DNA of 64,000 bases from Watersipora subatra (Eukaryota > Bryozoa > Gymnolaemata > Cheilostomatida > Watersiporidae). The notes beneath the pieces were generated by a model, which saw only the letters and a program-made list of their open reading frames with translations, was not told the origin of the DNA and did not search any database. The position numbers and the translations under genes were made by a program. Location of the stretch: the NCBI RefSeq assembly GCF_963576615.1, contig NC_088710.1:4320001-4384000 (forward strand), read 5' to 3'. Shown piece after piece: positions 1 to 64,000 of the stretch (position 1 is the first letter of the stretch; each line of letters opens with the position of its first letter).

Positions 1-1081
1 TCGTTGTTTCTGTTCATATCGAAGTCCGCATTCCACTCTAAAGGTTTTCGTTTTTTCTTGTTATAACTTTGAAAGCAACACCATAGAAATAATTAATAAC
101 TGTATCAGGCTAATAGTAGTTCCTTGTTTACATGCGGTCTTCATACTTCGACGTATGTGAAAAATGGTTTACATAAACGATGGTATATGAACGACTGGTT
201 TTAGACTAAAAGTTATGCTTAGCGATGTGGCTAAAAATTTAGCATTTGCACGAAATGCAACCCAAATTTCTAATGAGCTTTATGAAATGGACCGCGTAAA
301 AGTTTTGCTCTGCTCAAAAAATTGTATGCACGCTAATATTGACTAGTTCAACAATGCAGAAAAAGAGTTGAGGTCAAAAAATATTGTGGAAGGTAATAAA
401 CAGCCAAAAGATGTTCGTTCCATCGAAAGCAACAATCAGAATGCAACCGGCTGAGCAAAATATGCAAACATTTTTGTTTCAAACATGTTCATTTTTGTTT
501 CTGCATGTATTATAAGTATGGTTCGCTTATGTCACTAGTTCTTAATTATATATATTTGTAGCATTTGATAGATTATCATTGTATAACTTATAAGTTTGCA
601 GATTTATAGCATATTATTTGAGAGCATCCTTGCGATTATCTTAATACGGCTCACAATGGATCGACGCTCATAACTCCTCTTCTATCGCATATAAAAAGCC
701 AGTTTTGGCTGCAAACTGTAGCAAACATATCAATGAGTGCCTTTTTGTTAAATATTGATATAAAATAAAAATGCCTTCAAATTTAGAATGAAAAAAAAAT
801 AATTGAAAGCACCAACAAATTGCAAAGCAGGGCACAGGCTACAATGTCATTGTAGGTTAATTGCAAGCAATAGATATCAGCTGGTAGAGATATAACTCGG
901 CTTCCCAGCGCATTTTTATTTAGAGATCTACGACAAGTTGGAGGTAAGTTAGCAGATTTATTGCATCTAAAAGGTTAATGTCGCTCTGCTCGAAAGATAG
1001 TGCACAATATAGGCGACATTCGCTTCACGCGTAAAGGGCTTAAATTTATCTCCTCAAAATTCTAACGAGCTTTTTGACAAA
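1..1081. other. no gene recognised
   Basis: AT-rich sequence without a long ORF, recognisable protein similarity or tandem array. I see nothing in it beyond short A/T runs. Confidence 0.5.
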
Positions 1082-1185
1082 TACAACGCTAGCCTCTATT
1101 TGAATGCCAACCCTATTTGACCGCCACTTTAGGGGCAAAGCAGAAAAATGGCGTGCCATGGGGTTCAAATAGAGGTTTTACGGTA
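1082..1185. mobile_element. small mariner-type MITE, copy 1
   Basis: About 104 bp. Its right end reads TTCAAATAGAGGTTTTACGG followed by TA, and the left end carries the imperfect inverse (CCTCTATTTGAATGCC). The same short element recurs at 33898-34017 and 41996-42113 (reverse orientation). TA at the outer ends fits a Tc1/mariner-type target site. There is no coding capacity. The left end is degraded (tacaacgctagcctc), so that boundary is approximate. Confidence 0.7.
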
Positions 1186-1419
1186 TTTATCTAGTGGTTA
1201 TGATCTACAATAAAATGTAACATGGACTGTATAAAGTTGTTACCTTCAAGACAGACACCAGCGGCGGTGTGAGAAAGACTTGACAGCAACACGTTCGATA
1301 CGCTAGAGTTTTGTGCTACATGACATAAACTTTACATTTAACCTAAAAACTTGACATACTATTAATAAAAGTAAAAGTGTGTACAATACGCAGACTTGAA
1401 AATAAGTTTTAATCTTACA

Positions 1420-1632
1420 TTACACTAAACTTAATTCCGATTTCAACTTTTTTCTTTTTCCTGCCGGGTTGGCTCTTCTTGCTTCGCTTTCACCTTCACT
1501 TTTAGCTGGCATACTTAAAACCTTTTCAAGCTGATCGGCAAGAAAGACTGAGTGATGCTGTTCTCGTAAATTGTCGCTCGCACGGTCGGCCGCATCAAGA
1601 ACCGCCTCATCAACTCGTAAAATTTGTTTCAC
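1420..1632 (-). CDS. hypothetical 70-aa ORF or terminal exon
   Basis: A short ORF rich in Lys, Arg, Glu and Ala, ending in a basic stretch (GKRKKLKSE near residues 58-66). I do not recognise the protein. It is noticeably more GC-rich than its surroundings and its composition looks protein-like (a helical, charged first half and a basic tail that could act as a nuclear signal), which is why it is listed. It may be a small gene, the last exon of a gene with upstream exons at higher coordinates, or chance. A possible acceptor (ttttacgag) lies only a few codons inside the ORF, so the Met start is uncertain. No neighbouring exon or polyadenylation signal was found to support it. Confidence 0.2.
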   Translation of the reverse strand: MKQILRVDEAVLDAADRASDNLREQHHSVFLADQLEKVLSMPAKSEGESEARRANPAGKRKKLKSELSLV

Positions 1633-2220
1633 ATTTCAAGACAACAATTTGCTCAAAATTTTCCTCGTATCTCAAATTTCTCATATGTTGAGGTAAAATT
1701 GTACATATAAGAGAGTAGAACTGTACCTGGTCTAGAATACCAAATACCCAAGTCTGGTCTGCTCCTCCAAATGATCTCACTAGCAGCTGTCGAGACTGAG
1801 GATTTTGCCTATCGGCAATATGTCTGGATATAAAGATATACGTGCATTTTTAACAGATCTGAGGCAAAACCTTTAATCTAAGCAAGATACAATGGTTCTC
1901 CATACTAACATGTCTTTAAAAATATATTTAGTTTATGAAGTTGTCACTATTGTATTGATTTAACGTTCATAAAACATCTTTCATATTAGACCGAGTTTCT
2001 CGAATAAATCTGTTTTATGGGTTGAAAAGCTTGTAACTCTCCTCCGTGGTTGTGTAATCAGAACACATTTTCTTTACTGATTCAGAGAACTTTCTGGACA
2101 TATTCGGGATTGTTACTTTTTAAAACAGCAACCACAACTAAGGCGAGGAGTGCTTAGGAAGTGAAATAACGATAGGCAAGCGAGCAAGAATTTGTGAATT
2201 TATAGTTTTCATAGTTAGAA

Positions 2221-2645
2221 TGATATCGTGAAAAAATCGATATGACTTGTTTGTTGGTATGTCATAAATGATTGTGATGCAAATAAAAAATTTATGATAG
2301 GAACTATAATTTTCCACTATATTTTGAGTCGTTAAATGATGATGAATATGTGCTCAATAGATGTGATGCCAGTGTAAATGTTTTAACTAATTTTTTAAAA
2401 TCGTACGAACTTCTATAGTTTTAGCCTGAATGATGGTGAAGTACTGTTTTTTTCCTGTTTGACAACGTTTGCTGTGGGTTGCCCGACCTTTTTACTAGTG
2501 CTTCACTAAATATCATTGTTTTATGAACACGCTCAGATATATACATTATAATGAAAGTTCAAAAACTTCGAAGTGTTGAACAGGTTGCCCAGAGTTACTG
2601 ACACGCATTGACAAAAACGGCAAGGGTTCAAAGGGTTAAATGAGT
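2221..2645 (-). repeat. dispersed 430-bp repeat, copy 1
   Basis: An inverted copy of the sequence at 60140-60563. Matching blocks run the whole length, for example ACTTGTTTGTTGGTA, AATGATTGTGATGCAAATAA, TTTGCTGTGGGTTGCCCGAC and TTACTGACACGCATTGACA, separated by diverged stretches with small indels. Both copies contain a pair of short opposite-sense ORFs that are not conserved as protein. It is probably a non-autonomous transposable element of unknown class; no clear terminal repeats or target duplications were identified. Confidence 0.75.
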
Positions 2646-5380
2646 TATGTACCGTTTTCCAGTTGAAATAACTTGGAGTTGTTATCAACACCAAGTTATT
2701 CACTCCATACACTCCATACCGTAAACACATTATTGTTTACGGTATGGGGTACTTTTGTATGGCACTTCCTTCAAGGCTGACTGGCAAAATAAAACTGGTT
2801 TAACAAATTGAAATCATTACCTGAAGACATCGTTTACATGTACAACCCTTGGAAATATTTGTCAATGATTTTTGTTCTAGATAATTCTTCATTTTTGAGC
2901 GATTTTGTACCCAAAGGGAAAACTACTACTTACACAGCTAACAGTTTGACCAAGTCTTGCTTTTGTCCTGCGTAGATTCCCATTTTGATGATTGGTTCAG
3001 CATCTTTTGCGATCATTGGTAGAATTCTCTAGCAAAACAAATACACACGCGCAATACAGAATTACGGGGTCAGTGAGAGTATGAATTGGCTTACTCTGTA
3101 TGACTATTACTAACGACAGCTGTTAATAACTGCAACCTAGTACTATAGTATATCCAAGTTACAAGTTGCACGACTAAATTCACTCGTACTTATGCCTACA
3201 TTCAGCAGGTTCAGAGTGTTACTCGCTAAGCACCAAGTTATTACCACGGGAAGGTCAGTATTGTTTATATTATTATTAATTCTACGCCCTTATCATGGCC
3301 TCAGAGAAGAAAGACAGTTTAGTCAGCAATTAAATTGGAGCAAAAAGATGCTGCCGCTGAAAAAAAAGCCTAACATGATAAAACATGTTTCATCAGCCCT
3401 ATTGCCTGATCTTTTTCTTGGTCATACAAAAAAGAAAGTGTAGGTTATGTGCAACCAAAATTTGGATTTCAATTTTTACACATATTTTCTATTTTGTAAT
3501 ATTCTGTATCTTTGTGGTAATTTTTATTTTCGAGTTTAATAAGAATCCTGTGTAATATAGTTTTTTTCTATACCATCAAAGTTATTATCATTAATTTATT
3601 ATTCAGTATAACAATCAAAGAATAGTGGATACTTTTTCTATACTGGGAATGTTTTACAATGAGGTCACAAATAAAACATTTGAATTGGATTACCTCTTTC
3701 AATCGTATGTCCTTATTATACACCTCGAACCGATACGGTCTGAGCTACGACCATGTCGACTGATGACCGATTGGTCATAACCGATCTAGGTCGTAACTTG
3801 GATAGATAGTGAGCGCAGTTGTTAGTTACTATTAACTAGTACTATTATTAGTCAGAAGGTGGTACTGGTTAGTAATAGTTATTAGTAGTATTAGTCATAA
3901 GGTGATAGTGGCTATTGCTTCAGAGTTTCACTGGAATGCCTAGTTACTCAAAAACTGACATATTTGCTACTGTTATAATGAGACACTATCAGATCAGCTG
4001 CAATACTGGTAGAGTCAAACCTCCATTAACATTTATAATCACCTTTACAAATACAGAAATTTGAAATTTTTTTGTAATATACAAAGTAATTTTAACATAT
4101 GATATCCAAAATTTCTCAAAACACTATATTTATTAACTAACAAAAAGATAGCAGCACTAATAATAAAATGCAAAAATAATAAAATATGGAAGTGGAATTA
4201 ATTTAAGCTACTGTAATTTAAAGTAGAGATAGTTATGCTGAGTACATGTACAGTATAACACCAAATATACAGCCTCTACTCTGAGTACATGTACATGTAC
4301 AGTATAACACCAAATGTACAGATTGCCAAACCTCCACTCGTGTTCTGGGGTCTCTAAGGTAACATCATTGTCTTAACACTCTAGATTTTGCATGAAATTT
4401 AGACTTTTACATTTAGATTTTTCATATTTTTGTATAATACATTATTTTTACACCATATGTAACTTATTTAAGTATTTATCATAGGTTTTAAACTCTGGAA
4501 CAAATGAAACCAAAGAAAATATACGTTTATAAGAATATTTACTCCAACATGCAAACATTTCGATATAGGAAGGAAACACCGGAATGGAGTAACTTCAAAC
4601 GTCGAGGTTTGACTGTAACGAGACTGATGTACCTCGGTATGATGATTTGCTAGTTTCCAGCACAAACTTCAACTTATGGGAATTCATGACAAAATTTTTA
4701 GCTTATCATCTAGGCCAACAAAGTTAGAAGGACTAATACATCATCTCTGTAGCTCCATAAACGTAAGTAATCTCACATGCGGCGCACATAATCTCACATC
4801 TAATGCTGTCTAATATTTAGAGGATGACCTCGACACAAGGTTTTAATGCTTCACGGGCACCTGTAATATAGGTGCCTGTAATTTCAGCTGCGAAAGGTTA
4901 GGGCATTTTATTTAAATATTTTGCAAAAAAGTAGGTCAAACAATTTTTTTTAACAAAGCCTGTAGTTGATGACCCAATATGGAACAGTTAATAGTTATCA
5001 TTTAACTTGAGATATTATATTCCATAGAACATGCTCACCCTGGCAGCGCTCAATTCAGAGATGACTTTTACCCTATCGCTTCCTCCTGTGAACTGCCCCT
5101 GTAGTCTATAGAGCTGTAAATATACACATATCCTTATCTACATGTACTTATCCTTATCTACATGTGTATTGATTACTATTTCTTTGATTATAAGAAAGAT
5201 GGCCAGCTAACAAAATGCTTGGTCACATGCCCCACAAACTCATTCAGTTGTCTAGGCAGTCTAGTTAATCTCTGATGAGGAGATTCTGGCATAGAACAAT
5301 GTTTTGGTTTGTTTGGCAAACATGTTTCTAGATATGTACGCTTTGATTTCATTTCTTTAGGCATTACTTTAGTCCCTGCA
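2646..5380. other. no gene recognised
   Basis: AT-rich intergenic sequence. It holds a local duplication at about 4238-4322 (blocks around GAGTACATGTAC and CAGTATAACACCAAAT, twice) and a TAGTA/TTAGT-rich patch at about 3815-3910. The 83-aa ORF at 3192-3443 has a Lys-rich end but no recognisable family. Nothing else stands out. Confidence 0.45.
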
Positions 5381-5755
5381 ATGCCTATGCAATGTTTATG
5401 TTAGGCCTATGCTTATGCTGCCTTATGCCATGCTTATGTTAGGCCTATGCTTATGCTGCGATTATGCCATGCTTATGTTAGGTCTATGCTTACCGGTATG
5501 CTGCGATTATGCTATGTTTATGTTAGGCCTATGCTTATGCTGAGCTCATGTCATGTTTATGTTAGGCGTATGCTTATGCTGTGATTATGCCATGTTTGTA
5601 TTAGGCATATGCTTATGCTGCGCTTATGCCATGTCTATGTTAGGCGTATGCTTATGCTGCGCTTATGCCATGTTTATGGCATAGGTGTATGCTTTTGCTG
5701 CGCTTATGTTACGCTTACGTTATGCTTCAGCCATGTTTATGTAAACCTTATGCTG
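5381..5755. repeat. 39-bp tandem array (ATGCTTATG-rich)
   Basis: About nine imperfect copies of a unit built around GCCATGCTTATGTTAGGCCT and ATGCTTATGCTGCGATTAT. The last units are degenerate (TTACGCTTACGTTATGC). The unit is itself made of ATGCTTATG-like words, which suggests growth from a shorter repeat. Confidence 0.85.
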
Positions 5756-6240
5756 AGCTAATGTTATGGCACTAGTTACAGGCACTTCTGTCTATTATCT
5801 TCTCAATGATCTGATATCTTCAACATAAACACACATCACAAGTTGTACTCGTCAGCTGCACCAAGTTCACTTATCTCAACTAAGACATGCATAGCATATG
5901 TGGGGCCACTAGGGAGATGCTAATAAACTCCATTCCTGCTGCCCTCATTCGTGCAATTCAAAAAGGTTTTCATCATTGTTATAGATTTATTTGAATAGCC
6001 TGAATTATATAATGAGTTCTTCACATTTGTACAGATTTTCCTGTGTGTCAACCAAAGAATAAATATGGATAGTTGTTTTAATTATAGAGCTCCACGTCAT
6101 AGAAAACCAGTAATTCATTGGCCTAAGAGTTTAAAACAGTCATTCTTAACCTCATGCCAGGTAGTTAGTCCTGCGCGAGTCATATGTAAACGGATCGAAC
6201 TCTTCAAGGTTGGAAATGTACATATATCATAGATATATGA

Positions 6241-6393
6241 AATAAAATGTGGTAGTATCATCAAAATCCTTGAGGCAGCTGTTTGGAATACATGTACATG
6301 GGATTCAATTGAACAGAGAATAAGAACCTGACAAGCAGGCGATACTATGATTTACTGACAGGCAGTTTCTTAACAAAGGAAGTCTTAAATATG
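6241..6393 (+). repeat. dispersed repeat, pair with 13473-13617
   Basis: Shares TAAAATGTGGTA, ATGGGATTCAA, GAACAGAGA and the near-identical block GATACTATGATTTACTGACA followed by GGCAGT with 13473-13617, in the same orientation. The class is unknown; no terminal repeats were seen. Confidence 0.65.
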
Positions 6394-6669
6394 ACCATTT
6401 GTTTGCTTCCAAAAACCATAGACATCTAGATATATGCTAGGGAGTTTAAGCAGTGCTTACTGTGGCGCTTCAGTGATTATATGTAAAGGTTACCTGCTGT
6501 GCTGTGAAAGGGCCAGTAGATTTGTTGATGACATCATGCTTGGAGCCAGCGAAGTAGCACTAGAAGAAAAGATGCAGATAAGTTTTCTGAGAAGAAAACT
6601 GACAAGCGTTCTGAGGAGAATAGAGGCGCGGCTAAGGAGAATAAGGGCGAGGCTAACAATGGTCAAAGG

Positions 6670-7440
6670 CAGGGGTCAGCAACCTGCTGCTCCGGAGCCG
6701 AATGCGGCTCTTTCATCCCCTCACTGCGGCTCTCTCTGACTTTGGTTTTTTTTTCTTTTTCCTTTTTTCACCATATACCAAGTAATTCATAAAAATATAG
6801 AAGTTTTATTACTAGATTTTGTAATATAACTTAAAAATTTTAATTATGGTGATAAATCAAACATTGTCACTTGTTATGCGTCTTTATTTATGCTCCAATA
6901 AAATCACCAAAATTACACCAGCCGGCAGGACACTTCTTGGTTTTTTACCCCAGGTAGGCAAGCTATGGCAGATACTAAGAAAAGAAACGTGACAGAAGAA
7001 AATAGAAGATTTAATCTTACGTGGGCTGATTCGTTTGCTTTCACTGCTGATGAGACTGGTTTACCAGTTTACTTAATATCTAATGAGAAATTTGCAAACA
7101 ACAAAAAGTCAAATGTCGCAAGAAACTTTCAGAATAAACACTCAGCCTTTGATAAAAATATCCAGACTGGGACGAAAGAATAAGGCCATTTTGGAACTGA
7201 TGCGTAAGGCTAATTTGAGTAAAAATTATTTCAAGAACAGGGTGAACTCCGCAAGTTCAACTACATGTGCTAGTTTTGTGGCCGCTCAAAAAATAGTCAG
7301 GCACGGAAAGAATGACGGACCGACGGAGAATATATAAAAGAATCATTCGTTAAGATTTCTGAGCATCTGTTCACAGACTTTAAGTATATTCATTTTGCAT
7401 ATATTTTGCATATTTTGTCATTGTTTGAATAAATTGCCTT
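6670..7440 (+). pseudogene. broken hAT transposon end with BED-finger/ZBED-type transposase N-terminus
   Basis: The segment opens with CAGGGGTCAGCAACCTGC followed by repeated GCGGCTC words, the typical 5' end of a hAT element. From 6965 a 72-codon ORF (MADTKKRN...) resembles the N-terminus of ZBED/EPM2AIP1-like hAT transposases. Its zinc-finger cysteine is lost: the motif reads LISNEK where a Cys is expected in that family. Similarity then jumps frame: first at about 7170-7190 into the ORF 7083-7337 (LSKNYF, TCASFVAAQKIV), and again at about 7318-7332, where the reading YIKESFVKISEHLFTDFK resumes in another frame until about 7435. At least two frameshifts and the absence of the catalytic domain make it a dead 5' fragment. 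No 3' end or target duplication was found. Confidence 0.75.
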
Positions 7441-7907
7441 TTATCATTCAGGTTGACAGCTTACTCACCGTACGTGCCTAATGACAGCATACACAAGAAA
7501 TGTAGCACATTTGCTGCAGTTAGAATTTAAGTTTGACGTTTTGTTAAAAGAAGGACTGAATTAAACATGAAGTTACAATTTTTTCTTAAGTAACTTTAAA
7601 TACAGCGTAACATTTTCACGTTACGTTCAAGTTATTATTAGCTATTTTATTGTTCTTCGCGAAAGTGTAATTTTGTTTTCTCAGCAGTTAAATCATTATA
7701 CATGCCACACTTGTTTTATGGTGTAAACATGGTATAAAAGTATTAAAAGCTAAACAACAACGTTACATATACTATTTATTTTTTTCAATTTAAAATATCA
7801 AAAGGGGTTTGTGGCTCCCACTGTGTTCTTTCCTGCGGAAAATTGGTCTAAATGGCTCTTTGAGTAGAAAAGGTTGCAGACACAAGGTTGCAGGACAAGG
7901 TTGCAGT

Positions 7908-8330
7908 CTAAATATAACAAGGTTACTACCATATACAATACAGTAGTACCATATACTCATATTTCTAAATATGACAAGGTTACTACCAAATACAATACTG
8001 TAGTACCATATACTCATATCTCTAAATATAACAAGGTTACTACAATATACAATACAGTAGTACCATATACTCATATCTCTAAATATTACAAGGTTATTAC
8101 CGTATACAATACAGTAGTACCATATACTCATATCTCTAAATATTACAAGGTTATTACCGTATACAATACAGTAGTACCATATACTCATATTTCTAAATAT
8201 GACAAGGTTACTACCAAATACAATACTGTAGTACCATATACTCATATCTCTAAATGTGACAAGGTTACTACCACATACAATACAGTAGTACCATATACTC
8301 ATATCTCTAAATATGACAAGGTGACTATAT
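7908..8330. repeat. 57-bp minisatellite, left array
   Basis: Seven to eight tandem copies of a 57-bp unit containing ACAAGGTTACTACC, TACAATACAGTAGTACCATA and TACTCATATCTCTAAATAT. As 57 is a multiple of three, the array is open on both strands and gives spurious repetitive ORFs of 170 and 188 aa. The same unit forms a second array at 11437-11610, so the two arrays bracket the gypsy-like relic. Confidence 0.95.
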
Positions 8331-8349
8331 TAAATTCTTTCCTACATTG

Positions 8350-8865
8350 GCTCGAGGAATGCACAATCTATGGCAATTGCTACAGAAACACAAGGAATGG
8401 GTCTGGGGAAGTGCTCAAGCCAATGTGTTTGATCAGTTGAGACAGATGATCTCCAAGGCACCCACGTTAACACCCTTCTGTTTGGAGGCACCAACAAGGC
8501 TGAGTACAAATGCTACTTCATATGGGCTTGGAGCCGCTGTTCTACAGCTAGTCAATGAGGAGTGGCGACCGGTGGCATATGCGTCCCGCAGTCTTACTGC
8601 AGCAGAGCAAAGATATGCTCAAATAGAGAAATAAGAACTTGCAATTTGTTGGGACGTGAGAATTTCCATTACTACTTGGCGGGTCGTGAGTTTGAGGTAG
8701 AAACAGATCACAAGCCTCTCATATCAATCCTCGGAAATAAGAAACTATTTAAGCTGCCATCACGTGCTCAGAGGTTTAGACTCCAAAAGATGGCTTACAT
8801 CTACAGAATTACGTACACACCAGGGGCAAAGCTAGTTTTAGCGGTTGCACTGTCTAGGTCTCCAT
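8350..8865 (+). pseudogene. gypsy-type RT connection + RNase H fragment
   Basis: The first part (EWVWGSAQ..VFDQL, then STNATSYGLGAAVLQ and RPVAYASRSLTAAEQRYAQIEK) is the RT-RNase H junction of Ty3/gypsy pol. The RNase H strand that normally carries Asp before AS-GLGAVL reads TNATSYGLGA here, so that catalytic Asp is lost. A TAA stop follows IEK where Glu is expected, and the reading then shifts frame to the RNase H C-terminal half (FHYYLAGREFEVETDHKPL, 8664-8720), ending in LVLAVALSRSP. The last segment has Val where the family has Asp (ADALSR). Together these changes rule out activity. Confidence 0.85.
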
Positions 8866-9059
8866 TGGATGTTGCTGGAGTTGAGAGGAACAGAGAGTTG
8901 GTTGAGTCTCCTGTTGTGTGTGAGTTGGTTGGCTATATCTGGCTATATCTTCTAACAGACTTGAAAGGATCAAGGCATCTCTTCTGGAAGATGCTGCGGA
9001 AATGAGATTGTTGAAATACATTGCAGAAGGTTGGCCACAATATAAGGATGTAGACCCAG

Positions 9060-9870
9060 CTGTGCGCAACTTTCAAGGATTTCCTCTCAGAAGTAGGAGG
9101 AGTTGTGTTCTACAACAGCAGAGTGTTCATTCTGGAACTGGACAGACAGTCAGTACTGGTCTCAGTGCACAAGGGCCATCAGGGGGAAATTAAGTGTATA
9201 CGTCAAGCTGTGGAACTAGTCTGGTGGCCAGGAATGATTACTGATATCGGGGAACTGGTCTTAGGCGTGTTCTGAATGTACTGAGTTTTGTAGATGGTCC
9301 AGAGAACCGCTGATGTGCTCAGAACTGCCTGAGAGACAATGGTGGAGGTTGGCTGTGAACATAATGGAGGAGTCCCGGTCGTACTTGGTGGTAGTAGACT
9401 ACTTCAGCAGATTTATCACAGTGCATGAGTTGGTTGACTCAACCTCGGTCAGAAGCAGTGGTTTAAGTTCTCCAGAAGTTGTTCTGTCTGATTGGAGTAC
9501 CAAATTCTGTTATGAGTGACAATGGTCCACAGTCTAGCTCTAAAAGCTTCAAAAGGTTCATAAGAAAGTGAGACATCCAGCATGTCACAAAGTTTACTGA
9601 GGTACCCTCAGAGTAACGGTGAGGCTGAACTGGCAGTACAAACTGTAAAAGGTCTGATGAACAAGAATGTCAGTTTTGATGCGGTATTCTGTTCATATCG
9701 AGACACACCATTAGCTAATGGTTACTCCCAGGCACAACTGTTGTTCAAAAGAGGGCTAAATTCGATGGAATTTTTGAATGGCCGCAAGATCGACTATAGG
9801 AGGCTACAAGAGACAGAGCAGTTGCAACAAAACTACCAAATGTCCCAGTGTAATCGAAGGTACAGGACTG
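9060..9870 (+). pseudogene. gypsy-type integrase fragments
   Basis: An HHCC-like segment near 9080-9300 reads VHKGHQGEIKCIRQA, then VWWPGM, then a Cys-containing stretch. The catalytic core follows (QWWRLAVNIMEE, YLVVVDYFSRFI at about 9340-9420; MSDNGPQ at about 9510-9535; YPQSNGEAE at about 9602-9630). The two Asp and the Glu of the DDE core can each be located, but in different frames, separated by stops and frameshifts (9470-9600). It is clearly an integrase of the Ty3/gypsy type, and inactive. A linker-like, low-complexity continuation with repeated VVAP words reaches 10392. Confidence 0.8.
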
Positions 9871-10410
9871 AGGCATAGGACTGAGGCACAGGAATCAGTC
9901 CCGATCGGACAAGAGGTAGCCATACAAGACCCAGGTGAAGATCCAGTAAGGGCAAGAGTTGTGGTGGCACAGGGGCGAGAGGTTGTAGCCATAGAACAAT
10001 CACAAAGGCTGTTGAGGCAAAATCGGCATTTAACCAGACCGTGTAGAGATTCAGAAGCATCAGTTCCAGGTGTGGTAGCACCTCGTGGCGAAAACTCAAG
10101 TCCACAGTTAGAGTCAGGTGTGGTTGCACCGGCAGCTCAAGCTGAATTCAGCACAGGGGTGGATGCATGTGTAGAGGTACCAACGGTGCCTGAGCCCAGA
10201 CATGTGCCGACAATTGCTGAACAGAAGCCAATGGCGAGCCATGACAAGGGTACCACAGAGAGGTGGTCAGAAGAGAGCCAACGAAGATCTAAAGTTCAAA
10301 CCTGTGACAGTCATGTTTCACCAACAGTGACCTGGAGGGTGACAACCAGAAGTGGCCAGGTGAGTAGGGCACCTAAGAGACTAAATATATAACTTTTGTG
10401 TTTGTTTTTT

Positions 10411-11001
10411 ACCATGAGAAATTTTCTAATCAGCAACTCAATCGTCAGGGATGTTGTCAGCTCACAGTGGGAGACTATTTCCTTGCCAGGGGTAGGTTGG
10501 CAGAAAGTAATTGACTATGTTCTTGATAGAAGGGAGCGTTTCCAGAGGTCTTTTATGTACATTCATGTAGGACCAGTCCGATTCTTTAGGTTTCATAGAA
10601 CTCAGAATATAAGCGAGACTCAACTTATGACAACCTATCTGGGTACTGTGTGGAGCATTTTTGAAAAATTGGATCATAGGTTAGGTAGTCTTAAAATCTC
10701 CCCTATAGTGTGTACAATTCACCTAATGGACTTTAGGGTGTACAATGATCATCTGGCTGCCAGTGTGCCTGGAGGTCACAGTCGTCAGATTTTAACAGCT
10801 AGATACGTCGAAAATTCTCGCTTGATAAAGGGCATGGTTGTGGAGGAAAATAAAGGTATCACAGCATTTAATGATTCCAATGGATTGTGCACACCATTCC
10901 AGCACTGTACCGTTTTTAAGAGAAATAGGGGCTATTTTTGTTTTTGGCTTATGTTTCTGAAAGATGGCCTTTACCCAAACCGAGAAATTGTGAGGAAGTA
11001 A
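10411..11001 (+). CDS. SGNH/GDSL-hydrolase-like ORF in the env position of the gypsy relic
   Basis: An uninterrupted ORF of about 196 aa from the Met at 10411; an in-frame Met at 10396 is an alternative start. The first residues, FLISNSIVRDV, sit where SGNH hydrolases have GDS, so the nucleophile-block Gly-Asp are replaced by Ser-Asn while the Ser is kept. A SLPGVGW segment, HVGPVRF, and a closing DGLYPNREIVRK follow; the last corresponds to the D-x-x-H block with His changed to Tyr. The order of blocks, the length and the DG-x-PN ending support the SGNH fold. It lies just after integrase in the same strand, as an extra third ORF of the element would. The altered catalytic residues suggest either decay or a non-enzymatic role. 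The family assignment comes from motifs only and is moderate; the alternative is an unrelated host-derived domain. Confidence 0.45.
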   Translation, partial: TMRNFLISNSIVRDVVSSQWETISLPGVGWQKVIDYVLDRRERFQRSFMYIHVGPVRFFRFHRTQNISETQLMTTYLGTVWSIFEKLDHRLGSLKISPIVCTIHLMDFRVYNDHLAASVPGGHSRQILTARYVENSRLIKGMVVEENKGITAFNDSNGLCTPFQHCTVFKRNRGYFCFWLMFLKDGLYPNREIVRK

Positions 11002-11436
11002 GTGAGGGAGGTCGTAATGCTGAATAATGCCAAATGGAGTGATCTCCATTAAACTTTAATTATATTGCTGATAGGACAGCGTAATTAGTTAAGTGTACCA
11101 GGTGAGACCTTGTTTTTTAAATCCCTTAGAGTAACATAAGTCATAAATAAATAATAAAAAAAATTAATACTAACAATGTAAGTCCATGCACTACTCGACT
11201 CGTGATACTTCTCCCATGCTTGGATTGTCTGTTTTAGGTGTGGTTGCACCCTTGCTAACACTGGACTGGAAGAGAGCTTACGGGGGAGATGTGGTAGTAC
11301 CGGAAGGGTGACGCAGCAGGACAACACGGAAAGTCAAGATGCTCCAGTTCGCTCTCTCTGATCTGCTAGCGACCGAGAAAGATGTGCCTTGACCGACGCT
11401 CTTGTTCCATTCTGCTATACAGTTACTCACAACCCA

Positions 11437-11610
11437 GGTATAGCACACATATCTCTAAATATGACAAGATTACTACCAAATACAATACAGTAGTACCATA
11501 TACTCATATCTCTAAATATAACAAGGTTACTACCAAATACAATACAGTAGTACCATATACTCATATCTCTAAATATAACAAGATTATTACCAAATACAAT
11601 ACAGTAGTAC
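11437..11610. repeat. 57-bp minisatellite, right array
   Basis: Three copies of the 57-bp unit of 7908-8330, in the same orientation, followed by a degraded partial unit up to about 11660. Confidence 0.92.
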
Positions 11611-12121
11611 TATATAATCAAACAGTATCTGTAAATATGAATATGGCAAGATATTTCAATTATTTCTCACACTTTTCACTTTGGCAGTAAGTTGTTCAAA
11701 AGCCTGATACTCCATATTTGAAACTAGTAGGCGCTCTACCTGCTTCTTGTTGTCAGTGTTCAGCTTGAAAACTGATTAGGAATGAAAGCTTCGAGCGTGA
11801 TTATTACTCACTATATTTACACATACATATCACGTGTGCATCAGCGCTTAGACTAGCTTCAGTTGCCAGCCTGATTGGTTAATCATCGTTCACGCCTCAG
11901 TAGTTATGGTGATGTATGAGGGAAGAGGCTGATGTCACTAGCTAGACTTGCAACTACAGGTTCCAATAGCAAAAAAGCTATACCCCTTAACATTAAGGCT
12001 GAGAAGCTAATTGTGATATTAGATTTTTGCTGTCTCAAATCCAATCTGCCTGACCATCCATCACATTCTTACTTTCCTACAAAACCACTACACCTTATAC
12101 CAGACTCCAACCGCTTGCCAA

Positions 12122-12973
12122 TCTATATATACATGTATATATATATATTTCTCAAAGTATGTATGTCGTATGTCTGCATTCCTGCTATAGATATAGCTAT
12201 AGCGCACGCTGATTATTTTACCGATGCAGCCACGCATTACAACACCCCTCTTGAGAAATATTTTTTGTAAGGTTCAATTACTATATCTACAGTCAAGGCC
12301 AACTCTTCCCATGCGGACAATTACATTGTCTCCATGGGAAGAGTCCCCGTAAAGTAGGAGTGTCTTTGTATTCAAAGTTTTGATGGATAGCTTCTGGTGG
12401 AACAGTAACCTTTTACAGTGTATATACAGTGCTTTTGTATGTATGTACACCCACACATGCACACGCACGCACACGCATGCACACACACACACATGCACAC
12501 ACGCACACATGCGCGCACACACACGCGCACACTCACACATACTTCTATGCAAGAAATGTTGTTATTAATTCTACATATTCAGGATTTTTATTTTGTTTTC
12601 TCAGTTCGTATTAATTGTATCAGTACCGAATTACTGAATGAACTTTTATTGTAATCGTAGCAAAATCGACTTAATTTAGCTATTACTTGCTAATTATTTC
12701 ACATTCACATCTAAACTTTTTATAATTGTTTTAATTTGTTTGACCTGCATGAAAAATTTTTTTCATGGTATGAGGAAATATTAGTTTAAAAGTTGTTTGA
12801 CCAAGTTTGAAAACATTTACAGTTGTTTTTATTTTCTCTCTTAATTTATTTCAACTCTTTTCATTATATGTAGCTTGAAATTTAAAATGGCAAATGTTGT
12901 TATATGTTATATACAAATGAATTTTTTGACCAGACTTTTTTATTACCCGGGCAACGCCTGGTAGCACAGCTAT
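12122..12973 (+). mobile_element. non-autonomous Helitron, copy 1
   Basis: The 5' end reads A|TCTATATATACATG and then ATATTTCTCAAAGTATGTATG, shared with the copy at 46640. The 3' end has the hairpin CCCGGGCAACGCCTGGT, then AGCACAG, then CTAT|T, a diverged form of the Helitron CTRR end just downstream of a GC-rich hairpin. There is no Rep/helicase ORF. A CA-rich microsatellite (about 12450-12542) lies inside. Confidence 0.75.
12450..12542. repeat. (CA)n/(CACG)n microsatellite
   Basis: Alternating purine-pyrimidine tract of CA with interspersed CG and TG, Z-DNA prone. It creates several His/Thr- or Cys/Val-rich spurious ORFs on both strands. Confidence 0.95.
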
Positions 12974-13472
12974 TTACCTTATAGAACAAAGTTATGCAAA
13001 AAGAGCTTTTTCTTCCAGTACACATGATTTACATGCACTTTACCATTTCTGTTTGAATTTTTTGTTTTATGGTGTAATTTGCTCCAAACAACATTGACAG
13101 GTGTAAATAAAGTTAATACCATCTATACCTATCCATCTATGTTTATATATTCTCACTCATATAATGATGATTCAATTTACTATCACATGTATATGCCTAA
13201 ACACCTTGTAGCTATTATGATTAACGTCTTCCTTAATTCAGAGAGACCTGGAGAGGTGTCAGCGAGGGTGAAAAAGCTATATTGTCCCGTGACCCAATAA
13301 AGGTTGAGTCAGGTTCCAGGGCACTACTGCGTGGACATGAACTGCGAAACAAAACTTGATGAAACAGGCTTAGAACGTTTAGTGAACGTTCCATGTGAAA
13401 AAAGGAACGTGGTGGACACTGCTTTGTATTTTATAATACAGATGTGTTAATAACTGTGCGTTCATTCTTGTG

Positions 13473-13617
13473 ATAAAATGTGGTATTTTTATCCAAATCC
13501 TTTAAACTGACTTTTGGAATCTATGGGATTCAATGAACAGAGAGGATGAACCGTACAAGCAGGTGATACTATGATTTACTGACAGGCAGTCTCTTTACAA
13601 AGGGAGCCTTGAAGATG
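13473..13617 (+). repeat. dispersed repeat, second copy of 6241-6393
   Basis: Same order of blocks as at 6241-6393, including GATACTATGATTTACTGACA and AACAAAGG-like ends, with about 20 percent divergence by eye. Confidence 0.65.
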
Positions 13618-13687
13618 ACAGACTCTTTTCTGTGATAGGAAAGAGTGATACCAAAACTTTATGTTATTGTGAAAAAATATATGAAGT

Positions 13688-15160
13688 TAACCAGCAGTGC
13701 TAATAACTACTCTATGAAGTCATGTCAACCAGCAGTGCTAATAACTACTCTATGAAGTCTTGTCAACCAGCAGTGCCAATAACTACTCTATGAAGTCATG
13801 TCAACCAGCAGTGCTAATAACTACTCTATGAAGTCTTGTCAACCAGCAGTGCCAATAACTACTCTATGAAGTCATGTCAACCAGCAGTGCTAATAACTAC
13901 TCTATGAAGTCTTGTCAACCAGCAGTGCCAATAACTACTCTTTGAAGTCATGTCAACCAGCAGTGCTAATAACTACTCTATGAAGTCGTGTCAACCAGCA
14001 GTGCCAATAACTACTCTATGAAGTCGTGTCAACCAGCAGTGCTAATAACTACTATATGAAGTCGTGTTGACCAACAGTGCTAATAACTACTCTATGAAGT
14101 CATGTTGACCAGCACTGCCAATAACTACTCTAAGAAGTCATGTCAACCAGCAGTACCAATAACTAATCTATGAAGTCATGTCAACCAGCATTGCCATTAA
14201 CTACTTTATGAAGTCATATCAACCAGCAGTGCCAATAACTACTCTATGAAGTCGTGTCAACCAGCAGTGCTAATAACTACTCTATGAAGTCATTTTGACC
14301 AGCACTGCCAATAACTACTCTAAGAAGTCATGTCAACCAGCAGTACCAATAACTATTTTAAGAAGTCATGTCAACCAGCCTGCCAATAACTACTCTATAT
14401 AGTCATATCAACCAGCGGTGCCAATAACTACTCTATGAAGTTTTGCCGACCAGCAGTGCCAATGACTACGTTATGAAGTCATATCAACCAGCAGTGCCAA
14501 TAACTACTCTATGAAGTCGTGTTAACCAGCACTGCCGATAACTACTCTAAGAAGTCATGTCAACCAGCAGTGCCAATAACTACTCTATGAGGTCGTGTCA
14601 ACCAACAATGCCAATAACTACTCTATGAAGTCATGTCAGCCAGCAGTGCCAATAACTATTTTAAGAAGTCATGTCAACCAGCCTGCCAATAACTACTCTA
14701 TATAGTCATATCAACCAGCGGTGCCAATAACTACTCTATGAAGTTTTGCCGACCAGCAGTGCCAATGACTACGTTATGAAGTCATATCAACCAGCAGTGC
14801 CAATAACTACTCTATGAAGTCGTGTTAACCAGCACTGCCAATAAGTACTCTATGAAGTCCTGTCAACCTGCTGTGCCAATAACTACTCTATGAAGTCATG
14901 TCAACCAGCAGTGCTAATAACTACTCTATGAAGTCATATCAACCAGTACTGCTAATAACTACTCTATGAAGTCATGTTAACCAGCAGTGCTAATAACTAT
15001 TCTATGAAGTTTTGTCAACCAGCAGTGCCAATAACTACTCTATGAAGTCATGTTGACCAGCAGTGCTAATAACTACTCTATGAAGTCGTGTCAACCAACA
15101 AAGCCAATAACTACTCTATGAAGTCGTGTCAACTAGCAGTGCCAATGGCTACTATATGTA
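13688..15160. repeat. 38-bp satellite array
   Basis: About 38 copies of a unit built from CAACCAGCAGTGCCAATAAC and TACTCTATGAAGTCATGT. Adjacent units alternate between GTGCTAAT and GTGCCAAT in the first part, showing a higher-order 76-bp dimer at about 13690-14040. A longer block is duplicated: about 14330-14520 and about 14640-14830 share the same run of variants (AATAACTATTTTAAG, then ACCAGCCTGCC, TATATAGTCATATC, GAAGTTTTGCCGACC). Confidence 0.97.
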
Positions 15161-15489
15161 TTTCACACGGTGAGACTGATTTAAAATTAACCAGATGCTC
15201 TTGCCTTGCAAGAGATGAGAATATATACAGGTGCAGTGTACTAGTATCCTGACCTAGACAGCCTTGTCATGAGCAAAATACCTCTGGTATAGAGGAATCG
15301 GCTTGTCATAGTGGCTGCCTTACATTCTTGAAATGGTTTTTACGATTCACTCATCTATCAGCAACTGTGTGCAAGATTACACTACACACTATGTTTAACA
15401 GAGCATCACGTTTATCAGTCTTTTGAAAGATATGGCTCTGGTCTTTGTATTTTAACTTCTAAATAACGGGTGTATATTTGTAGTTCGAG

Positions 15490-15760
15490 TAGTTACACTA
15501 AATACTAGTACTTACTGCAATACTGCACTACTAAAGCAATACTGCACTATTTCACTATAGTACTACTGCACTACTACTCCCCTGCACTACTGCACTATTG
15601 CACTATTGCACTACATCAACACTGCACTATTGCAATGCAACACTACTGCATTACATAAATACTACACTATTGCAATAGTGCACTACTACTCCACTGCACT
15701 TATGCACTCCAGCAATCTTGCACTACTGCACTACAACACTACTGCACTTCAGCATGACTG
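15490..15760. repeat. ACT/GCACTA-rich simple repeat
   Basis: Irregular tandem CACTA, CTACTGCACTA and TTGCACTA words over about 250 bp. Low complexity with no fixed period. Confidence 0.8.
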
Positions 15761-16413
15761 CCCCACATATTTTATTACATCGTTCAACATTTGGAAACTG
15801 CCCTATTCTGCCACATGGTGATGTACAGTTCAGTTCCTGTCTGATTTCCCAGTTTTCAAATAAATTTAATTTCCAAAAAAATTTGAGATTTTTCTGCTTC
15901 ATATGCTCAACAATGTTTTGGGAGCTTGGCCCGATGACCTAGCTTAGTTGCTGACTGCTGTTCTTTCAGTATCTTCAACACAAGTTATATACAGTTCAAC
16001 AGTTCAAAGTTCAACACAGTTATATACAGACGTGTTCATTGTGGCTTATGAAACACTCACTCAGTCTCACTGTATTTTGTACTTTGCATAGTGTATTACT
16101 CCCTAATCATGCATCTAAACAAGCAAGTAGGTAAGCTATATCTGCACTAGATTAAAATTAAATTATATATATATTTGATATATATATATTAATATACAAT
16201 TATAATACATATATATTATATTTATTTATGTCACAATCTGTGTAAATCACCATACATTCACTAGCCTAGCCTACTCCATTAAGAGGGTTATTCAGTGTAT
16301 GTTATATGTTACCATGCTTGCATTTTTAATACGTTGTTTACGGCATAAAATAATGTAACTTGATTTAAATTATTTGCACTATTTGTAAAGTCATTACGAT
16401 CTTGAACACATCA

Positions 16414-16830
16414 GGGGAAGGAGGGGCAGGGTGAGCCACGGGGCAGGGCGAGCCAACCCAATTATTCCAAAAAGTATTTGTTTTCCGAGTTGTGTACTCT
16501 TGTCTAAGGTCAAGTGACCATTGTCAGCCATTTTCAGAAAAAGAAAAGAAAGAAGAAAGCAAGAGGTAAGCAAAAATTGATTAAAAACTGTTTTTGACAG
16601 CCAAAAGTTAAAATTGAGAAATAAATTTGATTGTAACTTGTTACTCAAAGAATAATGACCAGGTTGGTGCAAACTATCACTAAATTTTCTGACTATCTCC
16701 TAAAGAGATAGTCCAAATCTCAGCTTGCTAAATTAATTTTTTGAGCATGAATTACATCATCCAAGCACATGTGGGCCATTGGGGCAGGGTGAGCCACTTT
16801 CTGTTGGCCGTGGCTCATCCTGCCCCGTCA
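16414..16830. promoter_or_regulatory. left subterminal array of GGGGCAGGGTGAGCC sites
   Basis: The word occurs in the terminal repeat, as GGGGCAGGGCGAGCC near 16440, as GGGGCAGGGTGAGCC at about 16782, and inverted as GGCTCATCCTGCCCC at about 16812. The array ends about 40 bp before the transposase ATG. Inference: these are transposase-binding sites and may also lie in the element's promoter. Confidence 0.6.
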
Positions 16831-17065
16831 GTAAAAAAATAGTTAAATAAATATATTTTCTTGTAAAATGGTTCGTTTCTACAAAAGAAGGACTGATATA
16901 CTATGCCAAGAAGCTCTTCAAAGAGCAGGAGATGCTGTAAAAACAGGCATCTCTGTCAGAGCCGCCGCCAAAGCAGCAGGAGTCGATCGAATGGCTCTGA
17001 GCCGTTTTATAACAAATAAAGGGAAAGATGGCAAGACAAAGTTGTCAGAGATGAAGTTGGTGTTC

Positions 17066-17379
17066 ACGTCAGAACAAGAGAGTGCTTTAGCTGCTCATAT
17101 TTGCCAGCTGGATGACTGGTTCTACGGTCTCAGCACAGACAAAGTCAGGGAGCTGGCTAGCCGCTATGCCGCTGCTAATAAAGTGGCAGTGCCCAGCAAC
17201 TGGGAAAAGGACGGTTTAGCAGACGTCAGAACAAGAGAGTGCTTTAGCTGCTCATATTTGCCAGCTGGATGACTGGTTCTACGGTCTCAGCACAGACAAA
17301 GTCAGGGAGCTGGCTAGCCGCTATGCCGCTGCTAATAAAGTGGCAGTGCCCAGCAACTGGGAAAAGGACGGTTTAGCAG
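17066..17379 (+). repeat. 157-bp tandem duplication in transposase exon 1
   Basis: Two adjacent, essentially identical copies, each from ACGTCAGAACAAGAGAGTGC to GGTTTAGCAG. The period of 157 is not a multiple of three. The near identity means the duplication is recent compared with the rest of the element's decay. Confidence 0.97.
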
Positions 17380-17784
17380 GTCAGCACTTTTAGACCTGAA
17401 AATAGAGGCCAAGGTGTTTGATATGCTGTTATGGTTAATGTGTTTTACCGAGATCTTACTATCAACCTATCAAAACAATCCCTAGTGTACTCGTATGAGG
17501 AGTAAGGCATAGTTAATACATGGAGATTTTATTGTAGGTAAAGACTGGCTGGGAGCCTTCATGAAGTGGAACAAATTGTCTGTGAGGACACCAGAGGCAA
17601 CCTCATTGGCCCGTCAATCAGGATTCAATCGTGTAGCAGTGGAAAGCTTTTTCAAAAACCTCCAAACTGCTATAGACAAGTGAGTTTGATTTTCAACGAG
17701 AAAAATTCTTGGTAAAAATATGTAGGCCTAATCCATAGTTCGAACTTGATAACTTTTTCAGGCCAATTGTTCGGCTCGATATTT

Positions 17785-17955
17785 TTGAATATTGAATATA
17801 TTGAATATATGAATATATTGAATATTGAATTGAATATTGAATTGAATATTGAATATATTGAATATTTTTGAATTTTTGAATGTGATTCTTGTAATTCTTG
17901 TGATTCTTGAATTGAATATTGAATATATTGAATATTTTTGAATTTTTGAATGTGA
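17785..17955. repeat. TTGAATAT-type minisatellite in transposase intron 2
   Basis: Repeated TTGAATATTGAATATA and TTTTTGAATGTGATTCTTG blocks. The last block (TTTTTGAATGTGATTCTTGT) occurs twice and ends next to the exon-3 acceptor at 17966. Confidence 0.85.
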
Positions 17956-18499
17956 TTCTTGTTTAGGCATCATTTCGGCGCAGAAAACATCTTTAATCTA
18001 GATGAGACTGGGATAACAACAGTGCAAAATCTGGGAAGGGTTGTGAGCAGTCGCGGAAAAAAGCAAGTTGGTGCCACGTCATCACAGGAGCGGAGAGAAC
18101 TGAGCACAATGTGCTGCACCATAAACGCTGCAGGCACCTACATCGCACCATTTTTTATTTTTCCAAGAAAGAATATGAAGATGTGCTTCATGAATGGAAC
18201 TCCGCCTGGATTAATAGGATGTGCTGTGCCGTCGGGGTACATGAACAGTGATTTGTTTGTCAACGAATATCTACCCTTCGTTAAGAACTCAACTCGATGC
18301 ACACCTGAGAAACCTGTCCTATTAATTTTGGACAATCATAGTTCACATGTTTCCTTGGAGGCTGTCGATTTGGCCAATTGATTCGGATGTGTTTCAAGAC
18401 CAGGAGTTCCTACCATCAGCCACAACTGACCGGCCGCTAGAGGGTGTGTTAGAAACTGAAATGCTTAGTCATGACGAGACGTCTGTCAGTGAAAACCCG

Positions 18500-18660
18500 C
18501 CATCCACAAGCTCTAGCAGACCTGCTGAGCAGAACCATCCATCCACAAGCTCTAGCAGACCCGCTGAGCAGAACCATCCATATACAAGCTCTAGCAGACC
18601 CGCTGAGCAGAACCATCCGTCTACAAGCTCTAGCAGACCCACTGAGCAGAACCAGCCATC
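18500..18660. repeat. 39-bp coding repeat (13-aa Ser/Pro-rich unit)
   Basis: Four to five tandem copies of a 39-bp unit translating as TSSSRPAEQNHPS, inside the linker of the pogo-like transposase. In the other strand and frames it gives spurious Gly/Leu- or Cys-rich ORFs. Confidence 0.9.
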
Positions 18661-19489
18661 TAAAACCTCTAGCACACCTGCCGAGAAAAGCCAAGCACCT
18701 ACTAGCTCTGTCACACCTGAACAGTTGTTACCATTTCCTAAAGCCGGACCGCGAAAACCAGGAACGCAGCAAAGGAAAAAAGCTCGTTCAGCCATTCTCA
18801 CTGACACTCCAGAGAAAAAAAAGGCTGAGGGAAGAGGTGCTACTAAGAGCAAGTAAGCGGAAAACAACTTCAAGGGTCACAGTGATGAAAAAGAAAGTTT
18901 CCAAAAAAACTAAACCTATCGTTGCAGTTGTTGACGAGTCGAGCGACGATGAGGAACTTGCAGAGGAGCTTTTAGAATCAGAAGAGGAAGCGAGTGACCT
19001 AGATGACCCCGCACAGAATGAAGAGAACATTGATGTCAATTGTCATGTGCTCGTTCAATACCGTACGGAGCAAGGCACGGAGGTTTTCTACGCTGGGAGA
19101 GTCATGAAGATGGTAGATCCGCGAACGGCAACCGTTAATTTCATGCGAAAAACAAATGACTTGTTCCCTTCGTTTACATATCCAGAAGTCCAAGACCAGC
19201 AAGACGTGAAGTTGTCCGATGTAGTAATGCAGCTCGGAGAACCCATTACAACTGGTGGAACCGCACGTGTTTGTAGTAGAACCACCTTCAGAGTGAACCT
19301 GGGAATGTTCAATTTAAGATAGACAAACAATGTTTAGCTAGCATGATTGTTTACTTTGTCATTGTTGTTTCAGTTACGGTTGACAATTAAATGGTGCACA
19401 ATTACAAATTGGTATGTTTGAACTGTTTAAATTGATCGAGTTAGTTTTGTTTTACATTGTAACAGGATTGATATTTATTGACATAGAAA

Positions 19490-19590
19490 TGGGGCAGGAT
19501 GAGCCAGCCGGCTCACCCTGCCCCACGGGTTGGCTCACCCTGCCCCACGGGTTGGCTCACCCTGCCCCGCAGTCGGGGCAGGGTGAGCCG
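19490..19590. promoter_or_regulatory. right subterminal array of GGGGCAGGGTGAGCC sites
   Basis: Five occurrences in about 100 bp: forward with one change at 19491, three inverted in a row (GGCTCACCCTGCCCC, spaced about 21 bp by ACGGGTT), and one forward near 19574. These are likely transposase-binding sites, by inference from their placement inside the terminal repeat at 19774. Confidence 0.65.
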
Positions 19591-19849
19591 TCTGAATTTT
19601 TAGGCTAAAATTACACTGAAAAAAAAATTGTGCGGGTTTCAAAGCCAAAACCTGTATTACTATGAGAACAACATATTGGGTGAGTTCCTGAACAATTTTT
19701 AACAAATTTGGACCTCGGACAAGCAGTCTACATCAGAAAATGTAAAACGCGGCTCACCCTGCCCCGCCTTCCCCCACTTGTTGGGGTGCCTTCTCGAACA
19801 GCTTGTGTTTGAAAACTGAAGTCGAAATAAATGTTCTTCTACATGTTCA

Positions 19850-20515
19850 TGCGCTATATGCTGATATACTTGTAGTGTTATATACTGATATACTTGTTGT
19901 GTTATATATTGATATACTTGTTGTGTTATATACTGATATACTTGTGTTATATACTGATGTACTTGTTGTGTTATATACTGATATACTTGTGTTATATACT
20001 GATGTACTTGTTGTGTTATATATTGATATACTTGTTGTGTTATATATTGATATACTTGTTGTGTTATATACTGATATACTTGTGTTATATACTGATGTAC
20101 TTGTTGTGTTATATACTGATATACTTGTTGTGTTATATACTGATATACTTGTGTTATATACTGATGTACTTGTTGTGTTATATATTGATATACTTGTTGT
20201 GTTATATATTGATATACTTGTTGTGTTATATACTGATATACTTGTGTTATATACTGATGTACTTGTTGTGTTATATACTGATATACTTGTTGTGTTATAT
20301 ACTGATATACTAGTTGTATTATGTACTGATATACTTGTTGTGTTATATACTGACATACTTGTAGTGTTATATACTGATGTACTTGTGCTATATAGTAATA
20401 TACTTGTTGTGTTATATACTGATATACTTGTTGTGTTATATACTGATATACTTGTTGTTTTATATACTGATATACTTGTTGTGTTATATACTGATGTACT
20501 TGTTGTAACAACATC
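19850..20515. repeat. 24-bp/21-bp tandem array (TATACTGATATACTTGTTG)
   Basis: Nearly 30 units of a 24-bp repeat (TATACTGATATACTTGTTG then TGTTA), with frequent 21-bp variants lacking one GTT. Both lengths are multiples of three, so long repetitive ORFs appear on both strands (up to 278 codons) without being genes. Confidence 0.97.
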
Positions 20516-20589
20516 AAATGAATATGTAAGTACACACAACCCCCAAATGCTGCTTCTTTCCTCTAAGTTCACTGTTATTCTTCATCTTT

Positions 20590-22190
20590 CCTGAGAGGGT
20601 TGTGAAGACTTTGATAGCTTCTGAACTATAATCCTATATTATATTCAACATCTACCCAATTTTCCACCAAATGGTGAGAGACTATAAGAAGATGACTTGC
20701 TCTAAAACGCAGATCTATAAACAGTTTCCTAGATGTATGATTAACATTTTAATCATACATCAAACTGATATTTTGGAACGAATATAATGAGATTAACTTG
20801 CAATCTTGCTTGACTATAAGCAATGTCATTCATATACATATATTTAGTTTAATTTCAAGAAGGTGCAAATTTTACCATACATACGGTAATGGCTGTAGTA
20901 TCAATGCATCAACCTTTTTAGTCACAAAGCCAGTTTGTGAAGTCTCAATTGTGGTATATTGGGCAAAACATTCTATTGCCTAAGCAAGCCTTACTGTATA
21001 TCCTCTATAAAGCACAACTTGGGCAGTAATCATAACGAAGCGGGAAAACTACTGGAAGTTTCCATATGTCATACTGTAGTTGAATGCAATACGGTTTTTC
21101 CATGATTCCAATTACGCTGGGAAAGCATTGCTAGTCCTGCAGTTAGTTAAACAAGAACTAGTGTAGGATTGGACAAACTATTGGCCAGATAAAAGTGATT
21201 CACGTGTAGAGCTCAATGATTATTTAGACCTGACAACCGCCTGCAAGTAAGTTTTAGCTCTAGTTGATTTCAAAACTGTTTTAAGACTGATATAAATGAC
21301 TCAATTACACAATTATTGAATATGGTACGAGTGTGAATAAATCCGTTATAAGCTTTGGCATTCTCACAGGAGTATTATAATAGCTAGTTGTACTATAGGA
21401 AGTACTTGGCCGGCGTAATAATGAACATCAGGACAAGCTGCTAGTTCACTCCTACCAACTGCTGCGGATGGTCGCACATCCAACAACACCTTTATATGCC
21501 GGCTTATGATAAGATAGTTTTCCATTAAGACAATTTGAAAAGATGGAGAGGGCTGCATTCCTTCGGTTGTGTTACTCTTACAAAATAAACTTCCTCGCAA
21601 GATGGCTGGCTGTGAGACGATCAGACTTGCACTTGAACTTGTTTGCATCTAATACACCATGATGATGGAAATCCTAGCCTTTGACCCAATGTGTCAGTTG
21701 GAGATCTAGTAATGACTTTATCATTACCAAGATATGTATCATTCTGATCGAATATAAACTTGTTTAGGTATGTAAATGGACAAGAAAACAAGGAATTGGT
21801 AAAAGTAGGGCACTACTCACCACTCGTGTTACATGGTATAGTTCGTTTAGGTAGAAGGCAGCCGGTGTTCAAAATTCCAGTGTTCAAAACTATAAAAGCT
21901 GACAACAGCGGTAGATTGCTTAGGTGTTTAGGGTTTTGCACCAAGCCGATAATGAAACAAAATTATTCAAGTGAAGCCCAGTTTTTGTATGGCCAACAGA
22001 GGGTGGCTAGTACCACAAATACATCTAGGGGGACATCTAGTTGTAATGCTAAACTCCAATGTTCTGTTTTCTTTGAACAAGAAGTATGAGGAAGTTACTG
22101 ATAACTTTTCCTGACTGACTCCATGTTTGAATTTGTGCGAAGATATATGGCTGGTAGAGTTGTATTGTATCGACCTTATAAGTGGAATAG
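20590..22190. other. no gene recognised
   Basis: AT-rich intergenic sequence with scattered short ORFs on both strands, none with recognisable similarity. Confidence 0.45.
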
Positions 22191-22201
22191 AATTTGATAG
22201 A

Positions 22202-22390
22202 CAGACCTGCCAACCCAAGAGTGGGGCAATGCGTGAGATTTGGTTTTGGGGCAGTTGATGTATCAATGATAGTATATATAAAGTTGTGGAAATTGGGGCA
22301 AAAATCTCACACATTTCTCACGCATTTTCATTTTTTCTTTTGGGGTGATTGCGTGAGTCTCACCCCAATGCGTGAGAGTTGGCAGGTATG
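22202..22390. mobile_element. 189-bp hAT-type MITE with 8-bp target duplication
   Basis: The ends are CAGACCTGCCAAC and GTTGGCAGGTATG, extended by inner inverted matches (GGGGCAATGCGTGAG and CTCACCCCAATGCGTG). The flanking 8 bp TTGATAGA are repeated exactly at 22194-22201 and 22391-22398. Terminal CA...TG plus an 8-bp duplication suggests the hAT superfamily. Non-coding. Confidence 0.9.
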
Positions 22391-22415
22391 TTGATAGAAC
22401 ACCCAACTAGCGCAG

Positions 22416-24765
22416 CGGTAGATACGAAAAGCCGAACGCACTGAATGACCGAACAGACTGAATATTTTGGGAGTTGCCCTCTCGTGTGAATATTTAAGGA
22501 TAAGGGTGCGTAACTCAAACTTCTATAAATAAAGAGCTCAATGAATTCCGTAGAAACATTTTAAAGGCTGTTGTTTATTTTTGCGCCAGTGAAGCACGCT
22601 GTGAATAAAAATATTACATAATCAATTGAAGTATTTTTGCTGTCACTATAGTCCAATCAGTACTTGCCTCACTTTTGACAGATAAAAGGGAAATGTCTAG
22701 TAGAAGCAAAAGGTTTTACTTGTTCAGTAGTATCGTTAAACATTGTTAGTTAGTTAGTAATCTTTTATTTTGCTGATAACAAAATAACAAAAAGCCTCTA
22801 TTTGCAGGCATATTATCCAATAAAACGGAAACTGTAGAAGAATCCTGAATGCAAGATAGTAGTGAACAATTCATATTTAGTTTGAGATTATTTGTGTGAA
22901 AGTTAAAAGAAAATTTACATGAGAGGATGACTTCAAATAAGTAATGCAGGATAACTTATACAAAGATAAATTGATTGATATGTACTATATACAAGGGTTC
23001 AGGTCTGAAGAATAGATCCTCTATGAGTATTGATTGTGGCAAGATTGATTGTTATTAATAATTGAATGACTATAATATGGTCTGTACCATCTGTCTGGGT
23101 AAGTATCATTGATGTTTACTTCTATGGTTTATCTGCAGTGGGTTAATTATGCTTTCAATTGAATCGGCCTCTTTCATATACAAATTCTAGCAGGTGTTGA
23201 TAGTTGTGAGTGTTAGGGAATATTTTCTTTCTTAGGTTGGTGTAATTGCTGCATCTGTATAGGTAATGGTCTACTGTTTTGTCCTCATCCAGGCATGTGC
23301 ATGTTGGTATATATGTTAAACTGAGTTTGTATAAGTGATATTGTAAGGTTGTGTGGCCTGTGAAGAGCCCAGTTAAAATTGATATTTGTCTCCTTGGTAA
23401 TATAAGTGGAATAGGGTTTTTCTCCAGATGATCTGATTCTAGGTCCTTTAATAAACCAGTGGAACATTGTCCTGTTATGAGATGAGTTTTCCATCGGCGT
23501 TGTCGATCATTAATTAGTTGCTTTTGAATAGTGGATCTTCTAAAATGACTTGCTGACATGTCTGCTATAGTTGTGTTTCTACCATTTAAACTTACAATGT
23601 GGGAATGTATTTTTTTCTGAAGTTTGCTTTTTGTAGATAACAAAGTTTTTGCAAAATATCTTTGTCCTATTGCCATTCTACAGTATGTGTATATGTCTCT
23701 AGAGCTTAAAGACTCAGCTGTAGGTATGTTTGTGATATGGTGGAGTGCTTCCGTTGAGGGATTAGTCTTTGCTCCTAGTATGTCTTTTAAACAACTATGG
23801 AGAGAGATGTCAGCTTTTTGATCCCATATAAAACTATTGTAAAACACTTTCGGCATTATGGTTGATTCTAGTATCCTTTTAGAATAGTATGGCTTTAATC
23901 CTGCATTGATGAACGGAAGAAGTAGTCTCCATTTTTTGGCCAATATCGCTTTTGATTCTTCTCTTTGTGTGTTGAATGTTAAATTAGAGTCTAGAGTTAA
24001 ACCTAAAACTTTAGTAGAATTGGTAATGCTAATGTTTTCTCCGCTGACTTGAAGCTGTTTTGGGTTGCAGTTGAACCAAATAGTATCTGTCTTAAAACAG
24101 TTTGTTTTCATGCGCCATTGTTCTAGCCAGTGTGTGAGCTTCATGCAGTTGCTTTCCATTGTTTCATATAGTAGTATTTCATTTGGTCTTGAGCAGATAA
24201 CTGAACAATCATCTGCATACTGAAGCGGGGTTCCATTCCATGAGTTAGGCATGTCTCTTGTGTAAAGTATAAAAAGTATAGGGGATAAGATGCTTCCTTG
24301 TGGTAGTCCTATTTCACATTGTTCTGGCTGTGATATGTGGTTGTTAATTTTAATTCTGATTGTTCGTCGTGTGAGGAAATTAGATATTAATTGAAGGAAG
24401 GATCCATTTATTCCCAATTCAGTGAGTCTGAACAGCATTCCTTGATGCCATACACTGTCAAAAGCTTTTTGTAGGTCGATAAAAAGGCCTGCGACTTTTT
24501 GTTTAGATGCTTGATTGTGTTGATCTAGTAGTGAACATTGGTGAACTAGTAGTTAAATAACTAGCCAAAATTGTTGCTTTATTCAATTGGAAATGAATAT
24601 ATCTATTTCTATATATAGTCATATTTATTAAAATTATATAAAACATGCAATCAATATTATGTATAGATAATAATTGATTTATACATAATAGTTGAGGGAG
24701 GGCAACTCCTAAAAGATATTCGGTCTGTTCAGTCATTCAGTGCGTTCGGCTTTTCGTATCTACCG
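22416..24765. mobile_element. TIR element with 9-bp target duplication enclosing a LINE fragment
   Basis: Both ends begin CGGTAGATACGAAAAGCCGA and stay inverted-repeat for about 65 bp. The 9-bp word CTAGCGCAG is repeated directly on both sides (22407-22415 and 24766-24774), so the boundaries are firm. The 9-bp duplication suggests a Mutator-like element, by inference. There is no transposase ORF; the cargo is a non-LTR retrotransposon half on the minus strand. The element starts 17 bp after the end of the hAT MITE body. Confidence 0.85.
23155..24552 (-). pseudogene. non-LTR retrotransposon reverse transcriptase, 3' half
   Basis: An open frame of about 465 codons when the reading upstream of the internal Met at 24438 is included (FIDLQKAFDSVWHQGM). 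It shows the core RT blocks: the LQKAFDSV block with its first catalytic Asp, GLPQGSILSPILFILY, and the YADD active site, followed by a thumb region and a C-terminal segment with CTC...DHYLYRC, a cysteine/histidine motif common after RT in Jockey- and CR1-like LINEs. The endonuclease and RT finger region are missing and a stop lies at about 24553, so this is a 5'-truncated copy. The retained part has no internal stop, so it is fairly young or preserved. It lies inside the TIR element 22416-24765. The clade assignment within non-LTR elements is uncertain. Confidence 0.9.
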
Positions 24766-24835
24766 CTAGCGCAGTTTCTTATCAAAAATGTCAACTAAAA
24801 CCTTTCCTCTGTCAAATTCCTGGCAATGAGTGCTA

Positions 24836-26083
24836 CAGTGATACTTCAACTTACGAGTGCTCCAACGTACGAGAAACTTGAGATACGAGCCAGCTCTTAA
24901 GCAAGTTTTAGCACTAACATACGAGCCATGTTTGAGATATGAACACGTGAGTCAGTTGCCAAGTATGCCGGATGTGTTTTATGACAACAGCATCAATCTG
25001 TATTTTTCAACTGCTCAGGTTATACTTTTGTACCATGTTTTTGTGCGCGCTTTTCAGTGCAGAATTATGTGAATAAAAAATACTGCGCGTAGACCGAAAG
25101 TTTGCCAGTAAAATGAAAAATAATGCAAAGAAGCAAATGATAACAATTGATATTAAACGGCAAATTACTGAAAAATATGTGAAATGTGTATGCGTGATTG
25201 AGCTAGCTCAGCAATATGACTTAAATACATCCACAATTATCGAACAGAAGGATTATATTCAGGGCATTTAGCTCGCAAAAGGACTAACCATAGTTTCTAA
25301 ACGACGCAGCGATCTTCACGACCGCTGATGGAGCGACCGCTCAGGCATTGAATAAAAGATAAACAATTGGCCGGTGACAGCGTAACTGAAACGACGCTAT
25401 TTGAAAAGGCCGATGCTATCTATCAAAACTATAAAAATAGACATTCGGACAAGTTGGCTAGTGGTCGTGCATTAAACCTTTGTGACGACCCCTGTGTTCG
25501 TCCTAATCGAAACATGTTGAAAGGGCGACAAAAGCAAACGTCCTTAGATATGGTCATCTTAAAACGGCCGGCTAGTCGTGAAAGCGAAACAAAGGAAAAA
25601 TTACCTAACCAGCGAGAAACTTCAAACGATGAACGCCGAATAAATTTTAATTACGTTAAGTTAAAAATGAAAGTTTGCTTTTAGATTTGCTTCTAAGTTT
25701 GTCTTTTAAGACTTTGATAAAATCCAAATTTATCAAAGTCAGCTGTTGTAATGAAGGATAGCTTATATCTCCCTCTCTGGAAAATGCTAGCGTTAGCTGC
25801 TATTGTATGTATTTAATTTTACATTTTAATTTTATCACATTTCTTTGTTTATTTTTTATTTGTTGCTTTTTGAAAGCATGTGGTAAGTTAGGACAATAAC
25901 CAACGTGTTCTTTCTATTACAATATCTTGTTTTGAGTGTTTTATTTGCATTTTTTAGAGTATGGAAACCAATCAATATATATTTAATTGTTCTATATATA
26001 AATAAATTGCACTAACATGCGAGTAAATTGACATACGAGCTCAGTCTCGGAACGCATTAAGCTCGTAAGTCGAAGTATGACTG
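24836..26083 (+). mobile_element. deleted Tigger/pogo DNA transposon
   Basis: The ends are TA|CAGTGATACTTCAACTTACG and, inverted, CGTAAGTCGAAGTATGACTG|TA, with further matching subterminal blocks (ACATACGAG, ATACGAGC). This is the typical pogo/Tigger terminal repeat with a TA target site. Two remnants of the transposase lie inside (25113-25684). The interior is shorter than an autonomous copy because the catalytic DDE domain is missing. It begins 62 bp after the preceding element's target duplication. Confidence 0.9.
25113..25684 (+). pseudogene. Tigger-type transposase remnant lacking the DDE core
   Basis: The N-terminus from ATG 25113 reads QMITIDIKRQITEKY and then ELAQQYDLNTSTI, the CENP-B-type helix-turn-helix of Tigger transposases, to a stop at about 25269. 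It is followed in other frames by AKGLTIVSKRRS and LAGDSVTETTLFEKA. The ORF continuing to 25684 then passes directly into the C-terminal family ending (LKGRQKQTSLDMVILKRPAS). The whole catalytic domain, several hundred residues in intact relatives, has been deleted in frame at about 25410. At least two frameshifts or stops precede it. This is a non-autonomous derivative. Confidence 0.8.
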
Positions 26084-26089
26084 TATTAG

Positions 26090-29000
26090 AATCTTGATTT
26101 TATTACCTAGGTGGGTCTCTACTGTCACACTCACCAATTTCTATCTGATAGTCATTGGTATAACAATTCCTATCTTTTAACATAAATAAGCTAGCAACAT
26201 CCTATAGACTATAAGTGATCCTATAGGCATTACTCTTTTCTCTACTTGACAAGAAAATAATGCGGGACAAACCATAGTGGTCAACTTACTCGAACTAGGT
26301 TTTTCTTCACTCGAGCTCAGTTCTGGTTGAAATATTATAATGTACTTATAACACTGCATCGAAGTACAAATTAAATGCTTGACTTGACCTTTGAGACAAC
26401 TAAAATCTGTTTCCTCTTCCTTTCAACGCCAGACACCTTGTATGATGTATCTAGATCTATTCAGATGACATAGATTTTAACAGTGACACAACATACAACA
26501 GACAATGGCTGCTGTTCATTATATGGGTTCAAGCTAAAAACCTTGGGTCAAGTGCTGTTACAGGGCCTACTCTGGCACAGCCCCAGCAGCAAAAGACTCT
26601 GATGCTAAGGGCATCAGAGTTTACTTCCCTAGTGTTAGTAATATTGTATCGCTCCTTAATACAAACCTGACTAGCACAAGACAAACAGGTGGCTGAAGTG
26701 AGCCAACAACAAAATGGCCCCTCACAACTCATGTGCAAGCATGAAGACCACCCATTGAGCTGGCTAATGATGACTCACCACCAGCTACATCACACTCACT
26801 CACCGACTTCCTGTTGGCATTTAATAACACTAGATTTACAAATGCTAGTATATTAAGCCTTGTGTTTGTTAACGCTCGGGTTATATATACTTTATATACT
26901 TTTACAGGCAGTCACTTTTATTGAAAGAATGTTTTACATGTGGTGCCACTAGAGCAAAAAAATAATAAATAAAAAGGGATTACCTTGTGGTGTCATAAAT
27001 GCAAAAACAAAAGTTTATACAAGGAAGACGTGAAACTACTAAGTTCAGGTATAGATCTCATCTCTTCTGATAAAAGATTAAAAAACTTTGTAATACATGT
27101 ACAATAGTTGAGTGCAAAATAAAATCCTTATTTTGTGGGTATCTGGTACTTAGGAATTGAAACATATCAGTGATGAATGAAAGAGTTAAACTACTTAGTA
27201 TTTTGAAACCAACAGCGTTAGTAAAATGAGTTAATATATCTGGCAGTGCGATAACACCCACTATTCTAAACACTAGAAATTCCCATGTCATACAGCCCAC
27301 GACCAAAGTGATATTGGAAAAAAGAAAGGGTACTGATGGTTGAGAAATGCAATATTAGCAGTCAAATGGCACTGCAGTGCAATAGGATAACTGCAATGGT
27401 AGCTGTAATATACTGGGTGTGGGTGTTATTATATACAACAAACAGCAATAATGAAAGGAAAAAATTATATGTTTATATCTCTCCCTCTGCAATAGGAGAA
27501 ATGCAATATTAGAAGTAAAATGCACTGATATTATTAGAATAACCAATATTATTAATATAGTAATACAGTAATAATAGAAAACCAATGCACAATTTTGTTT
27601 ACATTTCAAAACGTCATAACTAACAATATCAAGAAGTTGTGATATTTATATAGTTTTTTAGAAAATCTATTTAACAAAACTATTTAGAAAAGATAGTAAC
27701 AGTAACATATTGCCCAACGTCGATGTTGTTAGTGTGACTATAACACTTCAATAGTTATCCAAACTTATAATTAAATATTTTAATAATCTCATAAGAATCG
27801 TTAGAAAAAATATCATCGTCATTTTCTTTATTTTCACTGCTTTGGACATCAGTTAGATTACCAAAGTACTCAAAAGTTTCCAAAACGTCAGTTACTTTTG
27901 AAATCGGCAAAAAAGAAATGATTTCAGTACTTCTACGTTGATTACAGAAACCTTCGGCAATTCGCCAATGCTATAGACTGGTGAAATGTGCACGTTATTC
28001 TTTCGTGAAATGCTCACGACTTAATGGTTCTATTCTCTGTCGCTCAGCGGTTCGTTTGCCGATCCTAATTTTGATAAAAGCAAGGCTTGGCAAGTTTTAA
28101 TAACGATTTTCGGCCAAATTAATCTGTCTATTTGTGTATAATCCGATCAGATGGGTAAGGTTTAGAAATATGTCGACACTTTTCAAAGACTTGGTAACAT
28201 ATTTAAATGTTTTTATGTGTTTTGTATCGTTATTATAGTTAAACAACTCAACACAAAATGGTTAAATTTGTTGATGAGATTTTGGTACAAGAGTTTGCGA
28301 CGTTGTTGATGAATAATTTTCGTGATTTCGTGAGTTGTGTGCACATGCATTTATCATAAAACTCTCAAACATTCGCTCCGCTCGTTTGATCGTGGGATTA
28401 ACATAGCTAGTACAAAACAAAGTAGTATTATTTGTAAATTACACACAAGTCGCAATGCAGTCTTCTGTAAAAGTTTACCAAAATAAGGAAATACGTAAGT
28501 CGGCTAGTCGAAGATTAATTCATCAACACGCTATAGCCATTTAACCAAGCTGCTTGTATGACTGCTGTTCCATGTGAACAGATTGGTATTGTTTTAGGTT
28601 TTCATGGTGGAGTGTCACCAAATGAATAGGCATCAATGACATTACAAGGCAAGTGTGGCATAGCTAGAGCTGTATACAGCACCTTTGACATTAAAACTGG
28701 TAGACATCTCTACCAACTTTAGTCTGTGAAGATTTGTTGCATTGGTTGATTGGTTGACTCAACATCATCTCAGACCAGTTTGTCGACACACCAACACCTC
28801 CAGACACCAAAATGAATAAACAAAGGCTACAGTCTGTGACAGGCAGAGCCAATGTTTGCACTCAGGATGTTAAATACAGCTTTTAATTACGCATGTATAT
28901 GGAAGTCATTTGGCCATATGGTACAGTCATATGGTAGCTACATGAACAGAGATCCGTGTGCCTTTTCTATGAATATAGAACCTCCTCTCTTTCTAAAATA

Positions 29001-29820
29001 CATCTACATTATGTTTTTCCCTAAATGTTACTTCGCTATAATTCTTTAACGAAAAAATTCAATGTGTCATTGATAACTGTTCAGCTCGTATACCTGTTTC
29101 TTAAAGCGAATAAAATGCTATAGTAATACAAAAAGAATACGTTTACGCTTCCATGACCCAATTTTACGTCATAAAAGAAAATTGTTGAGTGCCTAGTGTG
29201 GGAATTATTTTGTGGTATAGCAAGCATCTGAGTGTTTGTGTATATAGTATATACACATGTATATACTATATACACACATGTACTGTAACTGGTTGGTAGT
29301 TAAGAAAAACTGTGCAGCTTGAGCTTGGGTTCCTTGGAGCTTGGGATGCTCACTTAGGTATCGATGTCTGCTCTAGTTGTATTTCAATCTCAGCATGTTT
29401 CTAGTCTTTCTCTCGATGTCTACTGCCATGGTGTATTGGTGATTCCGCATTTCAAGTTCAAGTTCTATTTGAGCGGTTTTAGCGACTGAGGCTCCAGCAG
29501 CTCCCAGAGATAGATTACTTGTTCCTTTAGTATAAGGTTTTAGTATAAGTTTTATTTGCCTTTTATGTTTAATGAACAGCCTTCTTTTCATTCATTTTTA
29601 TTTAATACACTTGATGGAGTGTATTAGACCTGGTTGATGGTGCATGAACTCACATCCTTCAGGAGCTGAGCTCTTTTCTCTTTGCTTTTGCGAACACATT
29701 CAGGGGCTCAAGCAGAATGAGGTTTCAATCTCATCAGCCACATCGACCGAACAATCTGCATGACTCGTAAAAGTACACCCACCTTCTAGATTCTTCCTTA
29801 TAGCTTTCTTAAAAACGAAC
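26090..29820. other. no gene recognised
   Basis: About 3.7 kb without a supported gene. ORFs of 60-84 codons on the minus strand (for example 27058-27306, 27355-27609) are hydrophobic or low-complexity with no recognised family. The 72-codon minus ORF at 29373-29591 (Glu/Arg-rich QIELELEMRN) looks more protein-like but is not identified. Near 29225-29280 is a short inverted TATATAC/GTATATA tract. Confidence 0.45.
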
Positions 29821-29821
29821 T

Positions 29822-30235
29822 TACACAAAATATTACTTGATTTTATCAGAAGTATCAGTATTTTTCAATCATTTGCAATTGTTTTTGATGCTTGAGGTGA
29901 TCTGACTGCCAGGATGTTTCAAGATTAAAATTCTCAGAAAGAAACATGTGTAAAATTACATCACTAGTTGCTAACGTTGCTATGGTTGATATCGGCTGTT
30001 ATGTTCAATTTGTAGCGTTACAAGTCTCTATTCTGTCAGTCTCTTTGCAACTATCAACGTCATAGGCGCACTTTCGCTTGATCTGAGCGTTTTAACCGTG
30101 ATCAAATGTTATCAATTTTACTTGTTCAACCTCTTGGCAGTCAGATCACCTCAAACATCAAAAACAATCGCACACGATAAAAAATACCAATACCTTTTGA
30201 TAAAGTCTACTAAAATTTTGTGTAATTTTGTGTCA
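29822..30235. mobile_element. MITE with long terminal inverted repeats
   Basis: The two ends are imperfect inverted repeats of about 120 bp: ATTGTTTTTGATGCTTGAGG followed by TGATCTGACTGCCA on the left, and TGGCAGTCAGATCACCTCAA followed by ACATCAAAAACAAT on the right, continuing outward to TTACACAAAAT on both sides. Non-coding centre. Exact ends and target duplication are not resolved. Confidence 0.8.
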
Positions 30236-30355
30236 TCTTTAAACATTATGGCTCTGAAAACTCTGATTGTTGGTCACATTAGTGAACACCTGAGGGTAGC
30301 CATGCTTATCTGATCGTAGTCAGAGTATGACTTGAAAATTCTACTTCACTTAGGG

Positions 30356-30440
30356 CAGTGGTTCCTGACCTGAGTTCGATCAATCTCTCGGGGTTCAGTG
30401 GTCAGTCTCAGTGGTTCGGTGGAGATCTTGCATGCAACAG
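30356..30440. mobile_element. hAT-type terminal fragment
   Basis: CAGTGGTTCCTGACCTGAGT, followed by TTCGATC, CTCGGGGTTCAGTGG and GTTCGGTGG, matches the familiar terminus of non-autonomous hAT elements. No opposite terminus or target duplication was found downstream, so only this end is annotated. Confidence 0.55.
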
Positions 30441-31018
30441 GCAACAACAAAAAGGCAACAACAAAAGTCACATTGATTTGTAAGGTCATGTCTTTATGAA
30501 ATGATATGTAATTTGTTGTGATTTCACGCGCCACGCTAGTTTTGTTCTATGAACGCACTAATGTTAATGCACAGTTGATTTCGTGCCCTAGTAAAACATA
30601 GACATGTATCTGTATTTGATATGAAAACATAATTATATTTGATTTTTCGATAAAGACAGGTTCAGTAAAAACGCATATTATGAAACTGGTGAGGGCCAAC
30701 AAAGTTAAGAGAGACTGGATTAGGGCAACAGCTCATTCTAAGTACAATGCTGATGTCCGAACATCAGTGCTTGCAATAGACTAGGTCAGGTAGAGCATTA
30801 TTTAGGTTTTGTCACAGGTCCATGTTTCCCTTAGAGTAAACATAAAGCTTCCAGAACTCTAAAGTGTAAAAAGATATTTTCAGTCTTTGGCAATCAGGGT
30901 GACATCTTGCAGAGGTATCACATCACTTGATCTGAACTCGATCTGTTTGCTTTTATATTAGACCCCTCTTATGCTGAATTTAATATTTTTGTAAATATAC
31001 ATTGTATTTTGCTTGATT

Positions 31019-32745
31019 TATTCTCTCCCCTTCTCCTCCCTCTCTCCCCCTCCTCCCTCTCTCCCCCTCTCCTCCCTCTCTCCCCCTCCTCCCTCTCTCC
31101 CCCTCCCCCCTCTCTCCCCTCCCCCTCTCTCCCTTCCCCCCCTCTCTCCCTTCCCCCTCTCTCCCTTCCCCCTCTCTCCCTTCCCCCCTCTCTCCCTTCC
31201 CCCATCTCTCCCTTCCCCCCTCTCTCCCTTCCCCCTCTCTCCCTTCCCCCTCTCCTCCCTTCCCCCCTCTCTCCCTTCCCCCTCTCTCCCTTCCCCCTCT
31301 CTCCCTTCCCCCCTCTCTCCCTTCCCCCTCTCTCCCTTCCCCCCTCTCTCCCTTCCCCCTCTCTCCCTTCCCCCCTCTCTCCCTTCCCCCCTCTCTCCCT
31401 TCCCCCCTCTCTCCCTTCCCCCTCTCTCCCTTCCCCCTCTCTCCCTTCCCCCCCTCTCTCCCCCTCTCCCCTCCCTCCTTCTCCCCCCCTCTCCCCTCCC
31501 TCCCTCTCCCCCCTCTCCCCTCCCTCCTTCTCCCCCCTCTCCCCTCCCTCCTTCTCCCCCCTCTCCCCTCCCTCCTTCTCCCCCCTCTCCCCTCCCTCCT
31601 TCTCCCCCCTCTCCTTCTCCCCCTCTCCTTCTCCCCCCTCTCCTTCTCCCCCTCTCCTTCTCCCCCCTCTCCTTCTCCCCCCTCTCCTTCTCCCCCCTCT
31701 CCTTCTCCCCCCTCTCCTTCTCCCCCCTCTCCTTCTCCCCCCTCTCCTTCTCCCCCCTCTCCTTCTCCCCCCTCTCCTTCTCCCCCCCTCTCCTTCTCCC
31801 CCCTCTCCTTCTCCCCCCTCTCCTTCTCCCCCCTCTCCTTCTCCCCCCCTCTCCTTCTCCCCCCTCTCCTTCTCCCCCCTCTCCTTCTCCCCCTCTCCTT
31901 CTCCCCCCTCTCCTTCTCCCCCCTCTCCTTCTCCCCCCTCTCCTTCTCCCCCCTCTCCTTCTCCCCCCTCTCCTTCTCCCCCCTCTCCTTCTCCCCCCTC
32001 TCCTTCTCCCCCTCTCCTTCTCCCCCCTCTCCTTCTCCCCCCCTCTCCTTCTCCCCCCCTCTCCTTCTCCCCCCCTCTCCTTCTCCCCCCTCTCCTTCTC
32101 CCCCCTCTCCTTCTCCCCCCTCTCCTTCTCCCCCCTCTCCTTCTCCCCCTCTCCTTCTCCCCTCCTCTTCTCCCCCCTCTCCTTCTCCCCCCCTCTCCTT
32201 CTCCCCCTCCTTCTCCTCCTCTCCTTCTCCCCCCTCTCCTTCTCCCCCCTCTCCTTCTCCTTCTCCTCCTTCTCCCCCCTCTCCTTCTCCCCCCTCTCCT
32301 TCTCCCCCCTCTCCTTCTCCCCCTCTCCTTCTCCCCCTCTCCTTCTCCCCCCCTCTCCTTCTCCCCCCTCTCCTTCTCCCCCCTCTCCTTCTCCCCCCTC
32401 TCCTTCTCCCCCCTCTCCTTCTCCCCCCTCTCCTTCTCCCCCCTCTCCTTCTCCCCCCTCTCCTTCTCCCCCCTCTCCTTCTCCCCCCTCTCCTTCTCCC
32501 CCCCTCCTTCTCCCCCCTCCTTCTCCCCCCTCTCCCCTCCTCCTTCTCCCCCTCTCCCCTCCCTCCTCCCCCCTCTCCCCGCCCTCCTTCTCCCCGCCCT
32601 CCTTCTCCCCCCTCTCCTTCTCCCCCCTCTCCTTCTCCCCCATCTTCCCCCTCCTCTCCCCCCTCCTCTCCTTCTTTCTCTGCCCATCCTCTCCTCCTTT
32701 CTCTGCCCATCCTCTCCTCCTTTCTCCCCTCTCTATAACTATCTC
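31019..32745. repeat. 1.7-kb polypyrimidine (C/T) satellite
   Basis: The plus strand is almost purely C and T for 1.7 kb. The first part is built on TCTCTCCCTTCCCCC (about 15-16 bp), then CCTCCTTCTCCCCCCTCTCC, then a long block of CTCTCCTTCTCCCCC (15-16 bp), grading into CTTTCTCTGCCCATCCTCTC. Without A or G on this strand no stop codon can occur, hence several spurious ORFs of more than 540 codons on both strands (Pro/Leu/Ser or Gly/Glu/Arg). Mirror symmetry makes triplex formation likely. It ends about 465 bp before the kinase 1 ATG. Confidence 0.98.
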
Positions 32746-33209
32746 TCCAAATATCTCTATAACTATCTCTCACTCTCGCTTCTGTGCATAGTCTAACTAA
32801 ACAAGTACCCCTTGTGCCTTATGGCTGTATAGAAAGTTTGTTTTTGTAGCAAACTTAGACATTTGCTTATAAGTTGAAGTTAGTCTTTACTACTACACAT
32901 TTTTCTTACAGGTATTAGCACTACATTATTCATATCAGGAGAGTATTTTAGCCTGACATTCACCTTGTGTAAGAAGGGAGACAGCAGCAACTTCTAAGGA
33001 GTCCGATGAGCATTAAACTGACAGTATACAAATGAAGGAAGTCTGAAGGAGAAGCTACTAACCTGAGCGATATGGCTAAAGCGTTAGATAAAAGTACTTT
33101 ATGCTTAAATCTGCATGAAACTACCGGCGCTAAAGAAATAAGAATTTATTGAAAATTAGTGCAGGTCACATAAAGTTAGCTGCTGATGCAAGTAATCACT
33201 TGACTTACA

Positions 33210-35202
33210 ATGAATGTTTCACGAAAAGTCAACGAGTCAATGATAGATATGCTTAAAAACTTTAGTAAAACCTCAAGTCCTAGATACCTCTTAGACAAGT
33301 ACGAGTATTACTCTGTGAACCCGAATGGTGGTGAAGAAGACATGAAAAAGGCAAGTCTTCTTGGTAAAGGAGGATTTGGTGATGTCTATAGTGTCCGCGA
33401 AATCAAAGCCCGAGATCCATATGCAGTGAAAATTGTGAAAATGAATTATGAGGAAAACTACAGCAGCGGCCATGCAACAACAATATCTGAAATGGATCAA
33501 AACAGAATTTTCATGTTCGTAAAATACTGTCAAGAGGCGTGCTTGTTATCAGGCTTTTGCCATTCCAACATTGTGAAAGTTCGTGAGACGTGGATACAGA
33601 TGGGTGAAGAGGGATCTGGAAACGAGGGAGAAGCTGAGAGGTTTGAAAGTGAAGCTTTAGCTAACATCCAAATAATCTTGAACTTTCTACTTGAGTCTGG
33701 AGAGTCAGGTAGAGCAGCATCAACACTATCTGGAAATGTAGCTGAAGCTCTGGAGAGAACACAAGGTTTGTAAATTATTTCTAACATTGAACTCCTTTTC
33801 ATAGTAGGAAAATTTTTAATAGTAAAAGGAAAATGAAACTGTCATGTTCTTAAAGTGATGAAGAAGCGTCAGCTATGTGCAAAGGTTTATTAGAATATAC
33901 TGTACAACCTCTAATTGAATGCCACCTCTATTTGAATGCCACCTCCAATTGACCGCCACTAAAGAAAAAGGGTTAAAAAATAGAGCGCCATGACGTTCAA
34001 TTAAAGGTTTTACGGTATTCTAAATAGTAGTCATGATTGTTGCCAACTTTCAATATAATTTCTGTAACTGATGAGTTAGAAAAAGGGCAATTCTATTTGT
34101 TTAATAAGTGCTCTAAAATACAATTTTATTATCTCAATCGAATTTGACAATTTGTCGAGGTGATCAATGATATCTGCTTTAATATAGAATATTATTATCC
34201 CAATCAACTTTGATAATGGAAAAAAAATTTGCGTTTTTGCTTTATAACAGGGGCACCAGTTGTATGATGTATCTTGTGACCCATAAAATGCATATACTGT
34301 TTTACAGGACTAACTCTCTACATGGTGATGGATCTTTATGACACTGACTTGGCTCAATATGCATGCAGTTTAAAAAATGAAACAAAGGTTGAAATCATAA
34401 AAGATTTAATCAAAGCTATCGATTACCTTCATTCTAAACACTATTGCCATCTAGATTTGAAACCCTCCAACATTCTTTTGCAAACTTCAAACAATGAAGT
34501 GAAGGTAGCGGTCGCAGACTTTGGATTATGTACCCGGTTCCGCCCAGAAGCCATACCTCGAGAGCCAGGAGCAGGAACATGGCCATACAATACAGCTCAG
34601 ACACAAATGTTTCTGATAAGATTGACATCTGGGCCTTTGGACTGATAGTATACTATATTATAGAGTCTGGGCCAACAGATCATCAATTGGGTAATCTACT
34701 GAAGATAAAGAATGAGTCTGGAGAGGTTAGTGTGACTGATCATTTAGATCCAGAGTTTCAACAAATCATTTCTGAATGTTTAAGAGACCCGGATTTTTCA
34801 AGAATTTCTGCCAAAGAGCTTAGCCGTGTTTGCATTGAGAAATACATTCCTACAACAGTGTTGGCCTTCTCTGACCCACCCCAACCAATGAGTGATGAGG
34901 ACGATAGTATATTCTTCTCTGCCCCAGAGGGGAGTTTTACTGACCATGAACTAAGCTTAAACCTTGATAGTTTGTCTCTCAATAGTTATGGAAATAGTAG
35001 GCCACACACGCCGTCTGTGTCTGTAGCTGAGATTTTCAGTGCTGACAAGCATGATGATAACGTAGAAAGGCATGTGTTCAGGTTAGAAGGTCTCTTTGAT
35101 TTGGGGTCATCTGACAGCGATGGACTATCTATCTCGTTGTCAGAAACAGGGAGCAAGAGTGATAACAGCTACTTCTCTGCTACTTTTCAACCATTATCTT
35201 AG
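33210..35202 (+). CDS. Ser/Thr protein kinase 1 (eIF2-alpha-kinase-like layout), with frameshift
   Basis: Exons 33210-33765 and 34308-35202, joined in phase 1 (gt at 33766, ag at 34306-34307). Residues 1-185 give an N-lobe with LGKGGFGDV (51-59), YAVK with Lys74, a helix-C Glu (probably 109) and HSNIVKVRETWIQ (118-130), then an acidic insert of about 55 residues before the hinge LTLYMVMDLYD. Exon 2 has HLDLKPSN (233-240, Asp235 and Lys237 kept, HRD read as HLD) and DFG (256-258). An insert between beta-4 and beta-5 preceded by NIVK...W-I is typical of PEK/PKR/GCN2-type kinases, so an eIF2-alpha-kinase relative is the best guess; substrate unknown. At 34597-34599 the frame slips by one missing base, just before DTNVSDKIDIWAFGLIV; the paralogue reads through with AP at this point. 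The C-terminal 100 residues are acidic and Ser-rich. Without the slip the protein would be about 483 aa. AATAAA at 35596. Confidence 0.8.
33898..34017. mobile_element. small mariner-type MITE, copy 2
   Basis: A 120-bp element inside the kinase 1 intron, bounded by TACTGTACAACCTCTAATTG on the left and AATTAAAGGTTTTACGGTA on the right, with TA at each outer end. It contains GAATGCCACCTC twice. Same family as 1082-1185 and 41996-42113. Confidence 0.85.
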
Positions 35203-35595
35203 GAAGATGATGTAGAATGCTACTCTCTATAAACTACTGTATAATTACACAAGCTCTCTAGATATTGACTGTCAGGTCTGCTCAAAACTAGTAATGTAGT
35301 TTACTAATGGTTGTATAGTTACACTAGCCTGAGATATATTCACACAGCCTTAATGAACTACTCTTGGATCTTTTACTTTTAATTTACTTATATGTACTTG
35401 CATGTAGTACAAACCAGTTGTAGTATAAACTATGCGTTAAATATTATGCAGGATGTTTTATATATTCTATCATAGATGTCTTTACTTCTTTAGATTCATA
35501 CAGTTCTCAGTGTATTCATGGTCTTTTGGAAAAACAGTTTTTATTTTATACGTCTAGCCTGATAAAATTTATATTAAACACACGGAAGCCCTGTC

Positions 35596-35601
35596 AATAA
35601 A
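35596..35601 (+). terminator. candidate polyadenylation signal of kinase 1
   Basis: AATAAA about 395 bp after the kinase 1 stop codon, followed by a second one near 35620. Both are AT-context signals and unverified. Confidence 0.4.
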
Positions 35602-35699
35602 TTGGAAATTTGCATTATTGATAATAAACTCCTGTTAACTTACCGCATTCATGTGTGCAAAGAATAGGGCTCACTAAAAGCATAGATCAAGGACTCACT

Positions 35700-35885
35700 A
35701 CGAGCACAGGTCATGGAGTCTAAAAATAGAGTCTATTAACAATGGAGTCTACTAACAATGGAGTCTACTAAAAATGGAGTCTACTAACAATATAGTCTAC
35801 TAACAATGGAGTCTACTAACAATAGAATCTACTAACAATGGAGTCTACTAACAATAGAATCTACTAACAATGGAGCCAATCAACA
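35700..35885. repeat. 16-bp tandem array (GGAGTCTACTAACAAT)
   Basis: About ten copies of GGAGTCTACTAACAAT or AGAATCTACTAACAAT, degenerate at both edges. Confidence 0.92.
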
Positions 35886-36651
35886 ACATAGCTCACTAGA
35901 AGTAGGGTCCAATAACAACAGAGTTTAAATTTAAAACAATTTTGCTTCATAAAACCACCAGACCACCTTACAGAGCTTGATGAATATAAAGCTTTTCATT
36001 GTGTTGGCAAATAAGTGAACTTTGACATTATAGACTTAAAAACACACTTGCATGAAAAATTAAATGCAAGGAACCAAGCTAGCCTTGTGAAGTTGTTGTG
36101 ATGTAGAGAGAACATTGGAAAGCATTTGGCGTCCTCATGATAATCACAGTTAAATGACAGGCATTAGCAGGTACTCACATTGGCCACTGTAAGATGTACA
36201 TAAACAATTCACCAATGAGTAAAACTACATTAATATATGAGTATAATTCTCGTACTTTTTATTAATTAGAATGCACCATTGATAAGGAGAAATTTTGTGT
36301 CTCGTGAAAGCTGTACAAACAGAAATCAGCTCCTTGAAAATTTACAGCATAGGCAGAATTTATGAAAGAAATTTGTTCTTACCAGGCAAATACAAGCAGT
36401 ATGTAAAATATTATCAACTCAACATAATGGGCTAATCAATGATCAGAAAAGGACAATTCCAAAACAAAAATTGAATATATTTTGCACTGGTATCTATCGG
36501 CAGGTTGGATAGGAAGTAGAGCATTATCCATGCTCATACATGTATGAAATGATACTGAATGCATGGTCTCGACACCCAACCTACCTCCTGGCAGCAACAT
36601 TGACAACAATACAGATGTAGTACTTTATAGGCATCAACTGTTTTTGACTTG

Positions 36652-37712
36652 ACATGTTTCAGATGAAATACGAAGAATACAGCATTTTTGTTGAGTAATA
36701 TATATCTATATATATATAGCTGAATTTCAATCGGCTGCTCTCACAACGAACCTACGCCCTGATGATGAGGAAATTGACTGGCATACGAAACCTCTTCATG
36801 GTGCTTACCACCAACAAATATCTAAGGTTGGCGATCTTCACCAGACATATATGTGGCTGAACAAAGGAAACCTAACGGCCAATACAGAGTCGCTAATCAT
36901 GGCAGCCCAGGAGCAAGTGCTCCCAACAAGGCAACTCCAAACGAAAATCTATCACACTAGAGACGATCCTAGATGCAGACTGTGCAAAGATGCACCTGAG
37001 ACCATCCAACACATCATCAGTGGATGCAGACAGCTAGCAGGTAACGCATACACTGAGCGGCATAATCATGTCGCAGGTGTTGTGTATAGAAGTCTATGTG
37101 ATGAGTATGGCCTTAGTAAACCACAACACTGGTGGGAAGCTCCTGGTAAGGTCAATGAAAATGACCGCGCTAAGATCCTCTGGGACTTCTACATCCAAAC
37201 TGACAAGCATGTCCTAGCAAACCAACCAGATATAGTGGTGGTAGACAAGGAGAACAAGAGGGCTACTATAATAGATATAGCAGTACCCAATGACTACAAT
37301 ATAGCCAGCAAAGAAAAAGAAAAGGTAGAAAAATATCTCCCTCTTGGAGAAGAGATTGAAAAATGCTGGAATGTAAGAACAACCGTAATCCCAGTAGTCA
37401 TTGGGGCACTGGGCGCAATAACACCGGCGCATAAAATGTGGCTTGCCCAAATACCAACAACAATCAACTCAGGTGAGTTGCAGAAAAGTGCGCTATTGGG
37501 AACAGCTAAGATCTTGAGACGAGTGCTCAAACTCCCAGGTCTCTGGTAGGAGACCCGAATTAGAGCAGAATTTACCACCCATACGGGGTATCCGGGGTGA
37601 GGAAACAAAATTATATATATATATATATATGTATATACATATATATACATATATATATACAATATATATGTATATAATTTACATACATATATTACAATAT
37701 TATGTGTATATG

Positions 37713-37751
<39 letters not shown>

Positions 37752-37798
37752 TACTCAACAAAAATGCTGTATTCTTCGTATTTCATCTGAAACATATG
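36652..37798. mobile_element. foldback element interrupted by a LINE fragment
   Basis: ATGTTTCAGATGAAATACGA on the left (from about 36654) is repeated inverted on the right (TCGTATTTCATCTGAAACAT, ending about 37796). The match is essentially perfect for about 50 bp, through GCATTTTTGTTGAGTAATAT. The centre is TA-rich, and the R4/Dong-like LINE end sits in that TA tract. A second inverted pair overlaps the right end (about 37677-37727 and 37798-37851, TTTACATACATATATTACAA with its inverse). Confidence 0.75.
36719..37549 (+). pseudogene. R2/R4-type LINE C-terminus with restriction-like endonuclease
   Basis: About 276 open codons; the reading begins upstream of the Met at 36851 (EIDWHTKPLHGAYHQQ). 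It shows the post-RT Cys/His motif CRLCKDAPETIQHIISGC, then WDFYIQTD, then the PD-(D/E)xK-like endonuclease core QPDIVVVDKENK....IIDIAVP with EKEKVEKY, and the closing LGTAKILRRVLKLPGLW. This is the C-terminal part of a non-LTR element that uses a restriction-like endonuclease (R2, R4/Dong or NeSL groups), as opposed to the APE-type LINE half at 23-24 kb. RT and N-terminus are absent, so it is a 5'-truncated copy. Its insertion in a TA run matches the R4/Dong preference for simple repeats. No internal stop is present. Confidence 0.85.
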
Positions 37799-37860
37799 TA
37801 TATATATATATACATATACACATAATATTGTAATATATGTATGTAAAATAAATATATATA
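37612..37860. repeat. (TA)n-rich microsatellite with inverted repeats
   Basis: TA and TATAC runs with embedded inverted arms centred near 37764. These give short spurious Tyr/Ile-rich ORFs. Confidence 0.9.
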
Positions 37861-37992
37861 GCCTATAACAACCTAACTTAATGTAAATGACAAATGATAA
37901 AAGTTCCAGCATGTTAACTGCGAACTCTGCGGGTTTGGGTTTGTCATTTGGCTGAAGTGCCTGTAACAATTGTATTTTGTAAGCATACAGAC

Positions 37993-38312
37993 TTAAGTTT
38001 CAGGTAGGACATTGTTTACTGTCGAACGTGGCATTTTCAACTGTCTGGCAGCAGTTCGGATGAATTTCCTAGGAGAACGATGAAAGGCTTGCCTTACACG
38101 ATTGATATTGTGCTCCGAAGTTCTTGGTCGCCCATTCCTCTGTTTATCCAACACCATCTCGTCTCCATAAAATTTTTGTGCCATCTACGAGTTAAAGAAC
38201 ACGATGGTGGATCTCTCCCATACTTAGTTTGGTAGTTTCGCCGAGACTGCACATCTGACTATGTATCAATGAACCAGGATACACATTGCCCCTTCTGTTG
38301 AGGAGTATCCAT
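37993..38312 (-). pseudogene. mariner-like transposase N-terminal remnant
   Basis: Reading down from an ATG at 38312: MDTPQQKGQCVSWFIDT, an in-frame TAG, then SDVQSRRNYQTKYGRDPPS and RRWHKNFMET. After a frameshift near 38160 come NGRPRTSEHNINRVRQAF, RSPRKFIRTAARQLKMPRST and VNNVL. These are the paired helix-turn-helix regions, with the GRP linker motif, of a mariner/IS630-type transposase widespread in invertebrates. The catalytic DDE/D half is absent. A stop plus a frameshift make it inactive. Confidence 0.85.
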
Positions 38313-38853
38313 CCTAACCTATTCAGTTTGCTTTCTGTTACTAGAGTGACTGTAACTGTCTTAAACTGAGACTGCAAGGGAAAGGGAACTTTTCCCTTTC
38401 CCCTCAGTAAAAAACATTACGAATCACTGATAAAAATAAAACAAATCTGGTTAACATATCTCAAACAACTGGCTTAGTAATACATTATTTAAGTTGTATC
38501 AGGACTTTACGGACACCCTGCATTTAGTTTCACAGAGAACCTTAGAAACAAAATACATAACACAAGCTATGCAAAATAAAAAGTACACAGTACAGATTGC
38601 TGGAACATAGTCTATATAAAGTAAGGCTATATATAACACGTACTATACAGATTGTCAGTTATAAAGAGTACTACTTAGGAAAAGCGCAGGCTATAGCAAA
38701 AGTTAAAGACTCCAGGCTATAAAAACACAAATCGTAAAGAACCTAGACTGAGTAGAAGGTTGAGGGTAGAAAGAGCGTATTTTACAGATTTTATCGTACA
38801 CATACTGCGAGATGTACAAAATATTTGTAGAGAGTATAGTCTACACAAAGTAC

Positions 38854-41812
38854 AGACTATACATACAGACTTACATCCAGACTATACATACAGACTATAC
38901 ATACAGACTATACATACAAACTATACATACAGACTGTACATACAGACTATACATACAGACTATACATACAGACTATACATACAGACTACACATACAGACT
39001 ACACATACAGACTACACATACAAACTATATATACAGACTATACATACAGACTATACATACAGACTATACATACAGACTATACATACAGACTATACATACA
39101 GACTATACATACAGACTACACATACAGACTACACATACAGACTACACATACAGACTATACATACAAACTATATATACAGACTATACATACAGACAATACA
39201 TACAGACTATACATACAGACTATACATACAGACTATACATACAGACTACACATACAGACTATACATACAGACTACACATACAGACTACACATACAGACTA
39301 CACATACAGATTATACATACAGACTATACATACAGACTATACATACAAACTATATATACCGACTATACATACAGACTATACATACAGACTATACATACAG
39401 ACTATACATACAGACTACACATACAGACTATACATACAGACTATGCATACAGACTATACATACAGACTATACATACAGACTATACATACAGACTATACAT
39501 ACAGACTATACATACAGACTATACATACAGACTATACATACAGACTATACATACAGACTACACATACAGACTATACATACAGACTACACATACAGATTAT
39601 ACATACAGACTATACATACAGACTATACATACAGACTATACATACAGACTATACATACAGACTATACATACAAACTATATATACAGACTACACATACAGA
39701 CTACACATACAGACTATACATACAGACTATACATACAGACTATACATACAGACTATACATACAGACTATACATACAGACTATACATACAGACTATACATA
39801 CAGACTATACATACAGACTATATATACAGACTATACATACAGACTACACATACAGACTATACATACAGACTATACATACAAACTATACATACAGACTACA
39901 CATACAGACTACACATACAGACTATACATACAGACTATACATACAGACTATACATACAGACTATACATACAGACTATACATACAAACTATATATACAGAC
40001 TATACATACAGACTATACATACAGACTATACATACAGACTATACATACAAACTATATATACAGACTATACATACAGACTATACATACAGACTACACATAC
40101 AGACTACACATACAGACTATACACACAGACTATACATACAGACTATACGTACAGACTATACTTACAGACTATACATACAGACTATACATACAGACTATAC
40201 ATACAGACTATACATACAGACTATACATACAAACTATATATACAGACTATACATACAGATTATACATACAGACTATACATACAGACTATACATACAGACT
40301 ATACATACAGACTATACATACAGACTATACATGCAGACTATACTTAAAGACTACACATACAGACTATACATACAGACTATGCATACAGACTATACATACA
40401 GACTATACATACAGACTATACATACAGACTATACATACAGACTACACATACAGACTATACATACAGACTATACATACAGACTATACATACGGACTATACA
40501 TACGGACTATACATACAGACTACACATACAGACTATACATACAGACTATACATACGGACTATACATACAGACTATACATACAGACTACACATACAGACTA
40601 TACATACAGACTATACATACAGACTATACATACAGACTATACATACAGACTATACATACAGACTATGCATACAGACTATACATACAGACTATACATACAA
40701 ACTATATATACAGACTATACATACAGACTATACATACAAACTATACATACAGACTACACATACAGACTACACATACAGACTATACACACAGACTATACAT
40801 ACAGACTACACATACAGACTACACATACAGACTATACATACAGACTATACATACAGACTATACATACAGACTATACATACAGACTATACATACAGACTAT
40901 ACATACAAACTATATATACAGACTATACATACAGACTATACATACAAACTATATATACAGACTATACATACAGACTATGCATACAGACTATACATACAGA
41001 CTATACATACAGACTATACATACAGATTATACATACAGACTATACATACAGACTATACATACAGACTATACATACAGACTATACATACAGACTATACATA
41101 CAGACTATACATACAGACTACACATACAGACTATACATACAGACTATATATACCGACTATACATACAGACTATACATACAGACTATACATACAGACTATG
41201 CATACAGACTATACATACAGACTATACATACAGACTATACATACAGATTATACATACAGACTATACATACAGACTATACATACAGACTATACATACAGAC
41301 TATACATACAGATTATACATACAGACTATACATACAGACTATACATACAGACTATACATACAGACTATACATACAGACTATACATACAGACTATACATAC
41401 AGACTACACATACAGACTATACATACAGACTACACATACAGACTATACATACAGACTATACATACAGACTATACATACAGACTATACATCCAGACTATAC
41501 ATACAGACTATACATACAGACTATACATACAAACTATATATACAGACTATATATACAGACTATACATACAGACTATACATACAGACTATACATACAGACT
41601 ATACATACAGACTATACATACAAACTATATATACAGACTATACATACAGACTATACATACAAACTATATATACAGACTATACATACAGACTATACATACA
41701 GACTATACATACAGACTATACATAAAGACTATACATACAAACTATACATACAAACTATACATACAAACTATACATACAGACTATACATACAAACTATACA
41801 TACAAACTATAT
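38854..41812. repeat. 13-bp satellite (GACTATACATACA), about 227 units
   Basis: An almost uninterrupted array of 13-bp units, with common variants GACTACACATACA, AACTATACATACA and AACTATATATACA. All three plus-strand frames lack stops because the unit contains no TAA, TAG or TGA in any register and 13 is not a multiple of three. This gives ORFs of up to 1027 codons that repeat a 13-residue pattern (LYIQTIHTDYTYR). The minus strand has TAG in every unit. These ORFs are not genes. Variant units recur in groups, so segmental duplications within the array are likely. Confidence 0.98.
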
Positions 41813-41829
41813 ATATACCTGTAAGCTCC

Positions 41830-43130
41830 ACACAAACGTCTAATTGCACAAGCTCTCTTTTTTCCGTGTGGTCCGGTCAACACTGGTAATGTAGTAAAAT
41901 GATATAGTTGCACTAGCCTGAGAGATATTAATGCAACCATAATCACTATACATGCTACTATACACTATACATGCTGAACCACTGATCATGCCACTTATCG
42001 CAAAATCTTTATTTGAAAGCCATGGTGCGCTATTTTTCACCCTATCTTCTATAGTTGCTTTCTTAGAGGTGGCATTAAAATAAAGGTGGCATTTAAATAG
42101 AGATTTTACAGTAACTGTAAACAGGCGGTACAAATCACTGGATATGCAGAGAATTAATACTGATGATCCGGCCCTCCCTTCATTATATGCTTTTTTAAAT
42201 CTCTCTTACATATCAGTTTCAGATATGCTTTAAAATGTTTACAGATGGCTGCAATATGCTCTGAGTAATCGTTGAGACACATTGGTAAAACATAATATGG
42301 GAGTTATCTTCTCGATGCCAATTTCAGCATTAAGCTGTAGACTAGAATCTAGATCATTAGCCTATGGGGTCGAGAAAGGCCTCCGGATAGATCGATTGAA
42401 AATTTTTTTAATATTCACTGAAAATGTCTGTCATACGACAAGCAGTCAACTACAAAATTAAGCATAGATGAAAAAGCTCAGGCCACACTTTTTATTCTGT
42501 GTGGTATAGGCATATATGTAGGCATAGCATGCCCTCTTTTAACAAGGAAGGCTTTTATGGCGGGACACACGCATACCGTGGTGCCCCAAAACTATTATAA
42601 CAGCAATGATGATATGGTAGAATCTGAAAGCTAGACCCTTACCCAAAGCGCACAAGAACCTGAAAGCACACATTTTTGGTCTGCCAAAGCTGCAAAACGA
42701 TTCGCAACCAAAAGGCTATACTTTTGGTTGCGAGTTGTGTCAAGGATTTTACGAGAAGACAACTCTCCGCTGAGGATTGTCTTTTCATAAAATATTTGAC
42801 TCAAGATTGTTGTCTTTTTCTACGAAGAGCTCACTCAAAACTTTCCTTAACTTTTACCCCCAAAATACATGTTATAGTTTGTAATGATTTGTAAGAAGCT
42901 TTATGATCCTAACAATAATAATTCTGTGTCATTTGATTTTAAGTAGTTAATATAAGTTAGCCTGAGAACTATCTGCATCTCAGGATCTACCACGGTACGT
43001 TGCTAGGAGTTTGCGACATGACAAGAAATCCAGCATATTGAAAAAATTCTTTCATTACTTTAGAAGTATATTTTGAGAATAAGAATCCTGTCTTTTATGT
43101 TTTCGTTTTTTGCTAACTTGTGATGCTGAA
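41830..43130. other. intergenic, no gene recognised
   Basis: Apart from the MITE at 41996-42113, I see no coding or repeated structure. The 72-codon ORF at 42676-42894 is not recognised. Confidence 0.45.
41996..42113. mobile_element. small mariner-type MITE, copy 3 (inverted)
   Basis: The right end AAATAGAGATTTTACAGTA and AGGTGGCATTTAAAT mirror the left end of copy 2, so it is inserted in the opposite orientation. The left end (TCGCAAAATCTTTATTTGAA) is diverged. Confidence 0.75.
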
Positions 43131-43137
43131 TTATTCC

Positions 43138-43912
43138 TTTCCCATCCTATAAGGGTGCTATATACTCCTTTCCCATCCTATAAGGGTGCTATATACTCCT
43201 TTCCCATCCTATAAGGGTACTATATACTCCTTTCCCATCCTATAAGGGTGCTATATACTCCTTTCCCATCCTATAAAGGTGCTATATACTCCTTTCCCAT
43301 CATATAATGGTGCTATATACTCCTTTCCCATCATATAAGGGTACTATATACTCCTTTACCATCCTATAAGGGTACTGTATACTCCTTTTCCATCATATAA
43401 AGGTACTATATACTCCTTTCCTATCCTATAAGGGTGCTATATACTCCTTTCCCATCCTATACGGGTGCTATATACTCCTTTCCCATCCTATAAGGGTGCT
43501 ATATACTCCTTTCCCATCCTATAAGGGTGCTATATACTCCTTTCCCATCATATAAGGGTGCTATATACTCCTTTCCCATCCTATAAGGGTACTATATACT
43601 CCTTTCCCATCCTATAAGGGTGTTATATACTCCTTTCCCATCCTATAAGGGTACTATATACTCCTTGCCCATCCTATAAGGGTGATATATACTCCTTTCC
43701 CATCCTATAAGGGTGCTATATACTCCTTTCCCATCCTATAAGGGTACTATATACTCCTTTCCCATCTTATAAGGGTACTATATACTTCTTTCCCATCCTT
43801 TAAGGGTGATATATACTCCTTTCCCATCCTATAAGGGTACTATATACTCCTTTCCCATCATATAAGGGTGCTATATACTCCTTTCCCATCCTATAAGAGT
43901 GCTATAATTAGT
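43138..43912. repeat. 31-bp satellite (about 25 units)
   Basis: Regular units of CTCCTTTCCCATCCTATAAG followed by GGTGCTATATA, differing mainly at GGTGC/GGTAC and CCTATA/CATATA. There are no unique spacers between units, so it is not a CRISPR-like array. Confidence 0.97.
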
Positions 43913-44601
43913 AGAAATTGAAATCTTTTTGTGGTTTGAAAGCATAGGGGAATCCCCGCAATAAGCAAGCACTTGACAAACAATATCACTAGCCTTCAAA
44001 AGATCCTGTGTCACATAACAATAAATCATACAAATAATCGTTACAGTTGTGTTGCTAAAAGGTATGTAGGGTTACATCGATAAGAAGTGTGTGAGGCAGC
44101 CATATTGTCAATCAGAAAGTTGCTAATAGGAGCGGTAAGTGTTGCTGGTAGCCTGTAAATCAACAAGTTACTGCATAGTTCGTGGGTTGTCTTCTCTATC
44201 CGAGTAGACAAGTATAAACCAATCATATTTCTTATTGTTACAGAATTCCTCATGATTTATTCTATTTAAAAGTACTAATCTTGTGAGGTCTGTTCTGAGT
44301 TAGTTTGTAGTAGCTAGTATATACGATTGCTTTATGTTGCACCTTATGATAGCTATGTACAAATTATCATAGACCCTGCTCTTTCACTAAATCCCTTCAC
44401 TAATATTCAGAAAGTAGTAATAGAGAATAGGCTAATAGACATTTCTAGCTAGTGTGACCAAGCTAGTGTGATTTCAACAAGTCAAGTCCTTACATCTCCA
44501 TGTTATACTAGTAGCTGTCCCTATTACAGAAACTATCCTCTCATCAGAAGATGGATGCTCATAAAATGCAGAAAGACTGATGAATCATTGCCAATGCTAC
44601 A

Positions 44602-47600
44602 ATGAACTTTTCAAAAAAAGTCAAAAATTCTATGATTGACTTGCTTAAAAACTTTGAAGAAACCTCAAGTTCAGGGTATTTTTTGCAAAAATATCGATAC
44701 ATTCCGGTAAAAAGAAATGGCCTAGTTGACAGCATAGATGCAAGCTTTCTTGGTGAAGGAACGTTTGGCAAAGTCTACAAAGTACAACATAGGGAGACAT
44801 GCAGGGAGTACGCAATGAAGATAGTGAAGATGTCCTATGAACAAAGCTACCGTCCTGGAGGTTCCACTACTATCTCTAAAATGGACAAAAATATCATTCT
44901 CCGTTTCCTACGGTACTGCCAGGAGGCATGTTTGCTATCTAGATTCACTAACGAAAATATTGTGAAAGTTCATGACAAGTGGATACAACAGCGAGATGTT
45001 CATGACAAGTGGATACAACAGCGGGATGAAAACTCCGAAAGCGAAGCTGTGAAGAACATACAGCTTATCTCCCATTTTTTGTCAAACTTGGATGAGACTG
45101 CCGAGACCCCTATACCAAAAGAAATAGCTGAAGCTATGGTTAAAACAGATGGTACCATTGGTTTTCTTTGCTAAAATAGTTGAGATAATATTTTAGAATA
45201 ATATTAATATGTGTGTAAATTATGTTAATGGATGGCAATAATTATGTGAAATGTGTCAAAGTACCTCCTTTAATTTCTACATTGCATTCAATTACAGCTT
45301 TAGCTCTGACTCATAATAACTATTGAATTTGCTAATAATGGACATTTTATATTTTTTGACTTGTAACAAAATTCACATTACAGTTATTTGGTATTAAAAG
45401 ATTCACCATGTCTTATTCTGTTGTGTTGTAGGTTCCAAATATGTGGAAATGTGATTACAAGCTCTTAAAAGCTCAAAAACGAACAGAAAATCGCAGCCAC
45501 ACGAAACCGCCGTAGTTTGGATTCCCTTTCCAAAACGGCGCAAATGTGATGTAGTTGTGAGAGATGGTTTCTGTTTACACTTTCTTGCAACCTTATTAGT
45601 CGAAATATTTTCACAAACATACTTCACGCATTGAATAAAACCATGTCTATTGTTCTTACGCGTCTGTTTTATCGTCATCGTAATGCTGTCACTTTTAGCA
45701 GTGATATCTTATAACTTACCGTAAAAAATCGTTAAACTTTTTAACCTTGCCTCGAATGAGTACATATCATTGTCTGATAATCATGACGAGTCTGTTGGTC
45801 ATCTGTGATAATCGAAAAGTGCTGCAAAAATTATTTGCGAAGTATTGGGTCACATGATCAGATTACGACTTGACGATTGAATAATGCCGAAACAAAACTG
45901 TAAAGTAGCGAGCATCTATATTTAATACGGGGTCTTCGGTAAAACCCGAAGTGTTTGTCATAAACTAGTACTACGATAAGTTTTATATTGAGCTTTTTAT
46001 TGGCCTTTCAATTCACGTGAGAATATAGGTGACAAGACGATAACCAAATTTCGTGGTTACGTCATCAAAATAAAGAGATTCCAATCTACGGCGACTTTTC
46101 GTTTTTGAGCTTTTAAGAGCTTGTAATCACAGTTCCACATATTTGGCACCTACAACACAACAGAGTAAAACATGGTGAATCTTTTGATACCAAATAACTG
46201 TAATGTGAATTTTGTTGCAAGTCAACCTCTAATGAATCGTATATATGAGAGAAAAGGGGACAGCTGACACCTTAGTACAAACCGTTCTTTAAGCTATTTA
46301 TAGATTTAGTTCCACACTTGTGTAGGGCACTCTTTATTAGCTTTACTTGAGTAATTATTGTTTGGGTGACCAATTAGTAGTGTACTATGTATATTATATA
46401 TATACTATATATAGTATATATAGTTTATATATAGTATATATATTTTATGCGTATAGTATATAATATATACTATATACATAAACTATATATAGTATATATA
46501 TACTATATATACTATATATATACTATATATAAACTATATATATAGTATATAGGCCTAATACTATATATAGTATATATAGTTTATGTATATATATACAGTT
46601 TATGTATATATATAGTTTATGTATATATATATATATATATCTACATATATATTTCTCAAAGTATGTATGCGTGTCCCTCCAGCTATAGCTATTATCAGAA
46701 TAGCGTACTTGGACAATGCTGACACCACGTAATGGCGTATCATCATTAAAAGTAGTGCTTATTAACTAGCTTACTGGAATTTTCCATTGGCATTGTGCCA
46801 GGCCACTTGACAATGGCCTGCCACTTGCTAGAGAGTTGTCTGCCCGTATGTGGCAGGCCAACTCTCATCTCTTCTCATTGCTTATAAGCTGATTTTTCAT
46901 ACCCGGGCAATGCCGGGAGGCACAGCTAGTGTATATATACAAACTAAACATATTAACTTTATAAGCTAAAGTTTGCTTGTACTGAGCAGATTCTAGTATA
47001 GTAGTTTAATAGACTACATGTGATTACAATACTATTAACAGGGACAGCTCAATATAACAGAGTGTCATGTGTTTCACATATCACATTTAATCTTAAACCA
47101 TAATTGTCACATACAACTTTTATTGTATCTTCTAGGTAAATCAGACACGCTGATTTTGTACTCGAAATAAAGATTGGTCCACTAACTTTCAGGGTAATGA
47201 AGGCTTTTTTACAGCGTTCTAATATCCGTCTTGAAAACAACACAATCGGCACAACAAGCTCCACCCATAAATATGTAACATAACCTAGCTTTTTAGGAAT
47301 GGAAGTTAGGGATGTTTAGTCCGATTTCGAATAATAGAGATGGCTGTCTTAAAACCCATTATTATCTAAATTCAGCCTTAAAAATAATCTGTTTTTTCTG
47401 AAAGGTAGATAAGCTATTTAACATTGCATATTTAAAAAAGAGCGATTTTATCACAAGCTAGCGTTGTTATTGCGCTTTTTTAAGCTCTTTTTTTTCTCGG
47501 TGTTTACCCTATTAAACATCTTGTAACAAGCTATGAGCAATTTTAAATAGTTTATCTACTTTTCATAAAAGACTGAGATTATTTTACAGGCTGAATTTAG

Positions 47601-48594
47601 ATAATAATGGGTTTTACGACACTCATCTCTATTATTTTAAATCGGAGTGAACATCCCTAACTTAAGTTCCTAAAAAGCTAGGCTACGTCACATATTTATG
47701 GGCGGAGCTTATTATGCCAATTGTGTTGTTTTTGAGACGGATATGGAAACGCTTTAAAAAAGCCTTAAGGACTTTGAAGGTTAGTGGACCAATCTTTTTT
47801 TTAGTACAAAATCGGAATCAACGTGTCTGATGTACCTAAAAAAGACGATAAAAGTTGTACGTTACCGTTATGGTTTAAAGTATGTTACAGACCTGACGCT
47901 TTACATGGCTATGGATCTATACGACACCAATCTAGACAAATGGCTTCAGGAACCAAAGAACAGGTTAGATGAAAGTTCTAAAGCTGAAATTATAAAAAGA
48001 CTGATCAACGCGTTGTCGTACCTTCATTCAAAATCCTGGTGCCATATGGATCTGAATCCAGTTAATATTCTTTTGAGGATGACTTTTGCTGGAGTAGAAT
48101 TGGCCATCGCTGACTTTGGATTAACCACCTTGTACAGTTCACAACCGATAGCTTTGGATGGGGATAGAGAAGGAAAGGCACCATACAACTTAGCTCCAGA
48201 TGAACACATCTCTGATAAGATCGACATCTGGTCTTTGGGACTCATTGTCTTCTATATCATCACATCCAGAGATAACTTTAAAGGATTGGAGGACACGGAG
48301 AATATAATGAACCTATTTCATACAGATACTTTGCTAAAGTTTCAACCGATAGTCCAACAGTGTTTGCAGCACAATCACGAAGAAAGAGTTAGCGCGGCAG
48401 ATCTTGAATCTGAATACTTTGATGAGAAGAGGGACACACAGAATATTCCATTAGAAAACCACAGTTCATCTTCTTCAGCTGAAGATAGTAGTACTTACTT
48501 GTCATGTAAACAGAGAATCTCGACAGATACTCTTTCATCAAATTTTTATCAGAGTTTTACTGATAAAATATCTTTGGAACATGACAGTCGCTGA
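44602..48594 (+). CDS. Ser/Thr protein kinase 2 (paralogue of kinase 1; altered catalytic loop)
   Basis: Exons 44602-45151 and 47891-48594, phase-1 junction (gt at 45152, ag at 47889-47890), 417 aa, no internal stop. Aligns throughout with kinase 1: MIDLLKNF near the start, FLGEGTFGKV (49-58), YAMK with Lys73, CQEACLLSRF with helix-C Glu108, NENIVKVHDKWIQ, a short acidic insert, LTLYMAMDLYD at the hinge, DFG (258-260) and SDKIDIWSLGLIV. Two oddities: the catalytic loop reads HMDLNPVN (235-242), so Asp237 is kept but the Lys two residues later is Asn239; and VHDKWIQQRD is duplicated in tandem (123-142; DNA 44968-45027). APE reads APD. The Ser-rich tail (SSSSAEDSS) is shorter than in kinase 1. 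An eIF2-alpha-kinase-like relation is inferred from the insert position. It may be a weak kinase, a pseudokinase or a regulatory partner; the intact frame argues for use. Confidence 0.85.
45356..46225 (+). mobile_element. long-TIR element, copy A (in kinase 2 intron)
   Basis: The ends are inverted repeats of about 130 bp: TTGACTTGTAACAAAATTCA followed by CATTACAGTTATTTGGTAT on the left, and the inverse TAACTGTAATGTGAATTTTG followed by TTGCAAGTCAA on the right, with further matched blocks (CACCATG, ACAACA, TTGTAATCACA, GAGCTTTTAAGAGC). Copies B (50030-50814) and C (52941-53863) are in the opposite orientation. No transposase is seen. A 92-codon minus-strand ORF recurs in part in all three copies but varies. 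Confidence 0.85.
46385..46640. repeat. (TATATAG/CTATATA)n tract
   Basis: AT-rich simple repeat made of ACTATATATAGT-type palindromes, able to form many hairpins. It directly precedes the Helitron copy. Confidence 0.93.
46640..46929 (+). mobile_element. non-autonomous Helitron, copy 2
   Basis: A 290-bp element: 5' A|TCTACATATATATTTCTC with AAAGTATGTATG, then GTCCCTCCAGCTATAGCTAT; 3' hairpin CCCGGGCAATGCCGGG, then AGGCACAG and CTAG|T. Insertion between A and T and the hairpin plus CTAG terminus are the Helitron hallmarks. The 5' and 3' ends match copy 1 at 12122-12973. Confidence 0.88.
47092..47877. repeat. 790-bp imperfect palindrome at the end of the kinase 2 intron
   Basis: Two arms of about 300-390 bp are inverted copies: left TAAACCATAATTG, ACAACTTTTAT, TAGGTAAATCAGACACG, TTGGTCCACTAACTTTCA, AACCTAGCTTTTTAGGAA, ACCCATTATTATCTAAATTC, mirrored on the right (GAATTTAGATAATAATGGGT, TTCCTAAAAAGCTAGG, GTTAGTGGACCAA, TACCGTTATGGTTTA). 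The symmetry centre is near 47485. The right arm ends 13 bp before exon 2. It is probably a foldback/MITE insertion. Confidence 0.88.
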
Positions 48595-48599
48595 AGCAT

Positions 48600-50029
48600 T
48601 ACAAATACGTTACCGCATATGCAAAGACCAAGTTTTTGTACATCTTACAGTATAAGAGATTGTTGCTATGTTTAAACTGTGTAAAACTTTATTGACTGCT
48701 TAGCACTAATTTTACTAGAATAGTTTTTATGATTACTTTTATTACCTCTCAAAATATAAAAAAATACCTTGTTATGCAGAGAGTTTGAGCATAATTGAAC
48801 CAGCGGATGCTATAGGAATGTGTAACATGTTTTTTTCGAACAACTCTAAAATCCACGCAGGTGTCTGATTAAACATTCCTATGGTCATTTATAACTCTAA
48901 CTAGAGATTGTGCTAGCAATTGATTATGGAACCATTGATATCTAGTTTCACAAGATCTGTAAGAAGAATAGTAGTACTCAACTGCCAATCTTAATAGGAA
49001 CACAGATATTTAAAAAAGTAAAAGTTGATAATCACAAAAACTTAAAATCATAGAGCGTTTCATTCAGTTTTGACTATCACTGTTGCAAATGAACACAAAC
49101 GAGAATTTTTTTTATATATTTTCTGCTAAAGATCTGACACTATAGATACGCATCAGCTAATATTTAACCAATCATATATTTCCTTATTACACACTGAATT
49201 TAAAGGTAGGACAGGTTAATTAAACATCTATGCTAATAAGCTTGACCAGTTTTAACGCTAGTTCTATCTCATCTTGTCACAAGGAGCCAGTTTCTGCCTT
49301 ATTTGCACTCTTTGATAATATCAGATACTACTTGAAGTTGTCTGCACTTTGCTCTTTAGTACAGTAAGAGCACAACAGAGATTTGCAGTGCTTTCAATTT
49401 AGCTGGTTTTAAACATCTGTTCATGCAAGTTTAATGAGCCACAATGAAAAATTTTGTTACATGTAGAATTGTCTGCTCTTTTTTAATGTTGATTGAATTG
49501 CCTGACTGTAGATTATCATGTTTCTCATTTGCCTGCGTGCACTGTGCAGAGAGTATCGTTCATTTGATAACTGTAGTTAATTGATAAAAGCTTGTTTACA
49601 CTTAAGACATCTACGGTAGTCTGATTACCATATCTTATGCCTCTAAAACAAGAGAAGCATTCAACAAAACTAAACTAGGTCAAAATTACACTAGGTCAAA
49701 ACTAAACTAGGTCAAAACTGAATTAAGTAGAAAGTAAACTAGACAAAAATGAAAAAAAAACGCATTCATAATTTCCTGAATAGTAGTTAACAATTGCCTG
49801 CAATATTTCCTTATCCACTCACTAAACTGGTGCTAAAATTGCTGAAAAATCATTTACTGGTAAAAGTGTTTACCATTTTTAGTATAATTTTTACATCTAT
49901 ACCTTGTATTTGTGAAGAGTTTTAATGTACTATAATGTTTGCAATAAAAATTGCACATGGAGGCAGGTCAATATAAGTTTGTGGCAGATGACCAATTGCT
50001 ACAGAACTGGATGAAGCTCTGCTAACATA
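48600..50029. other. intergenic, no gene recognised
   Basis: AT-rich, with a short array of AAACTAGGTCAAAACT-like words at about 49668-49755. No ORF of interest. AATAAA near 49943 may be a distal polyadenylation signal for kinase 2, but it is far away. Confidence 0.45.
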
Positions 50030-50814
50030 CTTAAAAGTTTACTTGCAACAAAATTCACATTACAGTTATTTAGTATCAAAAGATCCACCACTCAAGCTAA
50101 CTTGGTTATTATTTTGACACGTGGTGTTATCACGTGAATTGAAAGGCCAATAAAAGGCTCAATATAAAACTTATCGTAGCACTAGTTTATGGTAAACACT
50201 TCAGGTTCTACTGAAAAGCCCGTATCAAATATAGATGCTCGCTATGTTACAGTTTTGTTTCGGCTTGGTCTAATAATCTAGTCATAACCTGATCATGTGA
50301 CCTGTACATCTTGCCAAATAGCGCGAAAAATTTCTGCAGTGTTTTTCGACCATCACATGTGACCAACAGGCTCGTCATGTTTATAAGAGGATGATATTCA
50401 TTCCTTCGAGCTAAGGTTAAAAAATTCAACGAATTCTTATGGTAGGTTTTGAGATATCAGTGCTCAAAGTGACAGCGTTACAATGATGATGAAATAGACG
50501 CGTAAAGACAATAGACATGGTTTTATTGAATGTGTGAAGTATATTTGTGAAAATGTTTCGACGAATGAGGTTGCTTGAAAGTGTAAACAGAAGCCATCTC
50601 CTACAACTACGTCACATTTGAGCCGTTTTGGAAATGAATTCCAATCTACGGCGTTTTCGTGATGGTTGCGATTGACTGTTCGTCTTTTAGCTTTTAATAG
50701 CTTGTAATCTCCTTTCCACGTTGTTTGCACCTAAAATGCAACAGAGTAAGACATGGTGAATCTTTTGATACCAAATAATTATAATGTGAAATTTGTTGCG
50801 AGTCAACCTTTAAG
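50030..50814 (-). mobile_element. long-TIR element, copy B
   Basis: Left end CTTAAAAGTTTACTTGCAAC, right end GTTGCGAGTCAACCTTTAAG, with long inner inverted repeats shared with copies A and C. Orientation is opposite to copy A. No target duplication could be read. Confidence 0.82.
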
Positions 50815-52940
50815 CCACAACCATCGACAGTCTTGGTCTCCTCCACTGTCTGCAAGAGAACAAAAACATCCCAAGTATATAATAAATTGTGAAATACTCT
50901 TTTGTAATAATTACTAGCTATCCATCTGTCCCTGTTTTATGATTTGTCACAATCAAAGAGCAAATAGCCAACCAAGCTAGTTTTTCAGCCATAAGCCAAT
51001 GCTGCGTGGAAAAAGTTATCCGGTGATAGATTGCATTCCTAGAACATTTCAACTAGTAAATAATTAGTTTTCTAAAAGTGGATAGGTGAAATGCTAGCTA
51101 CAAAATCTTCCATAAACATTTTGTAAACTCACACTGACTTCTTATCAGAATTGGATTAGAGCATAATATAACTGCTCATGTTTGTCTGTGCTGCATCAAA
51201 AACCCCAAGGTTTTTTTTCATTAGCACAACCAGCAGGCAGTTTGTGTGCAAATGTTCGCAGAGTTGCTCTTAGATGAAATTATTGCCTGTGCAATATCGA
51301 ACATCAATGCTGACTCAACAAGGAGGAATGCTGAGACCATGTAAGACCTGAGAATCAAAAACTTTGTAATGGTCCAACCTTTACAACACGCCCAGTCGGC
51401 TGCCATGTTTATTCATATGCACAAATGTTAAAAGACTAATTAAAATTCTATGGAGTATTTCAAAATATAATAGCATTTAAAGTTAGCTTGTAATACCATC
51501 GTGGCCGAATGGTGAACTCTGTCTAATTATAGATCTTTTATATCTGGTCTTTAGAATTCGTTTGCTTTTTTGTCTATCTCAAGAAGTTCTTGTGACGTTT
51601 TTTTGCTCTATAAAAATGGCAATGGAAAGGGCTTTCTATGACACCATTATGAATATAAACTTTCAAAAAGCCACCAGGTAAGAAACTGCACATAAGGTGA
51701 GGTGGTCAGAGAATATCCATGTATAGTAGTGCAAGACTGATATAACTATATAACAAGACTAATATAACTGCAAAACCTTCAGACTGAATTGATATGCCTT
51801 TGGCATGACAATGTTATGACACTTGTTATGTTATGACAATGTTATAGCACAGTCCTCATATTTATTAATTTCTGTCATCTAGTTTCAACTAGACACAAAT
51901 CAATTTCCATGCTTGTAATCTTATTTTTTAACCTGAATTTAATCCCTAAAAGTTTTCCCTTCTGTCTATGATCTACTTGTCTTGCAAAATTATTGTAGCC
52001 ACACTTTATGTAAACCAACACATTGCGAAGGAAAGTCAAAGATCACAACATTTCACACACTTCCAATGGTTTCATGTCAAAAATGGTCATTGGCTAATAT
52101 TAAACACCATTTTATCTCAGTTTAATAAATAAAATTTTTCCCTCACTGTGTTTGCTTATTTTCCATTTTTAATAAAGCATTTTACTCCTGTAAAATAATT
52201 CACCTAAAACCAATACCCATAACTTCATTACGATATTATTCGACACCACAAATAATAATATTTTGAATAGAGACAATCGTAAGTTTCATACTTACATTGC
52301 CAGCCTATTTGACATTTCCTTTATACTTACCCTTCCTATCTAACATTAGCTTTTGTAAAAGACAGTCATCTATCTCTAATCCATACTTGAAAAATTTTAA
52401 CAATCATCATTTTTTCCTTTTAAATCTTTTCTTTCTGAGCATGTACATGTGTCTATAAAGCACTCCGATCGAATGTTTTTCCCGTTGAGGTTCTAATATA
52501 TATCAGCAATGTTGATTGGGCCATGCTACTGTAGATAAACCACAAATATAAACTAGGTACGTATCAGATATTTTTATAAACAAGGACATCTGGGACCAAG
52601 GCATCTACCTACTGTTCTTGTACTATTCATCCATCAAATAATCATCGGTCTAATAATGGTCGGTCAAATAATCGTCAATCTAATAATCGTCGGTCTAACA
52701 AACAAGAATTATTTGTTGCACGGCTCATCTACTGTACACTCCACTCATGAAAACAGGGAATATGCTTACTTCGAGTTTAAAAAGATTTGTTTGCAAAGAA
52801 GCAGTAATTTCGAGTAACCAAGTGATTAGTTAAAATTCGTAGTTGTTCTTCATTCAGATGTGACACAGTCTACAAGTCTACAAGTCTGTATGTTTGCTCT
52901 TACTTTTGTTTATAGTAAAACCTTTGAAAAGAAAATCATC
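50815..52940. other. intergenic, no gene recognised
   Basis: No gene or large repeat seen. A small array of AATAATCGTC words (about 52640-52700) is related to the one at 55965-56095. Confidence 0.45.
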
Positions 52941-53863
52941 CTTAAAGATTGACTTGCAACAAAATTCACATTACAGTTATTTGGTATCAAAAGATTCACC
53001 ATGTGTTACTCTGTTGTATTGTAGGTTCAAAATATGTGGGAATGTGATTACAAGATTTTGAAAGCTCAAAAACAAACAGGTAAAAAGATGGCCGTAGTTT
53101 GGAATCCCTTTATTTTGATGGCGTACTCAACACGACGTGGTTATTGTTATGACACGTGATGTTATCACATGAAATGAAAGGCCAACGAAAGGCTCAATAT
53201 AAAAAGTCTTGTAACACTAGTTCGTGACAGACACTTCGGGTTCTACCGGAAATCCCTTGTCAAATATACATGTAGACGATTGCTACTTTACAGTTTTGTT
53301 TCAGCTTGGTCTAATCATCTAGTCGTAATCTGATCCTGTGACCCATATTCTGGAAAATGGCGCGAACAATTTCTGCAGCATTTTTCAACCACCACAGGTG
53401 ACCAACAGGCTCCTCATAGTTATCAGAGGATCCCCCTCGAGCTAAGGTTAAAAGGTCATTTGTAGTTTTTTTTAAAAACTAATTTTTAAGGTAGGTTTTG
53501 AGATATCAGTGCTCAAAGTGACAGCACTACAATGATAATGAAATAGACGGGTAAAGACAATAGACATGGTTTTATTGAATGCGTGAAGTATATTTGTAAA
53601 AATATTTCGACGAACGAGGTCACATAAAAGTGTAAACAGGAGCACATCGTGTTCAACTACGTCACACTTGAGCCATTTGGAGAGGGATTCCAACCTACGG
53701 CGTTTTTGTGATGTCTGCGATTAATTGTTAGTTTTTTAGCTTTCAAGAGCTTGTAATCACATTTTCACATATTTTGAACCTACAACACGGCAGAGGAAGA
53801 CATGGTGAACTTTTTGATACAAAATAACTGTAATGTGAATTTTGTTGCAAGTCAACCTTTAAG
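52941..53863 (-). mobile_element. long-TIR element, copy C
   Basis: The best-preserved copy: CTTAAAGATTGACTTGCAAC at the left and GTTGCAAGTCAACCTTTAAG at the right, then CAAAATTCACATTACAG inverted on both sides. It defines the terminal sequence CTTAAAGGTTGACTTGCAAC for the family. 923 bp; same orientation as copy B. Confidence 0.87.
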
Positions 53864-53869
53864 GAAGGA

Positions 53870-54736
53870 AAGGAGCCTCTCCACTTGTCACAGTGAAGGT
53901 CGAACCACAAAGGATTGATGTTAACTATTTTTATAAAACTAATTTGTTTTTGTCAGGTTAAAAATAAGGATTGATCAACTGTAGGAAAACTGAATAACGA
54001 TGTACAGGTTATTGTGCGCTTGCTGCCAGAAAGTTATATGAAAATCGAACTACACCAGAATTTGTTCGCATGTAAACACAAAAAAATCTTTCCTCTGAAA
54101 ACTTCCAAAACAAATTCAAATAAAAACTTACATAGATGGTAAATGCCATAAATATGGCAAAAGGCAAGAGAGTAGAAGACACTAACTTTTAAAAATTATT
54201 TTCCAAAAGGAAAATTTCAAACTGCACTATTCTGAATACATTGGTTTGACGTTCGAATCACAATAACAGTAAAAATTATAAAATTAAAATGTTAATTGAA
54301 AATACATTTAAGTAAATTTATATACTGAACTAGTCAATCAATAAGAATGATTTTCTCAGTGAGCAAAGAAGAGCAACTCCAACACAGACATGGTAACAAT
54401 CCAGTTTTCAACCTTTCACTCCATGTATTTTATTCGAAGCTCATGAGAAAAATTAACTTTCTAACCTTTTAAATCAACTTGCATTAACAACATCCGATGG
54501 TCAACAGAACAGAAAGAGACAGTCTTACAGGACTAGGGATTGTAAAGTTATAGCTACATGATAACATATATATTCATTATATCTTCGACTAGCTGCATAT
54601 AAAACTCAAACGAAGAGGGTTCACTCATAAAATTGTTATGACATCCGATGAGGGATAATCTCTATATAAACTCGTACAAAATACATCTAGTACACAAAAA
54701 AGGTTGTGGAAGAAAAAACATTGAGCAAACCGGTAA
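53870..54736. other. 3' flank of the elongase gene
   Basis: The presumed 3' UTR of the minus-strand ELOVL gene and flanking sequence. A minus-strand AATAAA (TTTATT on the plus strand) near 54428 is a candidate polyadenylation signal. No other gene seen. Confidence 0.4.
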
Positions 54737-57700
54737 TCAGTTAGACTTAACATGGTTGAAGTTGTTATCAACACGGGAAGAGTGCTTGCCATTTGACACT
54801 GCTCTGACCTCACACTTGGATTTGTATGCATTGACATAGAAATTAGTAAAAAGGGCTATTAAAATAACCATGTAGGCTGTGAGCATAACGATAGACCACA
54901 TAGGAAAATCACAACCGGACAGATACGTGTTGACGGTGTGCACGAGGACTATGACAAACTGGCAGAGTTGCAACTGGGTAATATACCTCTTCCACCAGAG
55001 ATACTTTCTGACACTAGGAAACAGGTTGAGCAAGTAGTAGGTGTACATGAATACGTGTACAAAAGAATTGAGACTAGAGGCAAGCCAGCCTTGTCCACCG
55101 GGAATGAGACGTATGCAGAACCACCAGATGTTGAACATGGTTGCGTGGTGGAAGACGTGGAGGAATGTAATCTGGGAGTTTTTCTTGCGCAGAACCATGA
55201 GAACCGTGTCCATGAACTCTATCGGTTTAGAAATGTAGTACCACCAGAGCGCCTATGAAGAAAATAGTAACAGAGTGTATGAGCTCTCATATAAGTAACA
55301 CAGGGTTCATAAAATACACTGATCATCGTAGGTACTACTGTGAGCCGAACACAACTGCTGAAATTTATGAAAGCTTTACCTGCACCCATAATGTTATAGC
55401 AATGATCACGTTTTTGTGACATTGCTGGAAACTATAAAAGCTACCAAATGGAATCAGTACCGGGTTTTTTAGCATTATAAGTGCGACAAACGTCAGGTGT
55501 AGATTTATTGATGACACGCAATATCATGGTCACTCATACTGACGCTTGGAAAGTGTTTTAAAAGCTGTTCCGTTGCGCATAGAGAGCGAAACAAGACAGC
55601 AAACCTGTGATAAGGTCTAGTTATTTCAAAGAGCACATGCCCAAAAGAACAGAAAGAATAATAAACAAGGTCACTGTCATGCCTATATATAGCCGGGAAT
55701 TGCCTCATTCATGACTTGCACTAATTACTGTACAATAAATAGAGAAAATTTGCTGCTAGAACAATTTACAGCATTAAAAAAGGATAGCAAGTGTTCGCTG
55801 CAGCTTCCATGGCGACAGGCGAGTTGATCTCAAGTTAAAAATTTCGAACAAGCTTATTTTACAGACGTGTAAAAATTTAAATGGAGATTATACTGGACTG
55901 TGAGCAGTAACAACTTAGCAATATATCATTAATTACAATCAAACAAAATAGTCCAAGACAATTGTCATTTTAATAATCGTCAGTCTAATAATCGTCAGTC
56001 TAATAAACGTCATTTTAACGATCGTCAGTCAAATAATCGTCAATGTAAGAACTGCCAATCTATTAATTGTCAGTCTAATAGATCGTCATTTTAATAAACA
56101 TTTCAGAAACGCAAGGAATCATCACTTTAATAAACTGTAATTCTTGTATTTGATGAAAGTATCAAAGTTTGTTGTTGCAAGCTATGCAAAATTTATATTT
56201 AGTTTTTTTGAAGAGATATACCTAGTCAGGGATAATGTAATTAAATGGATCAATTGACAAGATGTAGTAAGCTGCTTGACAAGGTGCAGCAGATTGCTGG
56301 AAATGGTGTAGCCAGGCCCGTATTCCCTGGAGCGGCTGGCCGGCTGAACCGCCTCGACATTTTAGTGATTTTCGGCGGCTAAGTACTAAGAAGCGCAGTC
56401 TAAGCTCGTTCACTTGGAATTTCCAACTACTAATTTACTAGCAACTAGCGTTCTGTAGTGTCTCCGTGGTGATCTCGTCAAATGAGTGATCTTGTGAGAC
56501 TTTGTTAAGACTTGGAAACTGAACTTTATTGCTTATAGTGGGGGTGTGAAGAAGACCCCCAAACTTGCATTTTCCTTAACATTTTCATTTTGTCATTTTT
56601 CATAACATAACCGAATCAGAACATCGTTGAGGAGCACTATGGGACAGGCTCGTCTAAATAATCTTCTAATATTACACATATAATGTATAAAGATGTTGAA
56701 ATAGATAGAGAATCAGTTGTAAAAGATTTCTGCCATGAACACATTGACAGAACAAGAGCTATTGCAATAAAAAAAGTAATAGCTTTTGTTCTGTCAATGT
56801 CAATTTTATTATCGTTCGTTGAATAAAGAAAAGGCTTTGCTTTCCATGAACCATAAACAATATATTTATGTAGATTTTAATGCTTACAATTGATTGCATT
56901 TATGCATACTTTGAGGGTTGTTAATGCTTAAAAGGTCCAGAGCTTTGGGACGCTGTCCCCAACCCCGTGGGGGCTTATACCGCCCCCAAACCCTCAGGTG
57001 TTCGTAAACAGTCGCCTAACATTTGCCGTCCCAACTTGCAACCCGGGAATACAGGCCTGGGTGTAGCAGGTCACTAGATAACGTGTAGCTAATCGCTAGG
57101 CGATGTGTAGCAAGGCCATAAGGAAGAACTATCGGATCGCCGAACAAGAGCTATCTCTATCTATTTCTAAATGACATGCTCTGTGAAGACGTGGACGATA
57201 ATGGTATCAAAAGTTATCTGGTCACTAGATAAGAGATGCAAAGGTTGACCTTTACAGCTGGTCATGAGACAAGCTGTAAAGGTAAAAATACTAGTGACTT
57301 TTTTTAGCGATATCGATGGCGTACAGGTGAGCAAATACGAATCTCCCACACCCCAGCTCGCACTCAGCATACGACGGTTAGATGTAAAACTCACTACGCT
57401 GATAGCAAACCGATGGATACAAAAAAGTTTATCAAAATAGTGAGAAAGCGACCTGCTTTGTACGATCTAACCAATTCAGACGGTATGAATCCTTCAATCA
57501 AATTTAACAACTGAACCGTGTTTGTTGAAACGCTAAAATTGGGCAATCGTAGAGCGTTGTACTTTGTTCGATGGCAATACCAAAAATCAAATTAAACAAA
57601 ACTGATCAAAATTCATTGTATTCATTACACCAATTCGTAATCTTGAACAGCTTAATATTTGTAATGACTAAATGCTTCTTTACATTTTTTCTACTGTCCC

Positions 57701-60700
57701 ATTTGTAGGTAAAAACAAAATCTGCTCCGCTCGTTTGCTGTGGCAATGTTCCTTTTCTTAAGGCATGGTACTAAATGATGAGCAAACGATTGGTTAGTTC
57801 TTCGCCGAGGCAGACATATTGATGTACATGTAGATCGTCGACTGCATGACTGGTTACCGATTGACTGCCTGACCTCATCCCAGGTGTATTTAACACGAGT
57901 CTTTTTCCCTGCATGTTGAGAAAATTCGCTCCACGAAAAAATTCATTCCTGCATTTCAGGTTAATAAATATGGTGCTGCATTTCGCTAAAACAATGTGTT
58001 GTTAGACGAAGTGTAGTAGGGTAGGCCGCTAGACAAGATATCAGATATCAAGGTGCTGCTAGTCAAGGTGTAGAGGGTGTCAGGTAGATAGATGAGGTGT
58101 TCATGTTGTAGGCCCCAGACAAAGGGTTGCAGGTTGCTAAATCAGGAAGCGATTAGAGTTATAAAAGTGTCACGCTTAATGGTCTGCCTTATCCTCACAA
58201 ACCTTGAATCAACAGATAAAATGCAAAGAAATATGAAAAGGGCTGGATTAACAGTTGTCCACTACTCACAAAGGATTAGAGATAGTGAGCTCCTACAGCG
58301 TTGCGATGAGTAGGAAATATTAATGGTTCCTGCGAAATTAAAGCCATACAATTAACCTGTTTATATGGGGAGCTCAAAGAAGAGACAAACACCGGATATA
58401 GGGCGAGCAACAACATTTGTAAAATCTTATATGGATTGTCTGATGTGAATGACAGGAGTTGTTCATACAATTAGCAATACAACTAATCAATCATTGAACA
58501 GCATTTCTGCCTTAGACTGAGTTCTGGCGATAATGAAAGGTCAAATTTCACAGCTTGCCACATAGCCTACTGAGCAGCCAGAGAATAGATTGAAAAGAGA
58601 TTTTTAACGTTTCCTCGCAGGTTTGACAGTAAAAAGTATGTCAAGTATCGATTAAATGTTATAAAAAAGGAATCTTGAAAAGACATGTAGAGTAGGTGCT
58701 CCTATAAGACACAGAGTAGGTGCTCCTATAAGACACATAAAGTAGGTGCTCCTATAAGACACATAGAGTAGATGCTCCTATAAGACAGATAGAGTAGGTG
58801 CTCCTATAAGACACAGAGTAGGTGCTCCTATAAGACACATAGAGTAGGTGCTCCTATAAGACACATAGAGTAGGTGCTCCTATAAGACACAGAGTAGGTG
58901 CTCCTATAAGACACATAGAGTAGGTGCTCCTATAACATATAACATAAATTCTCCTATAGCATACCTCCTATATAACATATAACACCATACCTCCTATAAC
59001 ATATAACAAATTCCACATGACATAAATAATTTATTTCAAGTTTCTGCTTTGTACAACGTAATAAATTCCATATTATGTAAAATTTCAAGTCGGTGCAAAT
59101 TCGATTTGAATATTGAGAACTTCATTAGTCTTAAAAATATCGTTTTCTCTCTGGCCGCACTTAGGAGAGAAAGCGATACATAAGGTTATCTCTAGTATAT
59201 ATACCAGCACCCTGGCAATCTAGTTTGTCATTAGAGATCGTCAGATATGTCGACAAAGCGTAGAAACTAAGTAAGCGATACTAATTCTGGAATACTTCAA
59301 GGCGGTCTATTGGTGTAGGCGTTGGAGTGGTGATATACCAAGCAGAATGTCACGCACTTGAGTCTCATCGAAAGCTCTCTTTTATCATAACATCTAACCC
59401 TGCTGACGGATAGATGGACGGTCAGACAGACATCACTCTTACATTGTATAGTAAAGCTATAATTTTGTTTTACTCTATTTTAGACAAACAATATTTTGTC
59501 TAGTTTTTTACCTTTTGGAAAGGCCAGAGTGAGCTCGGGAAGATCTTAGAATGGATTAGGAATAAGATAAAATCATCCTAACGTAAACATTCCCGAAATG
59601 TTCCGACAATTTTTTGACTCGAACTGTAGGTTACATCAAAAACACAAACTTCAATCGCTATATCATAATAGCTGCTAAAGGTTACTTTTTAAGAAAAATA
59701 GACGTATAGCATTGCGAAATATTTGAAGCGTGCTGCATTTATAGCTGAACAAAATCAATAAGCAGAGACCTTCAGTTGTGCGCTAATAGCCAGTAACAAT
59801 GGGTCTGTCTCGGTATGAGACATTTAAAAGAAAAAGTTACTTTTGGCAGATTTGTCAGAGTCATCAGGTTATCAGCAATTGGTTAACCATATGAGACCAA
59901 AATAGTGCTGGGCACAGGTAATGAAACTCACTGAACTAGCAGGTTTATCTTTTCTCGAGTCTCAGGTTTATCTTCTCTCGAGTCTCAGGTTTATCTTCTC
60001 TCAAGTCTCGGGTAATATAAATTTTGAGCTTTTCGATCTTGAGAGTTCAGGTTTTGACCTGCGAGTTCGGGTTTTGCTACACGAATCCATCGAGTAGAGT
60101 GAACAAAAACTCGATCTATTGCGCCCTGAGCTCTAAACACTGTTTAATAACCTGCCTGTTAACCTTTGAATCTTGGCCATTTGTGTCAATGCGTGTCAGT
60201 AACCCTGGGCAAGCTGTCCAAAGATCCGAAGTTTTTAAACTTTTACCCGGTATTATCTATATCTAAACGTGCTCATAATACAATGATATTTGGTAAAACT
60301 GGTAAAAAAGTCGGGCAACCCACAGCAAATGTTATAAAAAAAACATTACCATTATTCGGGATAAAACTATAAAAGTTTGTCGGTTTTAAAAAACTCATAG
60401 TTACATTTACAATAGCTTCATATCCATTGAGCACATGTTCATCATTATTTTATGACACAAAATATACTGGAAAATAATAATTAGTATTATAATATTCTTT
60501 ATTTGCATCACAATCATTTATGACCTACCAACAAACAAGTCGTATCGATTTTTTCGCGATATCGTTGAAATAAAATTTGTTGTTAAAACGGAGGAAGTAG
60601 GTAAAGATATTTAAAAACTGTTACAAATGGAAGTGAAACTCCTGGTCTAATATCTTGTACAAAAATTAATTTGATTGGGTTACACTGTTATTTATAATGG

Positions 60701-61765
60701 CTTTTGTAAACAAAGCCATGTGAATGCCGGAATTCCGGCCGATAGAAATTCTGACACACTCTTCAAACTTGGGGTTCAAACTTTAAAGGGTTATGGCTGC
60801 GAGCACGAATGTCAGTCGTTAGAAAATAGTAAAAAAACCATAAATAAACTGAATAGAATTATAATTGCATTGTAAATTTTAAAATATGTCTGATGTTTGG
60901 ACATTTTAGACATAAAACCCGTATTAACAAGCCCGATACCGACAAACCCGTTGGCCAAGAGGTACTCGTGCCAAGCACTACCATCTACCAGATACTCGAA
61001 AAACTCGAACGGAAAGGGATGGTCTAAACTCGTTGGCCAAGAAGTACTCGTGCCCAGCACTAGACTAAAGTGTCCAATCTGAAAAGCAAAGGTGTATAAA
61101 CCCAAGAGCTTTAAATCGAGATGACAAATGAACAAAGGCTCACAATTATCAGCAAAAAGCAGAGCAAATTGGTTATCTCACACGAAGCTGAACACGGAGC
61201 TGAACACGAGATATGTATCCACTCAGGCGAGACAGCCAGTGGTGAGCTCGTGGAGTGATTTACAAAATTTTTCTTTGCATGCGTGTTCCAATCTAGTTCG
61301 CCACTGAACGCTTCATGGAACTTAGGCAGACTTGTTTGTAAAACAGCAAAAGTAGGCCTAGTTGCAAGAGAGCAGATTAGCTAAAGCTGAAAATAGTATG
61401 TATACCTGGGCCATCCGAAGTTCAAGTGGATTGAGATGCGCTGTCTTGGCAGAGAAAGGCTGACAGATCGGGTGGTAGCCATTGATGAACATGCTGTAGA
61501 TAATCTCAGTGACCATGTAGAGTGAGAGGCCTACTTGAAATAGATTATAGGATATCATGAAACCTCGAAGTTCGAATGCCGCACGTCCTTTCATCATGAG
61601 AGGTCCGAGCCAGAGAACAAACATGAGGTAGGCAGCGGTCAGGCCCCAGATGGCTGTAGGGGTTTCGTGGACCATAAACCAATTCTTGGTCCGAGGATCT
61701 TCATTCTGTCGCATCCACTCTAGAAGGTCATCGTATGGACCAGAAGAGTTTTTGCTGTAGTCCAT
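54737..61765 (-). CDS. ELOVL4-like very-long-chain fatty acid elongase
   Basis: Two coding exons, 61765-61406 and 55252-54737 (gt after 61406, ag at 55254-55253, phase 0), giving 291 aa without a stop. ELOVL enzymes are multi-pass ER membrane condensing enzymes that join malonyl-CoA to a long acyl-CoA. The family motifs are all present: KPIEFMDT (129-136), the histidine box HVFHH (152-156), HVFMYTYY (186-193) and TQLQLCQF (212-219). WWKRY (206-210) and LNSF (181-184) also fit. Exon 1 encodes the N-terminal loop with a possible NSS glycosylation site (residues 6-8) and the first membrane spans (IWGLTAAYLMFVLWLGP). The general pattern is closest to ELOVL4/ELOVL2-5-type; substrate length cannot be told. 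The C-terminus (NHVKSN) lacks an obvious dilysine signal. The start ATG lies 8 bp after an acceptor-like ag at 61775-61774, so a 5' UTR exon probably lies upstream at higher coordinates. The 6.15-kb intron carries a hAT MITE and repeats. Confidence 0.93.
55965..56095. repeat. 15-bp array (AATAATCGTCAGTCT)
   Basis: About eight degenerate units of TAATAATCGTCAGTC type in the ELOVL intron, related to the short array near 52640-52700. Confidence 0.8.
56313..57059. mobile_element. 747-bp hAT-type non-autonomous element with 8-bp target duplication
   Basis: The ends are CAGGCCCGTATTCCCTGG and the inverse CCCGGGAATACAGGCCTG. The 8 bp GGTGTAGC are repeated directly at 56305-56312 and 57060-57067, fixing both boundaries. 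No transposase ORF was found. Inside, TTGACAGAACAAGAGCTATT (about 56743) and its near-perfect inverse (AATAGCTTTTGTTCTGTCAA, about 56787) form a hairpin. It sits in the ELOVL intron. Confidence 0.92.
58690..58935. repeat. 24-28-bp tandem array (AGTAGGTGCTCCTATAAGAC)
   Basis: About nine copies of AGTAGGTGCTCCTATAAGAC plus a variable spacer (ACAG, ACATAG, ACATAA). It degrades into TCCTATAACATATAACA words up to about 59010. Confidence 0.93.
59935..60012. repeat. 25-bp tandem triplicate
   Basis: Three copies of CAGGTTTATCTTCTCTCGAG followed by TCT; the third is slightly changed. Confidence 0.85.
60140..60563 (+). repeat. dispersed 430-bp repeat, copy 2
   Basis: The inverse of 2221-2645, about 58 kb away, with the same block order (TGTCAATGCGTGTCAGTAAC, GTCGGGCAACCCACAGCAAA, TTATTTGCATCACAATCATT, ACCAACAAACAAGT). 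Located in the ELOVL intron. Confidence 0.75.
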
Positions 61766-61779
61766 TATTTTATCTGTCA

Positions 61780-63410
61780 ACAACACAACTGCTAAACTAG
61801 GCGAATTTAGGAGGAAAGAGATAGCTACCAGCATATAAAGAGTGAATTTTAGACCACAATGGAGCAGAAGAATGAGATATATAGACTAAGAATTGCATAT
61901 GCTACCTGCGACTATAATAAAAAGTTATCAATGTAAGTTCCTTTACTTGGCCAAACTAGATGATGTGACTACTCTTAAGAGTCAGTAAATAATAACATCG
62001 GCAAATATATTATACTGTAATCAAGAGCTTTGCAACTGCTAAGCTTGGAATAGTTTTAGCCTATCAGTGCGAAAAGGAGGTTCAATAATGGGATTCAACT
62101 CACTCAAATTGTAATTCAGTGAACCTAAGAAGAGAGCATCCTTGACCTATGATGTTGTCCTCTGTACTGTTATTACACTTTCAACTTTAATTACGACCGG
62201 TATTTTCTGGTTATCAACTGATAAGCCATGTAAAAGTATGCAATCACTTTTGATTATAAGGCGATCGGCCTTTTGGCAATGGCGGATAAGTTGTACACTC
62301 AAATGTTCAAAGTGCAAACATGTACGGTCTCTGAGAAACTAATAGATAACAGATACAGCTACGTAAAAAGTGAACTATAATTACCACACAACTTCGTACA
62401 TGACCAGAAGCCGGTACATTTTAAAGGTATAAATGTGATTTCTGTCTTGATCAAGCGTAGGCCTACGGGTCAAAATTGAATCTACCCAAGTTTTTTTAAT
62501 ATTCAAAGACAATTTGTAACTGCATTTATCATAAGCACATGCAAAGCGTAAAACTTTCAGTATTTGTAACAATAAGTGCACATATTCAGCCAAAGTTAAA
62601 AGATGTATTAATGTTATCGCCAGGGTGATCAATTACGGTATGTATAGATAGGCAGCGATTTAGATCACATGAAGTGACACCCTAATATGAAATTTATACA
62701 CAATAAAATCTTACAATCACGGTAAAATTTGCCGTCGCATCAGTGACCCATGGTTTAATAACAGTAATATTAGCTCAGTAAGAGCTAAGGTTCAACCAGG
62801 TTTCATTGTGATAGCTCATCAGCAAACAATGTTACTTGTAGTTAGCAACAGACCATGTTAGCAGAACATTAATTTTATAATAAAATATCATGAATAGACT
62901 GAACTTAACTGTGAATAATGTTAAGTTATTTAAAATTGATACTGTCAGCTTATTTAAAATAGTAAGATCTTGTTTAAAGCATCGATGTAAACTTACTGTG
63001 TACTTTGGTTAGCTCAAGAGATTTGATATTCTAAGCGGACGGAAACAGCTTGCCGGCTTTCCAATAAACACTAGGTAATACTGAGTGTTAAACCAAGCAA
63101 ATGCGACCGCATCCCGAACTTATTTCACGCTTGAAAAGCTACACCTTAAACAGATCTGGCTCGGACACACCTTCACGAGCATCAGGCCATAATCGCGCTA
63201 TAGAGCAGGGTCATAATCCGTTACATCGATTGGATAGTCGCTTCAAACCATCCTTTACGAACGAAGGTTAAGTAGTTGATGATCATTTAGAGTTTTAGAC
63301 CAATAAATGATGGATAAGAACAACTAGTGACCAATGAAGTTACAACTATCCTGACTCGCTATTCTCGTTATCAAAGCGAGTTTATGACAATCGAGAAGAT
63401 AAATTCGGTT
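61780..63410. other. upstream region of the elongase gene, no coding sequence recognised
   Basis: It should contain the 5' UTR exon(s) and promoter of the minus-strand ELOVL gene, but I cannot place them from sequence alone. No repeat array or transposon end was noticed here. Confidence 0.4.
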
Positions 63411-63419
63411 ATTAAATAG

Positions 63420-63882
63420 TTAGCCTGTATGGCGCCTTACAGTGCCTCGCGTTGCGTGTTCGCAACTCGAGTTGTACAACTCGAGTTGCAAACTCGGCAC
63501 AGTATAATTCTAATAATTCGCTATTAGCTCTAGTTTTACAGTACATACAGTTTAATTTCTATTAGCTAACGGGTGCCTATTGATGTACCATTGTTAATAT
63601 AACTAGATCTACGGTTATGCTACCGTAATACCGATATATTGCACCTTACTTTTGAAAAGTCGCGTTGCGTGTTCACAACTCGAGTTGTGCAACTCGAGTT
63701 GTACAACTCGAGTTGTGAACGCGCAAGGCGAGGCACTGTAAGGCGCCATATAGCCTGTCTTGACAAGCTGTTGTTTTTGCGTAGTTGTCCCCCCGTCGAG
63801 CGACGAGCAACAAGCGTTGTTGCTCGCCGCTCGACGGGGGGGGGACAACTACGCAAAAACAACAGCTTGTCAAGACAGGCTA
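63420..63882. mobile_element. outer palindromic MITE (interrupted), 8-9-bp target duplication
   Basis: The uninterrupted element would be a near-perfect palindrome of about 132 bp. Its body is at 63751-63882: arms of about 62 nt beginning TAGCCTGTCTTGACAAGCTG and meeting at CAACAAGCGTTGTTG. It is flanked by ATTAAATAG on the left (63411-63419) and right (63882-63890), the final A shared with the arm. Its first nine bases (63420-63428) are separated from the rest by the inner element. The C/G run differs between arms (6 C versus 8 G). Confidence 0.85.
63429..63750. mobile_element. inner palindromic MITE, inserted in the outer one
   Basis: A 322-bp element with ends ATGGCGCCTTACAGTGCCTC and GAGGCACTGTAAGGCGCCAT, extended by GCGTTGCGTGTTC versus GAACGCGCAAGGC. 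It is flanked by TAGCCTGT on both sides (63421-63428 and 63751-63758), an 8-bp duplication of the outer element's own sequence. The interior has several CAACTCGAGTTG palindromes next to each arm. Confidence 0.88.
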
Positions 63883-64000
63883 TTAAATAGGTAGTACGTA
63901 CACATGCATGTGTGCATTACATAGGCAGAGCCGCATAGCGTCCATGGCACTGATGTCTGTGCATTTCGGAATTGGGTCTGCGCTATTATCGTAAAACATA

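What the first reader, a model, noticed from the sequence alone, without database searches (positions are those of the whole stretch)
33210..48594. Pair of divergent two-exon kinases with an eIF2-alpha-kinase-like insert
The two genes share exon structure, the phase-1 intron position, N-terminal MID-LLKNF/MIDMLKNF, a rare CQEACLLS helix C, LTLYM-MDLYDT at the hinge and SDKIDIW. Both have an acidic insert between NIVKV...W-I and the hinge, where PKR, PERK and GCN2 have theirs, and no transmembrane or dsRNA-binding domain. They may represent a lineage-specific expansion of small PEK-like kinases of unknown stimulus.
Basis: partly seen in the sequence, partly recalled or inferred. Interest (0 to 1): 0.75.

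Follow-up and report, generated by a model that had tools for sequence, protein, structure and literature searches.

The report
Bryozoan family of compact stress-type kinases
Two neighbouring kinase genes in a colonial sea animal (a bryozoan) belong to a small family that looks like a stripped-down offshoot of the kinases that shut down protein synthesis under stress; here one copy is broken and the other seems to have lost part of its catalytic machinery.

Summary
The window is chromosome 3 of the bryozoan Watersipora subatra. It holds two same-strand, two-exon kinase genes, 47% identical over 364 residues, with the same phase-1 intron and an acidic insert between strands beta4 and beta5. Genome searches with two divergent members return the same six loci: this pair, one gene on chromosome 8, and a chromosome-3 cluster of three, one of them a pseudogene. 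Four relatives lie on unnamed ENA contigs. So a family expansion is shown. The eIF2-alpha-kinase (PEK) link is partly supported. Two cluster members carry HRDLKPxNIF and AWIE, motifs of PEK or PEK/WEE kinases, and the family profile ranks five PEK kinases first of 29 references. But CDPKs outrank them in the PDB, the PEK helix-G signature is missing, and trees leave the family unplaced. Orthology to HRI, NCBI's name for gene 1, is not supported; a separate HRI-like gene exists. Substrate and stimulus are unknown. A new variant of a known kind.

The parts
33210..33765 (+). Gene 1 exon 1: N-terminal helix motif, kinase N-lobe, beta4-beta5 insert; ends with a phase-1 donor
   Evidence: 50% identical to gene 2 exon 1
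33600..33765 (+). Gene 1 beta4-beta5 insert (acidic, net -8), lying at the end of exon 1
33766..34307 (+). Gene 1 intron, GT..AG, phase 1
34308..35202 (+). Gene 1 exon 2: hinge, kinase C-lobe and acidic, Ser-rich tail; split into two reading frames
   Evidence: 201 stop-free codons after the break
34585..34600 (+). Frame break (one base relative to gene 2) in the activation loop of gene 1
   Evidence: assembly quality QV 63.2 (PMC12902671)
44602..45151 (+). Gene 2 exon 1
44968..45028 (+). 30-bp tandem duplication spanning the beta4 WIQ motif and the start of the gene 2 insert
44989..45151 (+). Gene 2 beta4-beta5 insert (acidic, net -7)
45152..47890 (+). Gene 2 intron, phase 1, enlarged by two inverted-repeat elements and a TA-rich tract
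47891..48594 (+). Gene 2 exon 2: hinge, C-lobe with HMDLNPVN and GKAPYN, short Ser-rich tail

Best explanation
The window holds two members of a bryozoan family of compact protein kinases without a recognised sensor domain, most likely a divergent offshoot of the eIF2-alpha kinase (PEK) stock. SHOWN: six loci in the Watersipora genome share one exon design (exon 1 = N-terminal helix motif, N-lobe, insert; exon 2 = hinge, C-lobe), and the five used in a tree (L018, a pseudogene, left out) form one clade. The insert is conserved. Two cluster members (L016, L017) have the main catalytic motifs and evolve under purifying selection. Gene 1 is frame-broken in this haplotype; gene 2 lacks the catalytic-loop Lys and the P+1 Thr. 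INFERRED: L016/L017-type members are active Ser/Thr kinases. The N-lobe additions (a long beta3-alphaC loop and a beta4-beta5 insert with a predicted amphipathic helix) take over regulation or docking. Gene 2 binds partners or nucleotide rather than phosphorylating efficiently. If PEK descent is right, pairing through the N-lobe faces is the likeliest way the members interact (back-to-back dimers are the PEK mode, recalled; a back-to-back HRI model is mentioned in the passages seen of PMC13181343). eIF2-alpha as substrate of the active members: about 0.25. The stimulus is unknown.
For: Six loci from two exon-1 queries (10 of 10 and 9 of 9 candidates scored). Same exon design with predicted phase-1 junctions in L015-L018. 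Family clade support 100/98, five of six loci. Clear gap in 5.8 billion proteins: gene 1 itself and four ENA members at E <= 1e-20, next hit 1.9e-3. Insert: in 14 of 15 pairs at most 46 of 1000 shuffles reach the score, in one 129. Averaged over six members the insert segment fits a helix (p 0.005) rather than a strand (p 0.78), five of six peaking at 100-105 degrees. KPxNIF occurs only in PEK and WEE references (7 of 29), AWxE only in PEK/WEE (6 of 29), both present in L016/L017. Family profile: PERK 107, PKR 102, GCN2 94, HRI 92, yeast GCN2 91 bits, next PDIK1L 90. An acidic insert between subdomains IV and V is described as specific for eIF2-alpha kinases (PMC2291453, passages). dN/dS of L016 versus L017: 0.34 in exon 1 (Fisher p 9e-6), 0.31 in the first 190 codons of exon 2 (p 0.012), 0.45 over all 203 aligned codons of exon 2.
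Against: Trees do not put the family inside PEK: the two window genes alone sit with TTK (87/85; 95/91 with six rows removed, where PEK grouping is rejected at p 0.026 and PEK+WEE is at p 0.057). With all five members the TTK link is 71/80 and PEK is not rejected, p 0.19. Against the whole PDB, CDPKs (102 bits) outrank PKR (96), GCN2 (92) and PERK (90), and ULK3 (90.5) lies between; single sequences hit many families. The helix-G TxxE signature, in 5 of 5 PEK and 0 of 24 others, is absent from both window genes and, read by eye, altered in L016/L017. The first glycine of the glycine loop is missing in L016/L017 (KRGRFG). The beta3-Lys to alphaC-Glu distance is 35-51 in the three members measured, against 12-18 in PKR, PERK, HRI, GCN2 and WEE1. 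Gene 1's own insert does not prefer a helix (moments 1.24 and 1.23). HRI's insert is reported as disordered (PMC13181343, passages), unlike the helix inferred here.
Confidence: 0.5

Rival explanations
1. The family is a separate kinase family of the 'Other' group (perhaps nearer TTK/MPS1 or unplaceable); its insert and the W in strand beta4 arose independently of PEK. It would work as an ordinary Ser/Thr kinase with its own docking insert and have nothing to do with eIF2-alpha.
For: The window genes join TTK in two trees (87/85; 95/91). Tyr at helix-F position +10 as in TTK, IRE1 and CK1D. No TxxE. CDPKs score above the PEK chains in the PDB list. PDIK1L, which as recalled also has a beta4-beta5 insert, scores within one bit of the lowest PEK. 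IRE1 as sister is not rejected either (p 0.276).
Against: HRDLKPxNIF and AWIE in L016/L017. PEK references take ranks 1-5 of 29. TTK support is 71/80 once all five members are used. TTK lacks AWxE and NIF.
Confidence: 0.35
2. The window pair are decaying copies: gene 1 is a fresh pseudogene and gene 2 a pseudokinase relic, and only the chromosome-3 cluster still works. (Not exclusive of the best explanation.)
For: Frame break in gene 1 with QV 63.2 assembly. Loss of catalytic Lys and P+1 Thr in gene 2. L018 carries a stop and a frame break. NCBI's model of gene 1 is truncated.
Against: Gene 1 keeps 201 stop-free codons after the break (0 of 2000 shuffles do) and its main catalytic residues except the HRD Arg. 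Gene 2 has no stop in 417 codons, and codon positions 1, 2, 3 differ between the genes as expected for coding sequence. L015 shows the same Lys loss (HLDLTPSN) and GK in another subfamily, which suggests a retained, not random, change. P0177, from another source, is 57% identical to gene 1.
Confidence: 0.3
3. Gene 1 is the bryozoan HRI (EIF2AK1), as NCBI's automatic name says.
For: Name given by NCBI to P0121; HRI-like hinge length, by eye; HRI as sister not rejected in the first data set (p 0.118).
Against: HRI as sister is rejected with the five-member family (AU p 0.038) and in the reduced set (p 0.026). A separate multi-exon HRI-like gene lies at C3:53.016 Mb, 52% identical to human HRI over 61 residues.
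Confidence: 0.03

Closest known systems
eIF2-alpha kinases (PEK family: PKR, PERK, GCN2, HRI)
   Same: Acidic insert between beta4 and beta5; in cluster paralogues also AWIE and HRDLKPRNIF; best profile scores among 29 references
   Different: No recognised sensor domain (Pfam, window genes); long beta3-alphaC loop; no TxxE in helix G; window genes are non-RD (HLD, HMD) and gene 2 lacks the catalytic Lys; two-exon genes
HRI / EIF2AK1 (NCBI's name for gene 1)
   Same: Short hinge, L-Y-x-x-M-x-L...L..W pattern by eye; KPRNIF in L016/L017
   Different: HRI sister position rejected in two of three tests (not); a separate HRI-like gene exists; HRI's insert runs from about 240 to 370 and is disordered (PMC13181343, passages)
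TTK/MPS1
   Same: Nearest single branch to the window genes in the trees; non-RD catalytic loop (HSD)
   Different: No AWxE, no KPxNIF and, as recalled, no beta4-beta5 insert; support is 71/80 when paralogues are added
Fish PKR/PKZ tandem duplicates
   Same: Head-to-tail kinase paralogues close together (about 8 kb in zebrafish, 9.4 kb between the genes here) with variable inserts (PMC2291453, passages)
   Different: PKR and PKZ have nucleic-acid-binding sensor domains and kinase domains encoded by seven exons

Membership tests
PEK (eIF2-alpha kinases) | Acidic insert linking subdomains IV and V (beta4-beta5) | tested here: met
   Position by Pfam alignment (best stretches begin at profile 68 and 72 where exon 2 begins); net charge -3 to -9 in six members; literature definition PMC2291453 (passages)
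PEK (eIF2-alpha kinases) | Catalytic loop HRDLKPxNIF, window genes | tested here: not met
   HLDLKPSNIL and HMDLNPVNIL; 5 of 5 PEK have it
PEK (eIF2-alpha kinases) | Catalytic loop HRDLKPxNIF, cluster paralogues L016/L017 | tested here: met
   HRDLKPRNIF in both; the form is absent from 24 of 24 non-PEK references (CDPKs were not among them)
PEK (eIF2-alpha kinases) | eIF2-alpha contact residues Thr451, Thr487, Glu490 (PKR numbering; PMC2291453) | tested here: not met
   By offset from the helix-F Asp, gene 1 has T, T, Q and gene 2 K, N, G (451 position read)
PEK (eIF2-alpha kinases) | Falls within or beside the PEK clade | tested here: inconclusive
   AU p 0.112, 0.026, 0.19
PEK (eIF2-alpha kinases) | Phosphorylates eIF2-alpha Ser51 | not testable with these tools
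   needs a kinase assay
HRI (EIF2AK1) | Orthology to HRI | tested here: not met
   AU p 0.118, 0.026, 0.038; separate HRI-like locus
WEE1/PKMYT1 | Groups with WEE kinases | tested here: inconclusive
   AU p 0.134, 0.027, 0.197
NEK | Groups with NEK2 | tested here: inconclusive
   AU p 0.068, two window genes only
TTK/MPS1 | Groups with TTK | tested here: inconclusive
   87/85, 95/91*, then 71/80 with five members
Catalytically active protein kinase | VAIK Lys, alphaC Glu, HxD Asp, catalytic Lys, Asn, DFG Asp | tested here: inconclusive
   Gene 1 has these but is frame-broken; gene 2 lacks the catalytic Lys (N) and P+1 Thr (K); L016/L017 have these, but lack the first glycine of the glycine loop

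The most novel reading that the evidence does not exclude
A bryozoan-specific innate-immune or self-defence kinase system: fast-evolving, sensor-less PEK derivatives in tandem clusters, in which catalytically dead members (gene 2, L015) act as decoys or allosteric partners of the active ones (L016/L017), kept in step by gene conversion of the catalytic exon while the N-lobe/insert exon diverges.
Probability: 0.08. Interest if true: 0.75.

Novelty: new variant of a known kind. Interest (0 to 1): 0.42.

Why it matters
If PEK descent is confirmed, bryozoans have a set of stand-alone, sensor-less relatives of the kinases that switch off translation, with at least two catalytic-loop-degenerate members. 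That would test whether an eIF2-alpha kinase can be rebuilt around N-lobe inserts alone, and it gives a marker family for a poorly studied phylum. If PEK descent fails, it is still an unnamed animal kinase family. I saw no description in print: bryozoan with eIF2AK1 gave 0 papers, with integrated stress response 4, none on point by listing; broader searches listed only part of their matches (15 of 1,059; 12 of 609; 8 of 517) and none of those titles was on point. The library is open-licence PMC only.

Tried and rejected

Limits: the letters of all 29 reference kinases were recalled from memory; GCN2, HRI and PERK agreed with PDB chains residue by residue, WEE1 by bit score only, PKR in the stretches printed; the rest are unverified. 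CDPKs (P0002, P0122) were in the trees but not in the 29-reference profile ranking or motif counts. One search left out six rows: the five long ones and MOS. L018 was left out of the trees. Gene 1 entered with X at the break. Protein searches showed only part of their rows (120 of 347; 120 of 455). The insert-helix test used a segment that I chose after seeing the alignment.
Full report
What is there. The window is G000:C3:4320001-4384000. One window protein is NCBI's Watersipora subatra model P0121, a cheilostome bryozoan; its contig of 75,932,528 bp matches chromosome 3, 75.93 Mb, of the genome note (PMC12902671, outline and section 5 read); the copy held here is 75,923,518 bp. Gene 1 has exons 33210-33765 and 34308-35202; gene 2 has exons 44602-45151 and 47891-48594; both predicted introns are GT..AG and phase 1. 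The proteins are 47% identical over 364 residues. Pfam finds only kinase-type models in both at E <= 1e-3.

Gene 1 is split by a one-base frame break near 34585-34600, in the activation loop. The frame after the break has 201 codons without a stop, against 0 of 2000 composition shuffles, so the break is recent or an error; the assembly's QV of 63.2 makes an error unlikely but does not exclude it. Gene 2 reads HMDLNPVN and GKAPYN, losing the catalytic-loop Lys and the P+1 Thr, while gene 1 reads HLDLKPSN and GT. A 30-bp tandem duplication spans gene 2's beta4 motif and the start of its insert. Gene 2's long intron contains two inverted-repeat elements and a TA-rich tract.

How many there are. 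Querying the genome with gene 2 exon 1 gave six places; querying with the exon 1 of a distant member, L016, gave the same six: gene 1, gene 2, L015 (C8:52.83 Mb, minus strand), L016 (C3:16.282 Mb), L017 (C3:16.312 Mb) and L018 (C3:16.317 Mb). The exon-1/exon-2 design with a predicted phase-1 junction is seen in each. L018 has a stop in the glycine loop and a frame break, so it is a pseudogene. No further copy lies in 124.5 kb of flanking sequence. Six is a lower bound for strongly diverged or exon-2-only copies, because the exon-2 query did not complete.

Relatives elsewhere. A search of 5.8 billion proteins with gene 2 found its own exon 2 and otherwise only kinases at 77 bits or less, in the 120 of 347 rows shown. 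A two-gene profile found P0121 (gene 1) and P0123 (120 of 455 rows shown). The exon-1 profile found P0121, P0123, P0177, P0178 and P0179 at E <= 1e-20, the next hit being 1.9e-3 (28 proteins among 1267 candidates). The last four come from short ENA contigs without a name. P0177 groups with gene 1 and gene 2 (93/98) and P0178/P0179 weakly with L015 (64/53), which suggests that the subfamilies are older than the split from that source, whatever it is. No viral or prokaryotic contig encoded a relative.

The insert. It does not behave as random linker. In 15 pairwise comparisons among six members, 14 scores were reached by at most 46 of 1000 shuffles; the exception, gene 2 against P0179, by 129. 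The hydrophobic pattern averaged over six members fits a helix (permutation p 0.005) rather than a strand (p 0.78); five of six members peak at 100-105 degrees, gene 1 does not. Net charge is -3 to -9. A second family trait is the long beta3-alphaC loop: 35, 51 and 35 residues from the beta3 Lys to the alphaC Glu in gene 1, P0178 and P0123, against 12-18 in PKR, PERK, HRI, GCN2 and WEE1. No usable structure of the insert was obtained.

Placement. For PEK: the cluster members L016/L017 read HENIVRVHDAWIE and HRDLKPRNIF. Among 29 references KPxNIF occurs in the five PEK and two WEE kinases only and AWxE in six PEK/WEE kinases only, PKR lacking it; with HRD, only PEK qualifies. The five-member profile ranks PERK, PKR, GCN2, HRI and yeast GCN2 first to fifth of 29, though PDIK1L follows within one bit of the fifth. 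Against: in the whole PDB, CDPKs (102 bits) precede PKR (96), GCN2 (92), ULK3 (90.5) and PERK (90) (60 of 2789 rows shown); one EGFR-labelled chain leads that list. The TxxE signature of helix G is in 5 of 5 PEK and 0 of 24 others, and in neither window gene. In trees the two window genes alone join TTK (87/85; 95/91 with six rows left out), PEK grouping having AU p 0.112 or 0.026. With L015, L016 and L017 added, the family is one clade (100/98), TTK support is 71/80, PEK is not rejected (p 0.19), nor is WEE (p 0.197), and HRI as sister is rejected (p 0.038). So PEK descent is favoured by motifs, allowed by the fullest tree, and not proven.

Name and canonical relatives. [quoted passage not shown] A separate HRI-like multi-exon gene lies at C3:53.016 Mb (52% over 61 residues to human HRI), and five PERK-like matches of 47-77% identity at C1:46.30 Mb. 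The family is therefore additional to what look like canonical eIF2-alpha kinases.

Selection. L016 and L017 differ with dN/dS 0.34 in exon 1 (Fisher p 9e-6), 0.31 in the first 190 codons of exon 2 (p 0.012) and 0.45 over all 203 aligned codons of exon 2, whose ends differ: purifying selection, so at least these two look like working genes. Their synonymous divergence is 0.41 in exon 1 and 0.06 in the first 190 codons of exon 2 (p 7e-7), most simply explained by gene conversion of exon 2.

How it most likely works. Shown: anatomy, six loci, conserved insert, catalytic motifs, constraint on L016/L017, damage in gene 1 and L018. Inferred: L016/L017 are active kinases, the N-lobe additions regulate or dock, gene 2 and L015 (HLDLTPSN, GKPPYN) are catalytically weak partners, and gene 1 is a null copy in this haplotype. 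An eIF2-alpha substrate is a guess at about 0.25. Literature used: PMC2291453 (passages; insert specific for eIF2-alpha kinases, contact residues), PMC13181343 (passages; HRI insert disordered), PMC5851622 (abstract and section 13; outgroups NEK2, TOPK, TTK, WEE1).

Verdict. Observation confirmed with corrections. The expansion is confirmed. The PEK reading is plausible but not settled. It is a new variant of a known kind, of moderate interest.

Noticed in passing
L016 (C3:16.282 Mb) and L017 (C3:16.312 Mb): Exon 2 is far less diverged at silent sites (dS 0.06 over 190 codons) than exon 1 (dS 0.41): probable gene conversion of the catalytic exon between tandem copies.
   Followed up: partly
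L018 (C3:16.317 Mb): Third cluster copy is a pseudogene with a stop in the glycine loop and a frame break in the activation loop, close to where gene 1 is broken too.
   Followed up: partly
L041 (C3:53.016 Mb) and C1:46.30 Mb: HRI-like and PERK-like multi-exon matches, the likely canonical eIF2-alpha kinases of this bryozoan.
   Followed up: partly
window 38851-41815: 228 copies of a 13-bp tandem repeat (TACAGACTATACA), nearly 3 kb, open in several frames; not a gene.
   Followed up: no
window 31025-32675: Pyrimidine-rich 15-bp tandem array with extreme GC skew just upstream of gene 1.
   Followed up: no
window 54740-61885, minus strand: Exons of an ELO-family fatty-acid elongase gene (Pfam ELO, E 1e-49 and 3e-11).
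   Followed up: no
window 23158-24552 (-), 8559-9002 (+), 36695-37546 (+), 17956-18378 (+): Remains of retrotransposons (RVT_1, RNase H; a zf-RVT match below its cut-off) and of a DDE transposase (match below its cut-off).
   Followed up: no
window 45356-46225 and 47093-47878: Two inverted-repeat elements inside the gene 2 intron (arms 131 nt at 95% and 226 nt at 86% complementarity).
   Followed up: no
P0177 (ENA, 3058-bp contig): This relative of gene 1 starts inside the N-lobe, which suggests an extra exon boundary or a truncated copy in that organism.
   Followed up: no
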